This document shows, in pieces, positions 1 to 64,000 of a stretch of 64,000 nt of DNA. Position numbers and translations under genes: made by a program. The stretch's first letter is position 1; every line of letters begins with the position of its first letter. The notes under the pieces are model-generated. The model made no database searches. It was not told the DNA's origin and saw only the letters and a list, made by a program, of their open reading frames with translations. Location of the stretch: NCBI RefSeq assembly GCF_014170335.1, contig NZ_LZZS01000035.1:186001-250000 (forward strand). Reading direction: 5' to 3'. Source of the DNA: Achromobacter sp. UMC46. GTDB lineage: Bacteria > Pseudomonadota > Gammaproteobacteria > Burkholderiales > Burkholderiaceae_B.

Positions 1-609
1 CCGCAAGGCCCGTTGGCGCGCCAACTGGAAACCCGCCATGACTGGCTGGATCCGTCCCGCCGGCTGCTGCTGGTGACCGGACACCGGCGCGAGAGCTTTG
101 GCGGCGGTTTCAAGAGCATCTGCGCGGCGCTGGCCGAACTGGCCCGCCGCGACGACCTGCAGATCGTCTATCCCGTGCACTTGAATCCGCAAGTCCGCAA
201 TGTGGTGATGACGGAGTTGGCCGGCCTGTCGCATGTGCACCTGATCGATCCCCTGGATTACCTGGACTTCGTCTGGTTCATGCAGCGTTCTTACCTGATC
301 CTGACCGATTCCGGCGGGGTTCAGGAAGAAGCCCCGTACCTGGGCAAACCGGTGCTGGTCATGCGCGACGTGACCGAGCGCCCGGAAGCCGTGCGCGCGG
401 GAACGGTGGCGCTGGTCGGCACCGACACGCGGCGCATCGTGACCGAAGTCACCCGCCTGCTGGACGACCCCGACCTTCATGCGTCTTTCTCGCGACGCAT
501 CAATCCTTATGGCGACGGCCAAGCCAGCCAACGCATCGTGGACGCCTTGTGCGGACGCGCCGTATCGGAATTCGATCCCTACGGAACCGCGGCCGCCCCT
601 TCCGCCTGA
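1..609 (+). CDS. wecB: UDP-N-acetylglucosamine 2-epimerase (non-hydrolysing), 3' part
   Basis: The reading frame is open from the left edge, so the N-terminus lies outside the window; about 202 C-terminal residues remain. The enzyme interconverts UDP-GlcNAc and UDP-ManNAc in the cytoplasm. Visible family signatures are the VTGHRRESFG motif, the SDP-sugar-binding DSGGVQEEAP motif and VMRDVTERPEA. It lies 34 nt upstream of the bcsB-like gene on the same strand, at the head of the exopolysaccharide run, so it probably supplies UDP-ManNAc locally to the NfrB-like synthase. The family call is secure; its role as precursor supplier is inferred from position and from the known dependence of the E. 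coli NfrAB glycan on WecB. Confidence 0.93.
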   Translation, partial: PQGPLARQLETRHDWLDPSRRLLLVTGHRRESFGGGFKSICAALAELARRDDLQIVYPVHLNPQVRNVVMTELAGLSHVHLIDPLDYLDFVWFMQRSYLILTDSGGVQEEAPYLGKPVLVMRDVTERPEAVRAGTVALVGTDTRRIVTEVTRLLDDPDLHASFSRRINPYGDGQASQRIVDALCGRAVSEFDPYGTAAAPSA

Positions 610-643
610 CGCCCTCGCGACGTATTCCCTGCCCGGAGCCCCC

Positions 644-2860
644 ATGCACCACCCCGCCCTGACCACCCCCGTTATCCGCAGGCTTTGCCGCGCCCTGATG
701 GCCGCCGGCATGCTGCTTCCCCTTGCCACGATGGCCAGCCCCGTGGGCGACGCCTTGCGGCGCCTGCAAAGCGACGACTGGGTGACGCGCACCACCACGC
801 TGCAAGACCTGGGCATCACGGAGCCGGTCGTCCTGAGCAATAGCGAGGCGCGGCAGGACTTCTACCTGCCCGTGCCGCGCGGTGTGCCCATTTCGGACGC
901 CACGCTGAACTTCGACGCGAAATACACGAAGGGCGAGCCGGGGCGCACGAGCATGGTGCTGTGGGTGGACGGCGTGCCGCAAACCGCGCAGCGGATCGCC
1001 GACGGCGACGGGTCCCTGACCCGCAACCTGACCGTAGAGCCGCGCAGCCGCGAAACCGGCTTCCTGCGGCTGGGCGTGGACTGGCAATCGGAAATCGCGC
1101 TGCGCCATTGCGAAAGCAACCGCGACACGGCCAATGCGCTGACGATCTCGCCGCAGACCCGCTTGAGCTACCGCTATGACGCGTCGGCCATCGGCAACCT
1201 GGATGACGCGTGGGGCACCTTGCCCGGAAAACCCGTGCTGATGGTGCCCGCCGCCAAACTGGACGCGCAGGCCTTCGACAGCGCCTGGCGCATTGGCGTG
1301 GCGATGGAGCGCACGGGAAAGCGCGTGGCGGTCAAGGCGTTCCCCTCGGTCGGCGACGAGGTCGACACGCGCGGCCTGCAGGCGCCCGCCGGCCTTGCGC
1401 AGATCCCCGCGTTCGCCGCGCTGGCGGACAATGCGAAGCACAAGCTGGCCAGCCCGGCCGAAATCGGCGCGCTGCTGGTCCTGGGCGCCCCCGCCGTCAG
1501 CGGCGATGTGGTGATCGTCGACGCGTCGCTGCGTGCGCGCTACAACGCGGCGCTGGACGCCTTGCAGGCGCAGTTGGCCTCGGACGCCGACGCCGCCGAC
1601 GCGTTCAAGGCCTGGCGTCAGCAGCGCATGCCGCTGGCCGGCGCCGACCTGCCTTCCAAGGATATCCGGCTGCTGTCGCTGGGCCGCCAAGCCGTGATCG
1701 CGGTGGCGGCCGATGCCGGCGCGCAGGGCGCGGGCGCGTTCGATGCGGCATGGCGCCGCATCCTGGTCACCCGCCAGGTCAACGTGAAGACCGCCACGCC
1801 GCCCCAGACGTTCGAGGACGGCGGCTTGCGCCTGACGACGTTGGGCGGTTCGCCGGACAGCTTCGACGTGGTCGACCGCGGCGACTGGAACACGACCTTC
1901 CCGCTGGCTTCTGTGTCTTCCGACGGCCAGATGCCGGACGAGCTGATCATGGACCTTGCCGCGGCGCCGGGCGCGTCGACGACGCGGCCCGTGGCGTCGG
2001 TGTTCTGGAACGGCATCCTGCTGGCCGCCAAGCAACTGGACGCCGACGGCCGGCCCGAGCGCCTGACCGCGCGCGTGCCGGGCTATGCGCTGGGCGTCAC
2101 CAATGCCGTGCGCGTCACGTTCCAGCGCCAGCCGGTGTCGGTGGACTGCAACGAGATCCCCCAGGGCTACCCCGTGAACGTGCTGCCGACCAGCTACGTG
2201 AAGCCGGGCAAGGCGCAGCCCGACGGCACGTTCGTGGGGCTGCTGCCGCTATTGGCCGGCAGCCCGCAGTTGATCATTCCGGACAGCTACCTGGCCGATG
2301 CGCCCGACAACATCAAGCGCGTGATCGGCATCGCGTCCGCCAGCGGCATGTCCGCGACGCGCGCGGAATTGACGGTGGCGCCTGCGGGCCAGGCGGTCAA
2401 GCCGGCCCGGCCGTTCCTGGCGATGGAAGTCACGGTGGACGGGGCCAAGCCCCTGGTCCAGGTGACCGACCGCAAGCAATTGAAGGTGGACGGCAAGAAC
2501 GCGACCTGGCTGGACCTCTCCGGCCTGGACCACTTGAGCACCGCGGAAGTCGTCCGCGGCGGGGGCCAGGACGGCTTGCTGTGGCACACGCTGGGCCAGC
2601 ATCCGGGCATGCTTGATGCGCCTTTCGTGCTGAACCGCGGCAACGTCGCCATCATCGGCGCCACGGGCCCCGTGGCCTGGATCGATAGCGCCAACCCCGA
2701 CGCCAGCCACCCGCCGGGCGCAGGCGAAAGCGCCTTCTTCGAATGGCGCCGCTATATCTCGTGGAGCGTGCCCGCCATCAGCATCAGCATGCTGATCCTG
2801 ATTCTTATCCTGATCGTCGCCCTGCGCGTGAACCGCAGGAAGAGCAAGGAAAACAAGTAA
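644..2860 (+). CDS. BcsB-like periplasmic glycan-synthase subunit
   Basis: The protein is 738 aa. I start it at the ATG at 644, preceded by GGAG, because the longer frame back to 479 overlaps wecB and lacks a signal peptide. It has an N-terminal signal sequence (about residues 10-31, ending near MAS), a large beta-rich periplasmic body and one C-terminal transmembrane helix (about 705-727) followed by a basic tail. This is the layout of the cellulose synthase B subunit, which sits on the periplasmic face of the synthase and guides the emerging chain. The next gene, 12 nt downstream, encodes the glycosyltransferase. Because that partner is NfrB-like and not BcsA, the polymer need not be cellulose. 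Similarity to BcsB was judged by architecture and general sequence character. Confidence 0.8.
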   Translation: MHHPALTTPVIRRLCRALMAAGMLLPLATMASPVGDALRRLQSDDWVTRTTTLQDLGITEPVVLSNSEARQDFYLPVPRGVPISDATLNFDAKYTKGEPGRTSMVLWVDGVPQTAQRIADGDGSLTRNLTVEPRSRETGFLRLGVDWQSEIALRHCESNRDTANALTISPQTRLSYRYDASAIGNLDDAWGTLPGKPVLMVPAAKLDAQAFDSAWRIGVAMERTGKRVAVKAFPSVGDEVDTRGLQAPAGLAQIPAFAALADNAKHKLASPAEIGALLVLGAPAVSGDVVIVDASLRARYNAALDALQAQLASDADAADAFKAWRQQRMPLAGADLPSKDIRLLSLGRQAVIAVAADAGAQGAGAFDAAWRRILVTRQVNVKTATPPQTFEDGGLRLTTLGGSPDSFDVVDRGDWNTTFPLASVSSDGQMPDELIMDLAAAPGASTTRPVASVFWNGILLAAKQLDADGRPERLTARVPGYALGVTNAVRVTFQRQPVSVDCNEIPQGYPVNVLPTSYVKPGKAQPDGTFVGLLPLLAGSPQLIIPDSYLADAPDNIKRVIGIASASGMSATRAELTVAPAGQAVKPARPFLAMEVTVDGAKPLVQVTDRKQLKVDGKNATWLDLSGLDHLSTAEVVRGGGQDGLLWHTLGQHPGMLDAPFVLNRGNVAIIGATGPVAWIDSANPDASHPPGAGESAFFEWRRYISWSVPAISISMLILILILIVALRVNRRKSKENK

Positions 2861-2872
2861 CCCGGAAGCGCC

Positions 2873-4570
2873 ATGTCCTCGCTTTACTGGCCCTACTTCA
2901 TCGCGGACTACTACCGCGGGCTGGAAGTCGTGACCGCCATCGTGGGCGTGGTCATCCTGCTGTCGAGCCTGGATGACCTGTTCATCGACGCCTGGTTCTG
3001 GCTGCGCGAACTGAAACGCTCGCTGACGGTCAAGCGCCGCTACACCCCGCTGTCCGCTGAGCAGCTGCGCGCCAAGGAAGAGCAGCCGCTGGCGATCATG
3101 GTGCCCGCGTGGCTGGAGTACGACGTGATCTCGTCGATGCTCGAGACCATGGTGTCGACGCTGGAATACAAGAACTACATGATCTTCGCCGGCACTTACC
3201 AGAACGACCAGCGGACGATCGACGAAGTGGAACGCATGCGCCGGCGCTACCGGCAACTGGTCCGCGTGGAGGTGCCGCACGACGGGCCCACCTGCAAGGC
3301 CGACTGCCTGAACTGGATCGTGCAGGCCATCTTCGCGCAAGACGAGAAGCAACCGGTGCCCTTCGCCGGCGTCATCCTGCATGACAGCGAAGACGTGCTG
3401 CACCCGCTGGAACTCAAGTACTACAACTATCTGCTGCCGCGCATCGACTTCATCCAGTTGCCCGTGACGTCGCTGGAACGCCATTGGTACGAACTGGTCG
3501 CCGGCACCTACATGGACGAATTCGCGGAATGGCACACCAAAGACCTGGTGGTGCGCGAAAGCCTGTCCAAGATGGTGCCGTCCGCCGGCGTGGGCACCTG
3601 CTTTTCGCGCCATGCGCTGGTGGAGTTGGCCGCCGAAACCAATAACCAGCCTTTCAACACGGACACGCTGACCGAAGACTACGACATCGGCGCGCGGCTG
3701 GCCCAGCGCGGCATGAAGCAGATTTTCGGCAAGTTTCGCGTGGAATACGTGACGCGGCGCCGGTCGTGGTTCGGGCTTGGGCCTGAAAAGATCTCGACCA
3801 TCAGGATGCCGCTGGGCGTGCGCGAATACTTTCCCAATACGTTCCGCACCGCCTACCGGCAGAAGGCGCGCTGGACCTTGGGTATCGGCCTGCAAGGCTG
3901 GCAGCAGGTGGGCTGGACGGGATCGCTGGCCACCAAATACCTGCTGTTCCGCGACCGCAAGGGGCTGGTCACTTCGTTCATCGCCATCCTGGCGTATTTG
4001 CTGCTGGCCAACTTCTTCCTGTTTTTCCTGGCGGACAAGTTTGGCTGGTGGACGGTGTATTACCCGTCTTACTTCCGGCCCGGCGGGTGGCTGGTGACGC
4101 TGATGTGGATCAACGCAGTGGCCCTGCTGCTGCGCGTGGTGCAGCGGGCCTACTTCGTGGGCCACATGTATGGCTGGGAACATGCCTTGCTGTCGATCCC
4201 GCGGATGATCGTGGGCAACTTCATCAATGCGATGGCGGCGGCGCGGGCCTGGCGACTGTTCATCATGCATCTGATCACGGGCAAGCGCCTGGCCTGGGAC
4301 AAGACCATGCATGACTTCCCCAGCACCGACCAGCTGTCGCAGCAGCGCAAGCGGCTGGGCGAACTGCTGCTGTCCTGGCAGGCCATCGACCAGGACACGC
4401 TGTCGCGCGCGCTTGAAATCCAGGCGCGCGAGAAAAAGCCATTGGGCAAGATCCTGATGGAGCAAGGCTGGCTGGACGAGCGCACGCTCAACGAGGCCAT
4501 CGATTTCCAACAAGCGGGACAGGAGGCGCCGCCGCCCCCGCACGTAGAAGACAAACCCGCGACGACATGA
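2873..4570 (+). CDS. NfrB-like membrane glycosyltransferase (GT2) with C-terminal MshEN domain
   Basis: The protein is 565 aa. An N-terminal transmembrane helix (about 18-36) precedes a cytoplasmic GT2 domain with the processive-synthase motifs: DSED near 171-174 (DxD), TED at 267-269 and QKARW at 330-334 (QxxRW). Several transmembrane helices follow between about 365 and 455. Residues 494-517 and 523-546 are two tandem repeats with the spacing of the MshEN c-di-GMP-binding motif (RLG...L...ALEIQ and PLG...G...AIDFQ). In the first repeat the usual Gly is Gln (SWQAI). E. coli NfrB has the same order of parts and makes a ManNAc-type glycan. The stop overlaps the NfrA-like start by ATGA. Product sugar and c-di-GMP gating are inferred. 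Confidence 0.88.
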   Translation: MSSLYWPYFIADYYRGLEVVTAIVGVVILLSSLDDLFIDAWFWLRELKRSLTVKRRYTPLSAEQLRAKEEQPLAIMVPAWLEYDVISSMLETMVSTLEYKNYMIFAGTYQNDQRTIDEVERMRRRYRQLVRVEVPHDGPTCKADCLNWIVQAIFAQDEKQPVPFAGVILHDSEDVLHPLELKYYNYLLPRIDFIQLPVTSLERHWYELVAGTYMDEFAEWHTKDLVVRESLSKMVPSAGVGTCFSRHALVELAAETNNQPFNTDTLTEDYDIGARLAQRGMKQIFGKFRVEYVTRRRSWFGLGPEKISTIRMPLGVREYFPNTFRTAYRQKARWTLGIGLQGWQQVGWTGSLATKYLLFRDRKGLVTSFIAILAYLLLANFFLFFLADKFGWWTVYYPSYFRPGGWLVTLMWINAVALLLRVVQRAYFVGHMYGWEHALLSIPRMIVGNFINAMAAARAWRLFIMHLITGKRLAWDKTMHDFPSTDQLSQQRKRLGELLLSWQAIDQDTLSRALEIQAREKKPLGKILMEQGWLDERTLNEAIDFQQAGQEAPPPPHVEDKPATT

Positions 4571-7332
4571 CTCCGTTGACCCGTTCGCTCATCTTGTCCG
4601 CCGCGCTGGCATGCGTGTGGGCCGCCGCGCCCGCCACGGCCCAGAGCCAGAACCCGCCCCGGCCCCCGGCCAAGGCGGAAGCACCGCTGGAAGGCGCCGC
4701 GTGGCAGTTTGCCGATGAAGGCTACAAGAACTACGACGCGGGCAAGTATGAACTTGCCCAGCGGCAGGCGGAATCCGCCATCGCCCTGCGTCCGGACGTG
4801 GAACGGCTGCGCTTGCTGCTGATCTATTCGCTGCAGAAGCAAGGCAAGCTGAAAGAGGCCGACCAGGCCGCCGCCGACGCCATCAAGAACGGCCTGGATA
4901 CGCCCGCGTTGCGGCAGGCGCGCGCCAACCTCAAGCCGCAGGCCGCCCCCCGGCCGGCCGGCAAAGCCACCGCCGGCGCGGCTGGCGCACCGGCCACGAC
5001 GTCCGCCTACCGCCGCGGCTTTCCCATCGCCACGCGTGCCTACGCCGATTACAACCGTGCCGACTACCCGGCGGCCGCGCGCGGCGCCGAACAGGCGTTC
5101 CGCATCGATCCGAAGCAAGGCGCCTGGGCCATGCTGTGGCTGGACGCGCTGGAAGCCCAGGGCAAGTATGAAGACGCCGACGCCGCTGCCGCCCGAGCGA
5201 TTGCGCTGGGCGCGCCGAACAAGAACGACTTGACCGCGCGCCAGCAGACGATGAAGCGGCGCATGGCGATCAAGCCGGCCGAAGCGGGTTATCAGGCCCT
5301 GATCGCCAACCGTCCGGGCGACGCCGTGCCGCTGGCGCGCCAGGCCGTCGCGCTGGCGCCCGATACCGCCAGCCATCGCCTGCTGCTCGTCAGCGCGCTG
5401 ATGCTGGACAACCAGTTGCAGGCCGCCGAAGACGCCGCGACGGACGCGATGAAGCAGGACGACGAAAACACCGTGGCGCTGGTCATGCGCGCCTATCTGC
5501 GCCAGCGCCAGGGCAAGACCGATCTGGCCAACGCCGACTTCGACGCGGCCCTCAAGCAGGACTGGCTGGACGATGACCAGCGCCGCAACATCCGGTTGAT
5601 CGCCGCCGACGCGTCGCTGGCCGCAGGCGAGAATGCGCGCGCACTGGCTTTGATGCAGCCGCTGGGCGCCAAGGACGACGCGGCGGACGCCCGCGTCAAG
5701 CGCGCACGGTCGCGCCCGGCAGTGCCCGCCACGCTGACCTTGGCCAACTATCCCGCCCCCGTGCAGGATTGCCGCGACACGCCCTACGGCACGTCGTGTG
5801 AACTGCTGCCCTCGGACGCCGCCGGCAGCGGCGGCCCCGCCTCGCTGGCCTACGCCGCCTATGCGCGCGAAGACTATCAGGAAGCCATCGCCCAGGCCCG
5901 CCAGGCGGTCGCGCAAGACCCCGCCAACAAAGAGCTTCAGCGCCTCTTGACCACCACGCTGGCCGCCGGCGACCGCGCGCAATTGGCGGAAGCCAACCAG
6001 CGCATGAGTGAAGCACTGGCGGCCCAGCCCGACGACCCCACGCTGCTGATGCAGCGCGGTTATCTGCATCAGCGCATGAAACAACCCAAGCTGGCGCTGC
6101 AGGATTTCCAGGCGGCGCGCGCCACCGGCAAAGCCCCCCCCACCGTCATCCTGGACGAGGGCTACGCGCTATCGGGCGTCGGCGACAAGCGCGGCGCGGT
6201 CGGCAAGCTGAAGGAAGCCATCGACGAAGCCGATGCTGGCAGGCTGGAACTGACGCCGCAGCAGCGCTTCGACACCCGCAACGGCATCGCGGGACTGGAC
6301 CGCGAATGGGGCGGCTATTTTTCCGCCGGCTATCGCGGCGCCCGGCCCGCTTCGGCCGGACTGGGCGGCGCGGCCGTCACCGTGCCGGGCGACGCCGTCT
6401 TCAGCACCGCCGAGATCTTCTGGCGGCCTTCGGATTTCCTGAATTCGTCCACCCAGGTCTTCGAACTGTACGGCCGCCTGTCCAATACGCTGTACGACAA
6501 GGGCGGCAAGACCTCGAGCCAGACGGTGTCCGACCCGTGCGGCGGCAGCGTCGACATCAATGAAACCAGCAACCAGGGGCTGGCCGGCTTCCCCACGACG
6601 ATCGGCTCGCTGGGGATGCGCTTCACGCCGTCCACCGAGGTCGGCCTGACGTTCGGCCTGGAACGCCAGTTCAACCTGGGCTCGGCGACCCGGCGCGGGA
6701 CCTTCAGCCCGGACCCGTCGGCGTTGCGCTGCGCGCTCAACCAGGACAACCAGACCGCCCACTATGAAACCAACGCCGGCAGCGGCGGCTGGCTGGCCTA
6801 TGTGACTTACGGGCTGTATGAAGGCACCACACTGCGCATCGACCGGCCCGACTGGTTCACGATGGAAGGCTACGTGCAGGCCGGCTATTCCTGGCAGGAC
6901 ATGCCCGCCAAGTTCTGGCTGCGCGACAATGCGACCGGCGTGGACGGCGAGAAGTCATCGGGCAGGCTGAAGCGTGACCAGGCCTTCGGCGCCGGCGAAC
7001 TGCGCGTGGGCCGCAGCTACCGCATGGACGCCATCAGCGACCGCCTCGTGTTCTTCCCGTATGCCGTGATCGGCGCCGACTGGCTGTCGAACCGCAACCG
7101 CGTATCGGGCCTGGACATCAACGGCACCGATTCCTATAACCTGCTGGGCAACGGTTCGTCCTGGTCGATGGGCGCCGGCCCCGGCTTCAACGTCCGTTAC
7201 TGGTTCCGCGAAGACCATTACAACGCGCCGCGGTCCTATCTGGACTGGACGACGCAGTACCGTTTCAACATCGGCGGCGGGGCGGCTGACCGGGCCCGGG
7301 GCCTGTTCATCAACCTGACCCTGTCGTACTGA
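4567..7332 (+). CDS. NfrA-like TPR outer-membrane protein (glycan export)
   Basis: The protein is 921 aa with a signal peptide (about 1-25, cleaved after TAQ or ATAQ). Residues about 45-150, 155-360 and 420-580 are Ala-rich helical repeats of TPR type (for example YDAGKYELAQRQAESAIALRP). From about residue 590 to the end the sequence becomes aromatic and beta-rich and finishes in ...LTLSY, an outer-membrane-barrel type ending. This matches the NfrA family (bacteriophage N4 adsorption protein A), which acts as periplasmic scaffold and outer-membrane exit for the NfrB-made glycan. It is translationally coupled to the glycosyltransferase by an ATGA overlap. Whether it serves as a phage receptor here is unknown. 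Confidence 0.85.
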   Translation: MTPLTRSLILSAALACVWAAAPATAQSQNPPRPPAKAEAPLEGAAWQFADEGYKNYDAGKYELAQRQAESAIALRPDVERLRLLLIYSLQKQGKLKEADQAAADAIKNGLDTPALRQARANLKPQAAPRPAGKATAGAAGAPATTSAYRRGFPIATRAYADYNRADYPAAARGAEQAFRIDPKQGAWAMLWLDALEAQGKYEDADAAAARAIALGAPNKNDLTARQQTMKRRMAIKPAEAGYQALIANRPGDAVPLARQAVALAPDTASHRLLLVSALMLDNQLQAAEDAATDAMKQDDENTVALVMRAYLRQRQGKTDLANADFDAALKQDWLDDDQRRNIRLIAADASLAAGENARALALMQPLGAKDDAADARVKRARSRPAVPATLTLANYPAPVQDCRDTPYGTSCELLPSDAAGSGGPASLAYAAYAREDYQEAIAQARQAVAQDPANKELQRLLTTTLAAGDRAQLAEANQRMSEALAAQPDDPTLLMQRGYLHQRMKQPKLALQDFQAARATGKAPPTVILDEGYALSGVGDKRGAVGKLKEAIDEADAGRLELTPQQRFDTRNGIAGLDREWGGYFSAGYRGARPASAGLGGAAVTVPGDAVFSTAEIFWRPSDFLNSSTQVFELYGRLSNTLYDKGGKTSSQTVSDPCGGSVDINETSNQGLAGFPTTIGSLGMRFTPSTEVGLTFGLERQFNLGSATRRGTFSPDPSALRCALNQDNQTAHYETNAGSGGWLAYVTYGLYEGTTLRIDRPDWFTMEGYVQAGYSWQDMPAKFWLRDNATGVDGEKSSGRLKRDQAFGAGELRVGRSYRMDAISDRLVFFPYAVIGADWLSNRNRVSGLDINGTDSYNLLGNGSSWSMGAGPGFNVRYWFREDHYNAPRSYLDWTTQYRFNIGGGAADRARGLFINLTLSY

Positions 7333-7362
7333 CGACGCGCATCGAACAAGGAGTCCGTCCTC

Positions 7363-8343
7363 ATGCAAACCCTTTTCCCCTTCTCCCGCCGCCTGGCGCT
7401 TGGCCTGTCCGCCGCGCTGCTGGCCGTTGCCGCCCACGCGCAGGAAGGCTCGTCCCTCGTCATCCAGGGCAAGGACAACTGGCTGTTCCCCGGTTGGGGC
7501 AGCCTGACGCAAGTCGACATGCGCGGCATCGACGCCTCGACCCAGCTGGTGCGCGAAACCCGCGACGCATTGGCCGCCAAGGGCATCCAGCTGGAAGTGC
7601 TGGTGCTGCCGGACAAGACGCTGTTCTATCAGGACAAGCTGCCCGACGGCAAATCGCTGAGCGCCGACGTGAAGAAGCGCTATCAGACCATCCAGGACAA
7701 GCTGAAGCAGGCCGGCGTGTCGACCTTCGACGACGAAGCCGTACTGAAGCGCGTGAAGGACAGCGGCAAGGACGTCTTCTACCGCACCGACCAGCACTGG
7801 ACGCAGGCCGCGGCCGACGCCACCGCCGAAGCGCTGGCGCAGCAAATCAAGCAAGACGTGAAGACGCTGGCCGGCAAACCCGGCACCGGCATGCCGCTGG
7901 GCAGCGTGGTCAACGAGCGCCGCTATGGCGATCTGGCCGAACTGTTCCTGACGCCGGACCAGCGCAAGCAGGCCGGCCGCGAGACCTACACCGTGCGCCG
8001 CCAGGCCGAAAACCAGAGCCTGCTGGACGATGCGCCGGCCCCCGTGCACGTGACCGGCCACAGCATGGTGCAGCCGTATTTCGGTTTTCCGCAGAAGCTG
8101 TCCAACGTGCTGGACCGGCCGGTCTCCGTCAATTGGAAGCCCGGCAACGTCGGCCAGTGGATCATGCTGTTGGAGTACCTGGAGTCGCCCGCGTTCAAGC
8201 AGAACAAGCCGCAGGTGCTGGTCTGGCAGATGTTCGAGCCGACCTATGCGCAAGGGCCGGATGCGAAGGGCTTGTGGGACAACGCGTCCATCATGGGCGC
8301 CGACACCTGGCGCAGCCGCATGAAGGCCGCCATTGGCAAGTAG
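7363..8343 (+). CDS. AlgX/AlgJ-like periplasmic SGNH-fold O-acyltransferase (first copy)
   Basis: The protein is 326 aa with a cleavable signal peptide (about 1-26, AHA/QEG). It has the alginate-acetyltransferase arrangement: a D-x-H pair in YRTDQHW (Asp143, His145) and a likely nucleophile Ser234 in TGHSMVQ. Proteins of this type move an acyl group from a membrane acyltransferase (MBOAT) to the polysaccharide in the periplasm. It starts 30 nt after the NfrA-like gene, with AAGGAG upstream. A second, membrane-anchored member of the family follows directly. The transferred group is not defined by sequence. Confidence 0.85.
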   Translation: MQTLFPFSRRLALGLSAALLAVAAHAQEGSSLVIQGKDNWLFPGWGSLTQVDMRGIDASTQLVRETRDALAAKGIQLEVLVLPDKTLFYQDKLPDGKSLSADVKKRYQTIQDKLKQAGVSTFDDEAVLKRVKDSGKDVFYRTDQHWTQAAADATAEALAQQIKQDVKTLAGKPGTGMPLGSVVNERRYGDLAELFLTPDQRKQAGRETYTVRRQAENQSLLDDAPAPVHVTGHSMVQPYFGFPQKLSNVLDRPVSVNWKPGNVGQWIMLLEYLESPAFKQNKPQVLVWQMFEPTYAQGPDAKGLWDNASIMGADTWRSRMKAAIGK

Positions 8344-8347
8344 CGCC

Positions 8348-9442
8348 GTGGAACCCTCTGACAAAGCCGCCGCGCCCAGCCACCGGCTGAGTGCCTTCGT
8401 GGTCGCGTTGCTGCTGGCGGTCGGCCTGGGCTGGGGCGCCTGGTGCCTGGTCGACGCCAAGATCAGCCCGGCCGAGGTGTCGCCGGCCGCGTGGGCCGAC
8501 GGATCGGCGGGCAGCGTGCTGAACAAGGCCATGCATATGCCCAGGCAGGCGGAAGTGGACACCTGGAACGCCTCGGTGCGCTACCGCGTGCTGGGCGACC
8601 TGGGCGACCAGGTCGCGATGGGCTGCCCGCAATGGCTGTTCTACCGCGACGGCTTGCGCCAGCAACCGGGCGTCCATGTTTTCAATGAACGCCTGCGCCT
8701 GATGCGGCACTGGGTGGAGGAACTGCGCCAGCAGCAGGTGCAGGTGCTGGTCGTCGCCGTGCCCGACAAATCCCGCGTCGAAGCCGACCGGCTCTGCGGC
8801 CTGCCGGTATCCCTGCCGATGCGCCAGACGCTGGACGCATGGCAGGACGCCCTGCGCGTGCAGGGCGTGCCCTTCGTGGACCTGCGCGACGCGCTGAAGG
8901 CCGCGCCCGCCCCCCGTTTCTTCCGCACCGACGTGCACATGAACGCGCAGGGTGCGGAAGCCGCCGCGCAGCGCGTAGCCGAAGCGGCCTTGCCGCTGCT
9001 GCAAGGACCCGGCGCGCAAGCGTTCAAGACCGACGCGCCCGTGCCCGCCGCGCCGCGGATGGGCGACCTGATCGTGCTGGCGGGGCTGGAGCATGCCCGG
9101 CCTGGCTGGCGGCCCGAGCTGGAAGTCGTCTCGGAACAGAAGATAGAACCGGTGCGCGCCGGCGGGCTGCTGGACGAGGCGCCGCCCGTGGAGGTGCTGC
9201 TGGCGGGCACCTCCAACGGCCGCCGCAGCCAGTTCGCGGAACGGCTGGGCATCGGCCTGGGCCGCGAAGTCTGGAACATGAGCCTGGACGGCGGGCAGTT
9301 CTCGGGGGCGTTGCAAATCGCGCTCAAGCAGCGCGGCCAATGGCCAAAGAGCCTGAAGCTGCTGATCTGGGAGTTCTCGGAAAACGCGTTGTCCCTGCCG
9401 CTGACCCCGGACGAAAAGGCCGTGCTGGCCCGCCTGCCTTAG
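8348..9442 (+). CDS. AlgJ-like membrane-anchored SGNH-fold O-acyltransferase (second copy)
   Basis: About 364 aa from the GTG at 8348. A TTG at 8333 with AAGG upstream is an alternative start that would overlap the previous gene. An N-terminal hydrophobic segment (about 14-34) looks like an uncleaved anchor. The catalytic pattern is retained: FRTDVHMN (Asp195, His197) and AGTSN (Ser289). The domain resembles AlgJ, which cooperates with an MBOAT in alginate acetylation. The pair of SGNH proteins ahead of an MBOAT gene suggests either sequential transfer or two acceptor sites, as with AlgJ and AlgX. The start codon is the least certain part of the call. Confidence 0.8.
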   Translation: MEPSDKAAAPSHRLSAFVVALLLAVGLGWGAWCLVDAKISPAEVSPAAWADGSAGSVLNKAMHMPRQAEVDTWNASVRYRVLGDLGDQVAMGCPQWLFYRDGLRQQPGVHVFNERLRLMRHWVEELRQQQVQVLVVAVPDKSRVEADRLCGLPVSLPMRQTLDAWQDALRVQGVPFVDLRDALKAAPAPRFFRTDVHMNAQGAEAAAQRVAEAALPLLQGPGAQAFKTDAPVPAAPRMGDLIVLAGLEHARPGWRPELEVVSEQKIEPVRAGGLLDEAPPVEVLLAGTSNGRRSQFAERLGIGLGREVWNMSLDGGQFSGALQIALKQRGQWPKSLKLLIWEFSENALSLPLTPDEKAVLARLP

Positions 9443-9451
9443 CGAACCAAG

Positions 9452-11032
9452 ATGCTATTCAACTCTTACCTGTTCCTGCTGATCTTCCTGCCCGTCACGC
9501 TGGCCATCTATTACGCGCTGGGGCCGCTGAACGTGCGCCTGGCGGCATTGTGGCTGTGCCTGACCTCGCTCGTCTTCTACGGCTGGTGGAACCCGCAGTT
9601 CGTCGTGCTTTTGGCCGGCTCCATCGCATTCAACTACGTGATCAGCCAGTTGATCCTGCGCAACACCGGACGCCCCAAGCTGCAAGGGCTGATCGTCGGG
9701 CTGGGCGTAGGCGCCGACCTGGTGCTGCTGTTCCACTACAAGTACTTCGCGACGCTGCTGAACTTCCTGACCGACCTGGGCGTGACCAGCACGACGATGG
9801 ACGACATCATCCTGCCCCTGGGAATTTCGTTCTTCACGTTCACGCAGATCGGCTACCTGCTGGATTGCAAGGCGGGCGTGGTGAAGGAACGCAGCCTGCT
9901 CAGCTACGTGCTGTTCGTCACGTTCTTTCCGCACCTGATCGCCGGCCCCATCCTGCATCACAAAGAAATGATGCCGCAGTTCGCGCAACCCGGGAACTAC
10001 CGGTTCAAGGCGGAAAACCTGTCGGTCGGCGCCATGCTGTTCGTGATCGGGTTGGCCAAGAAGGTGCTGCTGGCCGATGGCATCGCGCCCTATGCGGACG
10101 CCGGTTTCGCCGCGCCCGGCGAATTGATGTTCTGGGGTTCGTGGGGCGCCAGTGTCTGCTATGCGCTGCAGCTGTACTTCGATTTTTCGGGCTATTCGGA
10201 CATGGCGCTGGGCCTGGCCAAGATGTTCGGCATCCGCTTCCCGCTGAACTTCAATTCGCCCTACAAGGCCAGCAGCATCATCGACTTCTGGGCGCGCTGG
10301 CATATGACGCTGACCCGCTACATCACCGCCTACCTGTACTACCCCGTGGCGATGGCGGTGTCGAAATGGCGCACGGACCGCAACCTGCCGGTGGGGTCTG
10401 CGGGCATCAGAACGCCGGGCGGATTCGTCAGCAGCATCGTGTTCCCGACGCTGTTCACAATGACGCTGGCGGGCGTGTGGCACGGCGCGGGCCTGCAGTT
10501 CATCGTCTTCGGGCTGCTGCACGCCATGTACCTGTCGGTGAACCACGCCTGGCGGATTTTCGTGGTGGGCCGCAAGCCGGCCGCCGCGCGCAAGGTGGGC
10601 GGCGTCAAGCGCGCGCTGTGCATCCTGCTGACCTTCGTGGCGGTGCTTGTGGCGCAGGCGTTCTTCCGCGCCCACGGCGTGGGCGACGCGATGCTGCTGA
10701 TGCAGGGCATGGTGGGCATGCGCGGCATGGAATCGCTGGACCTGTCCGCGCATGTGGCCGGCCTGGCCTGGGGCGACGCCTGGCGCGTCATCGTGGGCCA
10801 TCACCTGCAACTGGCCTATGCGGTCGTGCTGCTGGGCATCGCCTGGTTCACGCCCAATGCACACCAGATCCTGGGCCGCTATTCGCCCGCGCTCTTCAAG
10901 ACGCAGGAAGCGCCCCGCGCCTTCATGCGGTGGCGTCCCAACGCGGCCTGGCTAGCGGTGATGCTGGCGCTGCTGTTCCTTTGCCTGGTAAACCTGCATA
11001 AGGAAACCCGGTTCCTCTATTTCCAATTCTGA
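9452..11032 (+). CDS. MBOAT-family membrane O-acyltransferase (AlgI/DltB-like)
   Basis: The protein is 526 aa, polytopic, with roughly ten or more hydrophobic segments spread over its length. The family signature is clear: LFHYKYFATLLNF in the N-terminal third, FFPHLIAGPILHH near the middle, and the invariant His344 in GVWHGAG. MBOATs such as AlgI and DltB pass an acyl or aminoacyl group across the inner membrane to SGNH partners. Here it lies between two such partners and a Dlt-like carrier and ligase pair, so its donor is more likely a carrier-protein thioester than acetyl-CoA. That donor assignment is inferred from gene context. Confidence 0.93.
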   Translation: MLFNSYLFLLIFLPVTLAIYYALGPLNVRLAALWLCLTSLVFYGWWNPQFVVLLAGSIAFNYVISQLILRNTGRPKLQGLIVGLGVGADLVLLFHYKYFATLLNFLTDLGVTSTTMDDIILPLGISFFTFTQIGYLLDCKAGVVKERSLLSYVLFVTFFPHLIAGPILHHKEMMPQFAQPGNYRFKAENLSVGAMLFVIGLAKKVLLADGIAPYADAGFAAPGELMFWGSWGASVCYALQLYFDFSGYSDMALGLAKMFGIRFPLNFNSPYKASSIIDFWARWHMTLTRYITAYLYYPVAMAVSKWRTDRNLPVGSAGIRTPGGFVSSIVFPTLFTMTLAGVWHGAGLQFIVFGLLHAMYLSVNHAWRIFVVGRKPAAARKVGGVKRALCILLTFVAVLVAQAFFRAHGVGDAMLLMQGMVGMRGMESLDLSAHVAGLAWGDAWRVIVGHHLQLAYAVVLLGIAWFTPNAHQILGRYSPALFKTQEAPRAFMRWRPNAAWLAVMLALLFLCLVNLHKETRFLYFQF

Positions 11033-11057
11033 CCGCGACGCGGTCCTGGAGCATCCT

Positions 11058-11297
11058 ATGGACATCAAGACGATCGAGGCCAAAGTCTCGGACATCATCG
11101 AAGGCATCATCCTGACCAAGGTGGATCCCGACACCCTGCTGATCGACTCCGGCCTGGTGGATTCGCTGGCCGCGGTGGACCTGGCGCTGGCCGTGGAACG
11201 CGAGTTCGGCTGCAAGATCCCCCCGACCGAGATCGACGTGCATCTGGAATCGGTGCACACGCTTGCCGCATTCATCGCGGAGAACGCCCGCGCTTGA
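11058..11297 (+). CDS. DltC-like acyl/aminoacyl carrier protein
   Basis: The protein is 79 aa, the normal size of a stand-alone carrier protein. The phosphopantetheine attachment Ser is visible in SGLVDSLAAVDL (Ser36). The following EFGCKIPPTEID segment resembles DltC. GGAG lies 7 nt upstream of the ATG. It sits between the MBOAT and the AMP-forming ligase, so it most likely carries the ligase product as a thioester and presents it to the MBOAT. Being a DltC-like carrier does not by itself show that the cargo is D-alanine. Confidence 0.88.
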   Translation: MDIKTIEAKVSDIIEGIILTKVDPDTLLIDSGLVDSLAAVDLALAVEREFGCKIPPTEIDVHLESVHTLAAFIAENARA

Positions 11298-11328
11298 CGC
11301 GCACGCGAGCAGCCAGGGGGACGGGACG

Positions 11329-12798
11329 ATGCGTTTCGATTTCAACACCTTTGATTTTGCCGACACGGCCGCGGGCGCCGATGCCGTCGCGGTCGTTGAC
11401 GCGCAAGGCGCCACGACATGGGGCGAGTTGAAGGCCGCCACCGAGGCCTGGGAAGCGGCTGCGCGCCGGGCCGGCGCCACGGCGGGCGTGCCGCTTGAAG
11501 TCTCCGGCCACAAGGAGACCGCGTTCCTGGTCGCCATCCTGGGGTGCCTGCGGCTGGGCGTGCCTTTCGTGCCGGTGGACGTCATCAACCCGCCCGAGCG
11601 CATCGCGCGCATCGGCGAGCTGGTGCGCGCCGGCCTGCGCTACGACGCGCAAGGCCGCGCCTTCCTGCCGGGCTGCGAGGCGCCCGCGCCGCTGGCCGAA
11701 GCGGGGCTGGCCTACATCATGTTCACGTCGGGCAGCACGGGCGATCCCAAGGGCGTGCAGATCGGGCGGGAAAGCGTCACGCTCTTTGCCGGCTGGATCC
11801 GGGACTGCCTGGGCCTGGGCCCCGCGCCGGCGTTCATGGACCAGATGCTGTTCAGCTTCGACTTCTCGCTGTTCAACTGGGTGGGCGCGCTGGAACTGGG
11901 CGGCGCCTGCGTGCTGTGTCCGCGCGAGACCATCGCCGAACGCGACGCCTTCATCCGGTATCTGGCCGACACGCGCGTCAGCGTCTGGGCCTCGACGCCG
12001 TCGTTCGTGCGGCAGCAGTTGTTCAACCCCGACTTCGATCACGCCCATCTGCCAGACCTGCGCGTCTTCGTCTTCGGCGCGGAATCGTTGACGCCGCCCA
12101 TGGCCGAAGCCCTGTGGCAGCGCTTTCCGCACGTGCGCATCATCAATTCCTACGGGCCGACGGAAGCCACCTGCTCCACGACCTGGGTCGAGATCGATCC
12201 GGCCTTGCGCGCCGCCGCGCCCAACCCCTTCCCCATCGGCCGCGCCAAACCGTATGCGGACGTCTTCATCGAAAACGGCGAAATCAGCATCGCGGGTGAC
12301 CACGTCATGCGCGGCTACCTGAATCGCCCGGACCTGAACGCTTCGCGCATGTTCACGCGCGACGGCAAGCGCGGATATCGCAGCGGCGACCTGGGCGAGA
12401 TCGATGCGCAAGGCCTGGTCACCTTCCGCGGCCGCGTCGACGACCAGATCAAGCTGCACGGCTACCGCATCGAGCTCGCCGAGATCGACGCGGCCATCGC
12501 CACACTGCCGGGCGCGCGCGCAGGCGCCACCGTCGCCCTGCGCCGCCCCGATGGCGCCATCGTCCGGCTGATCGGCTTTGTCGAACCGGCGGTCGCGGGC
12601 CCCGACGGCTTGCAGCCGCTGCCGCCAGCGCTGCAAGATTGGAAAGCCGTGCTGGGCCGCCGCCTGCCGCCCTACATGATCCCGTCGGAACTGGTCGCCT
12701 GCCACCGCTTCCCCACGACCAGCACGGACAAGGCGGACCGCAAGCAGCTGCAGGAGCTGTATCTGGACGCCCGCCTCAGCAAAAAACCGGAGTCCTGA
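11329..12798 (+). CDS. AMP-forming acyl/amino acid ligase, DltA-like
   Basis: The protein is 489 aa from the ATG at 11329, preceded by AGGGGGAC. Adenylation-domain motifs are intact: FTSGSTGDPKG (from residue 132), SYGPTEATCS, YRSGDLGEID, DDQIKLHGYRIELAEI and a C-terminal catalytic Lys in TTSTDKADRKQ. The stand-alone size and the IKLHGYRIELAEI region are typical of DltA and of stand-alone A-domains such as prolyl-PCP ligases. It should activate an acyl or amino acid as the adenylate and load it on the adjacent carrier. The substrate pocket cannot be read reliably without a structural alignment. Confidence 0.87.
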   Translation: MRFDFNTFDFADTAAGADAVAVVDAQGATTWGELKAATEAWEAAARRAGATAGVPLEVSGHKETAFLVAILGCLRLGVPFVPVDVINPPERIARIGELVRAGLRYDAQGRAFLPGCEAPAPLAEAGLAYIMFTSGSTGDPKGVQIGRESVTLFAGWIRDCLGLGPAPAFMDQMLFSFDFSLFNWVGALELGGACVLCPRETIAERDAFIRYLADTRVSVWASTPSFVRQQLFNPDFDHAHLPDLRVFVFGAESLTPPMAEALWQRFPHVRIINSYGPTEATCSTTWVEIDPALRAAAPNPFPIGRAKPYADVFIENGEISIAGDHVMRGYLNRPDLNASRMFTRDGKRGYRSGDLGEIDAQGLVTFRGRVDDQIKLHGYRIELAEIDAAIATLPGARAGATVALRRPDGAIVRLIGFVEPAVAGPDGLQPLPPALQDWKAVLGRRLPPYMIPSELVACHRFPTTSTDKADRKQLQELYLDARLSKKPES

Positions 12799-12801
12799 AC
12801 C

Positions 12802-13476
12802 ATGCCCATCCCTTTTCGCAATGCGGCCCTTGCCTTGGCGCTGGCCGCTATCGCCGGCAGTGCCGCGGCCGAAGGCGCCTTCGCGCAGCTCTACGCGGCC
12901 CGTCCGCCGGCCGGCTCCTCGTTCGTGCGCCTGGTGAACCCGGACGCCGCGCCGTTGCGCGTGCAGATCGCCGGCGGGCCGGCGCAGGAGCCCGGCGCGG
13001 CCAAGCCCGCCACCACCTATGCCATCGTCAAAGGCAACCAGCCCTTCACCGTGCTGGTCGACGGCAAGCCCGCGGCAAGCCTGCAGGTGGCCCCCGACAC
13101 CTTCACCACGCTGATTCCCCGGCGCACGGACGGCAAACTGACGTTCGCCGTCATCGACGACAGCAATGGCGCGCAGGACGCGCTGAAGGCGGAACTGCGT
13201 TTCTACAACCTGGCGGCCGACTGCCCCACCGGCCAGTTGGGCGTCAGCCCGTCCGGGCCGGCGCTATTCCAGGACGTGAAGCCGGGCGCGTCCGCCGCGC
13301 GCGCCATCAACCCCGTCAGCGCCACGTTGGCGGCAGGTTGCGGCGCCGCCGCCTCGCCCACGCTGCCCCTGCCGGCGTTGCAGCCCGGCGACCACTACAG
13401 CCTGTTCCTGACCGGGACCGTGGCCGCGCCGGTGTTGCGCGGTCAGGTCAGCGCCACGGACCCCTACCGCCGCTAA
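12802..13476 (+). CDS. AlgF-like periplasmic protein
   Basis: The protein is 224 aa with a signal peptide (about 1-23, GSAAA/EG). The segment FAQLYAARPPAGSSFVRLVN resembles the start of mature AlgF, an alginate O-acetylation factor with two beta domains. Two cysteines (CPTG and AGCG) could form a disulphide. It starts 3 nt after the ligase stop and so is probably translated with it. AlgF is thought to pass the acyl group between AlgI, AlgJ and AlgX; a matching bridging role here is inferred. Confidence 0.75.
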   Translation: MPIPFRNAALALALAAIAGSAAAEGAFAQLYAARPPAGSSFVRLVNPDAAPLRVQIAGGPAQEPGAAKPATTYAIVKGNQPFTVLVDGKPAASLQVAPDTFTTLIPRRTDGKLTFAVIDDSNGAQDALKAELRFYNLAADCPTGQLGVSPSGPALFQDVKPGASAARAINPVSATLAAGCGAAASPTLPLPALQPGDHYSLFLTGTVAAPVLRGQVSATDPYRR

Positions 13477-13485
13477 GGAGACGAC

Positions 13486-14616
13486 ATGCGCCGCGTTTTC
13501 CGCGATGACCACGAACTGTTCCGCGACCAGGTCCGGCGCTTTGTCGCCAACGAGATCGCGCCCCACTACGCCGAATGGGAAAAGGCCGGCGTCACGCCGC
13601 GCTCGCTCTGGTTGCGCGCGGGCGAAGAAGGCCTGCTCAATTGCGCCCTGCCGGACCCCTACGGCCTGGGCGGCGACTTCGGCCATTCCGCCGTCGTGAT
13701 CGAAGAGCTGGCCCATGCCAATTTCCTGGGCATCGGCTTTTCGATCCACTCCGACATGGTGTCGCCCTATCTGCTGAACTTCGGCACCGATGCGCAAAAA
13801 GAGCGCTGGCTGCCCCCAATGACGCGCGGCGAAACGATCGGCGCCATCGCCCTGACCGAACCCGGCGCCGGCAGCGACCTGAAGGCCATCCGCACGCGGG
13901 CGCGCCGCAACGGCGACCACTACGTGCTGAACGGCCAGAAGACCTTCATCACCAACGGCGTCAATGCCGGCCTGGCCATCGTGCTGGCCAGCACCGACCT
14001 TGACCTGGGCGCGCGCGGCCTGTCGCTGTTCTGCGTCGAGGAAAACCTGCCGGGCTACACCAAGGGCGCGGCGCTGGACAAGATCGGCCAGCACAGCCAG
14101 GACACGTGCGAACTGTATTTCGACGACGTCCGCGTGCCGGCCGATTGCCTGCTGGGCCAGGAAAACGCCGCCTTCGAATACATGACCCGAGAGCTGGCCC
14201 GCGAACGGCTGGCGATCGCCTTGCGCGCGGCCGCCTCGGTCGAAGGCATGCTGGACGAAGCCGCGCAATACACGCGCGACCGCAAGGTCTTCAGCCGCCG
14301 CGTGATCGACTATCAGAACACCCGCTTCAAGCTGGCCAACGCGCGCGCGCAGACCACGATGCTGCGCGTGTTCCTGGACGACTGCCTGACGCGCCAGATG
14401 GAAGGCGAGCTGGACGCCACGACGGCCGCCATCGCCAAGCTCAACGCCACCGAAATCCAGGGCCGCGTGCTGGACGACCTGCTGCAGATGTATGGCGGCT
14501 ATGGCTACATGGCGGAATACGGCATCGGCCGCGCCTGGGTCGACGCCCGCGCCCTGCGCATTTTCGGCGGCACCAGCGAAGTCATGCTGGAGATCATCGG
14601 CCGCAGTTTCAACTGA
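13486..14616 (+). CDS. Acyl-CoA dehydrogenase family protein
   Basis: The protein is 376 aa, a full-length flavin acyl-CoA dehydrogenase: helical N-terminal domain, ALTEPGAGSDL (flavin/substrate loop), GQKTFITNG and a C-terminal MYGGYGYMAEYGIGR followed by RIFGGTSEVM. Gly occupies the position where medium-chain enzymes have the catalytic Glu. A Glu in ELARERLAIA sits about where isovaleryl-CoA and long-chain enzymes place theirs, so it is probably active. It starts 9 nt after algF-like with AAGGAG and lies in the same operon. It could oxidise a carrier-bound acyl or prolyl group for the decoration pathway, or be unrelated metabolism. Confidence 0.9.
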   Translation: MRRVFRDDHELFRDQVRRFVANEIAPHYAEWEKAGVTPRSLWLRAGEEGLLNCALPDPYGLGGDFGHSAVVIEELAHANFLGIGFSIHSDMVSPYLLNFGTDAQKERWLPPMTRGETIGAIALTEPGAGSDLKAIRTRARRNGDHYVLNGQKTFITNGVNAGLAIVLASTDLDLGARGLSLFCVEENLPGYTKGAALDKIGQHSQDTCELYFDDVRVPADCLLGQENAAFEYMTRELARERLAIALRAAASVEGMLDEAAQYTRDRKVFSRRVIDYQNTRFKLANARAQTTMLRVFLDDCLTRQMEGELDATTAAIAKLNATEIQGRVLDDLLQMYGGYGYMAEYGIGRAWVDARALRIFGGTSEVMLEIIGRSFN

Positions 14617-14623
14617 CGCGCGC

Positions 14624-15613
14624 TCAGACGCGCGCCGCCAGCCACGCGCGCATCAGCGCGCGCGCCTCGGGCGTGTCGTCGATGACCCACGGGTCCATCG
14701 CGAACGCCACGACCCGCTTGGCCCCATAGCCGCGGGCCACTTCCCATTGCGATTTCACCCGGCCGAAATCGGCCGAACGCGCTTTGAAGGTAGACCCGTC
14801 GGTGCTGCCTGACGGCAATTCCTCGAACAGCTCCATGATCAGGTCGAACGAGGCCTGTCGCGCCAGCAGCATGTCGTGCAGCGGTTCCAACGCCTGATAG
14901 TTCGCCAGGCCGGCCACGCCCACGCCGTCCTGGATCATCGGGTGGATGCGCACTTGGTCAAGGATGCCGCGCCACAGCTTCATCAGCGACCCGTCGCCGG
15001 GCAGGCGGCTGTGATAGGTCGAAATGCAGGGCACGCCCCGGCTGGTGGCCTGCGCCGTGCGCGAGAACGCGTCCAGCCACGGGATCAGTTGCGCCTGGCG
15101 CTCGGCAGACGCCCAGTTGTACTGTTCAAGCTCATACGGCAGATACCAGCCGCGAAACGCGCGGCGCTTGGACCACGGGGCCGTTTCCATATAGGCCACG
15201 CCGCGCGTGCGGGTCTGGTCCAGGTAGCCCGTGAACGCCGCTTTGTCCGTGCCGGCCAGCACGTCCCACCAGCGCTGATCGTAGGGCAGGCCGACGTGCA
15301 CTCCCAGCCCTTGGCGTTCGGCTTCATCGAAGATGCGGCGCAGCACGGCATCGGGCACCATCCAGTCGTCCGGACGTCCACCCTCCAGGCCGACCCATTG
15401 CAGGAAGACTTCGCGGCAGCCCAGCCGCCGGTAGGCGGACAGCCGCAAGCGCCAGTCTTCGGGGCTCAAGTCCAGATGGCTGCGCCAGAGTTGCAGGAAC
15501 GTGGCGTTCAGCGATAGCGGGGGCGCACAGGCGGCCAACGGCGCCAAAGCACCCAGCGCCAGCGCCTGAAGCAGGCGCCGGCGGGAGGGGGATGCAAGCA
15601 GACGGCGTGTCAG
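14624..15613 (-). CDS. DUF4434-like TIM-barrel lipoprotein, possible glycanase
   Basis: About 329 aa if started at the CTG at 15613. The first TTG (15547) would give only MAPLAAC, losing the signal peptide. Reading upstream in frame shows a basic SRRR stretch, a hydrophobic core and a lipobox LAAC (Cys29 from the CTG), and AGGA lies 7 nt ahead of that CTG. I find no ATG, GTG or TTG further upstream in frame near this site. The body (NATFLQLWRSHLDLSPEDW, then FLQWVGLEGG) resembles DUF4434, a TIM-barrel family suspected of glycoside hydrolysis. It is convergent to the exopolysaccharide run with a 7-nt gap. A role in trimming that glycan is inferred. Confidence 0.7.
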   Translation of the reverse strand: MTRRLLASPSRRRLLQALALGALAPLAACAPPLSLNATFLQLWRSHLDLSPEDWRLRLSAYRRLGCREVFLQWVGLEGGRPDDWMVPDAVLRRIFDEAERQGLGVHVGLPYDQRWWDVLAGTDKAAFTGYLDQTRTRGVAYMETAPWSKRRAFRGWYLPYELEQYNWASAERQAQLIPWLDAFSRTAQATSRGVPCISTYHSRLPGDGSLMKLWRGILDQVRIHPMIQDGVGVAGLANYQALEPLHDMLLARQASFDLIMELFEELPSGSTDGSTFKARSADFGRVKSQWEVARGYGAKRVVAFAMDPWVIDDTPEARALMRAWLAARV

Positions 15614-15633
15614 GAGGGTATCCTGCGCCGCCT

Positions 15634-16047
15634 TCAGCCGCGGTTGCCGAACAGGCCGGACAACGACGCCAGCAGGTCGGTCGGGTTGAATTGCTGGCCC
15701 GGCTGCACCGCGCCTTCCGGCGTGGCCTTGTCCACCAGCTGCGGCAGCAGCGAAGACAGGGAGCCCAGCACGGAATCGGTGTCCTGGCCGGTCTTGGCGG
15801 CCAGATCATTGACGACGCCGGGGTCCAGCACGGCACCGAGCTGGTCGGGGCTGACGGGCAGGTTCTGCCCCGTGCCCACCCACGACGAGACGATCTCGTT
15901 CAAGCCGCCCTGCTGGAAGCTCGCGATCAGGCCGCTCAGGCCGCCCGGGTATTTGTTCAATTGCTCGATCAGCGCGGGCAGCAGCGATGCCGAGCCCCCT
16001 TGCTGACCGCCGCCGGCCATCGAGGCCAAGGTATCCAACAGACTCAT
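15634..16047 (-). CDS. YidB-like DUF937 family protein
   Basis: The protein is 137 aa starting MSLLDTLASM. I prefer the ATG at 16047 because AGGAG lies 7 nt upstream; an ATG two codons earlier would sit almost on the AGGAG. The Gly/Gln-rich N-terminus and the pattern LPALIEQLNKYPGGLSGL ... GQNLPVSPDQLGAVL fit the DUF937/YidB family, whose function is unknown. The 3' end lies 20 nt from the lipoprotein start on the same strand, so the two may be co-transcribed. Confidence 0.85.
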   Translation of the reverse strand: MSLLDTLASMAGGGQQGGSASLLPALIEQLNKYPGGLSGLIASFQQGGLNEIVSSWVGTGQNLPVSPDQLGAVLDPGVVNDLAAKTGQDTDSVLGSLSSLLPQLVDKATPEGAVQPGQQFNPTDLLASLSGLFGNRG

Positions 16048-16159
16048 CGCCATGCTCCTGGAAAGTCGGAAATCCAGTATAGGGCCGCGGCCCACGCAAC
16101 GCATGTCAGGCCCGTTACCTGAGGCCGGATCTTTGCAAAACTTGTAAATCTCAGTCGGG

Positions 16160-17383
16160 TCAGCCCGGCGTCTTGGCCGCCGCCGACGCCTTCAAGGCCT
16201 TCAGCGCCTTCTGCCCCGCACGGCCGTCGGCCGGCAAGCCCAGTTCACGTTGCGCCGCCTGCAGGGCCTGCCGCGTGCGGGTGCCGATCATGCCATCGGG
16301 TTCGCCGACGTCATAGCCTTTGGCAATCAACAAGCGTTGCAGCTCGCGCCGTTCCGCCCGCGACAGTCCGGGATCATCCGTCGGCCAAGCCTGCGCCAGC
16401 GGGCCGCCGCCGCGCAGCCGGTCGGACAGATGGGCGATCGCCAGCGCGTAGCTTTCTGCCGCGTTGTACGAATACAGGGCGTCGAAATTGCGCGTGACCA
16501 GGAAGGCCGGGCCATTGCGCCCCGCCGGCAGCAACAGGCCGGCCGGCGTGTCGCCGCCGGTCAAGGGCTGCCCATCCGCCCGCGTCACGCCCTGCCTGGC
16601 CCACGACGACATCGGCCGCTTGTTCTTGCGGCCCGAGCCCGCCGTGTCCAGGCCGGCGGGAAGCCTGACCTCGTAGCCCCACGCCAGCGCCGGATTCCAG
16701 CCGGCGCGTTTCAGGAAATTGGCGGTGGAGGCCAGCGCATCCGGCACGCTGTCGACCAGGTCGCGCCGGCCGTCGCCATCGAAATCCACGGCCAGCCGCA
16801 GATAGGTGGACGGCATGAACTGGGTCTGCCCGAACGCGCCGGCCCAGGATCCGACCAGCCGGTCGGGTGCAATGTGCTCATCCTGGATGATCTTCAAGGT
16901 GGCGAAGAATTCACCGCGGAAATACGCTTGCCGGCGCCCGAAGCAGGACAGCGTGGACAGCGACGTCAGCAGCGGTCGGCCACCCAGCGTGCGGCCGAAG
17001 TTGCTTTCCACGCCCCACACGGCCGCGATGGTCGCCGGGTCCACGCCGTAGCGCGACGCCGCGCGGTCCAGCTCGGCCTGCCAACGCGCCATGCCGGCCT
17101 GCCCGTCCGCCACGCGTTCATCATCGACCAGCCCGGCCATGTAATCCCAGATCGGCGTCTTGAATTCGGGCTGGGCGTCCAGCAGGCCGATCACGGCCAT
17201 GTCCGGGGCCAAGCCCGACGTATGCGTATCGAAAGTCGCGCCCGACACGCCCGCCTTGAGCGCGGGGCCGCGCAGCTGCGACAGGCAGGCCGCAAAGGAA
17301 TCTGCCGCCTGCGCGGTCTGGGCGGCGCCCGTCAGCAGCGTCAGGGCGGCGCCGGAAAGCGCGGTGGCGAGCAGGGACTTCAT
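16160..17383 (-). CDS. Lytic murein transglycosylase, MltB/GH103 type
   Basis: The protein is 407 aa. A signal peptide (about 1-26, AQTAQA/AD) without a lipobox suggests a soluble periplasmic form. The GH103 core has the catalytic Glu126 in AAVWGVESNFG, then GSWAGAFGQTQFMPSTYL and VDFDGDGRRDL. Residues about 335-395 form a peptidoglycan-binding domain (LLIAKGYDVGEPDGMIGTRT). The enzyme cleaves glycan strands to leave 1,6-anhydroMurNAc ends. The combination of GH103 plus C-terminal binding domain is common in proteobacteria. Confidence 0.93.
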   Translation of the reverse strand: MKSLLATALSGAALTLLTGAAQTAQAADSFAACLSQLRGPALKAGVSGATFDTHTSGLAPDMAVIGLLDAQPEFKTPIWDYMAGLVDDERVADGQAGMARWQAELDRAASRYGVDPATIAAVWGVESNFGRTLGGRPLLTSLSTLSCFGRRQAYFRGEFFATLKIIQDEHIAPDRLVGSWAGAFGQTQFMPSTYLRLAVDFDGDGRRDLVDSVPDALASTANFLKRAGWNPALAWGYEVRLPAGLDTAGSGRKNKRPMSSWARQGVTRADGQPLTGGDTPAGLLLPAGRNGPAFLVTRNFDALYSYNAAESYALAIAHLSDRLRGGGPLAQAWPTDDPGLSRAERRELQRLLIAKGYDVGEPDGMIGTRTRQALQAAQRELGLPADGRAGQKALKALKASAAAKTPG

Positions 17384-17434
17384 GTTCGGTTTTCCTTAAG
17401 GTGGGCGGTGCGGGGCAAATGAAGGCGGACCGGA

Positions 17435-18259
17435 TCAGCCTGCTTGCAACGCGGCCAGTTCATCATCGTCGAAACCTGCGGCGCGGCGCGCCTCCAGGTT
17501 GAAGGGGCCGCGCAGCCGGGGCGCGTCATAGCGCAGCGCCAGTTCGGCATAACAGGCCACGGGTTCCCGGCCCGCTTCGGCGCACAACCGCTTGAACCAA
17601 TAATTGCCGATGGCCACGTGGCCGATCTCGTCGCGCAGAATGATGTCGACGATGGCCGCACTTTCCGCGTCCCCCGCCCCAGCCAGCTTGTTGCGGATCA
17701 TGGGCGAGGCGTCCAGGCCCCTCGCCTCAAGCGTGCGCGGCACCAGCGCCAGGCGCGCCAGCAGATCGCCGCGCGTGCGTTCGGCCATGTCCCACAGGCC
17801 GTTGTGCGCCGGGAAATCGCCATAGGCGAAACCCAGCGCGAGCAGCCGCTGGCGCAGCAGCTCGAAGTGATAGGCCTCTTCGCGGGCGACGCGCAGCCAG
17901 TCGCGGTAGAAGGCGTCGGGCATGCCGGCAAAGCGCCAAAGAATGTCCAGCGCCAGATTGACCGCATTGAATTCGATGTGGGCCAGCGCATGCAGCAGCG
18001 CCGCGCGCCCTTCCTGGGTGGCCATCGACCGGTGCTTGACCTGTGCGGGCGCGACCAGCTCGGGCCGCGCCGGGTGGCCGGGCAAGCCGGCGGGCGCCGC
18101 GAAGTCCCGCTGGCAGTCCAGCGGCACGGTGTCAGCGATGGCGCGTACCGCCGCCATTTTCTCGGGCCATTCCAAAGCGGCCAAGGCCGCTAGCGCTTGT
18201 GCGCGCAGGCAGTCCGGACCCGGCCGTTCCTGGCTGGACGGGATCGTGTTGCTGTCCAT
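17435..18259 (-). CDS. DUF455 ferritin-like protein
   Basis: The protein is 274 aa. Predicted diiron-type ligands occur as HIEFNAVNLALD, AREEAYHFELLRQRL and LRDEIGHVAIG, the ExxH pattern of ferritin-like four-helix bundles. The family has no firmly assigned role; some relatives resemble tRNA-modifying MiaE. It lies between mltB-like and the divergent COG3146 gene. I assign only the fold family. Confidence 0.88.
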   Translation of the reverse strand: MDSNTIPSSQERPGPDCLRAQALAALAALEWPEKMAAVRAIADTVPLDCQRDFAAPAGLPGHPARPELVAPAQVKHRSMATQEGRAALLHALAHIEFNAVNLALDILWRFAGMPDAFYRDWLRVAREEAYHFELLRQRLLALGFAYGDFPAHNGLWDMAERTRGDLLARLALVPRTLEARGLDASPMIRNKLAGAGDAESAAIVDIILRDEIGHVAIGNYWFKRLCAEAGREPVACYAELALRYDAPRLRGPFNLEARRAAGFDDDELAALQAG

Positions 18260-18356
18260 GATGATTGCTAACCCCAGGCGGCGTGGCGCCGCTTCAAACC
18301 CTGAAAAAACCCACGGTTTCAGTACCGTGCATTGACGATGACTTTATCATTCACGG

Positions 18357-19487
18357 ATGGATTCCCTGCGCCTGACCATTGAAACCGACCTGTCCCGCAT
18401 CGACGCCCCGCAATGGGATGCGCTGGCCGGCGACCAGCCCTTTCTGCGGCACGCCTTCCTGTGCGCCCTGCATGAGACCGGCTGCGCGTCCCCCACCACG
18501 GGCTGGGCGCCGCATTACCTGGCGCTGTGGCGCGGCGACGCGTTGGCCGCGGCCACGCCGCTCTACCTGAAATCGCATTCGCGCGGCGAGTACGTGTTCG
18601 ACTACGCCTGGGCCGACGCGTTCCAGCGCCACGGCATGCGCTACTACCCCAAGCTGTTGTCGGCCATCCCCTACACCCCGGTGACGGGGCCGCGCCTGCT
18701 GGCATCCAACGACGAAGACCGCGCCACGCTCGCGCGCGGCCTGGTCGCCTTCGCCGAAGAGATCAAGGTGTCGTCGCTGCATCTGCTGTTTCCGTCGGAT
18801 GCCGACATGCGGGTACTGCGCGACGCCGGCTTCATGATCCGCGAAAGCGTGCAGTTCCATTGGACCAACGCCGGCTATGCGGACTTCGACGCGTTCCTGG
18901 CGCAGATGAGCCACGACAAGCGCAAGAAGATCCGGCAAGACCGGAAGAAGGTCGCGGCGGCCGGCTTGTCGTACCGCTGGCTGCGCGGCGGCGAGATCGG
19001 CGACGCAGAGCTCGGTTTCTTCTACGACTGTTATTGCCGCACCTATTTCCAGCACGGCAACCCGCCCTATCTGAACCGCGATTTCTTCGTGCGCGCGCAC
19101 CGCGAACAGCCGGACGCCTTCGTGCTGATCCTGGCCGAACGCTGCGGCGAACCGGTAGCGGCGGCGTTGAACCTGACGGGCGGCGACGCGCTCTACGGCC
19201 GCTATTGGGGCGCGACGGAATATGTGCCGGGGCTGCATTTCGAGACCTGCTACCTGCAATCGATCGCGTACTGCATCGCGCACGGCATCGCCCGTTTCGA
19301 AGGCGGCGCGCAGGGTGAGCACAAGATGGCGCGCGGGCTGCTGCCCACGCCGACGTGGTCGGCGCATTGGGTCGCCCATCCCGGATTCGCCGAGGCGATC
19401 CAGAACTTCCTGGACGAAGAGACGTCGGCCGTGACGGATTATCTGGGCGAACTGGAAGGCCACACGCCGTTCAAGCGCAGCGAGTAG
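18357..19487 (+). CDS. GNAT-fold acyltransferase of the COG3146 (DUF482) family
   Basis: The protein is 376 aa. Typical family stretches are WDALAGDQPFLRHAFLCALH at the N-terminus, SHDKRKKIRQDRKKV in the middle, and FEGGAQGEHKMARGLLPTPT near the C-terminus. The fold resembles FemABX-type double GNAT domains, and the family is annotated as predicted N-acyltransferase. Substrate is unknown. It is divergent from the DUF455 gene across a 97-nt gap. Confidence 0.9.
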   Translation: MDSLRLTIETDLSRIDAPQWDALAGDQPFLRHAFLCALHETGCASPTTGWAPHYLALWRGDALAAATPLYLKSHSRGEYVFDYAWADAFQRHGMRYYPKLLSAIPYTPVTGPRLLASNDEDRATLARGLVAFAEEIKVSSLHLLFPSDADMRVLRDAGFMIRESVQFHWTNAGYADFDAFLAQMSHDKRKKIRQDRKKVAAAGLSYRWLRGGEIGDAELGFFYDCYCRTYFQHGNPPYLNRDFFVRAHREQPDAFVLILAERCGEPVAAALNLTGGDALYGRYWGATEYVPGLHFETCYLQSIAYCIAHGIARFEGGAQGEHKMARGLLPTPTWSAHWVAHPGFAEAIQNFLDEETSAVTDYLGELEGHTPFKRSE

Positions 19488-19520
19488 CGGACACCGAACG
19501 GTGACCGGCGCGTAGCGAAT

Positions 19521-19991
19521 CTACAGGAAGCGGTCGAGCATCTTGCGGCTGTGCTTGTCCAGCGACAGGATGTCGCGCACCAGATAGAAGATGCCGTGGC
19601 TGTCGGCGATCAGTAGCGTCTGCGGGCTGAGCCGGCGGATGTCTTCTTCGCCGCGCAGGACGAAGGATGTCGGGCCACGGTCCGTTTCCACCTTCCAGGT
19701 GCTGGGCGTGGCGTACGTGGACACGCTGGCCAGCTTGCGGATCTCGGGCATGAATTCCCGGCCCGCCAGCTCTTCTTCGATCAGCGCGCGCGGCCCATCC
19801 GGCACATCGGACAGGTGTTCAATCCACAGCAGCTCGTGGCCGTCGCTGGTCACCAGCGACAGGCCGCGGCCCGCTTCGCTGATCGGGAACGCGCGCACCG
19901 GGATGACCCCTTCGTGCGTCTCGCCGTCGGCGGATACATATTCCAGACGCCCGAAGGCGTTGCGGCGCAGCTGAAAGGTCGGCAACGTCAT
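19521..19991 (-). CDS. Cyanophycin-associated DUF1854 protein
   Basis: The protein is 156 aa, no signal peptide, mixed alpha/beta (FQLRRNAFGRLEYVSADGE ... GREFMPEIRKLASVSTYATP ... ADSHGIFYLV). DUF1854 proteins are repeatedly found beside cyanophycin synthetases. It lies 21 nt downstream of the ABC transporter gene on the same strand, and both face away from cphA'. The molecular role is unknown; the link to cyanophycin is by genomic association. Confidence 0.82.
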   Translation of the reverse strand: MTLPTFQLRRNAFGRLEYVSADGETHEGVIPVRAFPISEAGRGLSLVTSDGHELLWIEHLSDVPDGPRALIEEELAGREFMPEIRKLASVSTYATPSTWKVETDRGPTSFVLRGEEDIRRLSPQTLLIADSHGIFYLVRDILSLDKHSRKMLDRFL

Positions 19992-20012
19992 GACGATAAT
20001 CCCGGTTCCGCG

Positions 20013-22298
20013 TCAGGCCACGGCGGCCATGTCTTCGCTGCCCGACGCCTGCGCGTCGGCTTCCGCCTGGCGCGCCTGCGCCTGGTAGAGGCGATAGTAG
20101 GCGCCCTCGCGGGCCATCAGTTCTTCGTGCGGCCCCTGCTCCACGATCTGGCCGCGGTCCAGCACGACCAGGCGGTCGGCCTTGCGCAGCGTGCTCAGGC
20201 GGTGGGCAATGGCGATGGTGGTGCGGCCGCGCACCAGATTGTCCAGCGCCTTCTGGATTTCCTTTTCGGTCGTGGTGTCCACCGACGACGTGGCTTCGTC
20301 CAGGATCAGGATGCGCGGATCGATCAGCAGCGCGCGCGCGATCGAAATGCGCTGGCGTTCGCCGCCCGACAGGGCCTGGCCGCGTTCGCCCACCAGCGAG
20401 TCGTAACCGTGCGGCAAACGCAGGATGAACTCGTGCGCATGGGCGGCGCGGGCCGCGGCCACGATCTCGTCGCGCGTCGCGTCCGGCTTGCCGTAGGCGA
20501 TGTTCTCGGCGATGGTGCCAAAGAACAGGAACGGCTCTTGCAGCACCAGCCCGATGTTGCGGCGGTAGTCCGCCACGCGTACCGAACGGATGTCGGCGCC
20601 GTCCACCAGCACCGCGCCTTCGGACACGTCATAGAAGCGGCAGATCAGGTTGATCAGCGTGCTCTTGCCTGAACCGCTGTGCCCCACCAGGCCGATCATT
20701 TCGCCCGGGGCGATGGTCAGGTCCAGCCCGCGGATGACCTGGCGGTTGCCATAGCGGAAACCGACGTCGCGCAGTTCGATGCGGCCGTTGATGTGCGGCA
20801 GCTTGGCCGGATTCTGCGGTTCCGGCACGCTGGAGACATGGTCCAGGATGTCGAAAATGCGCTTGGCGCCGGCCGCCGCCTTTTGCGTGACCGAGACGAT
20901 GCGGCTCATCGAATCCAGGCGCATGTAGAAGCGCCCGATATACGCCAGGAACGCGGCCAGCACGCCGACGGTGATCTGCTTTTGCGAGACCTGCCAGATA
21001 CCGAAGATCCACACCACCAGCAGGCCCACTTCCGTCAGCAGCGTGACGGTGGGCGAAAACAGCGACCAGGTCGTGTTCACGCGGTCGTTGACTTCCAGGT
21101 TGCGGTTGTTGGCTTCGCGGAACCGCGCGACTTCGCGCTTTTCCTGGGCGAATGCCTTCACCACGCGGATGCCCGGAATGGTGTCGGCCAGCACGTTGGT
21201 GATCTCGGACCAGATGCGGTCCACCTTCTCGAAGCCATGGCGCAGGCGGTCGCGCACCGCGTGGATCATCCAGATGATGAACGGCAGCGGCACCAGCGTG
21301 ACCAGCGCCAGCCACGGGTTGATCGTCACCAGGATCACCGCCGTCATGACGATCATCAGGATGTCGTTGGCGAAATCCAGCAGGTGCAGCGACAGGAACA
21401 CGCAGATGCGGTCGGTTTCGCTGCCGATGCGAGAAATCAGGTCGCCCGTGCGCTTGCCGCCGAAATACTCCAGCGATAGCTGCTGCAGGTGTTCATAGGT
21501 GGTCGTGCGCAGGTCGGCCCCGATGCGTTCACTGACCCAGGCCAGGATGTAGGTCCGGGCCCAGCCCAGCCCCCAGGCAAGAAAGGCCGACGCCAGCAGG
21601 CCGCTCAGGTACAGGCGGACCTTGCTGTAGTCGATGGGCGCGCCGTTCTGGAACGGGATCAGCACATCGTCCATCAGCGGCATGGTCAGGTACGGCGGCA
21701 CCAGCGTGGCGGCCGTGCCCAGCAGCGTCAGGATGAAGCCGGCCAGCAACGGGCCGCGGTACGGGCGCGCGAACCGCCACAGGCGCAGCAGCGCCCAGGT
21801 CGAGGACGGCGCAGCCTGATCCTGGTGACAGGCGGGGCATTCTTCCTCGCCGGCGGGAATAACGTTATTGCAATTGGTGCAGGTGCGTTCGGCCTGCTCT
21901 TCTTCCGGCAGGCCGGACAGGCGGATCGCCTGCTGCGCTTCGAACTGGGCCAGTAGGCGCAGCGCGGCCGGATTGCGGGCCAGCGTGAAGCGCCAGACCG
22001 CCAGGCGGGCGGTATCGTCGTGCAGCTCCAGCACGGCGGCGCCGGCATGGTCGGTCAGATTCAGCGTTAATTGGGGGCCATAGACCCACGAGTCCCAACC
22101 GTTATCGTCGGAATTGCGGGCCAACAAGCGCCGGTCAGTGGCTGCGATCAGCCCCGGTTGGAACTTCAGCCGCTGATCCAGGTCTATTTCAACCCAGGCC
22201 AGCAGGCTTTCGCCCTCCGCCAATTCAGCGCGGATTTCGTCCCGCCAGCGGGCAGGAAAGGCATCGGCAAGGCCGGAAAGCAGGTGTGGTTTTTTCAT
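20013..22298 (-). CDS. Cyanophycin-associated ABC exporter with N-terminal zinc ribbon
   Basis: The protein is 761 aa in one chain. Residues 1-135 form a soluble region (AATDRRLLARN suggests a PH-like domain). A zinc-ribbon knuckle uses Cys140, Cys143, Cys154 and Cys157. A six-helix exporter membrane domain (about 180-480) and an ATPase domain follow: GHSGSGKST, LSGGERQRISIARAL, ILILDEATSSVD. It is half of a type-IV exporter, expected to dimerise. It shares the strand with the DUF1854 gene and is divergent from cphA'/cphA. Export of a cyanophycin-related peptide or a regulatory role is possible; no substrate can be read from the sequence. Confidence 0.87.
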   Translation of the reverse strand: MKKPHLLSGLADAFPARWRDEIRAELAEGESLLAWVEIDLDQRLKFQPGLIAATDRRLLARNSDDNGWDSWVYGPQLTLNLTDHAGAAVLELHDDTARLAVWRFTLARNPAALRLLAQFEAQQAIRLSGLPEEEQAERTCTNCNNVIPAGEEECPACHQDQAAPSSTWALLRLWRFARPYRGPLLAGFILTLLGTAATLVPPYLTMPLMDDVLIPFQNGAPIDYSKVRLYLSGLLASAFLAWGLGWARTYILAWVSERIGADLRTTTYEHLQQLSLEYFGGKRTGDLISRIGSETDRICVFLSLHLLDFANDILMIVMTAVILVTINPWLALVTLVPLPFIIWMIHAVRDRLRHGFEKVDRIWSEITNVLADTIPGIRVVKAFAQEKREVARFREANNRNLEVNDRVNTTWSLFSPTVTLLTEVGLLVVWIFGIWQVSQKQITVGVLAAFLAYIGRFYMRLDSMSRIVSVTQKAAAGAKRIFDILDHVSSVPEPQNPAKLPHINGRIELRDVGFRYGNRQVIRGLDLTIAPGEMIGLVGHSGSGKSTLINLICRFYDVSEGAVLVDGADIRSVRVADYRRNIGLVLQEPFLFFGTIAENIAYGKPDATRDEIVAAARAAHAHEFILRLPHGYDSLVGERGQALSGGERQRISIARALLIDPRILILDEATSSVDTTTEKEIQKALDNLVRGRTTIAIAHRLSTLRKADRLVVLDRGQIVEQGPHEELMAREGAYYRLYQAQARQAEADAQASGSEDMAAVA

Positions 22299-22568
22299 TG
22301 GAACGCATACCGGGCCAGGACTCTGCCCTACTAGGCGGCAACCGGTCTGCCACCCACGGCGGCAAACGTGTCCCTTCCTTACAACACAACGAGTTCACGC
22401 CTTGAAGGCGTCGTATAGTATCAGCCGATTTTTCTAATTAGGAATATCTGGGATCCCCCACTCGTTGGCATTATTCTTAAGGCGTATCCCCATAAATTCG
22501 CCAATAAATTCGCGGTCTTGCATAGGGGCGTCCGCGCGTGCCAACCTGCTTCTCAAGTAAATTAAAAC
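22299..22568. other. Divergent intergenic region between ABC exporter and cphA'
   Basis: This 270-nt stretch is clearly more AT-rich than its surroundings and must hold the promoters of both divergent units. I could not pick convincing -35/-10 boxes. A 10-nt direct repeat (ATAAATTCGC) occurs at 22492-22501 and 22504-22513, period 12, in what would be the 5' leader of cphA'. It could be an operator. No small gene is apparent. Confidence 0.4.
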
Positions 22569-25184
22569 ATGAAAAAGAAAGACATTGAATTTCTCGATGT
22601 CGTGGCTTTGCGCGGCCCGAACATTTGGACGTATCGCCCGGTCCTTGAAGCATGGGTGGATATTGGTGAATTGGAGGACTTTCCGTCCAACACCATTCCC
22701 GGGTTCTACGAGCGCCTTTCCAGCTGGCTGCCGACCCTGATCGAACACCGTTGCAGCCCCGGCGTACGCGGCGGCTTCCTGGCCCGCCTGAAAGAAGGCA
22801 CCTGGCCCGGCCACATTCTTGAACATGTCACCCTGGAATTACAGAACCTGGCCGGCTTGCGCGGCGGTTTCGGCAAGGCCCGGGAAACCTCGACCCGCGG
22901 CGTCTATAAGGTCGTCGTGCGCGCGTGGCAGGAACAAGTGACCCGCACCGCCCTGAACGAAGCGCGCGACCTGGTCATGGCGGCCATCGAAGACCGCCCG
23001 TTCGACGTGCCCGCCACCATCGCCCGCCTGCGCAGCCTGGTGGACAAGCACTGCCTGGGCCCCAGCACGGCTTGCATCGTGGATGCCGCCGACGACCGCG
23101 ACATCCCCTACATCCGCCTGTTCGAGGGCAACCTCGTGCAATTCGGCTACGGTTCGGCCCAGCGCCGGATCTGGACGGCTGAAACCGACCGCACCAGCGC
23201 CATCGCCGAAGGGATCTCGCGCGACAAGGACCTGACCAAGGAGCTGCTGTCGACTTGCGGCGTGCCGGTGCCGGAAGGCCGTCTGGTGCGCAGCGAGGAC
23301 GACGCCTGGGAAGCCGCCGAAGACATCGGCCTGCCCGTCGTGGTCAAGCCCTACGACGGCAACCACGGACGCGGCGTATTCACCAACCTGACGACCCGCG
23401 ACGAAGTCGTTTCCGCCTACCGCGTGGCGGTGGACGAAGGCAGCGGCGTGATCGTCGAGCGCTTCGTGCTGGGCAACGAACACCGCCTGCTGGTGGTGGG
23501 CAACCGCATGGTGGCCGCCGCCGCCGGCGAATTGGCCTGGGTGACGGGCGACGGCAAGTCCACCATCACCGCGCTGATCGACAGCCAGATCAACACCGAC
23601 CCGCGCCGCGGCCGCACCGAGAACCATCCGCTGAATCCGGTGCGCCTGGATTCCGCTGCCCGGCTCGAGATCGCGCGCCAGGGGCTGTCCGAAGACAGCG
23701 TTCCCGACGACGGCCAGCGCGTGCTGGTGCAGCGCAGCGGCAATGTCGCCTTCGACGTCACCGACCGCGTGCATCCCAGCATCGCCGCCACCGTGACGCT
23801 GGCCGCCCGCGTGGTGGGCCTGGACATCGCCGGCGTCGACCTCGTGGCCGAAGACATCTCCCGCCCGCTGGCGGAGCAACGCGGCGCCATCGTGGAAGTC
23901 AACGCCGGCCCGGGCCTGCTGATGCACCTGAAGCCGGCCGACGGCACGCCGCGCCCCGTGGGCCGCGCCATCGTCGACCACCTGTTCCCCGAAGGCGACG
24001 CCGGCCGCATCCCCATCGTGGGCGTCACCGGCACCAACGGCAAGACGGTCGTGGCGCGCCTGGTGGCCCGCCTGCTGCACCTGTCGGGCAAGCGCACCGG
24101 CCTGGCCTGCAGCGAAGGGCTCTACCTGGACCGCCGCCTGGTGCAAAAGGGCGATCGCGCCGACTTCGCGTCCGGCACCCGCCTGCTGATGAACCGCAAC
24201 GTGGATGCCGCCGTCATCGAAAACGACAGCGGCGTCATCCTGGGCCAGGGGCTGGCCTATGACCGCTGCCAGGTAGGCGTGGTCACCAACATCGACGACG
24301 CCGACCATCTGGGCGACTTCGATATCAACGAAACGGAGCGCATGTTCAATGTGTTCCGCACGCAGGTCGACGTGGTCCTGCCCACCGGCGCCGCAGTGCT
24401 CAACGCCCGTGACCCGCGCGTGGTGGAAATGGCCGAACTGTGCGACGGCGCCGTGATCTTCTTCGGCATCGACCCCGCCCTGCCCGCCATCGCCGACCAT
24501 CTGCAACAGGACGGCCGCGCGGTGTTCGTGCGCGACGGCAGCATCATCCTTGCGCAAGGCGCCCGCGAAGAACGGCTGGCCGACGTGGCCGCGATCCCGT
24601 TGACGCATGGCGGCCGCGTGGCCTTCCAGGTTGAAAACGTGCTGGCCGCGGTGGGTTCGGCCTGGGCGCTGGACATTCCCGTGGAACTGATCCGCGCCGG
24701 CATCGAGACCTTCGACATCGACCAGGCCGACGCGCCGTGGCAATTCACGCTGTTCGAGCGCAACGGCGGCACCGTCGTGGTGGACGACGTGCACAACGCC
24801 TCGGCGTTGCGCCCGCTGATCGCCGCCATCGACCAGTTCCCGTCGGCGACCCGCGCCGTGGTCTATTCCGCCGGCGCCGACCGCCGCGACGCGGACCTGA
24901 TCGAGCAGGGCCGCCTGCTGGGCGACGCGTTCGACCGCGTCGTGCTCTACGACGACAAGACGGTCGCCAGCAAGCGCCCCGACGGCCAGGCGCGCGCGCT
25001 GCTGCGCCAGGGCCTGTCGCAAGGCAGCCGCGTGAAAGACATCCAGGACGAGCCCGACCATGGCAAGGCCATCGAGAGCGTGCTGAACGGCATTGCAGCC
25101 GGCGACTTCGCCCTGCTGCAATCCGACGAAGCATTCTCCGGCCCCACCATCGATCTGGTCCGCCGCTGGATTCAACAATACTGA
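22569..25184 (+). CDS. Cyanophycin synthetase-like protein CphA' (diverged paralogue)
   Basis: The protein is 871 aa with the CphA layout: N-terminal domain (about 1-160, LRGPNIWTYRPVLEAWVD), ATP-grasp domain (about 220-480, VVKPYDGNHGRG and VEVNAGPGLLMHL) and Mur-ligase-like domain (P-loop GVTGTNGKT from residue 485). Cyanophycin synthetases add Asp to the backbone and Arg to the side chain. Two Mur-ligase positions differ from the downstream paralogue: the P-loop is followed by VV instead of TT, and the DYGHNP motif is DDVHNA. This marks it as the diverged cphA' member of the pair. The downstream gene begins 14 nt later and is probably co-transcribed. Confidence 0.9.
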   Translation: MKKKDIEFLDVVALRGPNIWTYRPVLEAWVDIGELEDFPSNTIPGFYERLSSWLPTLIEHRCSPGVRGGFLARLKEGTWPGHILEHVTLELQNLAGLRGGFGKARETSTRGVYKVVVRAWQEQVTRTALNEARDLVMAAIEDRPFDVPATIARLRSLVDKHCLGPSTACIVDAADDRDIPYIRLFEGNLVQFGYGSAQRRIWTAETDRTSAIAEGISRDKDLTKELLSTCGVPVPEGRLVRSEDDAWEAAEDIGLPVVVKPYDGNHGRGVFTNLTTRDEVVSAYRVAVDEGSGVIVERFVLGNEHRLLVVGNRMVAAAAGELAWVTGDGKSTITALIDSQINTDPRRGRTENHPLNPVRLDSAARLEIARQGLSEDSVPDDGQRVLVQRSGNVAFDVTDRVHPSIAATVTLAARVVGLDIAGVDLVAEDISRPLAEQRGAIVEVNAGPGLLMHLKPADGTPRPVGRAIVDHLFPEGDAGRIPIVGVTGTNGKTVVARLVARLLHLSGKRTGLACSEGLYLDRRLVQKGDRADFASGTRLLMNRNVDAAVIENDSGVILGQGLAYDRCQVGVVTNIDDADHLGDFDINETERMFNVFRTQVDVVLPTGAAVLNARDPRVVEMAELCDGAVIFFGIDPALPAIADHLQQDGRAVFVRDGSIILAQGAREERLADVAAIPLTHGGRVAFQVENVLAAVGSAWALDIPVELIRAGIETFDIDQADAPWQFTLFERNGGTVVVDDVHNASALRPLIAAIDQFPSATRAVVYSAGADRRDADLIEQGRLLGDAFDRVVLYDDKTVASKRPDGQARALLRQGLSQGSRVKDIQDEPDHGKAIESVLNGIAAGDFALLQSDEAFSGPTIDLVRRWIQQY

Positions 25185-25198
25185 CAGGAATACCTGCC

Positions 25199-27769
25199 AT
25201 GGAAGTTTCCCGTATCCGAGCCCTGCGCGGCCCCAATCTGTGGAGCAAGAACACCGCGATCGAGGCCATCGTGTCCTGCGCCGACGCCGAGTGCTCCATC
25301 GACAATCTGCCCGAGTTCGAAGCCCGCCTGCGCGCGCGGCTGCCGCAGATCGGCCTGATGCGCCCGGAAGGCCATCAAGGCGCCCTGTCCATCGCCCACG
25401 TCTTGCAGATCGTCGCGTTGACGATGCAGGCGCACGCCGGCTGCCCCGTCACCTTCGGGCGCACCTCGTCCACCATCGAGCCTGGCGTGTTCCAGGTGGT
25501 GGTCGAATACAGCGAAGAGGAAGTCGGCAAGCTGGCGATGGAGCTTGCGCAAGCGCTGGTGCGCGCCGCGCTGGACGACACGCCATTCGACTTCGCCGAC
25601 GCGCTCAAGCGCCTGCGCGAACTGGACGAAGACGTGCGCCTGGGGCCCAGCACGGGCTCGATCGTGAACGCCGCCGTCGCCCGCAGCATCCCCTACCGCC
25701 GCCTGACCCAGGGCAGCATGGTGCAGTTCGGCTGGGGCAGCAAGCAGCGCCGCATCCAGGCCGCCGAAACCGACCAGACCAGCGCCATCTCCGAATCGAT
25801 CGCGCAGGACAAGGACCTGACCAAGATGCTGCTGGACGCCGCCGGCGTTCCGGTGCCGATGGGCCGTTCCGTGACCACGGCGGAAGATGCCTGGGAAGCG
25901 GCACAAGAGCTGGGCGGCCCCGTGGTGGTCAAGCCGCGCGACGGCAGCCAGGGGCGCGGCGTGGCCGTGAACATCGAAACGCGCGAACGCGTGATCCAGG
26001 CGTTCGAAGTAGCCGAAGAGATCAGCTCGGAAGTGATCGTCGAACGCTACATCCCCGGCCACGACTTCCGCCTGCTGGTGGTGGGCGGCGCGCTGGTCGC
26101 GGCATCGCGCCGCGATCCGCCTCAAGTGACGGGCGACGGCCAGCACACCATCCGCGAACTGGTGGATCAGGTCAATGCCGACCCGTTGCGCGGCGATGGC
26201 CACGCCACGTCGCTGACCAAGATCCGCTTCGACGACATCGCTTTGGCGACACTGAAGAAGCAGGGTTTCGACGCCGATTCCGTGCCGCCCCCGGGCACCC
26301 TGATCTTCCTGCGCAACAACGCCAACCTCAGCACCGGCGGCTCGGCCACCGACGTGACCGATGAGGTGCATCCCGAAATGGCGGCGCGCGCCGTGTCCGC
26401 GGCCCGCATGATCGGCCTGGACATCTGCGGCGTCGACGTCGTAGCCGAAAGCGTGCACTACCCGCTGGAAGAACAGCACGGCGGCGTGGTGGAAGTGAAT
26501 GCCGCACCCGGCTTGCGCATGCACCTGAACCCGTCGTTCGGCAAGGGCCGCGCGGTGGGCGACGCCATCATCGCCAACATGTATGCGGACGGCGACGACG
26601 GCCGCATTCCGGTGGTGGCCGTTGCCGGCACCAATGGCAAGACGACGACGGTGCGCCTGACCGCCCATCTGCTGGGCACGGCCGGCAACCGCGTCGGCAT
26701 GACGAATTCCGATGGCGTCTACGTGGACAACCTGCGCATCGACACGGGCGACTGCAGCGGTCCGCGCAGCGCCCGCAGCGTACTCATGCACCCCGACGTG
26801 GACGCCGCGGTGTTCGAGACGGCGCGTGGCGGCATCTTGCGCGAAGGCCTGGCGTTCGACCGCTGCAACGTGGCCATTGTCACCAACATCGGCATGGGCG
26901 ACCACCTGGGCCTGGGCTACATCAGCACGGTGGAAGACCTGGCCGTGGTCAAGCGCGTCATCGTGCAGCACGTGCACCCGTCAGGCACCGCGGTGCTGAA
27001 CGCCGCCGACCCCATCGTGGCCGAAATGGCCGCGAGCTGCCCGGGTTCGATCACCTACTTCGCCGAAGACCGCAACCATCCCGTGCTGGCCACCCATCGC
27101 GCGCAGGGCTTGCGCTCGGTCTACCGCGACGGCGACGCGATCGTCGCGGCGCAAGGCGCGGAAGAAGTCCGCCTGCCGCTGGCCGGCATCCCGCTTACGC
27201 GCAACGGCGCGATCACGTTCCAGGTCGAAAACGCCATGGCCTCGATCGCCGCCGCCTGGGCGTTGAACCTGGACTGGGACATCATCCGCCGCGGCCTGGC
27301 CACCTTCGTCAACGATGCCCAGACCGCGCCCGGACGCTTCAATGTGTTCGACCATCGTGGCGCCACGGTGATCGCGGACTACGGCCACAATCCCGACGCG
27401 ATCCTGGCGCTGGTGCGCGCGGTGGACGCCATGCCCGCCAAGCGCCGTTCGGTGGTCATCAGCGGGGCGGGCGACCGCCGCGATGAAGACATCCGCATGC
27501 AGACCGAGATCCTCGGCGCCGCGTTCGACGACGTGCTGCTGTACCAGGACCAATGCCAACGCGGCCGTGCCGATGGCGAAGTGCTGGCGCTGCTGCAGGA
27601 AGGCCTGGTCGGCGCGCCGCGCACGACGCACATCGAAGAGATCCACGGCGAGTTCCTGGCGATCGACACGGCGCTCGGACGCCTGACGGCCGGCGACCTG
27701 TGCCTGATCCTGGTCGACCAGGTGGAAGAGGCGCTGGACCACATCGCCCGCCGCATCGCCGAAGGCTGA
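25199..27769 (+). CDS. cphA: Cyanophycin synthetase
   Basis: The protein is 856 aa from the ATG at 25199 (AGGAA upstream); the longer frame is only read-through within cphA'. N-terminal domain about 1-160, ATP-grasp about 220-470 (VVKPRDGSQGRG, VEVNAAPGLRMHL), Mur-ligase-like domain with P-loop AGTNGKTTT (residues 476-484) and an intact DYGHNP motif. It polymerises Asp and Arg into multi-L-arginyl-poly-L-aspartate, an insoluble nitrogen reserve, using ATP. All motifs expected for both ligation steps are present. No cyanophycinase gene is visible in the window. Confidence 0.93.
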   Translation: MEVSRIRALRGPNLWSKNTAIEAIVSCADAECSIDNLPEFEARLRARLPQIGLMRPEGHQGALSIAHVLQIVALTMQAHAGCPVTFGRTSSTIEPGVFQVVVEYSEEEVGKLAMELAQALVRAALDDTPFDFADALKRLRELDEDVRLGPSTGSIVNAAVARSIPYRRLTQGSMVQFGWGSKQRRIQAAETDQTSAISESIAQDKDLTKMLLDAAGVPVPMGRSVTTAEDAWEAAQELGGPVVVKPRDGSQGRGVAVNIETRERVIQAFEVAEEISSEVIVERYIPGHDFRLLVVGGALVAASRRDPPQVTGDGQHTIRELVDQVNADPLRGDGHATSLTKIRFDDIALATLKKQGFDADSVPPPGTLIFLRNNANLSTGGSATDVTDEVHPEMAARAVSAARMIGLDICGVDVVAESVHYPLEEQHGGVVEVNAAPGLRMHLNPSFGKGRAVGDAIIANMYADGDDGRIPVVAVAGTNGKTTTVRLTAHLLGTAGNRVGMTNSDGVYVDNLRIDTGDCSGPRSARSVLMHPDVDAAVFETARGGILREGLAFDRCNVAIVTNIGMGDHLGLGYISTVEDLAVVKRVIVQHVHPSGTAVLNAADPIVAEMAASCPGSITYFAEDRNHPVLATHRAQGLRSVYRDGDAIVAAQGAEEVRLPLAGIPLTRNGAITFQVENAMASIAAAWALNLDWDIIRRGLATFVNDAQTAPGRFNVFDHRGATVIADYGHNPDAILALVRAVDAMPAKRRSVVISGAGDRRDEDIRMQTEILGAAFDDVLLYQDQCQRGRADGEVLALLQEGLVGAPRTTHIEEIHGEFLAIDTALGRLTAGDLCLILVDQVEEALDHIARRIAEG

Positions 27770-27793
27770 TCCGTCCGCGGTTCACGACGGCCA

Positions 27794-27839
27794 CAGTAAC
27801 GAGAAACGGGGCGCTCTGGCGCCCCGTTTCTCGTTACTG
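27794..27839. terminator. Perfect 21-bp hairpin after cphA
   Basis: Arms 27794-27814 and 27819-27839 pair over 21 bp without mismatch around a TCTG loop. The stem mixes a GC-rich top and an AT-containing base with a short T stretch inside the right arm, but there is no clean T tract after it. It lies 24 nt past the cphA stop and ahead of a convergent gene, so it can act in both directions. Confidence 0.7.
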
Positions 27840-27894
27840 CCGTTGTTCTCGCTGCAGCATGACCGCCGTTGCGGCCCTGCCATGCCTTATCGCG

Positions 27895-28014
27895 TCAACC
27901 GTGGGAGGCCTCCACGGGCGCCGTCGCCTGGTACCGATCCGTCACGTGGGTGCACCCCACAGCCGCCATGGCGGCCAGCGTCAGCAAGATAGCGCTGCAA
28001 AGTCGTTGCGTCAT
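27895..28014 (-). CDS. Small lipoprotein, unrecognised
   Basis: The protein is 39 aa. The ATG at 28014 has AGGGG 5 nt upstream; longer frames upstream are Arg-rich and without an RBS. A signal peptide runs into lipobox AVGC with Cys20, leaving a mature peptide of about 20 residues (CTHVTDRYQATAPVEASHG). I do not recognise a family. It is convergent with cphA, separated by the hairpin, and divergent from csbD. Confidence 0.62.
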   Translation of the reverse strand: MTQRLCSAILLTLAAMAAVGCTHVTDRYQATAPVEASHG

Positions 28015-28396
28015 GCGTGCCCCTCTCCCATTCCTGTTGGTGAACCGCGCAGCGGGTTCCGCCACGACTATACCGGGGCTCGTCCGCGACAGCCAGCGCA
28101 GCCCGGGCGCGCCAATCCTGCGCCTGCCCCGCACCTCCCGTTACCTGCCCCGATCAAAAGGGGACAAAACATTGCGGAAATGTAACTCCCCTGCCTAGTA
28201 CGCCTGATCGCCCGGCCCGTCTGAGAATGGCGCGAATATTGCGCTTTGCACCGTTACATTTACCCACAGCCAGGTTTGACAGGCCCCCTGCCGGACTCGT
28301 ACGGTAGGGGCTAGCTGATCAGTGTCCAACTCAACCGCGATTGCAGGACTTATAGGCCATAAGCCTTGTGTCGCACGCAGACAGAGAGAGGTCACC
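28015..28396. other. Long intergenic region upstream of csbD and the small lipoprotein
   Basis: This 382-nt stretch has no credible gene. It carries a 9-nt inverted repeat, AAATGTAAC at 28178-28186 and GTTACATTT at 28253-28261, with one copy pointing toward each divergent gene. A possible sigma-70 promoter for csbD follows. The rest shows nothing I can assign. Confidence 0.4.
28276..28305 (+). promoter_or_regulatory. Possible promoter of the csbD group
   Basis: TTGACA at 28276-28281 is a perfect -35 box. The best -10, TACGGT at 28300-28305, is weak with an 18-nt spacer. It lies about 90 nt upstream of the csbD ATG. A stress sigma factor may be used instead. Confidence 0.35.
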
Positions 28397-28597
28397 ATGA
28401 ATAACGACATCATCGCCGGCAAGTGGAAGCAACTGACCGGCAAGGCCAAAGCGGCCTGGGGTGAACTCACCGACGACGAGTTGACCCGTACCGAAGGCAA
28501 CGCCGAGCGCTTGGCTGGCTTGATCCAGGAACGCTATGGCAAGACCAAGGATGAAGCGCAAAAGGAAGTCCGGGATTTCTTCGACCGCAATCCCTGA
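28397..28597 (+). CDS. CsbD family stress protein
   Basis: The protein is 66 aa starting [22 protein letters not shown], the hallmark of CsbD. I use the ATG at 28397, preceded by AGAGAGAGG; the longer frame is not needed. CsbD proteins are small, charged, helical and induced by general or envelope stress; their function is unclear. It is followed on the same strand by DUF1328 and BON-domain genes, a common stress grouping. Confidence 0.93.
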
Positions 28598-28642
28598 TTC
28601 CCGCCACCGCCTTGATCGGTCGAAACCACTGGAGAAGCTGAC

Positions 28643-28807
28643 ATGTTGCACTACGCCGTAGTTTTCTTCGTCATCGCGATCATCGCGGCGGTTCTCGGCT
28701 TCGGCGGCATTGCCGCCGGGGCTGCGGGTATCGCCAAGGTCCTGTTCTTCGTATTCCTGGTGCTGGCGCTCTTGTCCATCTTGAGCGGCGCCCTGAAGAA
28801 GAAATAG
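28643..28807 (+). CDS. DUF1328 small membrane protein
   Basis: The protein is 54 aa ([20 protein letters not shown] ... SGALKKK). Two hydrophobic segments joined by a Gly/Ala turn ([12 protein letters not shown]) fill nearly the whole length. GGAGAAG lies 6 nt upstream of the ATG. DUF1328 proteins of this size are widespread in proteobacteria, often near csbD, and have no known function. Location is predicted as the inner membrane. Confidence 0.9.
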
Positions 28808-28900
28808 GAAACGTTGATAAAACGCGTACCCCAAAGCACTAGCAAAATCCGCGTCGTCTCGGGACGACGCGCCGAACACTGGATTTAAAGGAGCACAACT

Positions 28901-29239
28901 ATGGAAATTCGTAAGCTGATCGCCGCCGCCGCACTGGGAACGGGCGCTGTCTTCACTTCCATGGCTTTTGCGGCCGATGACGGCAAACCCAAGCAATCGG
29001 TGGGCGAATACGCCTCCGACGCGACCGTGACCACCAAGGTCAAGGCCGCCATCGTCGCCGACAAGCAACTGAGCGCCCTGGACATCGCCGTGGAAACCAA
29101 CAACGGCGTGGCCACGCTGACCGGTTCGGTGGGCACTTCCGCTGAAGCCGATCACGCCGCCACCGTGACGCGCGGCGTGGAAGGCGTCAAGCAGGTCATG
29201 AACAACATCAAGGTCGACCCGGCCAAGAACAAGAAGTAA
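28901..29239 (+). CDS. Periplasmic BON-domain protein (OsmY-like)
   Basis: The protein is 112 aa with a signal peptide (about 1-24, MAFA/ADD). One BON domain fills the mature part: DATVTTKVKAAIVAD, LDIAVETNNGVATLTGSV and a C-terminal GVKQVMNNIKV. BON proteins are thought to bind phospholipid and stabilise the envelope under osmotic or other stress. AAAGGAG precedes the ATG. It ends shortly before a strong terminator. Confidence 0.92.
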   Translation: MEIRKLIAAAALGTGAVFTSMAFAADDGKPKQSVGEYASDATVTTKVKAAIVADKQLSALDIAVETNNGVATLTGSVGTSAEADHAATVTRGVEGVKQVMNNIKVDPAKNKK

Positions 29240-29276
29240 CGCGGATATCGTTTCCGACTGAGGCCTAGAGAGCCCT

Positions 29277-29313
29277 GCGGCGCCTGTGAATCACACAGGC
29301 GCCGCTTTCGTTT
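29277..29313 (+). terminator. Rho-independent terminator after the BON gene
   Basis: Arms 29277-29288 and 29294-29305 pair over 12 bp (GCGGCGCCTGTG stem) around a five-base loop, followed by TTTCGTTT. It ends the csbD group and lies just before the convergent PhzF gene. Confidence 0.82.
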
Positions 29314-29334
29314 CGGCGTCCGTTTCGGCACGCC

Positions 29335-30207
29335 CTAGATCGTGACCGTGCCCCGCCCGATCTCCAGCGCCCGGCCGCCGACCTGGATGCGGCCATCGGC
29401 CAGCACATCCAGCAGCAATCGGCACGGCCGGCCCATCTGGTCGCCCTGCTCGACCAGGATGCTGGCCGGCAACGCACGCTTCTTGTGGACCAGCCAGCCC
29501 CCCAAGTTGGCGCAAGCCGACCCCGTGCCCGCATCCTCATCCACGCCGCCGCCCGCCTTGGCGAAGAAGTAGCGGGCCACCACCACCTGACGCGCGTCCT
29601 GCACCCGCCCTTCGTCGAAGGCGAATACATACAGTGTCTTGCGGCCCAGGCTGCTGGTCTGCCAGCGGTGCAGTTTCGAGCCGTCGGGGGCCGCGCGGCG
29701 CACGGCCTCGACGCTGGCCAGCGGCACCAGCAACTGATCGGCCCCGGTATCCACCCAGATCGGGTCACCCAGCAGGTCGTCGGCTTGCAGCCCGACCAGG
29801 CCGGCGATTTCGGCGCGGTCCAGTTCCGGTTGCGCCGTGCGCACGCCATCGGGGCACGGCGCCGTGAAGGTCCAGGCATCGCCGCGGGCCTGGACCGGCA
29901 CCACGCCGGCCTTGAACTCGAGCGTCAGCGCGTCACCGGTTTGGCGCAGGTCGCGCACGACTTGCGAGGTGCCGATGGTGGGATGGCCCGCGAACTTCAT
30001 CTCGTAGCCGGGCGTGAAGATGCGCACGCGCGCATCCGCGCGGTCGGACGGCAGGATGAAGGTGGTTTCGGAAAGGTTGAACTGCGCCGCCAGGTTCAGC
30101 ATGGTGGCGTCGTCCATGCCGCGCGCGTCTTCAAAGACGCACAGCTGGTTGCCGCTGAACGGCGTGGACGCGAAAACGTTGAGCAGGCGAAACGCGTAAG
30201 AAGTCAT
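29335..30207 (-). CDS. PhzF-family isomerase
   Basis: The protein is 290 aa. Family features are FASTPFSGNQLCVFED at the N-terminus, the catalytic Glu47 in NLSETTF, the FTPGYEMKFAGHPTIG motif and GTGSACANLGG in the second half. PhzF-like enzymes use a diaminopimelate-epimerase fold; most genomic copies are not part of phenazine pathways and have unknown substrates. No phenazine genes are nearby, so only the family is assigned. Confidence 0.9.
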   Translation of the reverse strand: MTSYAFRLLNVFASTPFSGNQLCVFEDARGMDDATMLNLAAQFNLSETTFILPSDRADARVRIFTPGYEMKFAGHPTIGTSQVVRDLRQTGDALTLEFKAGVVPVQARGDAWTFTAPCPDGVRTAQPELDRAEIAGLVGLQADDLLGDPIWVDTGADQLLVPLASVEAVRRAAPDGSKLHRWQTSSLGRKTLYVFAFDEGRVQDARQVVVARYFFAKAGGGVDEDAGTGSACANLGGWLVHKKRALPASILVEQGDQMGRPCRLLLDVLADGRIQVGGRALEIGRGTVTI

Positions 30208-30222
30208 GAAGGGGCGTGTGGA

Positions 30223-30255
30223 GGAAGGCCGCCGGCCAGTCCGGCGAGGCCTTCC
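30223..30255. repeat. Hairpin downstream of ftrD
   Basis: GGAAGGCC (30223-30230) pairs with GGCCTTCC (30248-30255), extended by GCCGG/CCGGC with a two-base bulge. It lies between the ftrD stop and the PhzF start. No T tract follows on the minus strand. The same outer arms recur at 34371-34396. Confidence 0.4.
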
Positions 30256-30295
30256 AATGTATCGCAGCGCCCGGCTTCAGGCCATCAAGCAGTCC

Positions 30296-31693
30296 TTACC
30301 AGATTGCAAAGAAAAACACCCATGCCATGCAGAACGGCGCGAGGCCTGCCGTCAGCACAAGCCAGGCAGCGGCCTTGCGCCATCCGCCGGTTGGGCGCTG
30401 CGCCAGCAAGCGCGCGAACAGGCGCAAGGTCCACAGCACCGCAAGGGTCAGCAGCGTGAAGCGCACCGGGCCGGCCCAGGCGGCTTGCACGCCCTCGTGC
30501 TTGAGCAGGTTGACCGTGGTGGCGGACAAGCCCAGGAACACGCCGATGCCGGCCGACGGGATCAGCGCCTGCGCCAGCTTGTGCACGCCGGGGCGGATCC
30601 AGCGCGTGGCGGGCGCATCCGGCTGGCTCGCGGCGGGCGCCAGGCGGTCTGCGATCCACAGCGACAGGAAGCTTGCGCCCCCGACGATGACCGTGGCCCC
30701 GACGACGAACAGCAGGATGCCCGCGCCGTCCAGCCACGAAAAACTGTCGTTCACGTCCGGATAGTGGGTCAGGATGAACCAGGGCGCGTTGTCCATCAAC
30801 GGCCACATGATGTCGCGCTCCACCAGCCAGGTCGCGGCCCATTGTTTGGCGGTCACGTACCACGGGCTGGCGCTCCAGAGGAACGCGCCGATCGCGATGC
30901 CCATCAGCCCGAAGCACAGCAAGGCCGTCTGCCACGCGTCGCCGTCGGCGACGTGCACGATCTCTTCTTCAGGCGAACGCGGAGTCAGTTCGATCGCGCC
31001 GCGATAGCCGCTGCACCGGCCGCACATGTGGCAATCGCCCGCGCCCTTCATGTGGCGAAGCGGCACCAGCGGCGCACAGTTGATGGTTTCGATACGAATG
31101 ACGGGATGGCGCCACTTCTCTTCGTCTACCTTGAAGTGCCACGGCGCCAGCTTGGCCAGCAGATTGAACACGCCGTTGACCGGGCACAGGTACTTGCACC
31201 ACACCCGTTTGCTGCGGCCATAGCGCCAGCCCACGATCATGGCCGCCACGGTAGAGCCGCCCAGCACCGCCAGCACCGCCAGCGGGTACTGGTAGACGCT
31301 GACCAGTTGGCCGTAGACCGTCGTTAGCGCGAAGGCCACGAACGGCCAGCCGCCCCAACGCATCCATTTGGGAATCGCGCGGCCCTGCCCCCGCTCGCTG
31401 GCCCATTCGGTCAGCATGCCTTCGGGACAGAGCCACCCACACCAGGCGCGGCCCAGGATCGGCATCGAGATCAGCACGAACGGCCACCAGACGCCCCAGA
31501 AGGCGAACTGCGCGACGATCGTCAGATTATTGAAGACCGATGCCGTGTTGTCCGGCAACGGAAGGATCACGGGAACGATCAAAAGGAACGCGTACAACGC
31601 GACAATGCCCCACTGCAGCTTGCGCAACAGCGGGGCATGGTCACGGAGGAAATCGGCGATCCGGGAGGTCACCCTCCCGAGTACAGCAGCCAT
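30296..31693 (-). CDS. ftrD: Polyferredoxin-like membrane protein of the ferrous-iron system
   Basis: The protein is 465 aa from the ATG at 31693 (GAAGG upstream). It has about ten hydrophobic segments and NapH-type iron-sulphur motifs: GRAWCGWLCPEG, RVWCKYLCPVNG and GDCHMCGRCSGY. In Bordetella FtrABCD the fourth protein is proposed to recycle electrons for iron oxidation at the membrane. It is the last gene of the operon, 39 nt after ftrC. Assignment rests on motifs and the complete four-gene context. Confidence 0.87.
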   Translation of the reverse strand: MAAVLGRVTSRIADFLRDHAPLLRKLQWGIVALYAFLLIVPVILPLPDNTASVFNNLTIVAQFAFWGVWWPFVLISMPILGRAWCGWLCPEGMLTEWASERGQGRAIPKWMRWGGWPFVAFALTTVYGQLVSVYQYPLAVLAVLGGSTVAAMIVGWRYGRSKRVWCKYLCPVNGVFNLLAKLAPWHFKVDEEKWRHPVIRIETINCAPLVPLRHMKGAGDCHMCGRCSGYRGAIELTPRSPEEEIVHVADGDAWQTALLCFGLMGIAIGAFLWSASPWYVTAKQWAATWLVERDIMWPLMDNAPWFILTHYPDVNDSFSWLDGAGILLFVVGATVIVGGASFLSLWIADRLAPAASQPDAPATRWIRPGVHKLAQALIPSAGIGVFLGLSATTVNLLKHEGVQAAWAGPVRFTLLTLAVLWTLRLFARLLAQRPTGGWRKAAAWLVLTAGLAPFCMAWVFFFAIW

Positions 31694-31732
31694 GTTCAAA
31701 CCTTCATAGTTCAGTCGGGCATCACGTCGGAA

Positions 31733-32584
31733 TCAGGATGCGCTCCGCGCAGCGGCCGGCGCCCGGGCGGACTTCCCGCCCACCCAGCGCAGCAGCGCCC
31801 AGACCACGATCCAGTAAGCCACCCACAACAAGACCGAGATCAGTGCCGGCAAGGCGCGGTACCCGGCGAAGTCCGCCAGGATCTTGCCAATGCCGGTGCT
31901 GTCGCTCAAGAGCCACGAGGTGTCCCAGACCGGATCGATGATGGTGGGCAGCACGTCCAGCGAAATCAGATGGTCCAGGCCGCCGACCAGCAGCGACCCC
32001 GCCAGCAGCAGCAACAGGATTTCGGTCACTTTGAAAAAGCGGCGCCAGGTGATCAACTTGCCGCCCAGCTGCAGCAGCCAGAACGTCAGCAAGGCCACCG
32101 CGAAACCCGCGACGCCGGCCAGCGCCAGCATCAGCATGTCGCTGCCGCCTTCGCCCGCCGACACCGTGCCGTACAGGAACACCACGGTTTCGCTGCCTTC
32201 ACGCGCCACGGCGATGGCCACCAGCACGAACAGCCCCCACCAGTTGTCGCTGGCGACCGAGCTGCGCGCCCCGCTTTCCAGTTCGCCTTTCAGCGTGCGG
32301 CCGTGCTTCTTCATCCACACGACCATCTGCACGACCAGCGCGCACGCCGCCAGCGACATGATGGCCTGGAACCATTCCTGGCCTTCGTCGCTAAGCCAGG
32401 ACGAGACGCCCAGCAGCACCAGCGCCAACGCGACGGCCAGGGCCAGGCCGGCCGCGACACCGCCCCACAGGTAGTTCAGCCCGCGCTTGCCTTCCGGTGT
32501 GGAGCGCAGCCAGGTGTACAAGATGCCCACCACCAGCATGGCTTCGACGCTTTCACGCCAGACGATAAAGAGGACCTGTTCCAT
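31733..32584 (-). CDS. ftrC: Ftr1-family iron permease
   Basis: The protein is 283 aa with about seven transmembrane helices. Two REXXE iron-coordination motifs are visible: RESVE near residue 10 and REGSE in the middle, as in Ftr1/EfeU permeases. It transports iron, after oxidation, across the inner membrane. It starts 13 nt after ftrB. The RESVE motif is the usual variant in this subfamily. Confidence 0.92.
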   Translation of the reverse strand: MEQVLFIVWRESVEAMLVVGILYTWLRSTPEGKRGLNYLWGGVAAGLALAVALALVLLGVSSWLSDEGQEWFQAIMSLAACALVVQMVVWMKKHGRTLKGELESGARSSVASDNWWGLFVLVAIAVAREGSETVVFLYGTVSAGEGGSDMLMLALAGVAGFAVALLTFWLLQLGGKLITWRRFFKVTEILLLLLAGSLLVGGLDHLISLDVLPTIIDPVWDTSWLLSDSTGIGKILADFAGYRALPALISVLLWVAYWIVVWALLRWVGGKSARAPAAARSAS

Positions 32585-32597
32585 GTATAGCTACCGC

Positions 32598-32951
32598 TTA
32601 TTCCTTGGGCTTGACGACCAGGGTGCCTTTCACGCTCTGGTGAAAGTCATCGAAGAAGGGATACTCGCCCGGGCGGGAAATGGTGATCACCACGAAGGAT
32701 TTAACCCCCGGGCCCAGCACTTTTTCCTTGCGCAGCGGAATGCTCTCGAATTCCACCGGCTCGTTGCTCTCGTTGATGAGCTCGATCTTGAAACGGCCGG
32801 CGGGCACTTCGAGCGTCGCCGGCTCGAACGTGCCGTCCGGCTTGAACCGCAACGTGAACGTCGGCAGTTCGTCCGCCTGCGCGGGTGCCATGCCGGAAAA
32901 AGCGGCCAGGCCGATCAGCACGGCGGCCACAACGCGATACAGGCGGCGCAC
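32598..32951 (-). CDS. ftrB: Cupredoxin-domain periplasmic protein
   Basis: The protein is 117 aa beginning with GTG at 32951, 2 nt after the ftrA stop. A signal peptide (about 1-26, APAQA/DE) leads to a beta-rich domain (FTLRFKPDGTFEPATLEVPAG ... GEYPFFDDFHQSVKG) of the cupredoxin type. In the Ftr system this protein is proposed to oxidise Fe2+ before transport. Not all classical copper ligands can be named from the sequence alone. Confidence 0.87.
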   Translation of the reverse strand: MRRLYRVVAAVLIGLAAFSGMAPAQADELPTFTLRFKPDGTFEPATLEVPAGRFKIELINESNEPVEFESIPLRKEKVLGPGVKSFVVITISRPGEYPFFDDFHQSVKGTLVVKPKE

Positions 32952-32953
32952 GA

Positions 32954-33490
32954 TCAGTATCCGCCCTTCTTGCCGGTGCCGGCGTAGACGAATTCATATT
33001 CCAGTTCAAACGGCTCGAACCACGGACCCACGCCGGTTTCCTTGTCGACGTGGCGGCCGAAGTGGGCCATCTTGTTTTCGGACGGCGGCAGGATCGAGTA
33101 CTTCAGCTTGTACTTGCCCGGACCTTCCAGCTTGATGTTGTCGCCATAGTGCGGGCCGTCGTTGGCGACCATGGGCATGAAGGTGCCCTTCTGCACGTTC
33201 TGGCTGCCGACCTTCTGGATCTCGAAGTTCACGACCAGGTAAGGCACCCATTCGCCTTCGGGGAAGCCCGTCTTGTTGCCGGCGGTGGCGTGGATGTCCG
33301 CCTCAAGGTGCACGTCGGAATCCTTGGCGGGACGCATCATCCCGGGCGGGTCCATTTCGATCGGCTGCAGATAGACCGCGCCGATTTCCATGCCGCCCTT
33401 CTCAACCGGCTTGCCGATGGGGTATTCGGCCGCTTGCGCGGCGGACACGCTCAGAGCGACGATGGCCAGCGCCAAGGCTTTCTTGATCAT
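32954..33490 (-). CDS. ftrA: P19-like periplasmic iron-binding protein
   Basis: The protein is 178 aa. I use the ATG at 33490 because AAGGA lies 8 nt upstream; an ATG two codons earlier is too close to it. A signal peptide (SAAQA/AE) precedes a P19/Tp34-type domain rich in Met and His (QPIEMDPPGMMRPAKDSDVHLEADIHA, then NKMAHFGRHVD). P19 proteins bind iron and copper in the periplasm and deliver iron to Ftr1. It is the first gene of ftrABCD; a weak Fur-like palindrome lies 46 nt upstream. Confidence 0.9.
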   Translation of the reverse strand: MIKKALALAIVALSVSAAQAAEYPIGKPVEKGGMEIGAVYLQPIEMDPPGMMRPAKDSDVHLEADIHATAGNKTGFPEGEWVPYLVVNFEIQKVGSQNVQKGTFMPMVANDGPHYGDNIKLEGPGKYKLKYSILPPSENKMAHFGRHVDKETGVGPWFEPFELEYEFVYAGTGKKGGY

Positions 33491-33536
33491 GTGCATAATC
33501 CTTGAGACACAAATGAATGGCGGTTTCGATAAACTA

Positions 33537-33555
33537 AACAAGAACCGTTTTCATT
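33537..33555 (-). promoter_or_regulatory. Possible Fur-type palindrome upstream of ftrA
   Basis: An AT-rich imperfect palindrome (6 of 9 arm positions pair) occurs in the AT-rich leader of ftrA. It matches the Fur consensus only loosely. Iron regulation is expected for this operon, which is the main reason to list it. Confidence 0.3.
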
Positions 33556-33664
33556 AATGTAACGAAAAAAACTGACATATCCCTGAACTCGAAGGCCAAA
33601 CAAAGGGCGGATTATTGCGTTCAGTCAAAAGGGCAACCCTGTCGGACCGTGTCGGCGCGCGCCC

Positions 33665-33700
33665 ACAAAAAAGCCGGTCAGGCTAACGCCCTACCGGCTT
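33665..33700 (-). terminator. Rho-independent terminator after phaR
   Basis: Arms 33671-33678 and 33693-33700 (AAGCCGGT / ACCGGCTT on the plus strand) form an 8-bp stem. Read on the minus strand it is followed by a run of six T. It lies 45 nt past the phaR stop. Confidence 0.8.
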
Positions 33701-33744
33701 CTGGATCCACAGGGCAAGGGCCTCGGCCCGCCCGCTTGCGGCGA

Positions 33745-34314
33745 TTACTTGCGGCCCGAACCCGGCGGCGTGCTGCCGGGCGTGAATGGGAACGTCGAGA
33801 ACATCGCGCGCGTCTGGTCCTGCATCTGATCCTGCATCTGCACGAACAGGTTTTTGCTCTGATCGATGTAGTTGTTCATCATGTTCTGCAGCATGGGCGT
33901 CTGCACGTTCATGAACTGGGTCCAGGCTTCGGGCCCGAACTGGCTGCCGTACAGGCCCTTGGACTGCTCGGCCATGCGCGTCTGGATTTCCATGAAGGCC
34001 TGGATGTTCTTCTCAAGATAGGAACCCATGATGCCCTGCATGGCGTGGCCGTAGAAACGGATGATCTGCGACAGCATGTTCGACGAGAACATGGGCATGC
34101 CGCCGCTTTCCTCTTCCAGGATGATCTGCAAAAGGATGCTGCGCGTCAGGTCTTCGCCGCTCTTGGCGTCGACTACCTGGAATTCTTCGTTGGCCAGGAC
34201 CAGTTGCTTGACATCTGCCAGAGTGATGTAGGTGCTGGTCCGGGTGTCGTATAGGCGACGGTTGGGGTATTTTTTAATCAGGCGCAGGCTGGCGCCGGTT
34301 TGTGCTTGCGTCAT
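33745..34314 (-). CDS. phaR: Polyhydroxyalkanoate synthesis repressor
   Basis: The protein is 189 aa. The N-terminus LRLIKKYPNRRLYDTRTSTYITLADVK is the conserved PHB/PHA DNA-binding accumulation regulator domain. The middle is helical and the C-terminus Gln/Met-rich (QMQDQMQDQTRAMFSTFP). PhaR binds both PHB and phasin or phaR promoters and releases when polymer forms. It is last in the phaC-phaB-phaR order. No phasin gene is visible in the window. Confidence 0.95.
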   Translation of the reverse strand: MTQAQTGASLRLIKKYPNRRLYDTRTSTYITLADVKQLVLANEEFQVVDAKSGEDLTRSILLQIILEEESGGMPMFSSNMLSQIIRFYGHAMQGIMGSYLEKNIQAFMEIQTRMAEQSKGLYGSQFGPEAWTQFMNVQTPMLQNMMNNYIDQSKNLFVQMQDQMQDQTRAMFSTFPFTPGSTPPGSGRK

Positions 34315-34370
34315 GTATGTCCCCGGATCGGGCGATCTCTAAGACTTCGGATAAGGTGGAGTGTAATGCC

Positions 34371-34396
34371 GGAAGGCCCTCTCCCCGAGGCCTTCC
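34371..34396. repeat. Hairpin between phaB and phaR
   Basis: GGAAGGCC (34371-34378) pairs with GGCCTTCC (34389-34396) around a ten-base loop. There is no T tract, so attenuation or mRNA processing between phaB and phaR is as likely as termination. The arms match those at 30223-30255. Confidence 0.4.
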
Positions 34397-34435
34397 AGCG
34401 CCTGAGGCCGCCCGATGGCGGCCCGCTGACCAACA

Positions 34436-35173
34436 TTAGCCCATGTGCAGGCCGCCGTTGAGCGAGAAATCCGCGCCAGTCGAAAAGCCGGACTCGTCCG
34501 AGGCCAGCCACGACGTCATCGACGCGATTTCCTCGGGCGTGCCCAGACGACGAACCGGAATGGTGGCCACGATCTTCTCAAGCACTTCGGGACGGATGGC
34601 GCGAACCATGTCCGTGCCGATGTAGCCCGGCGAAATCGTGTTGACCGTGACGCCCTTGCTGGCGACTTCCTGGGCCAGCGCCATCGTGAAGCCGTGAATG
34701 CCCGCCTTCGCCGTGGAATAGTTCGTCTGGCCGAATTGGCCCTTCTGCCCGTTCACCGAGCTGATGTTGACGATGCGGCCCCACTGGCGCTCGACCATGC
34801 CTTCGATGACCTGTTTGGTCACATTGAACAGGCTGTTCAAGTTGGTGTCGATGACCGCGCGCCAATCGTCCGCGGTCATTTTGCGGAACAGGCCGTCACG
34901 CGTGATGCCCGCGTTGTTGACCAGCACGTCAACCGGTCCCAGGTCTGCCGTGACCCGTTCAAAGGCCGCTACCGTCGAATCCCAGTCCGACACGTTGCCC
35001 ACCGACGCGTAGAAGGTGTAGCCCTGCGCTGCCTGCTCATCCAGCCATTGCTGGTAGTTTCGGCTTGGGCCGCAACCTGCCACCACGCGAAAGCCATCCT
35101 TGGCCAAGCGCTGGCAAATAGAGGTGCCGATACCGCCCATCCCGCCTGTTACGTAAGCCAGTTTTCCGCTCAT
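34436..35173 (-). CDS. phaB: Acetoacetyl-CoA reductase
   Basis: The protein is 245 aa, a short-chain dehydrogenase: cofactor motif TGGMGGIGTSI, NNAG, catalytic Ser in NISSVNGQKGQFGQ and the YSTAK active-site Tyr/Lys. The sequence closely follows PhaB (NADPH-dependent), including ISPGYIGTDMV. It makes (R)-3-hydroxybutyryl-CoA for PhaC. AGGAGG lies 7 nt upstream of the ATG. It lies 76 nt downstream of phaC. No phaA thiolase gene is in the window. Confidence 0.95.
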   Translation of the reverse strand: MSGKLAYVTGGMGGIGTSICQRLAKDGFRVVAGCGPSRNYQQWLDEQAAQGYTFYASVGNVSDWDSTVAAFERVTADLGPVDVLVNNAGITRDGLFRKMTADDWRAVIDTNLNSLFNVTKQVIEGMVERQWGRIVNISSVNGQKGQFGQTNYSTAKAGIHGFTMALAQEVASKGVTVNTISPGYIGTDMVRAIRPEVLEKIVATIPVRRLGTPEEIASMTSWLASDESGFSTGADFSLNGGLHMG

Positions 35174-35249
35174 TGGACTTCCTCCTGTGTGCGACGGACG
35201 CCTCGTTGATTAACTTCTTATTGGCCTGGGCCAACCGCGCATGGCGGTT

Positions 35250-36887
35250 TCAGGCAGCCCGGACCTTTACATACCTGCCAGGCGCCGGCTCGATCGGCCG
35301 GTACTTGGCATTGCCTAATTTCGTACGCGCCTTGACCTGCTTGCCCGAGTGCCCCGACAGCCATTGCGTCCAGTCGGGCCACCAGCTGCCCGCGTTTTCG
35401 GCGGCTTGCGCGAACCAGGCGTTGGGGTCGCCCGGCATGTCATGGCCCGCGTTGCCCAGCTTGTCGGCCACCCAGTAGCTGCGGCGCTTCTTAGCCGGCG
35501 GATTCACCACGCCGGCGATGTGGCCCGACGCGCCCAGCACGAAGCGCTGCGGTCCGCGCAGCAATTGCGTGGACGCGTAGGCCGATACCCAAGGCACGAT
35601 GTGGTCTTCGCGGGAACCGAAAATGTATGCCGGCATCGTCAGGCGCGTCAGGTCCAGCGGCAGGCCGGCGGCTTGCGCGCGGCCCGGCACTTTCAGGTTG
35701 TTCTCAAGGTAGGTATTACGGAAGTACCACGAGAAGAACGGCCCCGGCAGATTGGTGCTGTCGCCATTCCAGAACAGCAAGTCGAACGGAGGCGGCTTCT
35801 GGCCCTTCAGGTAGTTGCCCACCACATAATTCCAGACCAGTTCGTTGGGCCGCAGGAACGAGAACGTGGTGGCCAGGTCGCGCCCGGGCATCAACCCGCC
35901 GTTGCCCAACTGGTGGTCGCGCAGCAGCGCATGCGCTTCGTCGACGAACACCTTCAGGATGCCGGTGTCATGGAAGTCCAGCAGCGAGGTCAACAGCGTC
36001 AGCGACGCCACGGGCTGTTCATCGCGGGCCTCGGCCAACGCCAGCGCGGATGCCAGCATCGTGCCGCCCACGCAGAACCCCAGGGCGTTGACCTTGGGCT
36101 GCTTGGTGATGTCGCTGGCCACGCGCAGCGCTTGCAGCACGGCGCCGTCCAGATAGTCGGACCAAGTGGCACGGTCCACGCCGTCGGCGTCACTGGCGAC
36201 CGGGTTGCGCCACGACACCAGGAACACCGTGTAGCCCTCTCCGACCGCGTGGCGCACGAAGGAATTCTCCGGCTGCAGGTCCAGGATGTAGAACTTGTTG
36301 ATGTTCGGCGGCACGATCACCAGCGGCAGTTCGTGCACGGCGGCCGTCGACGGCGCGTACTGGATCAGCTGGAACAGCGTGTTTTCGTACACCACTTCGC
36401 CGGGCGTCACCGCCACGTTGCGGCCGATCTCGAACTGCGATTCGTCGGTCTGGGTGATGCGGCCTTTCTTGACGTCGCCCAGCAGATTGGCCAGCCCTTC
36501 GTTCAAGGCGCGTCCGGCGCTTTCCACGATGGATTGCTGGGCATCCGGATTCAGCGCCAGGAAGTTCGACGGAGACAGCGCGTCAACCCATTGCATGATG
36601 GAGAAACGCAGCCGCTCGCGCATCGGTTCGCTGACCTGGGCCGCGTCGACCATGCGTTGCATGGCGCGGGCCGACAGCAGATAGGTATGCGCCAGCAGCA
36701 GATGCGAACCGTTTGCGGCCCACGCATCGCCCGCGAAGCGGCGGTCGGACAGGGGCGCAAGCGCGCCGCGTCGGGCGTCGTCACACAGGCGCTGCCACTC
36801 GCGAGAGAATTCGGCCTGAATGTCGGCCAGGATTTCCGGTGCCACGCTCACCGGAATGGGCCCTGCGGCGGAGAGATTGGCATTCAC
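35250..36887 (-). CDS. phaC: Class I polyhydroxyalkanoate synthase
   Basis: The protein is 545 aa, started at GTG 36887 with AAGG 7 nt upstream. The lipase-like box GFCVGGT holds catalytic Cys272; the partners are in SREDHIVPW (Asp) and ASGHIAGV (His). PhaC polymerises (R)-3-hydroxyacyl-CoA on the surface of PHB granules. Length is slightly below the typical class I enzyme (about 590 aa), with a short N-terminal region. phaB and phaR follow on the same strand. Confidence 0.95.
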   Translation of the reverse strand: MNANLSAAGPIPVSVAPEILADIQAEFSREWQRLCDDARRGALAPLSDRRFAGDAWAANGSHLLLAHTYLLSARAMQRMVDAAQVSEPMRERLRFSIMQWVDALSPSNFLALNPDAQQSIVESAGRALNEGLANLLGDVKKGRITQTDESQFEIGRNVAVTPGEVVYENTLFQLIQYAPSTAAVHELPLVIVPPNINKFYILDLQPENSFVRHAVGEGYTVFLVSWRNPVASDADGVDRATWSDYLDGAVLQALRVASDITKQPKVNALGFCVGGTMLASALALAEARDEQPVASLTLLTSLLDFHDTGILKVFVDEAHALLRDHQLGNGGLMPGRDLATTFSFLRPNELVWNYVVGNYLKGQKPPPFDLLFWNGDSTNLPGPFFSWYFRNTYLENNLKVPGRAQAAGLPLDLTRLTMPAYIFGSREDHIVPWVSAYASTQLLRGPQRFVLGASGHIAGVVNPPAKKRRSYWVADKLGNAGHDMPGDPNAWFAQAAENAGSWWPDWTQWLSGHSGKQVKARTKLGNAKYRPIEPAPGRYVKVRAA

Positions 36888-37010
36888 TTCGACACCTTGT
36901 TATCGAGACTTCGCGATTGATGTTGCATTCCGGGTCCGGGACTGTCAATGCGGGTATACAAGGAGGCCGCCGGAGCGGGCGGCAAGCCCGCGCGCCGCCC
37001 TTGCGCAAGA

Positions 37011-37775
37011 TCAATCCGGGTCGAGCCAGGCCACCAGCGCCATGCGTCCGGTTTCGCCATCGCGCCGGTACGAAAAGAAGCGTTCGGATTCGGACACGGT
37101 GCACATCCCGCAAAGGGACACCTCTTGTACCCCGGCGCGGCGCAAGCGGAAATCAGCCAATCCGGCGAGGTCCGCCAGCCACTTTCCCGATAGGCCAGGG
37201 CGCGGCGTGAAGTAGCGCGCGGTGGCGGGATCGTCTTGGGTGAAGGCGTCAAGCACGTCTTGCCCCACTTCGAACACCTGCGGGCCGATGCCGGGGCCGA
37301 CCCAGGCGCGCCAGCCGGCGGCCTCGGGTGCCTTGGCGCGCATGGCCGCCAGCGTCTGTTCCAGCACGCCGCCCGACAGGCCGCGCCAGCCGGCATGCGC
37401 CGCGCCCAGCACCTGGCCGCCGGCGTCGGCGATGACGACCGGCAGGCAGTCCGCCACCATGACGGCCAGCACGCGGCCCGGTTGCGACGTGACGCTGGCG
37501 TCCACCGCGGGTTCGTCCGGCACGTCCGGCGCATCGGCGTCCACGACGTCGCTGCCATGCACCTGGCGCAACCACAGCGGGTCGGCCGGGACGGCGGCGC
37601 GCACCCGGCGCCGGTTCTCGGCCACGGTGTCGGGATCGTCGCCTGCGCGGCGCCCCAGGTTCAGGGTGTCGTGCGGCGCCACGCCCGCGCCGCCGGCGCG
37701 CGTCGTGCAGAAATAGTTCACGCCGGCCCATTCCGGGCCGGTTACGACAGGCAGGCTGGCGATCACGCGTTCCAT
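37011..37775 (-). CDS. pgeF: Peptidoglycan editing factor PgeF
   Basis: The protein is 254 aa with the polyphenol-oxidase/YfiH signature: QVHGSDVVDAD, VMVADCLPVVIAD and AAHAGWRGLSGGVLE, which supply the His and Cys metal ligands. PgeF removes wrongly incorporated L-Ser-containing precursors from peptidoglycan. Its start overlaps the end of rluD by 13 nt, the usual rluD-pgeF arrangement. Confidence 0.93.
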   Translation of the reverse strand: MERVIASLPVVTGPEWAGVNYFCTTRAGGAGVAPHDTLNLGRRAGDDPDTVAENRRRVRAAVPADPLWLRQVHGSDVVDADAPDVPDEPAVDASVTSQPGRVLAVMVADCLPVVIADAGGQVLGAAHAGWRGLSGGVLEQTLAAMRAKAPEAAGWRAWVGPGIGPQVFEVGQDVLDAFTQDDPATARYFTPRPGLSGKWLADLAGLADFRLRRAGVQEVSLCGMCTVSESERFFSYRRDGETGRMALVAWLDPD

Positions 37776-38794
37776 GCAATGCTTTCCTGGACCAGGGTCA
37801 TGTCCTCGGGCAGGGCGGCTGCGAACTGGACTTCGCCGCTGCCGCCCGGGTCGTCAAAATGCAGGGCGCGGGCGTGCAGCATCTGGCGCTGCGCCCCCGC
37901 GATGTTCCTGCCCCCGTAGATCGTGTCCGCCAGCAGCGGGTGGCCCAGGCTGGCCATGTGGACGCGGATCTGGTGGGTGCGGCCGGTTTCCAGGCGGCAC
38001 ACCACTTCGGTGACGCGTCCGCCGGGGTCCACCTGGCCGCGGCGGGCCGGGGTGTAATTGGTGATGGCGGGCTTGGGCGCGACAGGGCGCTCGACGCTCA
38101 TGCGGATCGGCACGCGGGCATCACGGCCGATGGCGCGTTCGACGCGGCCGGCGCCTGCGACCCAGCCATGCGCCAGCGCCACGTATTCGCGGCCCATGCT
38201 GCGCGCCTGCAACTGGCGCACCAGATGCGTCTGGGCGCGCTCGTTGCGGGCCACGACCATCAGTCCGGACGTGTCCTTGTCCAGCCTGTGAACGATGCCG
38301 GCACGCGCAACGGACGCCAGTTCGGGGAAGCGGTGCAGCAGGCCATTGAGCAGCGTGCCGCTCCAGTTGCCCGCGCCGGGATGCGTGACCAGGCCCGCGG
38401 GCTTGTTCACGACGATCCATTCGGGGCTTTCGGCCACGACGGCGAATTCAACGGGTTCGGGAGTGAAGGCGCGCGCATCGGGCGCCGGCTGAGCCCAGAC
38501 CAGCAGCTCGTCGCCCGGGCCGACCGTCTGGCGGATCTTGCCGGGAGCGCCGTTGACGTGCACGTTGCCGGCTTCGATCCAGCCTTGCAGGCGGCTACGG
38601 GAATGGTCGGGCAACAACCCGGCCAGCACCTTGTCCAGCCGGTCGGCCTTGACGGTGGAAGGCACGGTTACAAGTTGCGGTTCACCCCGGTTTCCACTGG
38701 GGTTATCACCGGCGTTTTCGTCGCCGGTTTCGTCGGAAAGGCCCAGAAGTTCATCGTCGGAAACGAGATCTGTGCCGGCGGCTGTATCAGACAT
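37763..38794 (-). CDS. rluD: 23S rRNA pseudouridine synthase, RluD family
   Basis: The protein is 343 aa. A 40-residue acidic N-terminal extension precedes the S4 RNA-binding domain (ADRLDKVLAGLLPDHSRSRL) and the catalytic domain with Asp in HRLDKDTSG. RluD makes pseudouridines 1911, 1915 and 1917 in helix 69 of 23S rRNA. It is divergent from bamD across 53 nt and coupled to pgeF, as in many proteobacteria. Confidence 0.93.
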   Translation of the reverse strand: MSDTAAGTDLVSDDELLGLSDETGDENAGDNPSGNRGEPQLVTVPSTVKADRLDKVLAGLLPDHSRSRLQGWIEAGNVHVNGAPGKIRQTVGPGDELLVWAQPAPDARAFTPEPVEFAVVAESPEWIVVNKPAGLVTHPGAGNWSGTLLNGLLHRFPELASVARAGIVHRLDKDTSGLMVVARNERAQTHLVRQLQARSMGREYVALAHGWVAGAGRVERAIGRDARVPIRMSVERPVAPKPAITNYTPARRGQVDPGGRVTEVVCRLETGRTHQIRVHMASLGHPLLADTIYGGRNIAGAQRQMLHARALHFDDPGGSGEVQFAAALPEDMTLVQESIAWNA

Positions 38795-38847
38795 GGAGAC
38801 AAATCATATAATCAGCCTGCCATGCTAACACCAAGGATACGATTCTC

Positions 38848-39690
38848 GTGATTCACCACTCCGCAGCTCCCTTGAACCCCGCATCCCGAAGCGGGCCGGT
38901 TTTGCGCATGGTTATCGCGCTATTTGCCGTCATCGTCATCGCCGGTTGCGGCTCGACCAACAGCAAATACGACAAAACCACCAACTGGAGCGCCGAACAG
39001 CTCTACGCCGACGCCAAGGCCGAAATGTCCTCCGGAGGCTGGAAGGAAGCACGTGAACGTCTGACCGCCATCGAAAGCCGCTATCCCTTCGGCGTCTACG
39101 CCCAGCAAGCCCTGCTTGAACTGGCCTACGTCAACTGGAAGGACGGCGAGAACGAACAAGCCCTGGCCGCCATCGACCGCTTCCAGCAGCTGTACCCCAA
39201 CCACCCCGGCACCGACTACGCCCTGTACCTGAAGGGCCTGATCAACTTCACGCCGGCCAGCGCCTTCATGAGCAACATCACTGGCCAGGATCCCGCCGAG
39301 CGCGATCCCAAGGGCCTGCGCGCGTCCTATGACGCGTTCAACGAGCTCATCAAGCGCTATCCGGACAGCAAGTACACGGTGGACGCCGAGAAGCGCGTGG
39401 CATGGCTGGTCAACACCATCGCCATGAACGAAGTCCACGTCGCCCGCTATTACTACGAGCGCGGCGCCTACGTGGCTGCCGCCAACCGCGCGCAAACCGT
39501 GATCACCGACTTCGAAGGCGCCCCCGCCACCGAAGAGGCGCTCTACCTGATGGTCGAGTCCTACGACAAGCTGGGCATGACGGAACTGAAGAACGACGCG
39601 CAGCGCGTCTACGACAAGAACTTCCCCAACAGCGACTTCAAGACCAAGGGCCTGAAGGCCGACCGCAGCTGGTGGAACCCGTTTGACTGA
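38848..39690 (+). CDS. bamD: Outer-membrane assembly lipoprotein BamD
   Basis: The protein is 280 aa from a GTG at 38848 with AAGGA upstream. A later in-frame ATG would leave almost no charged n-region. The lipobox VIAGC puts the acylated Cys near residue 34. Five TPR-like helical pairs follow (WSAEQLYADAKAEMSSGGWKEA, then YPFGVYAQQALLELAY). BamD binds BamA and substrate barrels in the BAM complex. The 3' end, including the stop, is partly duplicated downstream (see 39681-39734). Confidence 0.95.
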   Translation: MIHHSAAPLNPASRSGPVLRMVIALFAVIVIAGCGSTNSKYDKTTNWSAEQLYADAKAEMSSGGWKEARERLTAIESRYPFGVYAQQALLELAYVNWKDGENEQALAAIDRFQQLYPNHPGTDYALYLKGLINFTPASAFMSNITGQDPAERDPKGLRASYDAFNELIKRYPDSKYTVDAEKRVAWLVNTIAMNEVHVARYYYERGAYVAAANRAQTVITDFEGAPATEEALYLMVESYDKLGMTELKNDAQRVYDKNFPNSDFKTKGLKADRSWWNPFD

Positions 39691-39734
39691 TTCGTCCGCG
39701 TTTGACTGATTCGTCGGCGCTCGACGAATCAGTC
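39681..39734. repeat. Duplicated bamD tail plus inverted copy
   Basis: The 16-nt GTTTGACTGATTCGTC, which contains the bamD stop, occurs at 39681-39696 and again at 39700-39715 (period 19). A third, inverted copy of 12 nt lies at 39723-39734, so 39704-39734 can fold as a 12-bp hairpin. It looks like a small local duplication. Confidence 0.85.
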
Positions 39735-39755
39735 CGCGGATTCTCCACGCATGGG

Positions 39756-39789
39756 AAAAGAAAGCCCCTCGATCGAGGGGCTTTCTTTT
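39756..39789. terminator. Bidirectional terminator between bamD and the helicase gene
   Basis: A perfect 34-nt palindrome (17 bp per arm) with an A-rich left foot and a T-rich right foot, giving T tracts in both directions. It separates the convergent bamD and YoaA-type genes. Confidence 0.9.
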
Positions 39790-39852
39790 TGCCGTCGGAA
39801 CAATGGGCCACGGCGGGCCACACTCCCGGCCGCGCACTCGGGCCTGTTGACG

Positions 39853-41955
39853 CTATGCGTCCGAGCCTTCCTGCTTGCGACGGTAGAACGCCAGCACCTC
39901 GTCCAGCTCGCGTGTTCGCGCGAACGGCGGCAGGCCGCGCCACAACCGCTTGCCGTAGGGCTTTTCGACCAGGCGCGCATCGCCCACCATCAGCACGCCC
40001 CAGTCCGATTCGGTGCGGATCAAGCGGCCCGCGCCCTGCTTGAGCGAGATCGCTGCCTCGGGCAATTGGTATTCCGAAAACGGATTGCCGCCCTGGGCCC
40101 GGCAGGCCCGCAGGCGCGCTTCGATGACCGGGTCGTCCGGCGGCGCGAACGGCAGTTTGTCGATGGCGACCAAGGTCAGCACGTCGCCGGGCAGGTCGAT
40201 GCCTTCCCAAAAGCTCGCGCTGCCCACCAGCACCGGATGCTTGAGCTTGCAGAAGCGGTCCAGCAGATCGCGCCGCGTGCCCTCGCCCTGTTTCAGCAGC
40301 GGCCAGTCGTGCCCCGCGTCGTCGAAGGCATCGGCCAGCAACGTCGCGACCTTGTCCACCGCGCGCAAGGTCGTGCACAGCACCAGCGTGCCGCCGGGGC
40401 TGGCTTCGAGCAAGGGCATCAGCGTCTGGACGAAGCGGTCCAGGAACTGCGGCGATTGCGGTTCGGGCATGCCGCGCGGCACGTACAGCAGCGCCTGTTC
40501 GGGGTAGTTGAACGGCGATTCCCACTTGCCGGTGCGCGCGCTGGACAGGCCGAGCTGGCTGGTGAAGTGCGTAAATTCGCCGTTCACGGAGAGCGTAGCG
40601 GACGTCATGATCCAGGCCTGGCCAGGCTTGCGGTATTTGGAGAACGCCTGCGCCACCGACAGCGGCGCCGAGTGCAGGCGCACATGATGCTGGCCATGCT
40701 CGACCCAGCGCACCGCCGGCCCCGTCCACTGGACGGCCGCCGCCGCCACGCCTTCCAGGATGGCGGCGGGGGTCGACGGGCCGTCGCCCAGGTCGGCCGC
40801 CGCGGTGGCTTCGGGGGATTGGTCGTCGCGGCCCCAGCCTTCGTCGGCCATGCCGGCATCGGCGCGGCCCGGCGTTGCCCAGCGCTTGAGGCGCACCGAT
40901 ATTTCGGCGCCACTGCGTGCGGCGGCCAGCAGGTCGGGGTGCTTTTCCGCCACCACGCCCAAGGCCTTGGTGGCCGTGTCCACAGCCTCGCGCAGGACGG
41001 CCAGCGCCTCGTCGAATTCCTCGGGGTTCGGGATCGCGTCGAACGTGGCCTTGCGGCCCGGCATCCGGTCCAGCGGCGCGCAGGCCAGCCGCAATTCGCG
41101 CGCGGCGGTTTCCAGATGGCGGCTGACATCGCTCCATTTGGCGGCTTCGCGCGCATAGGCCAGGCCCGCGACTTCCAGCGCGCGGCCGAAATCCATCAAT
41201 TGGTGCGTGGACACGCTGCTGCCCAGGAACCGGGTGGCCGTGTCGGGCAATTGGTGGGCTTCGTCGAAGATGACGGTATCGGCTTCGGGCAACAGGTCGG
41301 TCACGCCCTCTTCGCGCAACACCAGGTCGGCCATGAAGAGCGCGTGGTTGACGACCACCACGTCGGCCTCCTGGGCCTGGCGGCGCGCCTTGACGACGAA
41401 ACAGTCGCGGATGCGCGGGCATTCCTGGCCCAGGCAGTTCTCGCGGGTCGACGTCACGCGCTGCCAGATGTCGGCGTCTTCGGGCACCTGCGCAAGATCG
41501 CTGCGGTCGCCCGTCTTCGTGATGCCCGCGAAGACCTGGATCTGGCGCAGTTGCTGGATCTCGGTGCGCGACTTCAGCGCGCGCTCGTCGCCCTGCAGGC
41601 GTTCAAGGTGGTAGTGGCACACGTAGTTGCCGCGGCCCTTGAGCAGCGCGGCCGTCACCGGCGCGGCCAGCGCGGCGCGCACGCGCGGCAAATCGCGCGC
41701 GAACAGCTGGTCTTGCAGCGTGCGGGTGCCGGTGGAGATCAGCACCTTGCCGCCCTGAATGAAGGCGGGTACAAGATAAGCCCAGGTCTTGCCGATGCCG
41801 GTGCCCGCTTCGGCCACGAGCGTGGCGCGGTCCTGGATGGCGTCGCCGATGGCCTGCGACAGCTCCACCTGCGATGGGCGTGGCTTGTAGCCGGGCATGG
41901 CCGTGGCCAGGGGCCCGTCCTCGTCGAAAAATTCGGAAATATCCAGGTCCAGCAT
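39853..41955 (-). CDS. Iron-sulphur DNA helicase, YoaA/DinG family
   Basis: The protein is 700 aa. Walker A lies in EAGTGIGKTWAY (residues 49-60) and the DEAH box at 231-234. Cys113, Cys174, Cys179 and Cys185 have the spacing of the XPD-type 4Fe-4S cluster. C-terminal motifs include VGSASFWEGIDLPG and QGAGRLIRTESDWG. It is an ATP-dependent 5'-3' superfamily-2 helicase implicated in replication-fork repair. Overall length favours YoaA over DinG, though the two are hard to separate by eye. Confidence 0.92.
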   Translation of the reverse strand: MLDLDISEFFDEDGPLATAMPGYKPRPSQVELSQAIGDAIQDRATLVAEAGTGIGKTWAYLVPAFIQGGKVLISTGTRTLQDQLFARDLPRVRAALAAPVTAALLKGRGNYVCHYHLERLQGDERALKSRTEIQQLRQIQVFAGITKTGDRSDLAQVPEDADIWQRVTSTRENCLGQECPRIRDCFVVKARRQAQEADVVVVNHALFMADLVLREEGVTDLLPEADTVIFDEAHQLPDTATRFLGSSVSTHQLMDFGRALEVAGLAYAREAAKWSDVSRHLETAARELRLACAPLDRMPGRKATFDAIPNPEEFDEALAVLREAVDTATKALGVVAEKHPDLLAAARSGAEISVRLKRWATPGRADAGMADEGWGRDDQSPEATAAADLGDGPSTPAAILEGVAAAAVQWTGPAVRWVEHGQHHVRLHSAPLSVAQAFSKYRKPGQAWIMTSATLSVNGEFTHFTSQLGLSSARTGKWESPFNYPEQALLYVPRGMPEPQSPQFLDRFVQTLMPLLEASPGGTLVLCTTLRAVDKVATLLADAFDDAGHDWPLLKQGEGTRRDLLDRFCKLKHPVLVGSASFWEGIDLPGDVLTLVAIDKLPFAPPDDPVIEARLRACRAQGGNPFSEYQLPEAAISLKQGAGRLIRTESDWGVLMVGDARLVEKPYGKRLWRGLPPFARTRELDEVLAFYRRKQEGSDA

Positions 41956-42168
41956 TACGGCAGCCTAGTGTCGGTCGGAGTCTATGGTGAACCGGTACCG
42001 GTTACGGTTCGGGCGCCAGACACTGATGTGGGAAAGGACCAAATGATACCCGTTGCGGCGTCCGGTTTCGGCTGCCGCAGGGACGGATCGGTCCACCCTG
42101 GCACGTTCTGTAACAGCGGCTTATGGCACAATCCGCCCCTTGTTTTTCCTTTTTGTCGTCGTATAGAG

Positions 42169-44541
42169 ATGTCTGAAACTTCCACTATCACGAACGTCGC
42201 CGCCGGCGTCGACAACGCCCGCATCGTCGCGCAGCTTGCTACCGAGCTTGGCGCGCGCGCCTCCCAGATCGCCTCGGCGGTGGAACTGCTGGATGACGGC
42301 GCCACCGTGCCCTTCATCTCCCGCTATCGCAAGGAAGCCACCGGCGGCCTGGACGATACCGTGCTGCGCAATCTGGAAGTCCGCCTGGGTTATCTGCGCG
42401 AACTCGAAGAACGCCGCGGCTCCATCCTTGAATCCATCTCGCAGCAGGGCAAGCTCACGCCCGAGCTGCAGCAGGAAATCGCAACGGCCGACACCAAGCA
42501 GCGCCTGGAAGACTTGTACGCGCCGTACAAGCCCAAGCGCCGCACCCGCGCCCAGATCGCCCGCGAGGCGGGCCTGGAGCCGCTGGCGGACGCCATCCTG
42601 GCCGATGCGGCCTGCGACCCCGCCGCGCTGGCCGCGCAGTACCTGAACCCCGAAGCGTCCATCAACGACGCCAAGGCCGCGCTGGACGGCGCGCGCGACA
42701 TCCTGGCCGAGCGCTACGCGGAAAACGCGGACTTGCTGGCTGACATGCGCGAGCACCTGTGGTCCACCGGCCTGATCTATTCCAAGATGGTCGACGGCAA
42801 GGAAACCGAAGGCGCGAACTTCCGCGACTGGTTCGACTTCAACGAACCGCTGCGCACGCTGCCTTCGCACCGCATCCTGGCGCTGCTGCGCGGACGCCAG
42901 CAGGGCGTGCTGGAATTGCGCCTGGGCCTGGAAGCCGAGCTGGAAGCGCAACTGCCGCACCCGTGCGTGGCGCGCATCGCCGGCTTCCTGAAGCTGGGCA
43001 ACGGCCTGTTCGCGCTGGACGCCACGCCGCGCGCCCGCTGGCTGGGCGAAGTCTGCCGCTGGACCTGGCGCGTGAAGCTGCTGACGGCGTTTGAAAGCGA
43101 GCTGATCGGCCGCCTGCGCGAAAGCGGCGAAACCGAAGCCATCCGCGTGTTCGCCGCCAACCTGAAGGACCTGCTGCTGGCGGCTCCCGCCGGCCCCAAG
43201 GCCGTGCTGGGCCTGGACCCGGGCATCCGTACGGGCTGCAAGATCGCCGTGATCGACCAGACCGGCAAGGTCGTCGACACCACCACCGTCTACCCGTTCG
43301 AACCGCGCCGCGACCGCGAAGGCACGATCAACACGCTGGCGGCGCTGGTCGCGCGGCACAAGGTGGACCTGATCGCCATCGGCAACGGCACCGCATCGCG
43401 TGAAAGCGAAAAGCTGGTGGGCGACATGATGGAACGCTTCCCCGACCTGAAGGTCACCCGCGTGGTGGTCTCCGAGGCCGGCGCGTCCGTGTACTCCGCT
43501 TCTGAAACCGCGGCGCTGGAATTCCCCGATCTGGACGTAACCCTGCGGGGCGCCGTGTCCATCGCCCGCCGCCTGCAGGATCCGCTGGCCGAGCTGGTCA
43601 AGATCGATCCCAAGGCGATCGGCGTGGGCCAGTACCAGCACGACGTCAACCAGCGCGAGCTGGCGCGTTCGCTGGACGCCGTGGTCGAGGATTGCGTGAA
43701 CGCCGTGGGTGTGGACGTCAATACGGCGTCGGCGGCGCTGCTGGCCCGGGTGTCGGGCCTGAACTCGCTGCTGGCCAAGAACATCGTGGCCTGGCGCGAC
43801 GAGAACGGCGCATTCCCCACCCGCAAAATCCTGCTCAAGGTACCGCGCTTCGGTGAAAAGGCCTTCGAACAGGCCGCCGGGTTCCTCCGCATCCCCAATG
43901 GCGACAACCCGCTGGACGCCTCGTCGGTCCACCCGGAAGCCTATCCGGTGGTCGAGCGCATCGTCGCCAAGATCAAGGCCGAAGTGAAGCAGATCATCGG
44001 CCAGCGCGAAGCCTTGAAGGGCGTGTCGCCGTCGGACTTCACCGACGAGCGTTTCGGCTTGCCGACCGTGCGCGACATCTTCGCCGAACTGGAAAAACCC
44101 GGCCGCGATCCGCGCCCGGAATTCAAGACGGCGCAGTTCAAGGAAGGCGTGGAAACGCTGAACGACCTGTACCCCGGCATGGTGCTGGAAGGCGTCGTGA
44201 CCAACGTGGCCAATTTCGGCGCGTTTGTCGACATCGGCGTCCACCAGGACGGCCTGGTCCACATCTCGGCCCTGGCCGAGAAGTTCGTCAAGGATCCGCG
44301 CGATGTCGTGCGTGTGGGCCAGACCGTCAGCGTAAAGGTGCTGGAAGTGGACGCCGCGCGCAAACGCGTCGCCCTGACCATGCGCCTGAACGACACGGCG
44401 GCCCCGGCGCGCCGCAGCGGCGACGCGCCCAAGGGCGGCGACCGGCCCCGCCGCCCCCAAGGCGATGGCGGGCGCGGCAACACGGGCGGCGGCGCGGCGA
44501 ACAGCGCAATGGCGGACGCCTTCGCCAAGCTCAAGCGCTGA
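42169..44541 (+). CDS. tex: Transcription accessory protein Tex
   Basis: The protein is 790 aa from the ATG at 42169; the very long upstream extension of this frame is antisense to the helicase gene and is not real. Domains in order: helical N-terminus (ATVPFISRYRKEATGGLDD), YqgF/RNase H-like core (AVLGLDPGIRTGCKIAVID), helix-hairpin-helix region (SGLNSLLAKNIVAWRDENG) and C-terminal S1 RNA-binding domain (GVVTNVANFGAFVDIGVHQDG). Tex binds nucleic acids and affects transcription, including toxin genes in Bordetella pertussis where it was named. A Gly/Arg-rich tail ends the protein. Confidence 0.95.
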   Translation: MSETSTITNVAAGVDNARIVAQLATELGARASQIASAVELLDDGATVPFISRYRKEATGGLDDTVLRNLEVRLGYLRELEERRGSILESISQQGKLTPELQQEIATADTKQRLEDLYAPYKPKRRTRAQIAREAGLEPLADAILADAACDPAALAAQYLNPEASINDAKAALDGARDILAERYAENADLLADMREHLWSTGLIYSKMVDGKETEGANFRDWFDFNEPLRTLPSHRILALLRGRQQGVLELRLGLEAELEAQLPHPCVARIAGFLKLGNGLFALDATPRARWLGEVCRWTWRVKLLTAFESELIGRLRESGETEAIRVFAANLKDLLLAAPAGPKAVLGLDPGIRTGCKIAVIDQTGKVVDTTTVYPFEPRRDREGTINTLAALVARHKVDLIAIGNGTASRESEKLVGDMMERFPDLKVTRVVVSEAGASVYSASETAALEFPDLDVTLRGAVSIARRLQDPLAELVKIDPKAIGVGQYQHDVNQRELARSLDAVVEDCVNAVGVDVNTASAALLARVSGLNSLLAKNIVAWRDENGAFPTRKILLKVPRFGEKAFEQAAGFLRIPNGDNPLDASSVHPEAYPVVERIVAKIKAEVKQIIGQREALKGVSPSDFTDERFGLPTVRDIFAELEKPGRDPRPEFKTAQFKEGVETLNDLYPGMVLEGVVTNVANFGAFVDIGVHQDGLVHISALAEKFVKDPRDVVRVGQTVSVKVLEVDAARKRVALTMRLNDTAAPARRSGDAPKGGDRPRRPQGDGGRGNTGGGAANSAMADAFAKLKR

Positions 44542-44562
44542 TCCTCCCGGATCGCTCGACAA

Positions 44563-44600
44563 AAAAAGCCCGGCGCATGACGCGCCGGGCTTTTTCTTTA
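44563..44600 (+). terminator. Rho-independent terminator after tex
   Basis: Arms 44563-44576 and 44582-44595 form a 14-bp stem (GCCCGGCGC core with A/T feet) and are followed by TTTTTCTTTA. It starts 21 nt past the tex stop. Confidence 0.92.
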
Positions 44601-44830
44601 GCTAGGACTTTCCCTTAAATGGGCCTAATCCTTGCGCTCCCTCAATCAAAAAAACACAAAAATAAGGGAAAATATCTAATTGTGTCCAAATAATAAAAAC
44701 CGGCGGCATTGGGGAACCCGGCAGGCACAAATTCCATGATCAGGCGAACAGCGGCGCGAACCGTCTATCAGGCACGAAGCACAACAACAACAGCGCCCTA
44801 CCCTGAGATCCCCCCGGAGAGCCATCCGTC

Positions 44831-45337
44831 ATGCGCAATACCATTACGCTTGCCGCCAATGAAGCGGCAACCATTACCGAAAAAGAAGCCGGCCACAGCG
44901 GCGCCTACAGCGAAGTCACCCTGGGTCAGTACGCGCATCTGATCGTCGACGGCGCTGAAGTGACCTTCAAGCACATCACGCTGGAACGCCTGGGCACCCG
45001 CGTCATCGAACTGCGCAACGGCGCCCAACTGCATGTGGGCGCGTTGGGTTTCGCCAGCATGGGGGCAAGCATCGTCTATCGCATCGGGGCGGGCTGCGCG
45101 CTGGTGTTCGACGCCAGCCAGTGGGATCCGGAAGTCGTCGCCAACACCACCTTCGACTTCACCAGCCAAGGCAGCGGCGCGCTGAAGTACTTCCCGTTCA
45201 TCAACCCGGAATGGTTGGACTGCCCGAACGTCACGGGCTATTCGGAAGGCGACATGCTTGAAATCGCGGGCCAGGGCAGCGCCCAGCGCTTCCAGGTGCG
45301 CGATGGCCGCATCGTGGCCAGCGCGCGGCAGGCCTGA
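44831..45337 (+). CDS. Unrecognised 168-aa protein, beta-rich
   Basis: I do not recognise the family. The protein has no signal peptide or membrane segment, few Lys and Arg, and regular short beta-like strands (AEVTFKHITLERLGTRVIELRNGAQLHVGAL), which could form a small solenoid or beta-helix. The C-terminal part (NVTGYSEGDMLEIAGQG) is acidic. It is isolated: tex ends 290 nt upstream behind a terminator, and trpS is convergent. The upstream 200 nt are unusually AT-rich for this genome. Base composition of the gene itself matches its neighbours, so it is likely a true coding sequence. Confidence 0.7.
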   Translation: MRNTITLAANEAATITEKEAGHSGAYSEVTLGQYAHLIVDGAEVTFKHITLERLGTRVIELRNGAQLHVGALGFASMGASIVYRIGAGCALVFDASQWDPEVVANTTFDFTSQGSGALKYFPFINPEWLDCPNVTGYSEGDMLEIAGQGSAQRFQVRDGRIVASARQA

Positions 45338-45409
45338 CGCTCGCCGGCTTCTGCCCTACTCTCGCAACGTCATGCCCGCCGGCGACGCATCGCGCCGCCG
45401 GTTCAAGCC

Positions 45410-46762
45410 TTATTCCTGCGACAACGACGCCAGGGCGTCACGCGCACGCACCAGTTGCGCTTCGGAATCGGCCTGCGCGCCCGCCGGCGCCGCGGCAACC
45501 GCCACGCCGTCGATCATGGCCGCGTAGCCCTCGCCGCTGGCCTGCAGCACGCTGTCGGCCGGCTCCGATTGCAGGCGGCGCATCAAGGCGCCGGCCTCCT
45601 TCGGATCGGCAAAGCGCTGCGACAGCAGCAATTCTTCGCCATCGGCCGCCAGCAGGCGGAAGCGGAAACCGCCATCTTCGTCGCGGAAGCTGACAAAGCG
45701 CGCGCCCTTGCCCTTTTCCTTCTTGCCCTGCGCCTTGCCCGCGGCGGCGCCAGCGTTCAGGTTGCGCAGGCCCACGGCCTCGCGCAGTTCCTGCATCATC
45801 GGCACGGCCAGCTTGCGGGCGCGGGCAGCGCCAGCTTGCAGGATGTCTTCGATGCGGCCCGGGTTAGCGATCAGATCGAAGTACTTTTCGCGCATCGGCG
45901 CCAGCAGCGCTTCCAGATGCTCGTACAGCGCCTGCTTGGCATCGCCCCAACCCATGCCCTCTTCCAGCTGCTTGCGGAACGCCGCCGATTCGGCATGCGT
46001 CGCAAACGCCCGGTACAGCGTGTACAGGTGCGAGCTTTCGGCATCCTTGGCTTCGCCCGGCGCACGCGAATCCGTCACGATGCGCATCACCGATGCGCGC
46101 AGCGCATTCGCGCCGCCTTCGAACAGCGGGATCGTGTTGTTGTAGCTCTTGGACATCTTGCGGCCATCCAGGCCGGGCAGCGTCGCCACGTCTTCCTCGA
46201 TCGTCACTTCCGGCAGCGCGAAGTACTCGCGGCCGTACAAGTGGTTGAAACGCTGGGCGATATCGCGCGCCATTTCCAGGTGCTGGATCTGGTCGCGGCC
46301 CACCGGCACCTTGTTCGCGTTGAACATGAGGATGTCGGCCGCCATCAGGACCGGGTAGGAAAACAGCCCCATCGTAACGCCGTCGTCCGGGTCCACGCCC
46401 TTGGCGACATTCTGGTCCACCGACGCCTTGTAGGCGTGCGCGCGGTTCATCAGGCCCTTGGCCGTGACGCAGGTCAGCAGCCAGCTGAGTTCGGGGATTT
46501 CGGGAATGTCGGACTGGCGGTAGAACGTCACGCGCTCGTGGTCCAGCCCCACCGCCAGCCACGTAGCGGCGATTTCCAGGCGGGACCGCGCCACGCGGGC
46601 CGGGTCATCGCACTTGATCAGCGCGTGGTAATCCGCCAGGAAGAAGAACGCGTCCACGCCGGGCTGGGTACTGGCCTGGACCGCGGGACGGATCGCGCCT
46701 GCGTAGTTGCCAAGGTGGGGAGTTCCTGTCGTGGTAATGCCGGTAAGGACGCGGGTATTCAT
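45410..46762 (-). CDS. trpS: Tryptophanyl-tRNA synthetase with C-terminal extension
   Basis: The protein is 450 aa. Class I signatures are present: [10 protein letters not shown] (HIGH-equivalent) and KMSKS in [12 protein letters not shown]. The catalytic and anticodon region ends near residue 335, the usual length. After an Ala/Gly/Lys linker ([13 protein letters not shown]) comes a domain of about 100 residues starting [22 protein letters not shown], which looks like a DUF1508/YegP-type repeat. The extension is not required for charging tRNA-Trp in standard enzymes; its role is unknown. Confidence 0.94.
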
Positions 46763-46863
46763 GGGGCGAAGAGGCGTTTGCTAGGGGAAACAAGCAGTGT
46801 AACGTGCCGGCGGCACGGAACCGCCGGCCGGCGCGCCCAAGGTGAATTCGCCGGCCTACCAGG

Positions 46864-47187
46864 TCACAGGACGGCCAGCAGCGGCGCCGCCAGCGCGCAC
46901 AGCCCGCCCGCGGTCAGCGCGGCACGCGGGCGGAACGTCAGGAACCAGATCAGCAACAGGCCGGCGATGCTGAGAATGCCGACCCATTCGACCGTGCCGT
47001 AACTCCAGCCCCAGACCGCGGCGGAAGCCCACAGCGACAGCGCCAGCGCCCCCCAGCCGAATGCCCGCAGCGGCACCCGGTGGCGTCGCGGCATGGCGCG
47101 GTCGAACACGTCTTCGTAGTGGCGGTCCATGCCCAGGCACAGGGCGGAAAACCCGGCGTAGGCCAGGCAGAAGGCGGCAAGCGTCAT
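46864..47187 (-). CDS. DUF3325 membrane protein
   Basis: The protein is 107 aa with three hydrophobic segments and a conserved-looking N-terminus (AGFSALCLGMDRHYEDVF) typical of DUF3325. Its ATG overlaps the PepSY stop by ATGA, so it is translated with that gene. Function is unknown; the family is found beside PepSY and siderophore-uptake genes. Confidence 0.85.
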   Translation of the reverse strand: MTLAAFCLAYAGFSALCLGMDRHYEDVFDRAMPRRHRVPLRAFGWGALALSLWASAAVWGWSYGTVEWVGILSIAGLLLIWFLTFRPRAALTAGGLCALAAPLLAVL

Positions 47188-48872
47188 GGCGTATCACCTC
47201 GCGGTTCATAGGCGACGGGGTTCGGGGCGCGGGGCGCCTCGGAAACAGCGACTTGGGCAACAGCTTGAGCAGCGGATTGGGGCGACGCCGTCTTGGCGGC
47301 GGCTTTCGCAGGCGCCTTCGCCGGGGCTTTTCGGACCCGGGCCGCCTTGCGCGCCATCCATGCGAACAGCAGCGCGCCGGCCAGGCAGGTCAGGTCGAAT
47401 CCGGCCATGACCCAATCGCCTTGCGGCAGCGACACGCCCAGATGGCGAGACGTCGTGAACACGTTGACGACCGGCACCAGGGCCAGCGACGCGGCGGCCA
47501 CGCCCAGCAGGTCCTGCCACTTGCGGCGCTGGAACAAGAAGGCGTAGACGAGCGACAGCGCCCAGGCCGAGAAGAAGGCCCGCACTTCCCATACCTGGCG
47601 TCCGGGCATGTCGGCCGGCAACAGTCGATTGGCCAGGAAAAAGGCCGCCACGCCAAATACCACGCCCGCGATCGTGCCGGCGTTCAGGCCGTCGACCAGG
47701 CGCAGGGAAAACGCTTCGCGCGCATCGCCCGGCCGCGCCTTTTGGCGGCGCTTGGCAATCCACAGCACCAGGCCCGAGCCCACCATGCCGGTGCCGGCCA
47801 GGCTGACCAGGAAATAGAACCAGCGCAGCAGGGGCTCGGCGAACAGCCCCAGATGCAGGCCCGTGATGACGCCGGCGGTCTTCACCGTGGCGCTCAGGTC
47901 GTCCTCGCCTTCCTGGAATTCACCCGTCGCGCCGTTAAAGCGCATATAGGGCGCCAAGCGGCCATACGACACGCCGTCGGCGGCATCGCGCACCAGCGTG
48001 ACGGTGGCGCCGGCATCACCCGGGTTGTTGACGGTGACGCGGCCGACCCGGCCCTGCCAGTGCTGCTGGGCTTGCTCCACCAGCGGCGCGATCTGCACGA
48101 GCGGTGCGGGCTGGTTCAGCGGCGGCGTGACCTTGAACGATTTGAAGACATCGTCCGTGTATTGGCGGGGGTTTTCGTAGACGGCATGGATGCCCGCGGG
48201 CATCAACATGACCATGAACAGCACCAGGCCGCTGAACGTGATCATCAGGTGGAACGGCAACCCCAGCACGGACAATACGTTGTGCCCGTCCATCCAGGCG
48301 CGTTGCCCGCCCTTTTTAGGACGGAAGGTAAAGAAATCGGTGAATATCTTTTTGTGCGTGATGATGCCGCTGATGATGGCCACCAGCATGAACATGCCCG
48401 CGATGCTGGCCAGCCAGCGCCCCCACGGAAACGCGGTCTCCAGTTCGAAGTGGAAACGGTAGAAGAAGTCGCCGCCGCGCGTCTCGCGCCCGACCACGGC
48501 CTGCCCCGTCGCGGAATCCAGCTTCACGCGCACGAACCCGCGCTCGCCCGGCTTGGGCTTGGCCACCTGGTACAGCATCTGGATCAGCGGCTCGCGGTTC
48601 GACGGCGGCGTGATGAACCAGCGTTTGGCATCCGGCGCATGCGCGCTCAGGTAACGTTGTCCGATATCCACGGCCTGCACCGCAGGCACCGGCTGAACCT
48701 CGATCTCGGGCTGCATCCAATGCGTGATCTCGGGCCTGAAGAACGCCAGCGACCCCGTCAGGAACATCGCGAACAGCACCCAGCCGAAAATCAGACCGGC
48801 CCAGGTGTGCAACCAGGACATGGACTGGCGCAGGCCTTCTTCGCCCTGCGCGCGGGCTTTCCCTGCCTTCAT
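47184..48872 (-). CDS. PepSY-associated transmembrane protein
   Basis: The protein is 562 aa from the ATG at 48872, which overlaps the DUF3649 stop by ATGA; the longer frame upstream is antisense-like, Arg- and Gly-rich. The first helix (SWLHTWAGLIFGWVLFAMFLTGSL) is the typical PepSY-TM start. Two PepSY-like periplasmic regions and four or more further helices follow, with VLSVLGLPFHLMITFSGL. The C-terminal 60 residues are Ala/Lys/Pro-rich. Relatives are proposed to reduce ferric siderophores at the inner membrane. Confidence 0.88.
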   Translation of the reverse strand: MKAGKARAQGEEGLRQSMSWLHTWAGLIFGWVLFAMFLTGSLAFFRPEITHWMQPEIEVQPVPAVQAVDIGQRYLSAHAPDAKRWFITPPSNREPLIQMLYQVAKPKPGERGFVRVKLDSATGQAVVGRETRGGDFFYRFHFELETAFPWGRWLASIAGMFMLVAIISGIITHKKIFTDFFTFRPKKGGQRAWMDGHNVLSVLGLPFHLMITFSGLVLFMVMLMPAGIHAVYENPRQYTDDVFKSFKVTPPLNQPAPLVQIAPLVEQAQQHWQGRVGRVTVNNPGDAGATVTLVRDAADGVSYGRLAPYMRFNGATGEFQEGEDDLSATVKTAGVITGLHLGLFAEPLLRWFYFLVSLAGTGMVGSGLVLWIAKRRQKARPGDAREAFSLRLVDGLNAGTIAGVVFGVAAFFLANRLLPADMPGRQVWEVRAFFSAWALSLVYAFLFQRRKWQDLLGVAAASLALVPVVNVFTTSRHLGVSLPQGDWVMAGFDLTCLAGALLFAWMARKAARVRKAPAKAPAKAAAKTASPQSAAQAVAQVAVSEAPRAPNPVAYEPRGDTP

Positions 48873-49150
48873 GCCGCCCCCATCATGCGCCCCGCCAGGA
48901 ACAGGCCGCCCAGCACGGCGGCCGGCAGCAATACCCCGGCCCAGGCGCGCCAGGCGTTGCGCGTGGCGAACACCCAGATGACGCCACAGGCATAGAACAC
49001 GAAGGACAGCATCTGCGCCGTGGTGACGGCGTCCGCCCGCCCCATGGGCAGCCAGACGGCCAGGCACGCCGCAGCCGCCGAGGCAAGGACATAGCCGCCC
49101 AGGATGGCCGCAGCCATTCTGGAAAACACGGCCATTCGATAGCGCATCAT
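48869..49150 (-). CDS. DUF3649 membrane protein
   Basis: About 93 aa with two or three hydrophobic segments (MAAAILGGYVLASAAAACLAVWL, FVFYACGVIWVFA, VLLPAAVLGGLFLAG), characteristic of DUF3649. The start is either of two adjacent ATGs at 49150 and 49147; neither has an ideal RBS. It lies 23 nt after the DUF4198 gene and overlaps the PepSY gene, so it belongs to the same operon. Function unknown. Confidence 0.8.
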   Translation of the reverse strand: MMRYRMAVFSRMAAAILGGYVLASAAAACLAVWLPMGRADAVTTAQMLSFVFYACGVIWVFATRNAWRAWAGVLLPAAVLGGLFLAGRMMGAA

Positions 49151-49173
49151 GCCTGCGCCGGCTGCGGGAGCTT

Positions 49174-49806
49174 TCACTTGGACACGTTGAAGGTCAGGGT
49201 GGATACGTAGCGGATCTTGGCGTAGGACTTGCCGTCGGCCTCGCCCGCCTTCTCTTCGACGTGCGCGGCTTCCAGCACATACTGGCCGGGCCACGGCGTC
49301 GTGATTTCGATGCGGCCGTTCTCATCGCTGTGGAAACGCTTTTCCCACTTCGGCGGACCGAACACGGTGACTTCGGTCTTGGCCAGCGGCTTGCCCTGGA
49401 ATTGCAGGACGAACGTGTTGGCGCCGGCGGCGGTCGGCACAAGCTCCAGGTCCAGCTTGCCTTGCGTGTCGGCGCGGCCGGCCCTGGCGTTGTACTTGAC
49501 CAGGGTCTCCTTGAACTGGATGGGCTGGGCCAGGCGGACATCGCCCTTGCCTGCCGCACCGAACTCCACGAAATCCGCGCCTTCGGCGGACACCTTCAAC
49601 GCCTTGCCGTCCGTGCCGGTCACGACCGGCGCGACCAGGACCTTGCCCAGCAGGCCATCGCGCTTTTCGCGCAGGTCATCGGCCCATTCGCCGAAGTACG
49701 CCTTGGCCGGACCCTCGGCGCTGCGTTCCAGCCAAACAAAGTGCGCCTGCGCGGCGCCCGCGCTGCCCAACAGGGCAATAGCGGCCAAAGTCCTAGCGAA
49801 TTTCAT
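49174..49806 (-). CDS. DUF4198 periplasmic protein
   Basis: The protein is 210 aa with a signal peptide (about 1-21, GAAQA/HF). The mature protein begins HFVWLER, the conserved DUF4198 start, in which an N-terminal His can bind metal (NikK-like). A beta-sandwich with a carboxypeptidase-regulatory look follows (GRIEITTPWPGQYVLEAAHVEE). It is the first gene of the PepSY operon, 82 nt downstream of a Fur-box-like site, which suggests a role in metal uptake. Confidence 0.87.
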   Translation of the reverse strand: MKFARTLAAIALLGSAGAAQAHFVWLERSAEGPAKAYFGEWADDLREKRDGLLGKVLVAPVVTGTDGKALKVSAEGADFVEFGAAGKGDVRLAQPIQFKETLVKYNARAGRADTQGKLDLELVPTAAGANTFVLQFQGKPLAKTEVTVFGPPKWEKRFHSDENGRIEITTPWPGQYVLEAAHVEEKAGEADGKSYAKIRYVSTLTFNVSK

Positions 49807-49887
49807 TTTGGATTATTCCTTTAGTCCGAAAACCGGTCCATCAACCCAATCAGGCAAGCCCCGCGGCCGATGCCTGTTTGGCAGGGC

Positions 49888-49906
49888 CTAAATTATAACC
49901 ATTCTC
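49888..49906 (-). promoter_or_regulatory. Probable Fur box of the PepSY operon
   Basis: Read on the minus strand, GAGAATGGTTATAATTTAG matches the 19-nt Fur consensus at 12 positions by my count, best in the left half. It lies 82 nt upstream of the DUF4198 ATG. Confidence 0.5.
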
Positions 49907-50036
49907 ACTACGGTCTACACAAGAAAATGGGGGATGGATAGGACGCGCTGGTTAACCCCTATTCTTTTAAATCCCCATTTAAATATATTAATCACATATC
50001 AATGCTCTTCAACCGCGCTTCAACCAGGAGTCCCTG

Positions 50037-50951
50037 ATGACCCATCCCCGCTGGACTGGCATCTTTCCCGCCATCACCACCAAGTTCCACGCCGACGAAC
50101 GGATCGATGCCGAAGGCACCGCCAAGCACATCGATTTCCAGATTCGCAACGGCGTCCACGGCATGGTCACCTGCGGCTCGCTGGGCGAGGCCAGCACCTT
50201 GACGCTGGAAGAAAAGCTGGAGGTCGCCAAGATCGCGCTGGACGCCGCGGGCGGTCGCGTACCTGTCCTGGCCAACGTGTCCGAAACCAGCACCCGAGAA
50301 GCGCTGCGCTACATCGAAGGCGCCAACAAGCTGGGCGTGGCCGGGTTCATGCTCATGCCGTCCCTGATCTACGTGGCGGACGCGCGCGAAGCCATGCTGA
50401 ACGTGCGCACCATGGCCGATGCCGCGCAGCAGCCCGTCATGGTCTACAACAACCCGCTGGCGTATCGCGTCGACCTGAAACCGGAACACATGGCCGAACT
50501 GGCCGACTGCAAATGGATCGCCGCAGTGAAGGACAGCTCGGGCGATACCCGCCGCGTCACCGATCTGCGCAATGCCGTGGGCGACCGCTACCAGATCTTC
50601 CTGGGCGTGGACGACCTGGCCTACGAAGGGCTGGCCCTGGGCTGCGACGGCCTGCTGGCCGGCGTGGGCTGCGCCTTCCCGCGTGAAACCGTCGCCCTCT
50701 ATGACCTGGTGAAAGCGGGCAAGCACGCCGAAGCCCTGGCGCTCTACCAGTGGATGACGCCGCTGCTGCACCTGGACGTCTCTGCCAAGCTGGTGCAGAA
50801 CCTGAAGCTGATCGATGTGCTGGTGGGCGTCGGCACCGAACACGTGCGCCGCCCGCGCCTGCCGGTCATCGGCGAGGAACGCGCGCTGATCGAACGGGTG
50901 GTGGCCAAGGCGCTGGCCACCCGCCCGGCGAAGTACCAGTCCGTGCCCTGA
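50037..50951 (+). CDS. DapA/NAL-family lyase, probable hydroxyproline-pathway deaminase
   Basis: The protein is 304 aa with the DHDPS/N-acetylneuraminate lyase fold: CGSLGEASTL phosphate-binding-like loop, Tyr in MVYNNPLAYRVD and the Schiff-base Lys in WIAAVKDSSGD. Position ahead of a 4-hydroxyproline epimerase and D-hydroxyproline dehydrogenase genes points to 1-pyrroline-4-hydroxy-2-carboxylate deaminase, which gives 2-oxoglutarate semialdehyde. The family is certain; the specific reaction is inferred from context. The semialdehyde dehydrogenase that completes the route is not in the window. Confidence 0.85.
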   Translation: MTHPRWTGIFPAITTKFHADERIDAEGTAKHIDFQIRNGVHGMVTCGSLGEASTLTLEEKLEVAKIALDAAGGRVPVLANVSETSTREALRYIEGANKLGVAGFMLMPSLIYVADAREAMLNVRTMADAAQQPVMVYNNPLAYRVDLKPEHMAELADCKWIAAVKDSSGDTRRVTDLRNAVGDRYQIFLGVDDLAYEGLALGCDGLLAGVGCAFPRETVALYDLVKAGKHAEALALYQWMTPLLHLDVSAKLVQNLKLIDVLVGVGTEHVRRPRLPVIGEERALIERVVAKALATRPAKYQSVP

Positions 50952-50989
50952 CAGTGCCGCACGGCGATGCGCGGCGGCGGTAGCCCGTA

Positions 50990-51006
50990 GATAACCCAAG
51001 GTTATC
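50990..51006. promoter_or_regulatory. Palindrome, possible operator
   Basis: GATAACC CAA GGTTATC is a perfect 7-bp inverted repeat in the 165-nt gap between the lyase and epimerase genes. A shorter related palindrome, GGTTAACC, lies at 49950-49957 upstream of the lyase gene. It may bind the regulator of hydroxyproline genes. Confidence 0.4.
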
Positions 51007-51116
51007 CCGCTGCGCGATTCATTACCGGTTCGGACAGGCGTTGCGGCCGCCACGCCACGACGCCTGTCCGTTCCATGTCTAGACTGAAGCGGTTCCCCAA
51101 GACCAAAGGCGCGTCC

Positions 51117-52049
51117 ATGCAACAGATCCGTGTCATCGATTCCCACACCGGCGGCGAACCCACCCGGCTGGTCATCTCGGGCTTCCCCGATCTTGGCGCC
51201 GGCACCATGGCCGAGCGGCAGCAGCGGCTGGCCGGCACGCACGATGCCTGGCGCGCCGCCACCGTGCTGGAACCCCGCGGCAGCGACGTCATGGTGGGCG
51301 CATTGCTGTGCGCCCCCGCCGACCCGGCCAATGCCGCTGGCGTGATCTTCTTCAACAACGCGGGTTATCTGGGCATGTGCGGCCACGGCACCATCGGTCT
51401 GGTGGCCACACTGGCCTATCTGAACCGGATTACCCCGGGTGAACACGGCATCGAGACCCCTGTCGGCACCGTCCGGGCCACGCTGCACGACGACGGCACA
51501 GTCAGCGTGCGCAACGTGCCCGCCTACCGCCTGCATCACGCCGTGCACGTGAACGTGCCGGGCTACGGCGACGTGACAGGCGACGTGGCCTGGGGCGGCA
51601 ATTGGTTCTTCCTGACCGCCGAACACGGCCAGCGTGTCGCGCCGGACAACCTGGATGCCCTGACCACCCACGCCTGGGCCATCCGTCAGGCATTGCAACG
51701 CGCGGGCATCACCGGAGCCGACGGCGCGCAGGTCGACCATATCGAACTGTTCGCCCCCGATGCCGATGCCGACAGCCGCAATTTCGTCCTGTGCCCCGGC
51801 AAGGCCTATGACCGCTCGCCGTGCGGCACCGGCACCAGCGCCAAGCTGGCCTGCCTGGCGGCCGACGGCAAGCTCGCCCCCGGCCAGATCTGGCGCCAGG
51901 CCAGCGTGATCGGAAGCGTATTCGAAGCCAGCTACGCGCAAGCCGGCGACCAGATCCTGCCCACCATCCGCGGGCGCGCTTATGTCTGCGCCGACGCCAC
52001 CCTGTTGATCCAGCCGGACGATCCCTTCGGCTGGGGCATCCGGTTGTAG
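51117..52049 (+). CDS. 4-hydroxyproline 2-epimerase
   Basis: The protein is 310 aa from the ATG at 51117 (AAAGG 7 nt upstream), which gives the expected [17 protein letters not shown] start; an ATG at 51075 would add 14 unlike residues. Both catalytic cysteines are present: [12 protein letters not shown] and [10 protein letters not shown]. The Cys/Cys pair separates epimerases from trans-3-hydroxyproline dehydratases (Cys/Thr). It converts trans-4-hydroxy-L-proline to cis-4-hydroxy-D-proline, the substrate of the dehydrogenase encoded next. Confidence 0.92.
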
Positions 52050-52071
52050 TTCCTTCACGGAAAGCCCTCCC

Positions 52072-53196
52072 ATGTCACACGGTCACACGGATGTCCTGGT
52101 GGTCGGCGCCGGCATCGTCGGCGCCGCCTGCGCCCACGAGCTGGCGCGGGCCGGCCTCTCGGTGCATGTGGTCGACGCCCGCCTGGGCGGCGCCACGCAA
52201 GCCGGCATGGGGCACCTGGTCGTCATGGACGACAACACGGCCGAGCTGGCGCTAAGCAGCGCATCGCTGGAGATCTGGCGCGAATGGGGGCCCCGCATGA
52301 ACGCAACCGAAACCGGCTGCGCCTATACCGGCTGCGGCACGATGTGGATCGCCGCCAACGAAGAGGAAATGGCCGAGGCCGAGCGCAAGCAGGCTCGCCT
52401 GCGTGCCTGCGGCGTCGCCGCCACGCTGTTGAACGCGCGGCAACTGGCTGACGCCGAACCCGCCTTGCGAACCGGTTTGGCCGGCGCGCTGCAGGTGCCC
52501 GGCGACGGCCTGGTCTACGCGCCCAGCGCCGCCCGTTGGCTGCTGGCGCAAGCGCCGCCCACCCTGTCGTTCGAAGCCGTCGAAGTCCGGCAGATCGACA
52601 CGCATGGCGCGGTTCTGACCGATGGCTCCCGGCGCGACGCCAGCGCAGTGGTCCTGGCCGCGGGCATGCCTGCCACCCGCTTGTGCGCCGACCTTCCCCT
52701 GCACCCCAAAAAAGGCCATCTGGCCATCACCGACCGCTACCCCTTCGCGATCCGCCATCAGCTGGTCGAACTGGGCTACATGGCCAGCACGCAACAGCGC
52801 GAAGGCGCCGCCGTCGCCTTCAATGTGCAGCCCCGGCCAACGGGCCAATTGCTGATCGGCTCGTCCCGCCAAGTAGGCGAGGAAGACCCCGCCGTCGAGC
52901 CCGCCGTCCTGTCGCGCATGCTCAAACTCGCCATCGACTACCTGCCGGCGCTGTCCGGCCACAACATCCTGCGCACCTGGACGGGCGTACGCGCCGCCAC
53001 CCCGGACGGCCTGCCCCTCGTCGGCCGGCATCCCACGCGCGAATCGCTCTGGCTGGCGGTGGGCCACGAAGGCCTGGGTGTCACCACCGCCCCGGCCACC
53101 GCGAAGCTGCTGACCGCCTTGATGACGGGCGCGCCGCTGCCGCTGGATGCCGCGCCGCTTGCGGCCACCCGCCACTTCGACAAGGCCACGACATGA
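52072..53196 (+). CDS. D-hydroxyproline dehydrogenase FAD subunit (LhpB-like)
   Basis: The protein is 374 aa, a D-amino-acid-oxidase-type flavoprotein. The dinucleotide motif VVGAGIVGAACAHELARAG opens the protein and the C-terminal WTGVRAATPDGLPLVG binds flavin. It overlaps the next gene by ATGA. In Pseudomonas the LhpB/LhpE/LhpF complex oxidises cis-4-hydroxy-D-proline; this is the LhpB equivalent by order and family. A related sarcosine/glycine oxidase activity cannot be excluded by sequence alone. Confidence 0.87.
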   Translation: MSHGHTDVLVVGAGIVGAACAHELARAGLSVHVVDARLGGATQAGMGHLVVMDDNTAELALSSASLEIWREWGPRMNATETGCAYTGCGTMWIAANEEEMAEAERKQARLRACGVAATLLNARQLADAEPALRTGLAGALQVPGDGLVYAPSAARWLLAQAPPTLSFEAVEVRQIDTHGAVLTDGSRRDASAVVLAAGMPATRLCADLPLHPKKGHLAITDRYPFAIRHQLVELGYMASTQQREGAAVAFNVQPRPTGQLLIGSSRQVGEEDPAVEPAVLSRMLKLAIDYLPALSGHNILRTWTGVRAATPDGLPLVGRHPTRESLWLAVGHEGLGVTTAPATAKLLTALMTGAPLPLDAAPLAATRHFDKATT

Positions 53197-54809
53197 GGCC
53201 CACCCCGCCTGCCCGCCTGCGCATCCAACTGGACGGCCAGCCCCTGAGCGTTGCCCCCGGCAGCAGCGTCGCCGCCGCCCTGGCCGCCCGCGCGCCCGGC
53301 AATTCCCGCATCTCGGTCACTGGCGAAAAGCGGGCTGCCGTTTGCGGCATGGGCGTCTGCCACGAATGCCGCGTCCTGATCGACGGGCATCTGCGCCTGG
53401 CCTGCCAGACGCCTTGCCAGCAAGGCATGCGCATCGACACCGTGCTGGACCGCGCCTTGCACGCCGCCACGGCTAACCCGCCGGATGGCCACCACAGCGC
53501 GTGCGACCTGCTCATCATCGGCGCGGGTCCCGCCGGCATGGCCGCGGCGCTGGCTGCCGCCCCAAGCGGGCGCGCCATCGTTGTCGTGGACGACAACCCC
53601 GCCCCGGGCGGGCAGATATGGCGCGACGGCCCCGGCGTGAAACTGCCCGGTCCGGCCAAACGCCAACGCGAACAATTGGCGCGCCACAGCAACATCCGGC
53701 TCCTCTGCGGCACCCGCGTCGCGGGCCTCGCCGGCCAACCCGGCTCGCCCGCCCTGCTGCTGGAAGATGCGCACCAAGGCTGGGTCCAGCATTATGGTTC
53801 GCTGATCCTCTGCACGGGCGCACGCGAATTGCTGCTGCCCTTTCCCGGTTGGACGCTGCCCGGCGTGACGGGTGCGGGCGGCCTGCAGGCGCTGATCAAA
53901 GGCGGCGTGCCCGTGCGCGGCCAACGCATTGTGGTCGCCGGCACCGGGCCGCTGCTGCTGGCAGCCGCGCAAAGCGCGCGGCAGGCCGGCGCGACCGTGG
54001 TCCGCATCGCCGAGCAAGCCGGCTGGCATGCGCTGCTGCGTGTCTCCGGCAGCCTGACCCGCTGGCCCGGCAAAGCCCTGCAGGCCGCCGCTCTGTTCCA
54101 CCCGCAGTACCGCGGCGCCAGCCATGTGCTGGAAGCCAGCGGCGACGGCCGGCTGCAGCACGTCAGGCTGCGCCGCGGACACCGCGAAGAACGGATCGCT
54201 TGCCATCGGCTGGCCTGCGGATTCGGTCTGGTGCCCAATACCCAATTGGGCCAGATGCTGGGTTGCGCCCTGAACCTCCACAACGGCCTGCACGTGAACG
54301 ACATGCTTCAGACCTCCGTGCCCGGCGTCTTTGCCGCGGGCGAATGCACCGGCGTGGGCGGCAGCGAACGGGCAAGCAGCCAGGGCGCGATCGCGGGATA
54401 CGCCGCGGTCGGCGAATTGGCGCAGGCCACGCGCCTGGCGCCCGGCCTGGCGCGGTGGCAGGCGTTCGCCGACACCCTGCGCCGCCATTTCTCGTTGGGC
54501 GAACCGGTGCTGGCGTTGGCCCGCCCCGATACGCTGATCTGCCGTTGCGAAGACGTGCCGCAATCCGCCCTGGCCGGATGCGACGGCTGGATCGACGCAA
54601 AGCTGCACACGCGCTGCGGCATGGGCGCCTGTCAGGGGCGCGTATGCGGCGCCGCCACGCAAGCCCTGTACGGCTGGCAGCCCATGCCGTCCCGCCACCT
54701 GCTGGCGCCCACGCGCATCGACACGCTTGCCGGCATTGGCCCCCCCGACGCCCACGCCGATGCCCCCCACGACAACACGCCGCCCCCACGCAGCGGATTC
54801 CCCGAATAA
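53193..54809 (+). CDS. Fused 2Fe-2S/FAD subunit of D-hydroxyproline dehydrogenase (LhpF-LhpE)
   Basis: The protein is 538 aa. Residues 1-95 are a ferredoxin-like domain with Cys51, Cys56, Cys59 and Cys71 (CGMGVCHEC ... LACQT). Then comes an NAD(P)/FAD oxidoreductase: CDLLIIGAGPAGMAAAL, CTGARELLLPFPGWTLPGV and PGVFAAGECTGVGG. Near the C-terminus a BFD-type 2Fe-2S motif is visible, LICRCEDVP and TRCGMGACQGRVCG. In Pseudomonas the first domain (LhpF) and the rest (LhpE) are separate proteins; here they form one chain. It is coupled by ATGA to the LhpB-like gene. Confidence 0.88.
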   Translation: MRPTPPARLRIQLDGQPLSVAPGSSVAAALAARAPGNSRISVTGEKRAAVCGMGVCHECRVLIDGHLRLACQTPCQQGMRIDTVLDRALHAATANPPDGHHSACDLLIIGAGPAGMAAALAAAPSGRAIVVVDDNPAPGGQIWRDGPGVKLPGPAKRQREQLARHSNIRLLCGTRVAGLAGQPGSPALLLEDAHQGWVQHYGSLILCTGARELLLPFPGWTLPGVTGAGGLQALIKGGVPVRGQRIVVAGTGPLLLAAAQSARQAGATVVRIAEQAGWHALLRVSGSLTRWPGKALQAAALFHPQYRGASHVLEASGDGRLQHVRLRRGHREERIACHRLACGFGLVPNTQLGQMLGCALNLHNGLHVNDMLQTSVPGVFAAGECTGVGGSERASSQGAIAGYAAVGELAQATRLAPGLARWQAFADTLRRHFSLGEPVLALARPDTLICRCEDVPQSALAGCDGWIDAKLHTRCGMGACQGRVCGAATQALYGWQPMPSRHLLAPTRIDTLAGIGPPDAHADAPHDNTPPPRSGFPE

Positions 54810-54818
54810 GGAGCCACC

Positions 54819-55607
54819 ATGACTGACACCCTGGACGATTGCATCGCCTTTGCCGAGCGCCTGGCCGATGAAGCCCGCGACCTGTATGCGCCCTACCTGA
54901 GCACCGCGCCGCGCACCGACATCAAGCCGGACCGCAGCCTTGTCACCGCGCTGGACCACGCCATCGAGGCGCATTTGCGGTCACGCATCGAAGGCGCATT
55001 CCCCAGCCACGGCATCTATGGCGAAGAAGGCGGCACCGTTCGGCTGGACGCGGAATCCGTCTGGGTGCTGGACCCCATCGACGGCACCGCCCCGTTCATC
55101 GCCGGCGTGCCCGTGTTCGGCACGCTGATCGCGCTGCTGCACCGGGGCGTACCCGTGATGGGCGTGATGGATTTTCCGGCAATCCGCGAACGCTGGGTCG
55201 GCGCGGCGGGTCGCCCCACGCGGCACCAAGGGCAGCCTTGCCGCACACGCGCTTGCGACCACCTGGGCGACGCCATGCTCAGCACCAGCAACCCTGACTT
55301 CTACGCCCCCGAAGAGCTGCCCGCCTTCCAGGCGCTGCGCGAACGCACCCGCTGGCGCATCTACGGCGGATGCTGCCTGGCCTACGGGCTGTTGGCATCC
55401 GGCCGCACGGACGTCGCCATCGACGCCCGGCTGGCGCTGTACGACTACGCGCCCTTCATCCCGGTCATCCAGGGCGCGGGCGGCGTCATCACCGACTGGG
55501 ACGGCCGCCCGCTTGGCCTGGACAACCCCAGCCCGCGCATTCTTGCTGCCGGCGACCCCGCGCGGCACCGCGAAGCGCTGGACCTGTTGCGCCACGCCAT
55601 GGGCTGA
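54819..55607 (+). CDS. Inositol-monophosphatase-family phosphatase
   Basis: The protein is 262 aa. The Mg-binding motifs are GEEGG (near residue 68), DPIDGTAPFIAG and YDYAPFIPVIQGAGG. These fit the IMPase superfamily; WVLDPIDGT is close to histidinol-phosphatase-type members. It starts 9 nt after the LhpEF-like gene and precedes an ABC importer operon. The substrate is unknown. A phosphatase next to an Afu-type importer suggests that a phosphorylated solute is taken up and hydrolysed. Confidence 0.87.
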   Translation: MTDTLDDCIAFAERLADEARDLYAPYLSTAPRTDIKPDRSLVTALDHAIEAHLRSRIEGAFPSHGIYGEEGGTVRLDAESVWVLDPIDGTAPFIAGVPVFGTLIALLHRGVPVMGVMDFPAIRERWVGAAGRPTRHQGQPCRTRACDHLGDAMLSTSNPDFYAPEELPAFQALRERTRWRIYGGCCLAYGLLASGRTDVAIDARLALYDYAPFIPVIQGAGGVITDWDGRPLGLDNPSPRILAAGDPARHREALDLLRHAMG

Positions 55608-55681
55608 TCCGCCCACCGGCCGCCACCGGCGGCCCTATTCCCGCACTGACATGTTTCCTCTCGGGCCAGGAGCCTCCTGCC

Positions 55682-56731
55682 ATGGATATCCGCATTGAAA
55701 ATCTTTGCATCTCGTACAACCGGCAACGCGTCATCGACGGCTTGAACCTGGACATCGCGCCGGGCAGCTTCTTCACGCTGCTCGGACCCAGCGGCTGCGG
55801 CAAGACCACTTTGCTGCGCACGCTGGCGGGCTTCATCCCCGTCGAATCCGGACGCCTGCTGTTCGGCGGCAAGGACGTCACACGCTTGCCGGCGCACCAG
55901 CGCAACATCGGCATGGTGTTCCAGGATTACGCGCTCTTTCCCAACCGCAGCGTCTTCGACAACGCGGCGTATGGCCTGCGTGCCCGGAACGTCGCGCCCG
56001 CGTTGATCAAGCAGAAAGTCGCGGCCGCGCTGGAACGCGTCGGCCTGGCGGAATACGCGGCGCGGCTGCCCGCCGAGCTTTCCGGCGGGCAGCGCCAGCG
56101 CGTGGCCCTCGCCCGCGCGCTGGTCATCCAGCCTCAGGTGCTGCTGATGGACGAACCGCTGTCGAACCTGGACGCGAAGCTGCGCATCCAGGTCCGACAG
56201 ACCATCGCCGAATTGCAGCGGGAAGCGGGCATCACCACGGTCTTCGTCACCCATGACCAGGAAGAGGCGCTGGCCCTGTCCGATCAGATCGCCGTCATGG
56301 AAAAGGGCCGTGTGGCGCAACTGGGCGCGCCGCGCGACGTCTACGGGCACCCCGCCAGCGGCTACGTCGCCGACTTCATCGGCGCGGCCAACCTGCTGCC
56401 CGTGCAATGCGTCACCCCGGCCCCCGGGTCCGTCCGGCTGGAGCTGGACGGGCACCCCATCGCCGCGCACGCGCCCGCGCCCTTGAACGGCGCCGCCGTG
56501 CTGGTCGCGCGGCCCGAAGACATCCAACTGAACGCCTCGCCAGGCGTGGGGGTGCCCGCCCGCATTCTGGCGGAGCAGTACCTGGGGATCAAGATGAACT
56601 ACCGCGTCCAATTGCCCGGAGGCCGTCTCATGAACGTGGACGTGCACGGCGGGCAGGCGTCGCCGCTGGCCCGTGGCATGGCGGTCGGCCTGGTATTCGA
56701 TCCCGGCAAGACCCTGGTGCTGGCATCATGA
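55682..56731 (+). CDS. ABC importer ATPase, Fbp/Afu/Pot type
   Basis: The protein is 349 aa from the ATG at 55682 (AGGAG upstream). Walker A GPSGCGKTT, Q-loop MVFQDYALFPN, signature LSGGQRQRVALARAL, Walker B LLMDEPLSNLDAKLR and H-loop FVTHDQEEA are intact. A TOBE-type regulatory domain fills about 235-349. The stop overlaps the permease start by ATGA. Such ATPases energise import of iron, polyamines or phosphorylated organics; the ATPase itself does not define the substrate. Confidence 0.93.
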   Translation: MDIRIENLCISYNRQRVIDGLNLDIAPGSFFTLLGPSGCGKTTLLRTLAGFIPVESGRLLFGGKDVTRLPAHQRNIGMVFQDYALFPNRSVFDNAAYGLRARNVAPALIKQKVAAALERVGLAEYAARLPAELSGGQRQRVALARALVIQPQVLLMDEPLSNLDAKLRIQVRQTIAELQREAGITTVFVTHDQEEALALSDQIAVMEKGRVAQLGAPRDVYGHPASGYVADFIGAANLLPVQCVTPAPGSVRLELDGHPIAAHAPAPLNGAAVLVARPEDIQLNASPGVGVPARILAEQYLGIKMNYRVQLPGGRLMNVDVHGGQASPLARGMAVGLVFDPGKTLVLAS

Positions 56732-58380
56732 AGCGGCTGATCTCCTCGCTGCGGTCTCCATGGACCTGGCTGTCGCTGGCGGTGCTGGCCGTGCTGGCGG
56801 TCTTCCTGGTGTGGCCCGTGCTGAACATCCTGTCGGCCAGCGTGCTGGCCCGCAACGACGACGGGCACTCGGGCTGGCGCCTGCTGGTGTCGGATCCGCG
56901 CTACCTGCGCGCCATCGGCAACACCCTGATGCTGGGGGCCGGCGTGACGCTGCTGGCCGCCGGCATCGGCGTACCGCTTGCCTACCTGACGGCGCGCCAC
57001 CGCTATCCCGGCAAGGCACTGGTGTCGATCCTGCCCCTGATCACGCTGATCATCCCCGAGGTGATCGGCGCGCAGACCTGGCTGATGATCCTGGGCAACA
57101 ACGGCGTGCTTACGCGGGCCGTTCGCGACGGCCTGGGGCTGGACATGCCGTCGTTCTACGGCTGGCCCGGGCTGCTGATCGTCATGACCTTCACCTACTA
57201 CGCCTATATCTACATTGGCACGCTGGCAGCCATCCGGGGCTTCGATTCGCAATTGGAAGAAGCCGCGCAAAGCCTGGGCACGTCCCCGCCCGTCTCCCGG
57301 TTGAAGGTCATGGCGCCGGTCGTGATGCCCGCCATCCTGGCCAGCGCCCTGCTCGTGTTCACCATGGTGGTGGGCAACTTCGCCACCTCGATGATCCTGG
57401 GGCATCAGGTCGAGCTCCTGTCCGTGCTGACCTATCAGGCCTCGGTATCCGAGACCGGCAGCGATCCGGTCATGCAAAGCACACTGGCGACCACGTCGAT
57501 TTCGCTCGTGATGCTGGCGCTCTTTCTTCAACGCTGGATCGTATCGCGCGGACGCTACGAGATCACCCAAGGACGCGGTGCGCCCGCGACCCCGCTGCGC
57601 GGCCCGGGCGCGTTGGCGATGGCAGGCGCCGCGCTGGCCGTCATGGCACTGTCCATGCTGCCGCTCGGTACGCTGGCCGCGGGCGCCTTCACGCGCGCGA
57701 ACGGTCCGGTGATGCGTTGGGGCGAATGGACGGCGGCCCACCTTGAACGCGTGCTGATCAACGCGCCCGCGCCGGTCTTGAACTCCATCGCCTACGCGGG
57801 TGCGGCCACGCTCGCGGCCATCGCCTTCAGCACGCTGGCCAGCTACCTGATCGTCAAGAAGCGCAACCTGCTGACGCCGTGGCTGGACTACCTCAGCTCG
57901 ATTCCGCTGGCGCTGTCCGGCACCGTCATCGGAATCGGACTGCTGATGACCTTCGGCCACGGCGCGTTCGATCTTTCCGGCACGGCTTCGCTAATCGTGC
58001 TGGCCTACATTGTGCGGCGCTTGCCGTTCGGTGTGCGCAACGCCTCGTCCACGCTCTTCAACCTGCCCGACTCCGTCGAAGAGGCGTCCGTCAGCCTGGG
58101 CGTGCCGCCATTCGCGTCTTTCCTGAAAGTCGTGCTGCCGCTGATGGCGCCGGCCATCGCGGCCGCCGCCGTGTTGACCTGGACCACCACCGTGTCGGAG
58201 CTGAGCGCGTCGGTCATCGTGTATTCGCCCGGACACGAAACCCTGCCCATTCAGATCTTCCGGCTGATCGACAGCGGCCTCATGGCCCAGGCGTCCGCCT
58301 ATGGCCTGGTGCTGATCACCGTGATCCTGGCGCCGGTGCTGCTGGCGACCCGGCTATTCAAACTCCGGCTTTTCGCCTGA
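56728..58380 (+). CDS. ABC importer permease, fused double membrane domain
   Basis: The protein is 550 aa with about twelve transmembrane helices in two homologous halves, as in FbpB and AfuB. Each half has an EAA-type loop that contacts the ATPase: EEAAQSLGTSPPVSRLKVM near residue 190 and EEASVSLGVPPFASFLKVV near 455. It lies between the ATPase and the binding-protein genes and forms one transporter with them. Confidence 0.92.
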   Translation: MKRLISSLRSPWTWLSLAVLAVLAVFLVWPVLNILSASVLARNDDGHSGWRLLVSDPRYLRAIGNTLMLGAGVTLLAAGIGVPLAYLTARHRYPGKALVSILPLITLIIPEVIGAQTWLMILGNNGVLTRAVRDGLGLDMPSFYGWPGLLIVMTFTYYAYIYIGTLAAIRGFDSQLEEAAQSLGTSPPVSRLKVMAPVVMPAILASALLVFTMVVGNFATSMILGHQVELLSVLTYQASVSETGSDPVMQSTLATTSISLVMLALFLQRWIVSRGRYEITQGRGAPATPLRGPGALAMAGAALAVMALSMLPLGTLAAGAFTRANGPVMRWGEWTAAHLERVLINAPAPVLNSIAYAGAATLAAIAFSTLASYLIVKKRNLLTPWLDYLSSIPLALSGTVIGIGLLMTFGHGAFDLSGTASLIVLAYIVRRLPFGVRNASSTLFNLPDSVEEASVSLGVPPFASFLKVVLPLMAPAIAAAAVLTWTTTVSELSASVIVYSPGHETLPIQIFRLIDSGLMAQASAYGLVLITVILAPVLLATRLFKLRLFA

Positions 58381-58414
58381 GCCGTCTTTATTCCCCTAGC
58401 GCAAGAGGCATCCC

Positions 58415-59434
58415 ATGATTCATCTTCCCTCGCTCAACCGCCGTCAAGTGCTCAAGCTGCTGGCCGCCAGCGGCGGCGCGTGCGCCCTGCCCGCCCGCGC
58501 GCTGGCCCAGCGTGCCGAACAAGTGGTGCTGTACACCACATTGAATTCGCAATCGGTGGAAACGGCCAACGACATGGCCCGGGTGAAGCTGCCCGACGTG
58601 CGTCCCAGCGCAGTCGTCGGTGGCAGCAGCCAGCTGCTTAAGCGGATCGAAGCTGAATCCGCCAAGCCCAAGAGCGACCTGTTCTGGACGTCCAGCGCCA
58701 ACATCATGCATGGCTACCGGGCGCTGTTCGAATCCTACTTGTCCCCGGAAGCCGCTGCGATCCCCGCCGCGCTGCATGGCCCCGGCAACCTGTGGACTGC
58801 CGCCAACATCCATATCGTGGTGGCCATGGTCAATGCGCGCCAGCTCACAGGCGCCGCGCCGGCCAGTTGGGCCGACCTGACCGACCGCCGTTTCAAAGGC
58901 AAGATCATCATCGGCGACCCCGGCAACAGTTCGACCGCATACACGGCGTTGTGGGGCATCGAACGCATCTTGGGCGAAGCGGGCCTGAAGGCGCTGGCAC
59001 ACAACGTCAGCGTGTCCAGCTCGGCCTCGCACGTGGTGCGCAGCGTGGGCCAGGGAGAATACGCGGTCGGCATCACCTTCGAATCGACCGCCTACCCCTA
59101 CGTGGCCGGCGGCCAGAAAGAGATCGGCATCATGTACCCCGAGGACGGCACCTTCACCGTGGCGGACAACATGGCCCTGGTGAAGAACGCGCCCAACCCG
59201 AAGGCCGCCCGCCTCATGTACGACCTGCTGCTATCGCGCGACATGCAACTGGCGCTGCTGCAGAACGCCTACCGGCGGCCCAGCCGCAACGACATCGACG
59301 TCAGCAAGCATCTGGGCATGCCGCCGCTGGCGGACATCCGGATTGTGGCCGCTGACGAAGCCGAGGCAGCCGCCGACCGCGACGCTTTCCTGCGCCGCTG
59401 GCGCGCGCACGTGGCTGCCGCGCGCGCCGCCTGA
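58415..59434 (+). CDS. ABC importer periplasmic binding protein (Fbp/Afu-like), Tat signal
   Basis: The protein is 339 aa. The N-terminus NRRQVLKLLAASGG is a twin-arginine export signal, cleaved near ALAQ. The mature protein has FbpA-family features (VVLYTTLNSQSVE, DPGNSSTAYTALWGI). I do not see the adjacent-tyrosine iron ligands of FbpA, which argues against free Fe3+ as cargo. With the neighbouring phosphatase, an organophosphate substrate, as for AfuA, is a reasonable guess. Confidence 0.87.
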   Translation: MIHLPSLNRRQVLKLLAASGGACALPARALAQRAEQVVLYTTLNSQSVETANDMARVKLPDVRPSAVVGGSSQLLKRIEAESAKPKSDLFWTSSANIMHGYRALFESYLSPEAAAIPAALHGPGNLWTAANIHIVVAMVNARQLTGAAPASWADLTDRRFKGKIIIGDPGNSSTAYTALWGIERILGEAGLKALAHNVSVSSSASHVVRSVGQGEYAVGITFESTAYPYVAGGQKEIGIMYPEDGTFTVADNMALVKNAPNPKAARLMYDLLLSRDMQLALLQNAYRRPSRNDIDVSKHLGMPPLADIRIVAADEAEAAADRDAFLRRWRAHVAAARAA

Positions 59435-59456
59435 CGAGTATTGCGGCCCATCAAGA

Positions 59457-59482
59457 AAAAGCGGCCCGAAGGCCGCCTTTTC
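59457..59482. terminator. Bidirectional terminator
   Basis: GCGGCC (59461-59466) pairs with GGCCGC (59471-59476) around CGAA, flanked by an A run on the left and CTTTT on the right. It sits between the convergent binding-protein and TonB-receptor genes. Confidence 0.65.
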
Positions 59483-59490
59483 CATTGCGC

Positions 59491-62001
59491 TTACCAGCGA
59501 TACCGCAAGCTGGCCTTCACCGAACGCTGATAGCCGTACCAGCACCAGGAATCGCCCGAGCAAGAGGCGATGTATTCCTTGTCGAACAGGTTCTGCACGT
59601 TCAGCGCCACCTGCATGCCCTTCAACGACGGCGACACGCGGCCCAGATCGTAGTCCAGCATCAGGTCGAACAACGTCACCGACGGCACCTTCAGGGTGTT
59701 GGTGTCGTTGGCGTACGACGAGCCGATGTAGCGCACGCCACCGCCCACGCCCATGCCCGCCAGCGGCCCGTCCTGCAGTTGATAGCGCGCCCACGCAGAC
59801 GCCTGCTGCGACGGCACGCCCACCGGCGTCTTGCCCTTGAGGTCCAGGCCAGTCAAGCTGGGGTTGGCCTTGGAATATTCGTTGTCCGTCAACGAATACG
59901 CCGCCACCAGCGTCAGCCCGCGCAGGGGTTCCGTCTTGGCTTCCAGCTCGATCCCCTGCGTGCGCAGTTCGCCCGCCTGGATCGAGCACCGGCCGCCCGT
60001 CGTACCGCAGATGTGCGTCGGATCAGGATCGGTGGTCGTCATGTTCTCGCGGCGGATATCGAAGGCCGCGAACGACAGCATCGTGGCGCTGCCGGGCGGC
60101 TGGTACTTGATGCCGACTTCGTACTGGTTGCCTTCGATCGGTTTGAAGGGCACGTTCTGCCAGCCCGTGCCCGATTGCGGCTCGAACGATTCGGAATAGC
60201 TGAAGTACGGCGCCACGCCGTTGTCGAAGTTGTAGATCACGCCCAGACGCCCCGTGAACGCCTCGGCGTTCAGCGACGACGGCGCGACGCGGCCCGTCGC
60301 GATCGTGGTGCTTTCGCCGACCGTGCGCGACCAGTCATAGCGACCGCCCAGCAACACCGACAAGCGCTCGATCTTGATCTGGTCCTGGAAGTACAGGCCC
60401 GTCTGGTACTGCCTGGACGTCGCGTCGGTCGAGAAGGCCGGCACCGGGATGTTCTGATGGTTATCCGGATTGAGCACATACAGTGGCGGCGCGCTGCCGA
60501 AGCCGGACAAGGTATCGGTCTTGACGTGCTGGTAATCGAAGCCCAGCAGCACCGTGTGCCCGAAGGCGCCGGTATTGAAGTTCGCCTGCAGGTTGTTGTC
60601 GATGGTCAACGCGCCGACATCCACATCGGTCGCGATCGACGCGCGCTGCTGATACAGGTAGTCGGGATCGAGATAGCCGAAGTTGGGATTGGACGCGCCG
60701 TAGATGCTGCGGTACTGCGCCTCGGAACGCGTCCAGCGCAGGCTTTGCGTCGCCTTGAACGTGTCGTTGAAGCGGTGGTCCAGCACGTAGCCCAGCGAAT
60801 AGCTCTTGCGGTCGCTCTTTTCGAAGTTGGCGTCGCCGTCGTAGTAGTCCGCAGGCAGGCGGATGCCGTCAGGCGCGCGTTGCAACGTGCGCATCGACGA
60901 CACGCTGCCGTAAGACCCCATGTCGGGGTCGCGCTGGAAATTCGTCAGCACGGTCAGCGAGGTATCGCCGCTGGGTTTCCACGTGAATGCCGGCGCCACG
61001 AAATAGCGTCGTTCCTTGGTGTCCATGACCTGGCCGTCGGACAGGTAGCCCGAGCCGACCAGGCGATAGAGGTACTTGCCCTCTTCGTCCACCGGGCCGC
61101 CGAAATCGAAGTTGGCGCGGCGGAAATCGTAGTTGCCGACCTGCACTTCCACTTCGCGCAGCGTCTCTTCCAGCGGGCGCTTGCTGACCTGGTTGACCAC
61201 TCCGCCCGGGCCGCCCTGGCCGTACATGACCGATGCCGGCCCTTTCAGGACATCCACGCGTTCAAGGCGGTAGGCGTCCACCTGTGGCAAGGCGTCGCGT
61301 CCGCCGAACACCCGCAGGCCGTCCAGGTAGGTCGACGCCGAAAAGCCGCGCACGGTGAACTGGTCCAGGCGCGTGGCGGTGGCGCCGCGCGATTCGGTCG
61401 CCACGCCGGCTGTATAGCGCAGCACCTGGTTCAGGGTCTGCGCGCCCTGCTCCGTGATCTGTTCACGCGTCACGACGGACACCGATTGCGGCGTCTCGAT
61501 CAGCGGCGTGTCCGTCTTGGTGGCGCTGACGCTGGCGCGGGCGACGTATCCCACCGTCGGCGCCAACGCGCTGTCCGTCATGCCCGACACCGTCACCGGC
61601 GCCAACACCAGCGCATCGCCCGAAGACGATGCCGGCGCCGGCGCGAGCGTCCAGGTGTTGCCGGACTGCGCACGGGCCTGCAGGCCGCTGCCCGACAAGA
61701 GGCGGGCAAAGCCGGCGCCCACCGAATACGCGCCATTCAACCCATCCGACCGCCGTCCGCGCACCAGCGCGGGGTCGAACGACAGGATCACGCCCGCGCT
61801 GCGCGCGAATTGCGTCAGCGCATCAGCCAATTGGCCTGCGGGGACCTGGTAGCTGCGCTGCGTCGTGGCGGCGGCAGGCACGGATTGCGCCCAGGCGGCG
61901 GGCATGCCGGCGGCAAGCGCGCCCGCGCAAGTCGCGGCCAACACGGCCATGCGGCCAGCGGTCAGCGTGGAGCGCAAGCGCGCATGAGATGAAGCAGACA
62001 C
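59491..62001 (-). CDS. TonB-dependent siderophore receptor with STN signalling domain
   Basis: The protein is 836 aa from the GTG at 62001 (GGGAGAG 5 nt upstream); the first frame start at 62070 lacks an RBS. A signal peptide (PAAWA/QS) is followed by an STN domain (SYQVPAGQLADALTQFARSAGVILSF), a TonB-box-like LVLAPVTVSG, a plug (TPQSVSVVTREQI, FTVRGFSASTYLDGLRVF) and a 22-strand barrel ending in ASLRYRW. The STN domain signals through the FecR-like protein encoded upstream. The sequence resembles ferric-siderophore (FoxA/FpvA-type) receptors; the exact ligand is unknown. Confidence 0.94.
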   Translation of the reverse strand: MSASSHARLRSTLTAGRMAVLAATCAGALAAGMPAAWAQSVPAAATTQRSYQVPAGQLADALTQFARSAGVILSFDPALVRGRRSDGLNGAYSVGAGFARLLSGSGLQARAQSGNTWTLAPAPASSSGDALVLAPVTVSGMTDSALAPTVGYVARASVSATKTDTPLIETPQSVSVVTREQITEQGAQTLNQVLRYTAGVATESRGATATRLDQFTVRGFSASTYLDGLRVFGGRDALPQVDAYRLERVDVLKGPASVMYGQGGPGGVVNQVSKRPLEETLREVEVQVGNYDFRRANFDFGGPVDEEGKYLYRLVGSGYLSDGQVMDTKERRYFVAPAFTWKPSGDTSLTVLTNFQRDPDMGSYGSVSSMRTLQRAPDGIRLPADYYDGDANFEKSDRKSYSLGYVLDHRFNDTFKATQSLRWTRSEAQYRSIYGASNPNFGYLDPDYLYQQRASIATDVDVGALTIDNNLQANFNTGAFGHTVLLGFDYQHVKTDTLSGFGSAPPLYVLNPDNHQNIPVPAFSTDATSRQYQTGLYFQDQIKIERLSVLLGGRYDWSRTVGESTTIATGRVAPSSLNAEAFTGRLGVIYNFDNGVAPYFSYSESFEPQSGTGWQNVPFKPIEGNQYEVGIKYQPPGSATMLSFAAFDIRRENMTTTDPDPTHICGTTGGRCSIQAGELRTQGIELEAKTEPLRGLTLVAAYSLTDNEYSKANPSLTGLDLKGKTPVGVPSQQASAWARYQLQDGPLAGMGVGGGVRYIGSSYANDTNTLKVPSVTLFDLMLDYDLGRVSPSLKGMQVALNVQNLFDKEYIASCSGDSWCWYGYQRSVKASLRYRW

Positions 62002-62088
62002 AAAAACTCTCCCAATACGGTGGTCTATCCCCCCTTTCCGTACGGGAATCGAAAACCTGCAACGCGCCAAAAAAGAAAGTTGTAACGA

Positions 62089-63048
62089 TCAGGCTTCGCG
62101 CGGACCGACCTGCAGCCAATACGGCGTGTGCCGGGTCACCGAGATGGGCAAGGCGGGTTCCAGCGCCCTGAGCGCGCGCTCGGCGTCGTCCAGAGGGAAA
62201 ACGCCGGACAAGCGCAGCTCCGCCACGGCCGGATCCACGCGGATCACCCCCACGCGTTGGCGCGCCAGATATTGGGCGAAATAATTCAGGCGCCAGTCCT
62301 TCGCCACCACCAGGCCGTCCACCCAGGCCAGGCGGTCCGGGTCCGAGGCATGGCGGCCGACGAGATGACCGTCCGCGAACGCCAGGCGTTCGCCCGCCGA
62401 CGCATGCGTCCAGGCGCCGTCGCGCCATAGCGCCACGCTGCCCTCGTACACGCCCAGGCGCGCCCCCTCGCTCGTGCGGCGCAGGTCGAACCGGGCCCGT
62501 TCCGCATGGAGTTCGCCATAGCCCGTATTCACGCGCAACGCGTCAATGCCAGGACGCGCTTCCGTATCCACCAGCATCTCGCCGCGCAACAAGTCGATGC
62601 CGCGCACAGTGCCGCTCATGTGCAGACGCACCGCGCTATCGCTGTTCAGGGTGATGTTCAAGCCATCGGCCAGCGCAACGCGACGGCGTTCGCCCACGCC
62701 GGTGCTCAGGTCGGCAGCCAGACGTTGCCATGGCGTATGCCGGTAACCTGCCCACCCCGTGACGGCCAGGCCGGTAAAGGCCAGCAGGCCACGCAACGCC
62801 GTGCGGCGCCCGCGCGACGGCGGCGCATTCAATGCCGCATGCGCCAACGCCGCCGGCACCCGGCGCGCATCGCGGCCGATCGCCTGCAAACGGTCCCAGG
62901 CCTGTCGATGCGAGGCGTCGGCTTGCAGCCAGGCCGCACAGGATTCCCGGTCGTGCGCGTCGGCCAGGCCCGATTGCAGCTTGGCCCACCAGGCGATGGC
63001 CTGGCGCACGACCGGGTCCGGCGGCATGCCGCGCGCGGCGTCACTCAT
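62089..63048 (-). CDS. FecR-like anti-sigma factor
   Basis: The protein is 319 aa from the ATG at 63048, overlapping the end of the sigma-factor gene by 8 nt. The N-terminal cytoplasmic DUF4880 part (VVRQAIAWWAKLQSG) precedes a transmembrane helix (about 89-105). A periplasmic FecR domain follows (VALADGLNITLNSDSAV) and a C-terminal STN-like end (LSGVFPLDDAERALRAL). It relays the ligand-loaded state of the TonB receptor to FecI. Confidence 0.92.
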   Translation of the reverse strand: MSDAARGMPPDPVVRQAIAWWAKLQSGLADAHDRESCAAWLQADASHRQAWDRLQAIGRDARRVPAALAHAALNAPPSRGRRTALRGLLAFTGLAVTGWAGYRHTPWQRLAADLSTGVGERRRVALADGLNITLNSDSAVRLHMSGTVRGIDLLRGEMLVDTEARPGIDALRVNTGYGELHAERARFDLRRTSEGARLGVYEGSVALWRDGAWTHASAGERLAFADGHLVGRHASDPDRLAWVDGLVVAKDWRLNYFAQYLARQRVGVIRVDPAVAELRLSGVFPLDDAERALRALEPALPISVTRHTPYWLQVGPREA

Positions 63049-63574
63049 GGAACGCCGCATAGCACGCGGACATCGCGCGCACCATGTACTGTTGAACGGA
63101 ACTGAGTGACACGTCCAGGCGCCGGGCGATTTCCGGATACGACAAGCCATCCAGCTGCGACAGCAGGAAGGCCGAACGCGCCTTGGGCGGCAGCCCGTCC
63201 AGCAAGCGGTCCAGTTCCATCAGCGATTGCAGTTGTTCGGCCTGCGTCTCGGGCGATGGCGCATACGCTTCGGGCAGCGTGGCCAGATAGGCCAGATATG
63301 AATATTCGAGGGCCGCGCGCCGCTGGTGATCCACCACCAGGCCACGGGCGATCGTGGTCAACAAGGCGCGGGCCTCGCTCGCGCGGACCGCCTTGCGCCC
63401 CTGGATCACCCGTACGAAGACATCCTGCGCCAGGTCCTCCGCGCGGTGCTCGCAACCCAGCTTGCGGCGCAACCAGCCGAACAGCCAAGATCGGTGATCG
63501 CGGTACAGGCCATCGACCGGCGCGACAGCGGAGTCGACGCACGGGATCGATGCGGGGAGATAAGGAGAGGACAC
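63041..63574 (-). CDS. FecI-like ECF sigma factor
   Basis: The protein is 177 aa from a GTG at 63574; no strong RBS is visible, so the start is provisional. Region 2 (CEHRAEDLAQDVFVRVIQGR) and region 4 (LPPKARSAFLLSQLDGLSYPEIARRLDVSLSSVQQY) are typical of iron-starvation sigma factors. It should drive transcription of the downstream TonB receptor. A Fur box 45 nt upstream links it to iron status. Confidence 0.92.
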   Translation of the reverse strand: MSSPYLPASIPCVDSAVAPVDGLYRDHRSWLFGWLRRKLGCEHRAEDLAQDVFVRVIQGRKAVRASEARALLTTIARGLVVDHQRRAALEYSYLAYLATLPEAYAPSPETQAEQLQSLMELDRLLDGLPPKARSAFLLSQLDGLSYPEIARRLDVSLSSVQQYMVRAMSACYAAFHE

Positions 63575-63618
63575 GATTGAGACGGTGGCACGGGACCAGA
63601 AGTCTCAAAATCTTAATT

Positions 63619-63637
63619 GATAATGACTAGCGTTACC
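63619..63637 (-). promoter_or_regulatory. Fur box upstream of fecI
   Basis: GATAATGACTAGCGTTACC matches the 19-nt Fur consensus at 14 positions by my count, with a perfect left half (GATAATGA). It lies 45 nt upstream of the sigma-factor start in an AT-rich gap. The site is roughly symmetric, so strand is nominal. Confidence 0.75.
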
Positions 63638-63685
63638 AATCCTATATACACCCCGCCCCTGCAACAGGGGCCGGATGCGGCATAA

Positions 63686-64000
63686 CTACAACGTCACGGT
63701 CAGCCGGCGCTCCGATTCCAGGTATTCGCGCGACTGCATTTCCAGGATGCGCGACACCGTGCGATGGAATTCGTTGGCCAGCGCGCCTTCGGTGTAGATC
63801 TCTTCGGGCTCGCATTCGGCCGACATGATGAGTTTGACGCGATGGTCGTAGAACACGTCGATCAGCCACGTGAAGCGGCGCGCCTCGGACGCCTGGCGCG
63901 GCCCCATCTTCGGCACGCCAGACAGGATCACGGCGTGGAAGCGGTTGGCCAGTTCCAGGTAGTCGTTCTGCGAACGCGGGCCGCCACAAAGCGTCGCGAA
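63686..64000 (-). CDS. zapE: Cell division protein ZapE (AFG1-like ATPase), 3' part
   Basis: The frame is open to the right edge; 104 C-terminal residues are in the window. The sequence (FATLCGGPRSQNDYLELANR, ILSGVPKMG, ARRFTWLIDVFYDHRVKLIMS, FHRTVSRILEMQSREYLE) matches the C-terminus of the AFG1/ZapE AAA ATPase. ZapE affects Z-ring stability in E. coli. The ATPase motifs lie outside the window. Confidence 0.9.
   Translation of the reverse strand, partial: FATLCGGPRSQNDYLELANRFHAVILSGVPKMGPRQASEARRFTWLIDVFYDHRVKLIMSAECEPEEIYTEGALANEFHRTVSRILEMQSREYLESERRLTVTL

Follow-up and report, generated by a model that had tools for sequence, protein, structure and literature searches.

A predicted c-di-GMP-activated NfrB-type exopolysaccharide operon of Achromobacter with an exchangeable, putatively carrier-protein-dependent acylation cassette

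The window analysed here is a stretch of 64,000 nucleotides from Achromobacter sp. UMC46 (NZ_LZZS01000035.1, positions 186,001 to 250,000), which opens with a run of 11 genes, all on the + strand, leading from wecB to a gene for an acyl-CoA dehydrogenase. The close packing on one strand that an earlier note on this DNA had described is confirmed: the intergenic gaps are, in order, 34, 12, -4, 30, -11, 9, 25, 31, 3 and 9 nt (with the ATG starts chosen for the BcsB-like gene at 644 and the ligase gene at 11329), the maximum being 34 nt. Pfam and NCBIfam models, from which the family assignments of the operon proteins are taken, likewise bore out its gene identities (WecB, BcsB-like, NfrB, NfrA-like, acylation set, acyl carrier protein [ACP]/ligase and dehydrogenase). 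The features are as follows:

1..609, + strand: wecB/nfrC, UDP-GlcNAc 2-epimerase, 3' part (Pfam Epimerase_2, 196.9 bits)
644..2860, + strand: BcsB-like periplasmic subunit with a C-terminal hydrophobic segment (Pfam BcsB, 27.3 bits, cut-off 21)
2873..4570, + strand: NfrB-type GT2 glycan synthase with a C-terminal MshEN-type domain (NCBIfam PRK15489, 953 bits)
4567..7332, + strand: NfrA-like TPR/outer-membrane exit protein (Pfam NfrA_C, 97.2 bits, and TPRs)
7363..8343, + strand: AlgJ-like SGNH acyltransferase 1 (Pfam ALGX, 246.5 bits)
8333..9442, + strand: AlgJ-like SGNH acyltransferase 2 (Pfam ALGX, 216 bits)
9452..11032, + strand: MBOAT O-acyltransferase (Pfam MBOAT)
11058..11297, + strand: ACP, DltC-like (Pfam PP-binding)
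11329..12798, + strand: carrier-protein ligase, a DltA homolog with the non-D-Ala pocket DFFAVGSCS (AMP-binding; pocket comparison)
12802..13476, + strand: AlgF-like periplasmic adaptor (Pfam AlgF, 41.4 bits, cut-off 34.4)
13486..14616, + strand: acyl-CoA dehydrogenase, LCAD type (Acyl-CoA_dh)
14624..15547, - strand: putative DUF4434 lipoprotein glycoside hydrolase, convergent, at the edge of the cassette slot (Pfam DUF4434, 200 bits)
7363..14616, + strand: whole decoration cassette (genes 5-11, 7.3 kb) in the nfrA/DUF4434 slot (locus comparisons)

The start of wecB lies 552 nt ahead of the window (the complete ORF, L002:14449-15609, codes for 386 aa), and a terminator-like hairpin with a T-rich run was read by eye upstream of it. 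Across window positions 1-16500, a consensus scan (other promoter types lie outside its coverage) returned one promoter-like site (- strand, 14961) against 1.3 in shuffles and nine terminator-like sites against 11.0. As these counts are at about the shuffle level, inner signals are not above chance, and this holds for the separate promoters within the run that had been named as a possible objection to the operon. The convergent DUF4434 gene (14624-15547, - strand) was overlooked in the earlier note; an ORF at 15592-16122 (+ strand) was dismissed as not being a gene.

Related loci were collected with two baits. The ligase-bait scan used two peptide patterns, both from operon-type ligases only, and its loci therefore hold the ligase by design; the NfrB-bait set comprises 20 Achromobacter loci fetched from 33 NfrB-bearing genomes. 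The two sets overlap in genomes (e.g., L054 and L115, with the same NfrB), such that their rows are partly non-independent. All 30 uncut ligase-bait loci, spanning Achromobacter to Pandoraea, Delftia, Cupriavidus and Stenotrophomonas, display the order bcsB-nfrB-nfrA-algJ-algJ-mboat-acp-ligase-algF, in keeping with the conserved gene order across relatives that had been expected. The ACP and ligase genes lie between those for the MBOAT and AlgF in 30/30 of these loci, and the dehydrogenase gene comes next after algF in 25/30. Among the NfrB-bait Achromobacter loci, 12 have the whole set in the same order, seven the core only and one another cassette. The concern that the late genes might be missing or scattered in relatives is right in part: genes 5-11 are missing in 7/20 of these loci, as one block and unscattered, a pattern that fits an accessory cassette.

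The slot that this cassette occupies was measured from the nfrA stop to the DUF4434 stop: it spans 7.30-7.45 kb in each of the 12 Achromobacter loci with the full set, and -3 to 89 nt in five core-only loci and 517 nt in another, leaving it empty or nearly so in six. At the Achromobacter locus L093 it is filled by an FkbH-ACP cassette, and at L055, from another family, by a ligase with a D-Ala pocket, an ACP and a different dehydrogenase. On an NfrB tree (in which five dehydrogenase-less Pandoraea loci were labelled as full and for which the program warned of long branches), the full state needs six changes, four of them forced by well-supported branches. The operon-type ligase was found in 19 of the 33 NfrB-bearing Achromobacter genomes vs 1 of the 10 NfrB-less ones (Fisher p=0.011, uncorrected for kinship); the one exception is an assembly of 78% completeness. 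Of 330 genomes of the order, 4 hold FkbH kin (E<=1e-100), and an ACP match stands beside FkbH in 4/5 FkbH loci.

WecB is the sole match in its own genome at E<=1e-20, and wecB was present at matching coordinates in 11 of the 12 ligase-bait genomes checked (the same contig being assumed from the coordinates); it is split by a frame break at L120, and none was seen at the matching place at L127. The BcsB model matches 12/13 members of the BcsB-like family at E<=0.01, and profile searches of solved structures with the BcsB-like protein gave nothing useful. In NfrB, the GT2 motifs HDSED, TEDYD and QKARW are kept in 32/32 rows, and the C-terminal MshE-related domain (54 bits, cut-off 38) starts with RLG(E/D)LL in 30/32 rows and with SLG in the other two. 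In its GT2 synthase with MshEN and its NfrA-type exit protein, the operon resembles the E. coli nfrBA-ybcH/NGR system (the phage N4 receptor); it differs in having a BcsB-like gene before nfrB, wecB within the operon, and the seven-gene cassette with DUF4434. The link to WecB is one of dependence in the papers on E. coli NGR, whereas here it is one of gene linkage. These observations, together with those on the acylation set and the ACP/ligase pair given below, support the proposed NfrB synthase, fed by WecB and bearing a domain of c-di-GMP type, and its alginate-like acylation set.

As in the alginate AlgI-AlgJ-AlgX-AlgF set, the cassette encodes MBOAT, SGNH (ALGX family) and AlgF-like proteins, and the sequence hallmarks of alginate acetylation (an MBOAT with a catalytic-type His, AlgJ-type SGNH motifs and AlgF) are all present. 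AlgX bears a C-terminal carbohydrate-binding domain. Both SGNH proteins are closest in the PDB to AlgJ (protein 1: 4o8v, 80 bits, vs 48 for AlgX; protein 2: 53.9 vs 30.7 bits), retain the DxH and Ser motifs (protein 1: 32/32 rows; protein 2: 32/32 rows with letters), and at 326 and 369 aa are shorter than the AlgX chains (456-487 aa). Thus, unlike the alginate set, the operon has two AlgJ-like proteins, no full-length AlgX, an embedded ACP and ligase, and another synthase. The WHG histidine of the MBOAT, which may belong to the AlgI or another class, is kept in 33/33 rows with letters. DltB is the only PDB match of this MBOAT, which scores 170.9 bits against the DltB model (cut-off 375; the genome's own DltB-like protein also falls below it, at 214.9) and is 30% identical to that DltB-like protein over 275 aa.

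Plain O-acetylation from acetyl-CoA in the manner of alginate, with the ligase, ACP and dehydrogenase making something unrelated and being merely co-transcribed, would suit the ALGX and AlgF families, which are those of alginate acetylation, and passages of Sellner et al., 2021 (PMC8669472) and Junkermeier and Hengge, 2021 (PMC8669469) interpret such genes as acetyltransferases. MBOAT kin with 42-47% identity also occur elsewhere in the class, in 17 further genomes (16 matched over residues 1-526). Within 1.5 kb of these kin, nothing matched AlgJ/AlgF-like, ACP or ligase proteins; one has an FkbH match at that distance, and the other 16 have none of FkbH, ACP or ligase. We nonetheless regard this as an improbable account, given the position of the ACP and ligase inside the acylation set in 30/30 ligase-bait loci and the presence of a carrier-protein-loading gene in all 15 NfrB-bait loci with the MBOAT set (13 window-like, the FkbH-ACP of L093 and the ligase-ACP-dehydrogenase of L055).

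The ACP has the Ppant serine of DltC-like carriers (DS(L/M/V)) in 36/36 rows, and the ligase is 54-55% identical to the dra-like ligase of the same genome. It scores 317 bits against the DltA subfamily model, below the DltA cut-offs, which decide nothing because the dra-like ligase falls short too (383 vs 476); its PDB matches include linear gramicidin synthase (264 bits, top), DltA (3e7w, 239) and a prolyl ligase (7thn, 133). The pocket reads DFF(A/T)(V/L/M)GSCS in 34/34 rows, a count that leans on the bait since the scan patterns came from operon-type ligases, vs DLYVLCTVA in the dra-like ligase and DLMTLCTVA as read off the alignment with B. cereus DltA. Of the compared D-Ala pocket positions, only the amine-binding (alpha-amine) Asp is kept, and the Leu/Cys gate positions of DltA hold F and G in 34/34 rows. 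We know of no NRPS code that DFFAVGSCS matches; the nearest is, we presume, that for Thr, a weak lead.

For a further Dlt system, one that puts D-alanine on the polymer, one could point to the DltA homology of the ligase, its retained Asp and the D-Ala pocket kept at L055 (found by the NfrB bait). This too seems unlikely to us, since the position of C269, which passages of PMC4176424 give as the enantiomer gate of DltA, is Gly in 34/34 rows, the positions of L198 and V301 and their neighbors are also changed, and a separate Dlt/dra-like locus with the D-Ala pocket kept already exists in the genome. The label 'Dlt-type' used in the earlier note is misleading in view of the altered pocket and that separate locus. 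Like DltABCD and the Bordetella dra locus, the operon combines a carrier-protein ligase, an ACP and an MBOAT; unlike them, it has a non-D-Ala pocket, an MBOAT that may be distant from DltB, AlgJ/AlgF-like partners (AlgJ-like proteins putatively taking the place of DltD) and an added dehydrogenase. A further parallel is the glycyl-carrier-protein ligase AlmE, a Gram-negative DltA-like ligase feeding an envelope glycolipid; by the passages of PMC11253843, AlmE differs in serving lipopolysaccharide glycylation and in having L248, which is F in the operon ligase, and C316, which would be G if it is the equivalent of DltA C269.

The dehydrogenase retains the ERL glutamate, which we take to be its catalytic base, in 28/28 rows. 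PltF, PltL and PltE are a ligase, a carrier protein and a dehydrogenase that make pyrrole-2-carboxyl from proline, and the same three enzyme types are found here; the RedW prolyl-PCP dehydrogenase model also gives a match, at 202 bits (cut-off 650). A pyrrole-2-carboxyl ester formed by such a route is nevertheless a very remote prospect, and we rejected it on family scores and the Pandoraea dehydrogenase losses: the enzyme is nearest to LCAD, a fatty acyl-CoA enzyme (361 bits, vs 160 for the prolyl-ACP dehydrogenase 4irn), its score falls short of the RedW cut-off, placing it outside that family, the ligase is closer to DltA than to the prolyl ligase (239 vs 133 bits), and the dehydrogenase is absent in 5/6 Pandoraea loci. 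Nor was a close copy seen at another place in those five genomes (best 35%), and oxidation is therefore not essential. Given its closeness to fatty acyl-CoA enzymes, the dehydrogenase might act on a CoA ester. The nearest non-operon dehydrogenases are 61-62% identical; by eye, that of L174 adjoins acyl-CoA-ligase-like and CoA-transferase-like ORFs, and nothing was made out around the gene at L173.

Taken together, we favor, with a probability of about 0.6, the reading that this is a probably c-di-GMP-activated NfrB-type operon for a probably ManNAc-based exopolysaccharide, in which the enzymes of an exchangeable cassette attach to the polymer, as an ester, an acyl group first activated on a dedicated ACP. 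It is the homology with E. coli NGR that points to a ManNAc backbone, and the group attached to this surface polymer is probably an unusual, amino-acid-like one. In this scheme, WecB would supply UDP-ManNAc, which NfrB, assisted by the BcsB-like subunit, would polymerize once its MshEN domain binds c-di-GMP. The ligase would adenylate a small amino acid other than D-alanine and load it onto the ACP, where in most lineages the LCAD-type dehydrogenase would oxidize it. The MBOAT, a putative user of acyl-ACP rather than acetyl-CoA, would pass the acyl group across the inner membrane, and in the periplasm the AlgJ-like pair, together with the AlgF-like protein, would transfer it to the chain. The product would be exported by NfrA, and the convergent DUF4434 enzyme may trim or recycle the chain. 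More speculatively, and in our view somewhat doubtfully, this could be a new decoration route in which a non-alanine amino acid is oxidized while ACP-bound (to a dehydroamino-acyl group or a keto-acyl group derived from it) and relayed by the alginate-like MBOAT and AlgJ proteins to the glycan as it grows. Different sets of activation genes would be exchanged in one fixed slot (the altered ligase plus an LCAD-type dehydrogenase, a ligase of D-Ala type plus a second kind of dehydrogenase, or FkbH), with the exit protein and a matching hydrolase adapting to the new coat, perhaps as a way to change a phage receptor.

The proposal that no described system has this set holds in part. For A. xylosoxidans, passages of Sellner et al., 2021 (PMC8669472) describe a cluster in which nfrA, nfrB and wecB stand with a BcsB homolog and O-acetyltransferases of the periplasm; this is very probably the present operon as it occurs in a sister species. 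For Simplicispira, passages of Junkermeier and Hengge, 2021 (PMC8669469) describe an nfr cluster that includes acetyltransferase genes of the alginate type. The core and the O-acetyltransferases are to that extent known. Neither main text uses the words adenylation, ligase, Dlt, dehydrogenase or carrier protein, that on A. xylosoxidans leaving the ACP, ligase and dehydrogenase unmentioned, and the cassette slot and DUF4434 are absent from section 9 and the cited passages of PMC8669472. In the passages of both papers the structure of the NfrB glycan is still postulated. What is new here is the conserved order with ACP-ligase, the altered ligase pocket, the exchangeable cassette slot and the putative DUF4434 hydrolase. 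NfrB glycans serve as receptors for phage N4 and as targets of c-di-GMP, and the slot predicts that strains differing mainly there share a backbone and carry different substituents. If true, the favored reading would join carrier-protein chemistry of the Dlt kind with a periplasmic acyl transfer resembling that of alginate, relays usually treated apart, and it offers enzymes for assay in vitro, namely the ligase with its new conserved pocket and the putative dedicated hydrolase.

DUF4434 is a conserved neighbor of the slot, with no match in the stretches examined at L089, L056, L057 and L058; in the window, its open frame runs on past the TTG in the upstream direction and includes a lipobox-like signal. 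Clan GH-A enzymes are (beta/alpha)8 barrels whose strands 4 and 7 each end with a Glu. Profile searches of solved structures with DUF4434 gave nothing useful; its structural model has eight main strands, with E139 and E239 (invariant in 20/20 rows) ending strands 4 and 7, which suggests a putative glycoside hydrolase for the polymer of the operon. Both DUF4434 and NfrA diverge with cassette state in part of the lineages. Among the identities compared, those for L075 and L090 come partly from interrupted frames. The identity of NfrA is 50-52% in four core-only loci where NfrB stands at 88%, vs 82-86% in full loci where NfrB stands at 88-91%. The drop is smaller in the core-only L079-L081, where NfrA is at 79-80%, vs 90-94% in those full loci that have an NfrB identity of 95%.

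We conclude that the operon is a variant of a known system and not a categorically new one, since its core had already been noticed: the main text of Sellner et al., 2021 (PMC8669472) describes nfrA, nfrB, wecB, a BcsB homolog and periplasmic O-acetyltransferases as clustered in A. xylosoxidans, and links this nfr cluster to N4-like phages. The earlier note knew of no described system with the full set; this is only partly right, the core plus O-acetyltransferases having been described. The words carrier protein, dehydrogenase, Dlt, ligase and adenylation are absent from the main texts, as distinct from the supplements, of PMC8669472 and PMC8669469. In the literature searched we found no paper joining NfrB with AlgJ, NfrB with DltA, or any four of DltA, MBOAT, AlgX, exopolysaccharide and ACP.

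The first gene of the operon, wecB (386 aa), begins outside the window (C35:186001-250000; genome size 6.68 Mb) and is preceded by a terminator-like hairpin read in the sequence; the last, the dehydrogenase gene, ends at 14616. Directly upstream of wecB lies a gene for a YadA-type trimeric autotransporter (L002:12487-13686, in the stretch of the source genome holding the 5′ part of wecB). Pfam/NCBIfam models back all eleven gene calls of the earlier note, which had missed the convergent DUF4434 gene (14624-15547), whose stop lies 8 positions past that of the dehydrogenase. BcsB is the weakest family call (27.3 bits, cut-off 21) and is matched at E<=0.01 by 12 of 13 relatives of the BcsB-like protein, the window's own included. 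The synthase NfrB, whose nearest named relatives in the NfrB tree are from Achromobacter sp. Bel (99%) and A. marplatensis, combines GT2 motifs with an MshE-type c-di-GMP domain. Both ALGX-family proteins are closer to AlgJ than to AlgX, and the catalytic-type motifs of the SGNH and MBOAT proteins are conserved across loci. The source genome has no second WecB copy at E<=1e-20, in agreement with the rule that Junkermeier and Hengge give in the main text of PMC8669469.

Named genomes were scanned once, using the ligase alignment as bait, and yielded 32 loci, from Achromobacter, Pandoraea, Bordetella genomosp. 1, Delftia, Trinickia, a Burkholderia, Oxalicibacterium, Cupriavidus, Diaphorobacter and two Stenotrophomonas MAGs. 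Excluding two cut by contig ends (L103, L113), the conserved gene order that had been anticipated holds in 30/30: bcsB, nfrB, nfrA, two algJ-like genes, mboat, acp, ligase and algF share order and strand. The dehydrogenase gene follows algF in 25 of these and is absent from five Pandoraea, whose genomes encode dehydrogenases only 33-35% identical (E<=1e-60). Judged by coordinates, 11 of the 12 genomes checked carry wecB at the matching position; in L127 none was detected at that position. The Stenotrophomonas ACPs (L126:9650-9874, L127:9740-9964) are just 36-38% identical, with ligases at 64-65%, and this carrier appears to be either replaced or fast-evolving. Some relatives have interrupted or split frames (bcsB in L090; nfrA in L075 and L108; also wecB and bcsB in L075; wecB in L120, through a frame break; mboat in L121), reflecting either real loss or assembly error. 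NfrB is sporadic (16/399 genomes of the order and 7/369 of the class at E<=1e-60); with NfrB as bait, the operon-type ligase is present in 19/33 NfrB-bearing versus 1/10 NfrB-less Achromobacter genomes.

Among 20 Achromobacter loci fetched out of the 33 NfrB-bearing genomes, 12 carry the full set, seven only wecB-bcsB-nfrB-nfrA (core-only), and one (L093) another set. Between the nfrA stop and the convergent DUF4434 stop, the 12 full loci measure 7.30-7.45 kb and L093 7.1 kb, against 48, -3, 61, 19, 89 and 517 nt for the six core-only loci with a DUF4434 match (the seventh, L089, has none); genes 5-11 (7363-14616) therefore occupy one slot. Mapped onto the NfrB tree, the full state requires six changes, of which well-supported branches force four. 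The slot of L093 holds AlgF-like, two AlgJ-like, FkbH (323 bits, cut-off 147), ACP and MBOAT genes. The slot of L055, a locus from another family, contains the AlgJ/MBOAT/AlgF set and, on the opposite strand, genes for a dehydrogenase belonging to a different subfamily, an ACP and a D-Ala-pocket ligase; here a dehydrogenase and a carrier-protein ligase are paired independently next to an nfr operon:

L093:5065-7202, minus strand, FkbH-type protein with ACP in the decoration slot
L055:17134-18306, minus strand, divergent acyl-CoA-dehydrogenase-family protein, ahead of the ACP and D-Ala-pocket ligase

Given these two loci, the recurring element is a carrier-protein-loading gene, present in 15/15 NfrB-bait loci having the MBOAT set; the other fetched NfrB-bait loci outside the genus lack an MBOAT match (0/18). 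Further loci of the order (L196-L199) also have FkbH together with an ACP match.

Ligase pockets were read from alignment columns at nine positions, which we take to follow GrsA numbering. The window ligase has D-F-F-A-V-G-S-C-S, and across all 34 ligase rows (one genome counted twice, as L054/L115) variation is limited to A/T and V/L/M; because the bait patterns derive from operon-type ligases, unlike ligases such as that of L055 could be missed. The B. cereus DltA pocket, read from the alignment, is D-L-M-T-L-C-T-V-A. According to passages of PMC4176424, C269 of this DltA restricts the binding of L-Ala, and replacing it by Ala relaxes the preference; D197, L198, C269 and V301 are among the contacts listed in a passage of PMC11253843. 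The operon ligase keeps D197 and has F, G and C at the other three positions. Judged by its pocket, it is not a D-Ala ligase, and the label "Dlt-type" used earlier is misleading. A second ligase of the source genome (54% identical), with D-L-Y-V-L-C-T-V-A, adjoins a DltB-like MBOAT and an ACP:

L094:7727-11907 (G000:C19), second ligase/ACP/DltB-like set with D-Ala pocket

This ligase type occurs in 40/40 well-assembled Achromobacter genomes (42/43 overall). The set resembles, in gene content only, the Bordetella dra locus, which a passage of PMC9858536 reports as required for D-alanine incorporation into the outer membrane, and is probably that locus.

The operon dehydrogenase is of the LCAD type (361 bits to mitochondrial LCAD versus 160 to prolyl-ACP dehydrogenase) and retains in 28/28 rows the ERL glutamate, the catalytic base in LCAD and IVD. 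The nearest non-operon relatives in the sample of the order share 61-62% identity with it, one of them lying amid acyl-CoA-type genes; its probable origin is a role in acyl-CoA breakdown.

The exit protein NfrA and the putative hydrolase DUF4434 appear partly to follow the coat. Where NfrB is 88% identical, NfrA is 50-52% identical in four core-only loci and DUF4434 53-56% in the three of them that have a match; in full loci whose NfrB is 88-91% identical the values are 82-86% for NfrA and 72-85% for DUF4434, and in L093 39% and 63%. The core-only L079-L081 count against a strict rule: their NfrA drops less (to 79-80%, compared with 90-94% in full loci whose NfrB is 95% identical) and their DUF4434 only a little (84-87%).

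DUF4434 lies near the operon in 31/32 named loci, the exception (L113) being cut; it is convergent in 30, L123 has it on the operon strand, and in L112 it is some 2.3 kb away. It also adjoins core-only operons, and we assign it to the core in the window's branch of NfrB systems. L056, L057, L058 and again L089 lack a match, and the matches of L060, L069 and L070 reach only 23-25%. The literature searched yielded no paper naming DUF4434. In its confident model (pLDDT 88.7), strands and helices follow one another in a barrel-like arrangement, and two invariant glutamates lie where strands 4 and 7 end, which we take to be the clan GH-A pattern. The reading frame extends upstream into a twin-arginine-like, lipobox-like signal.
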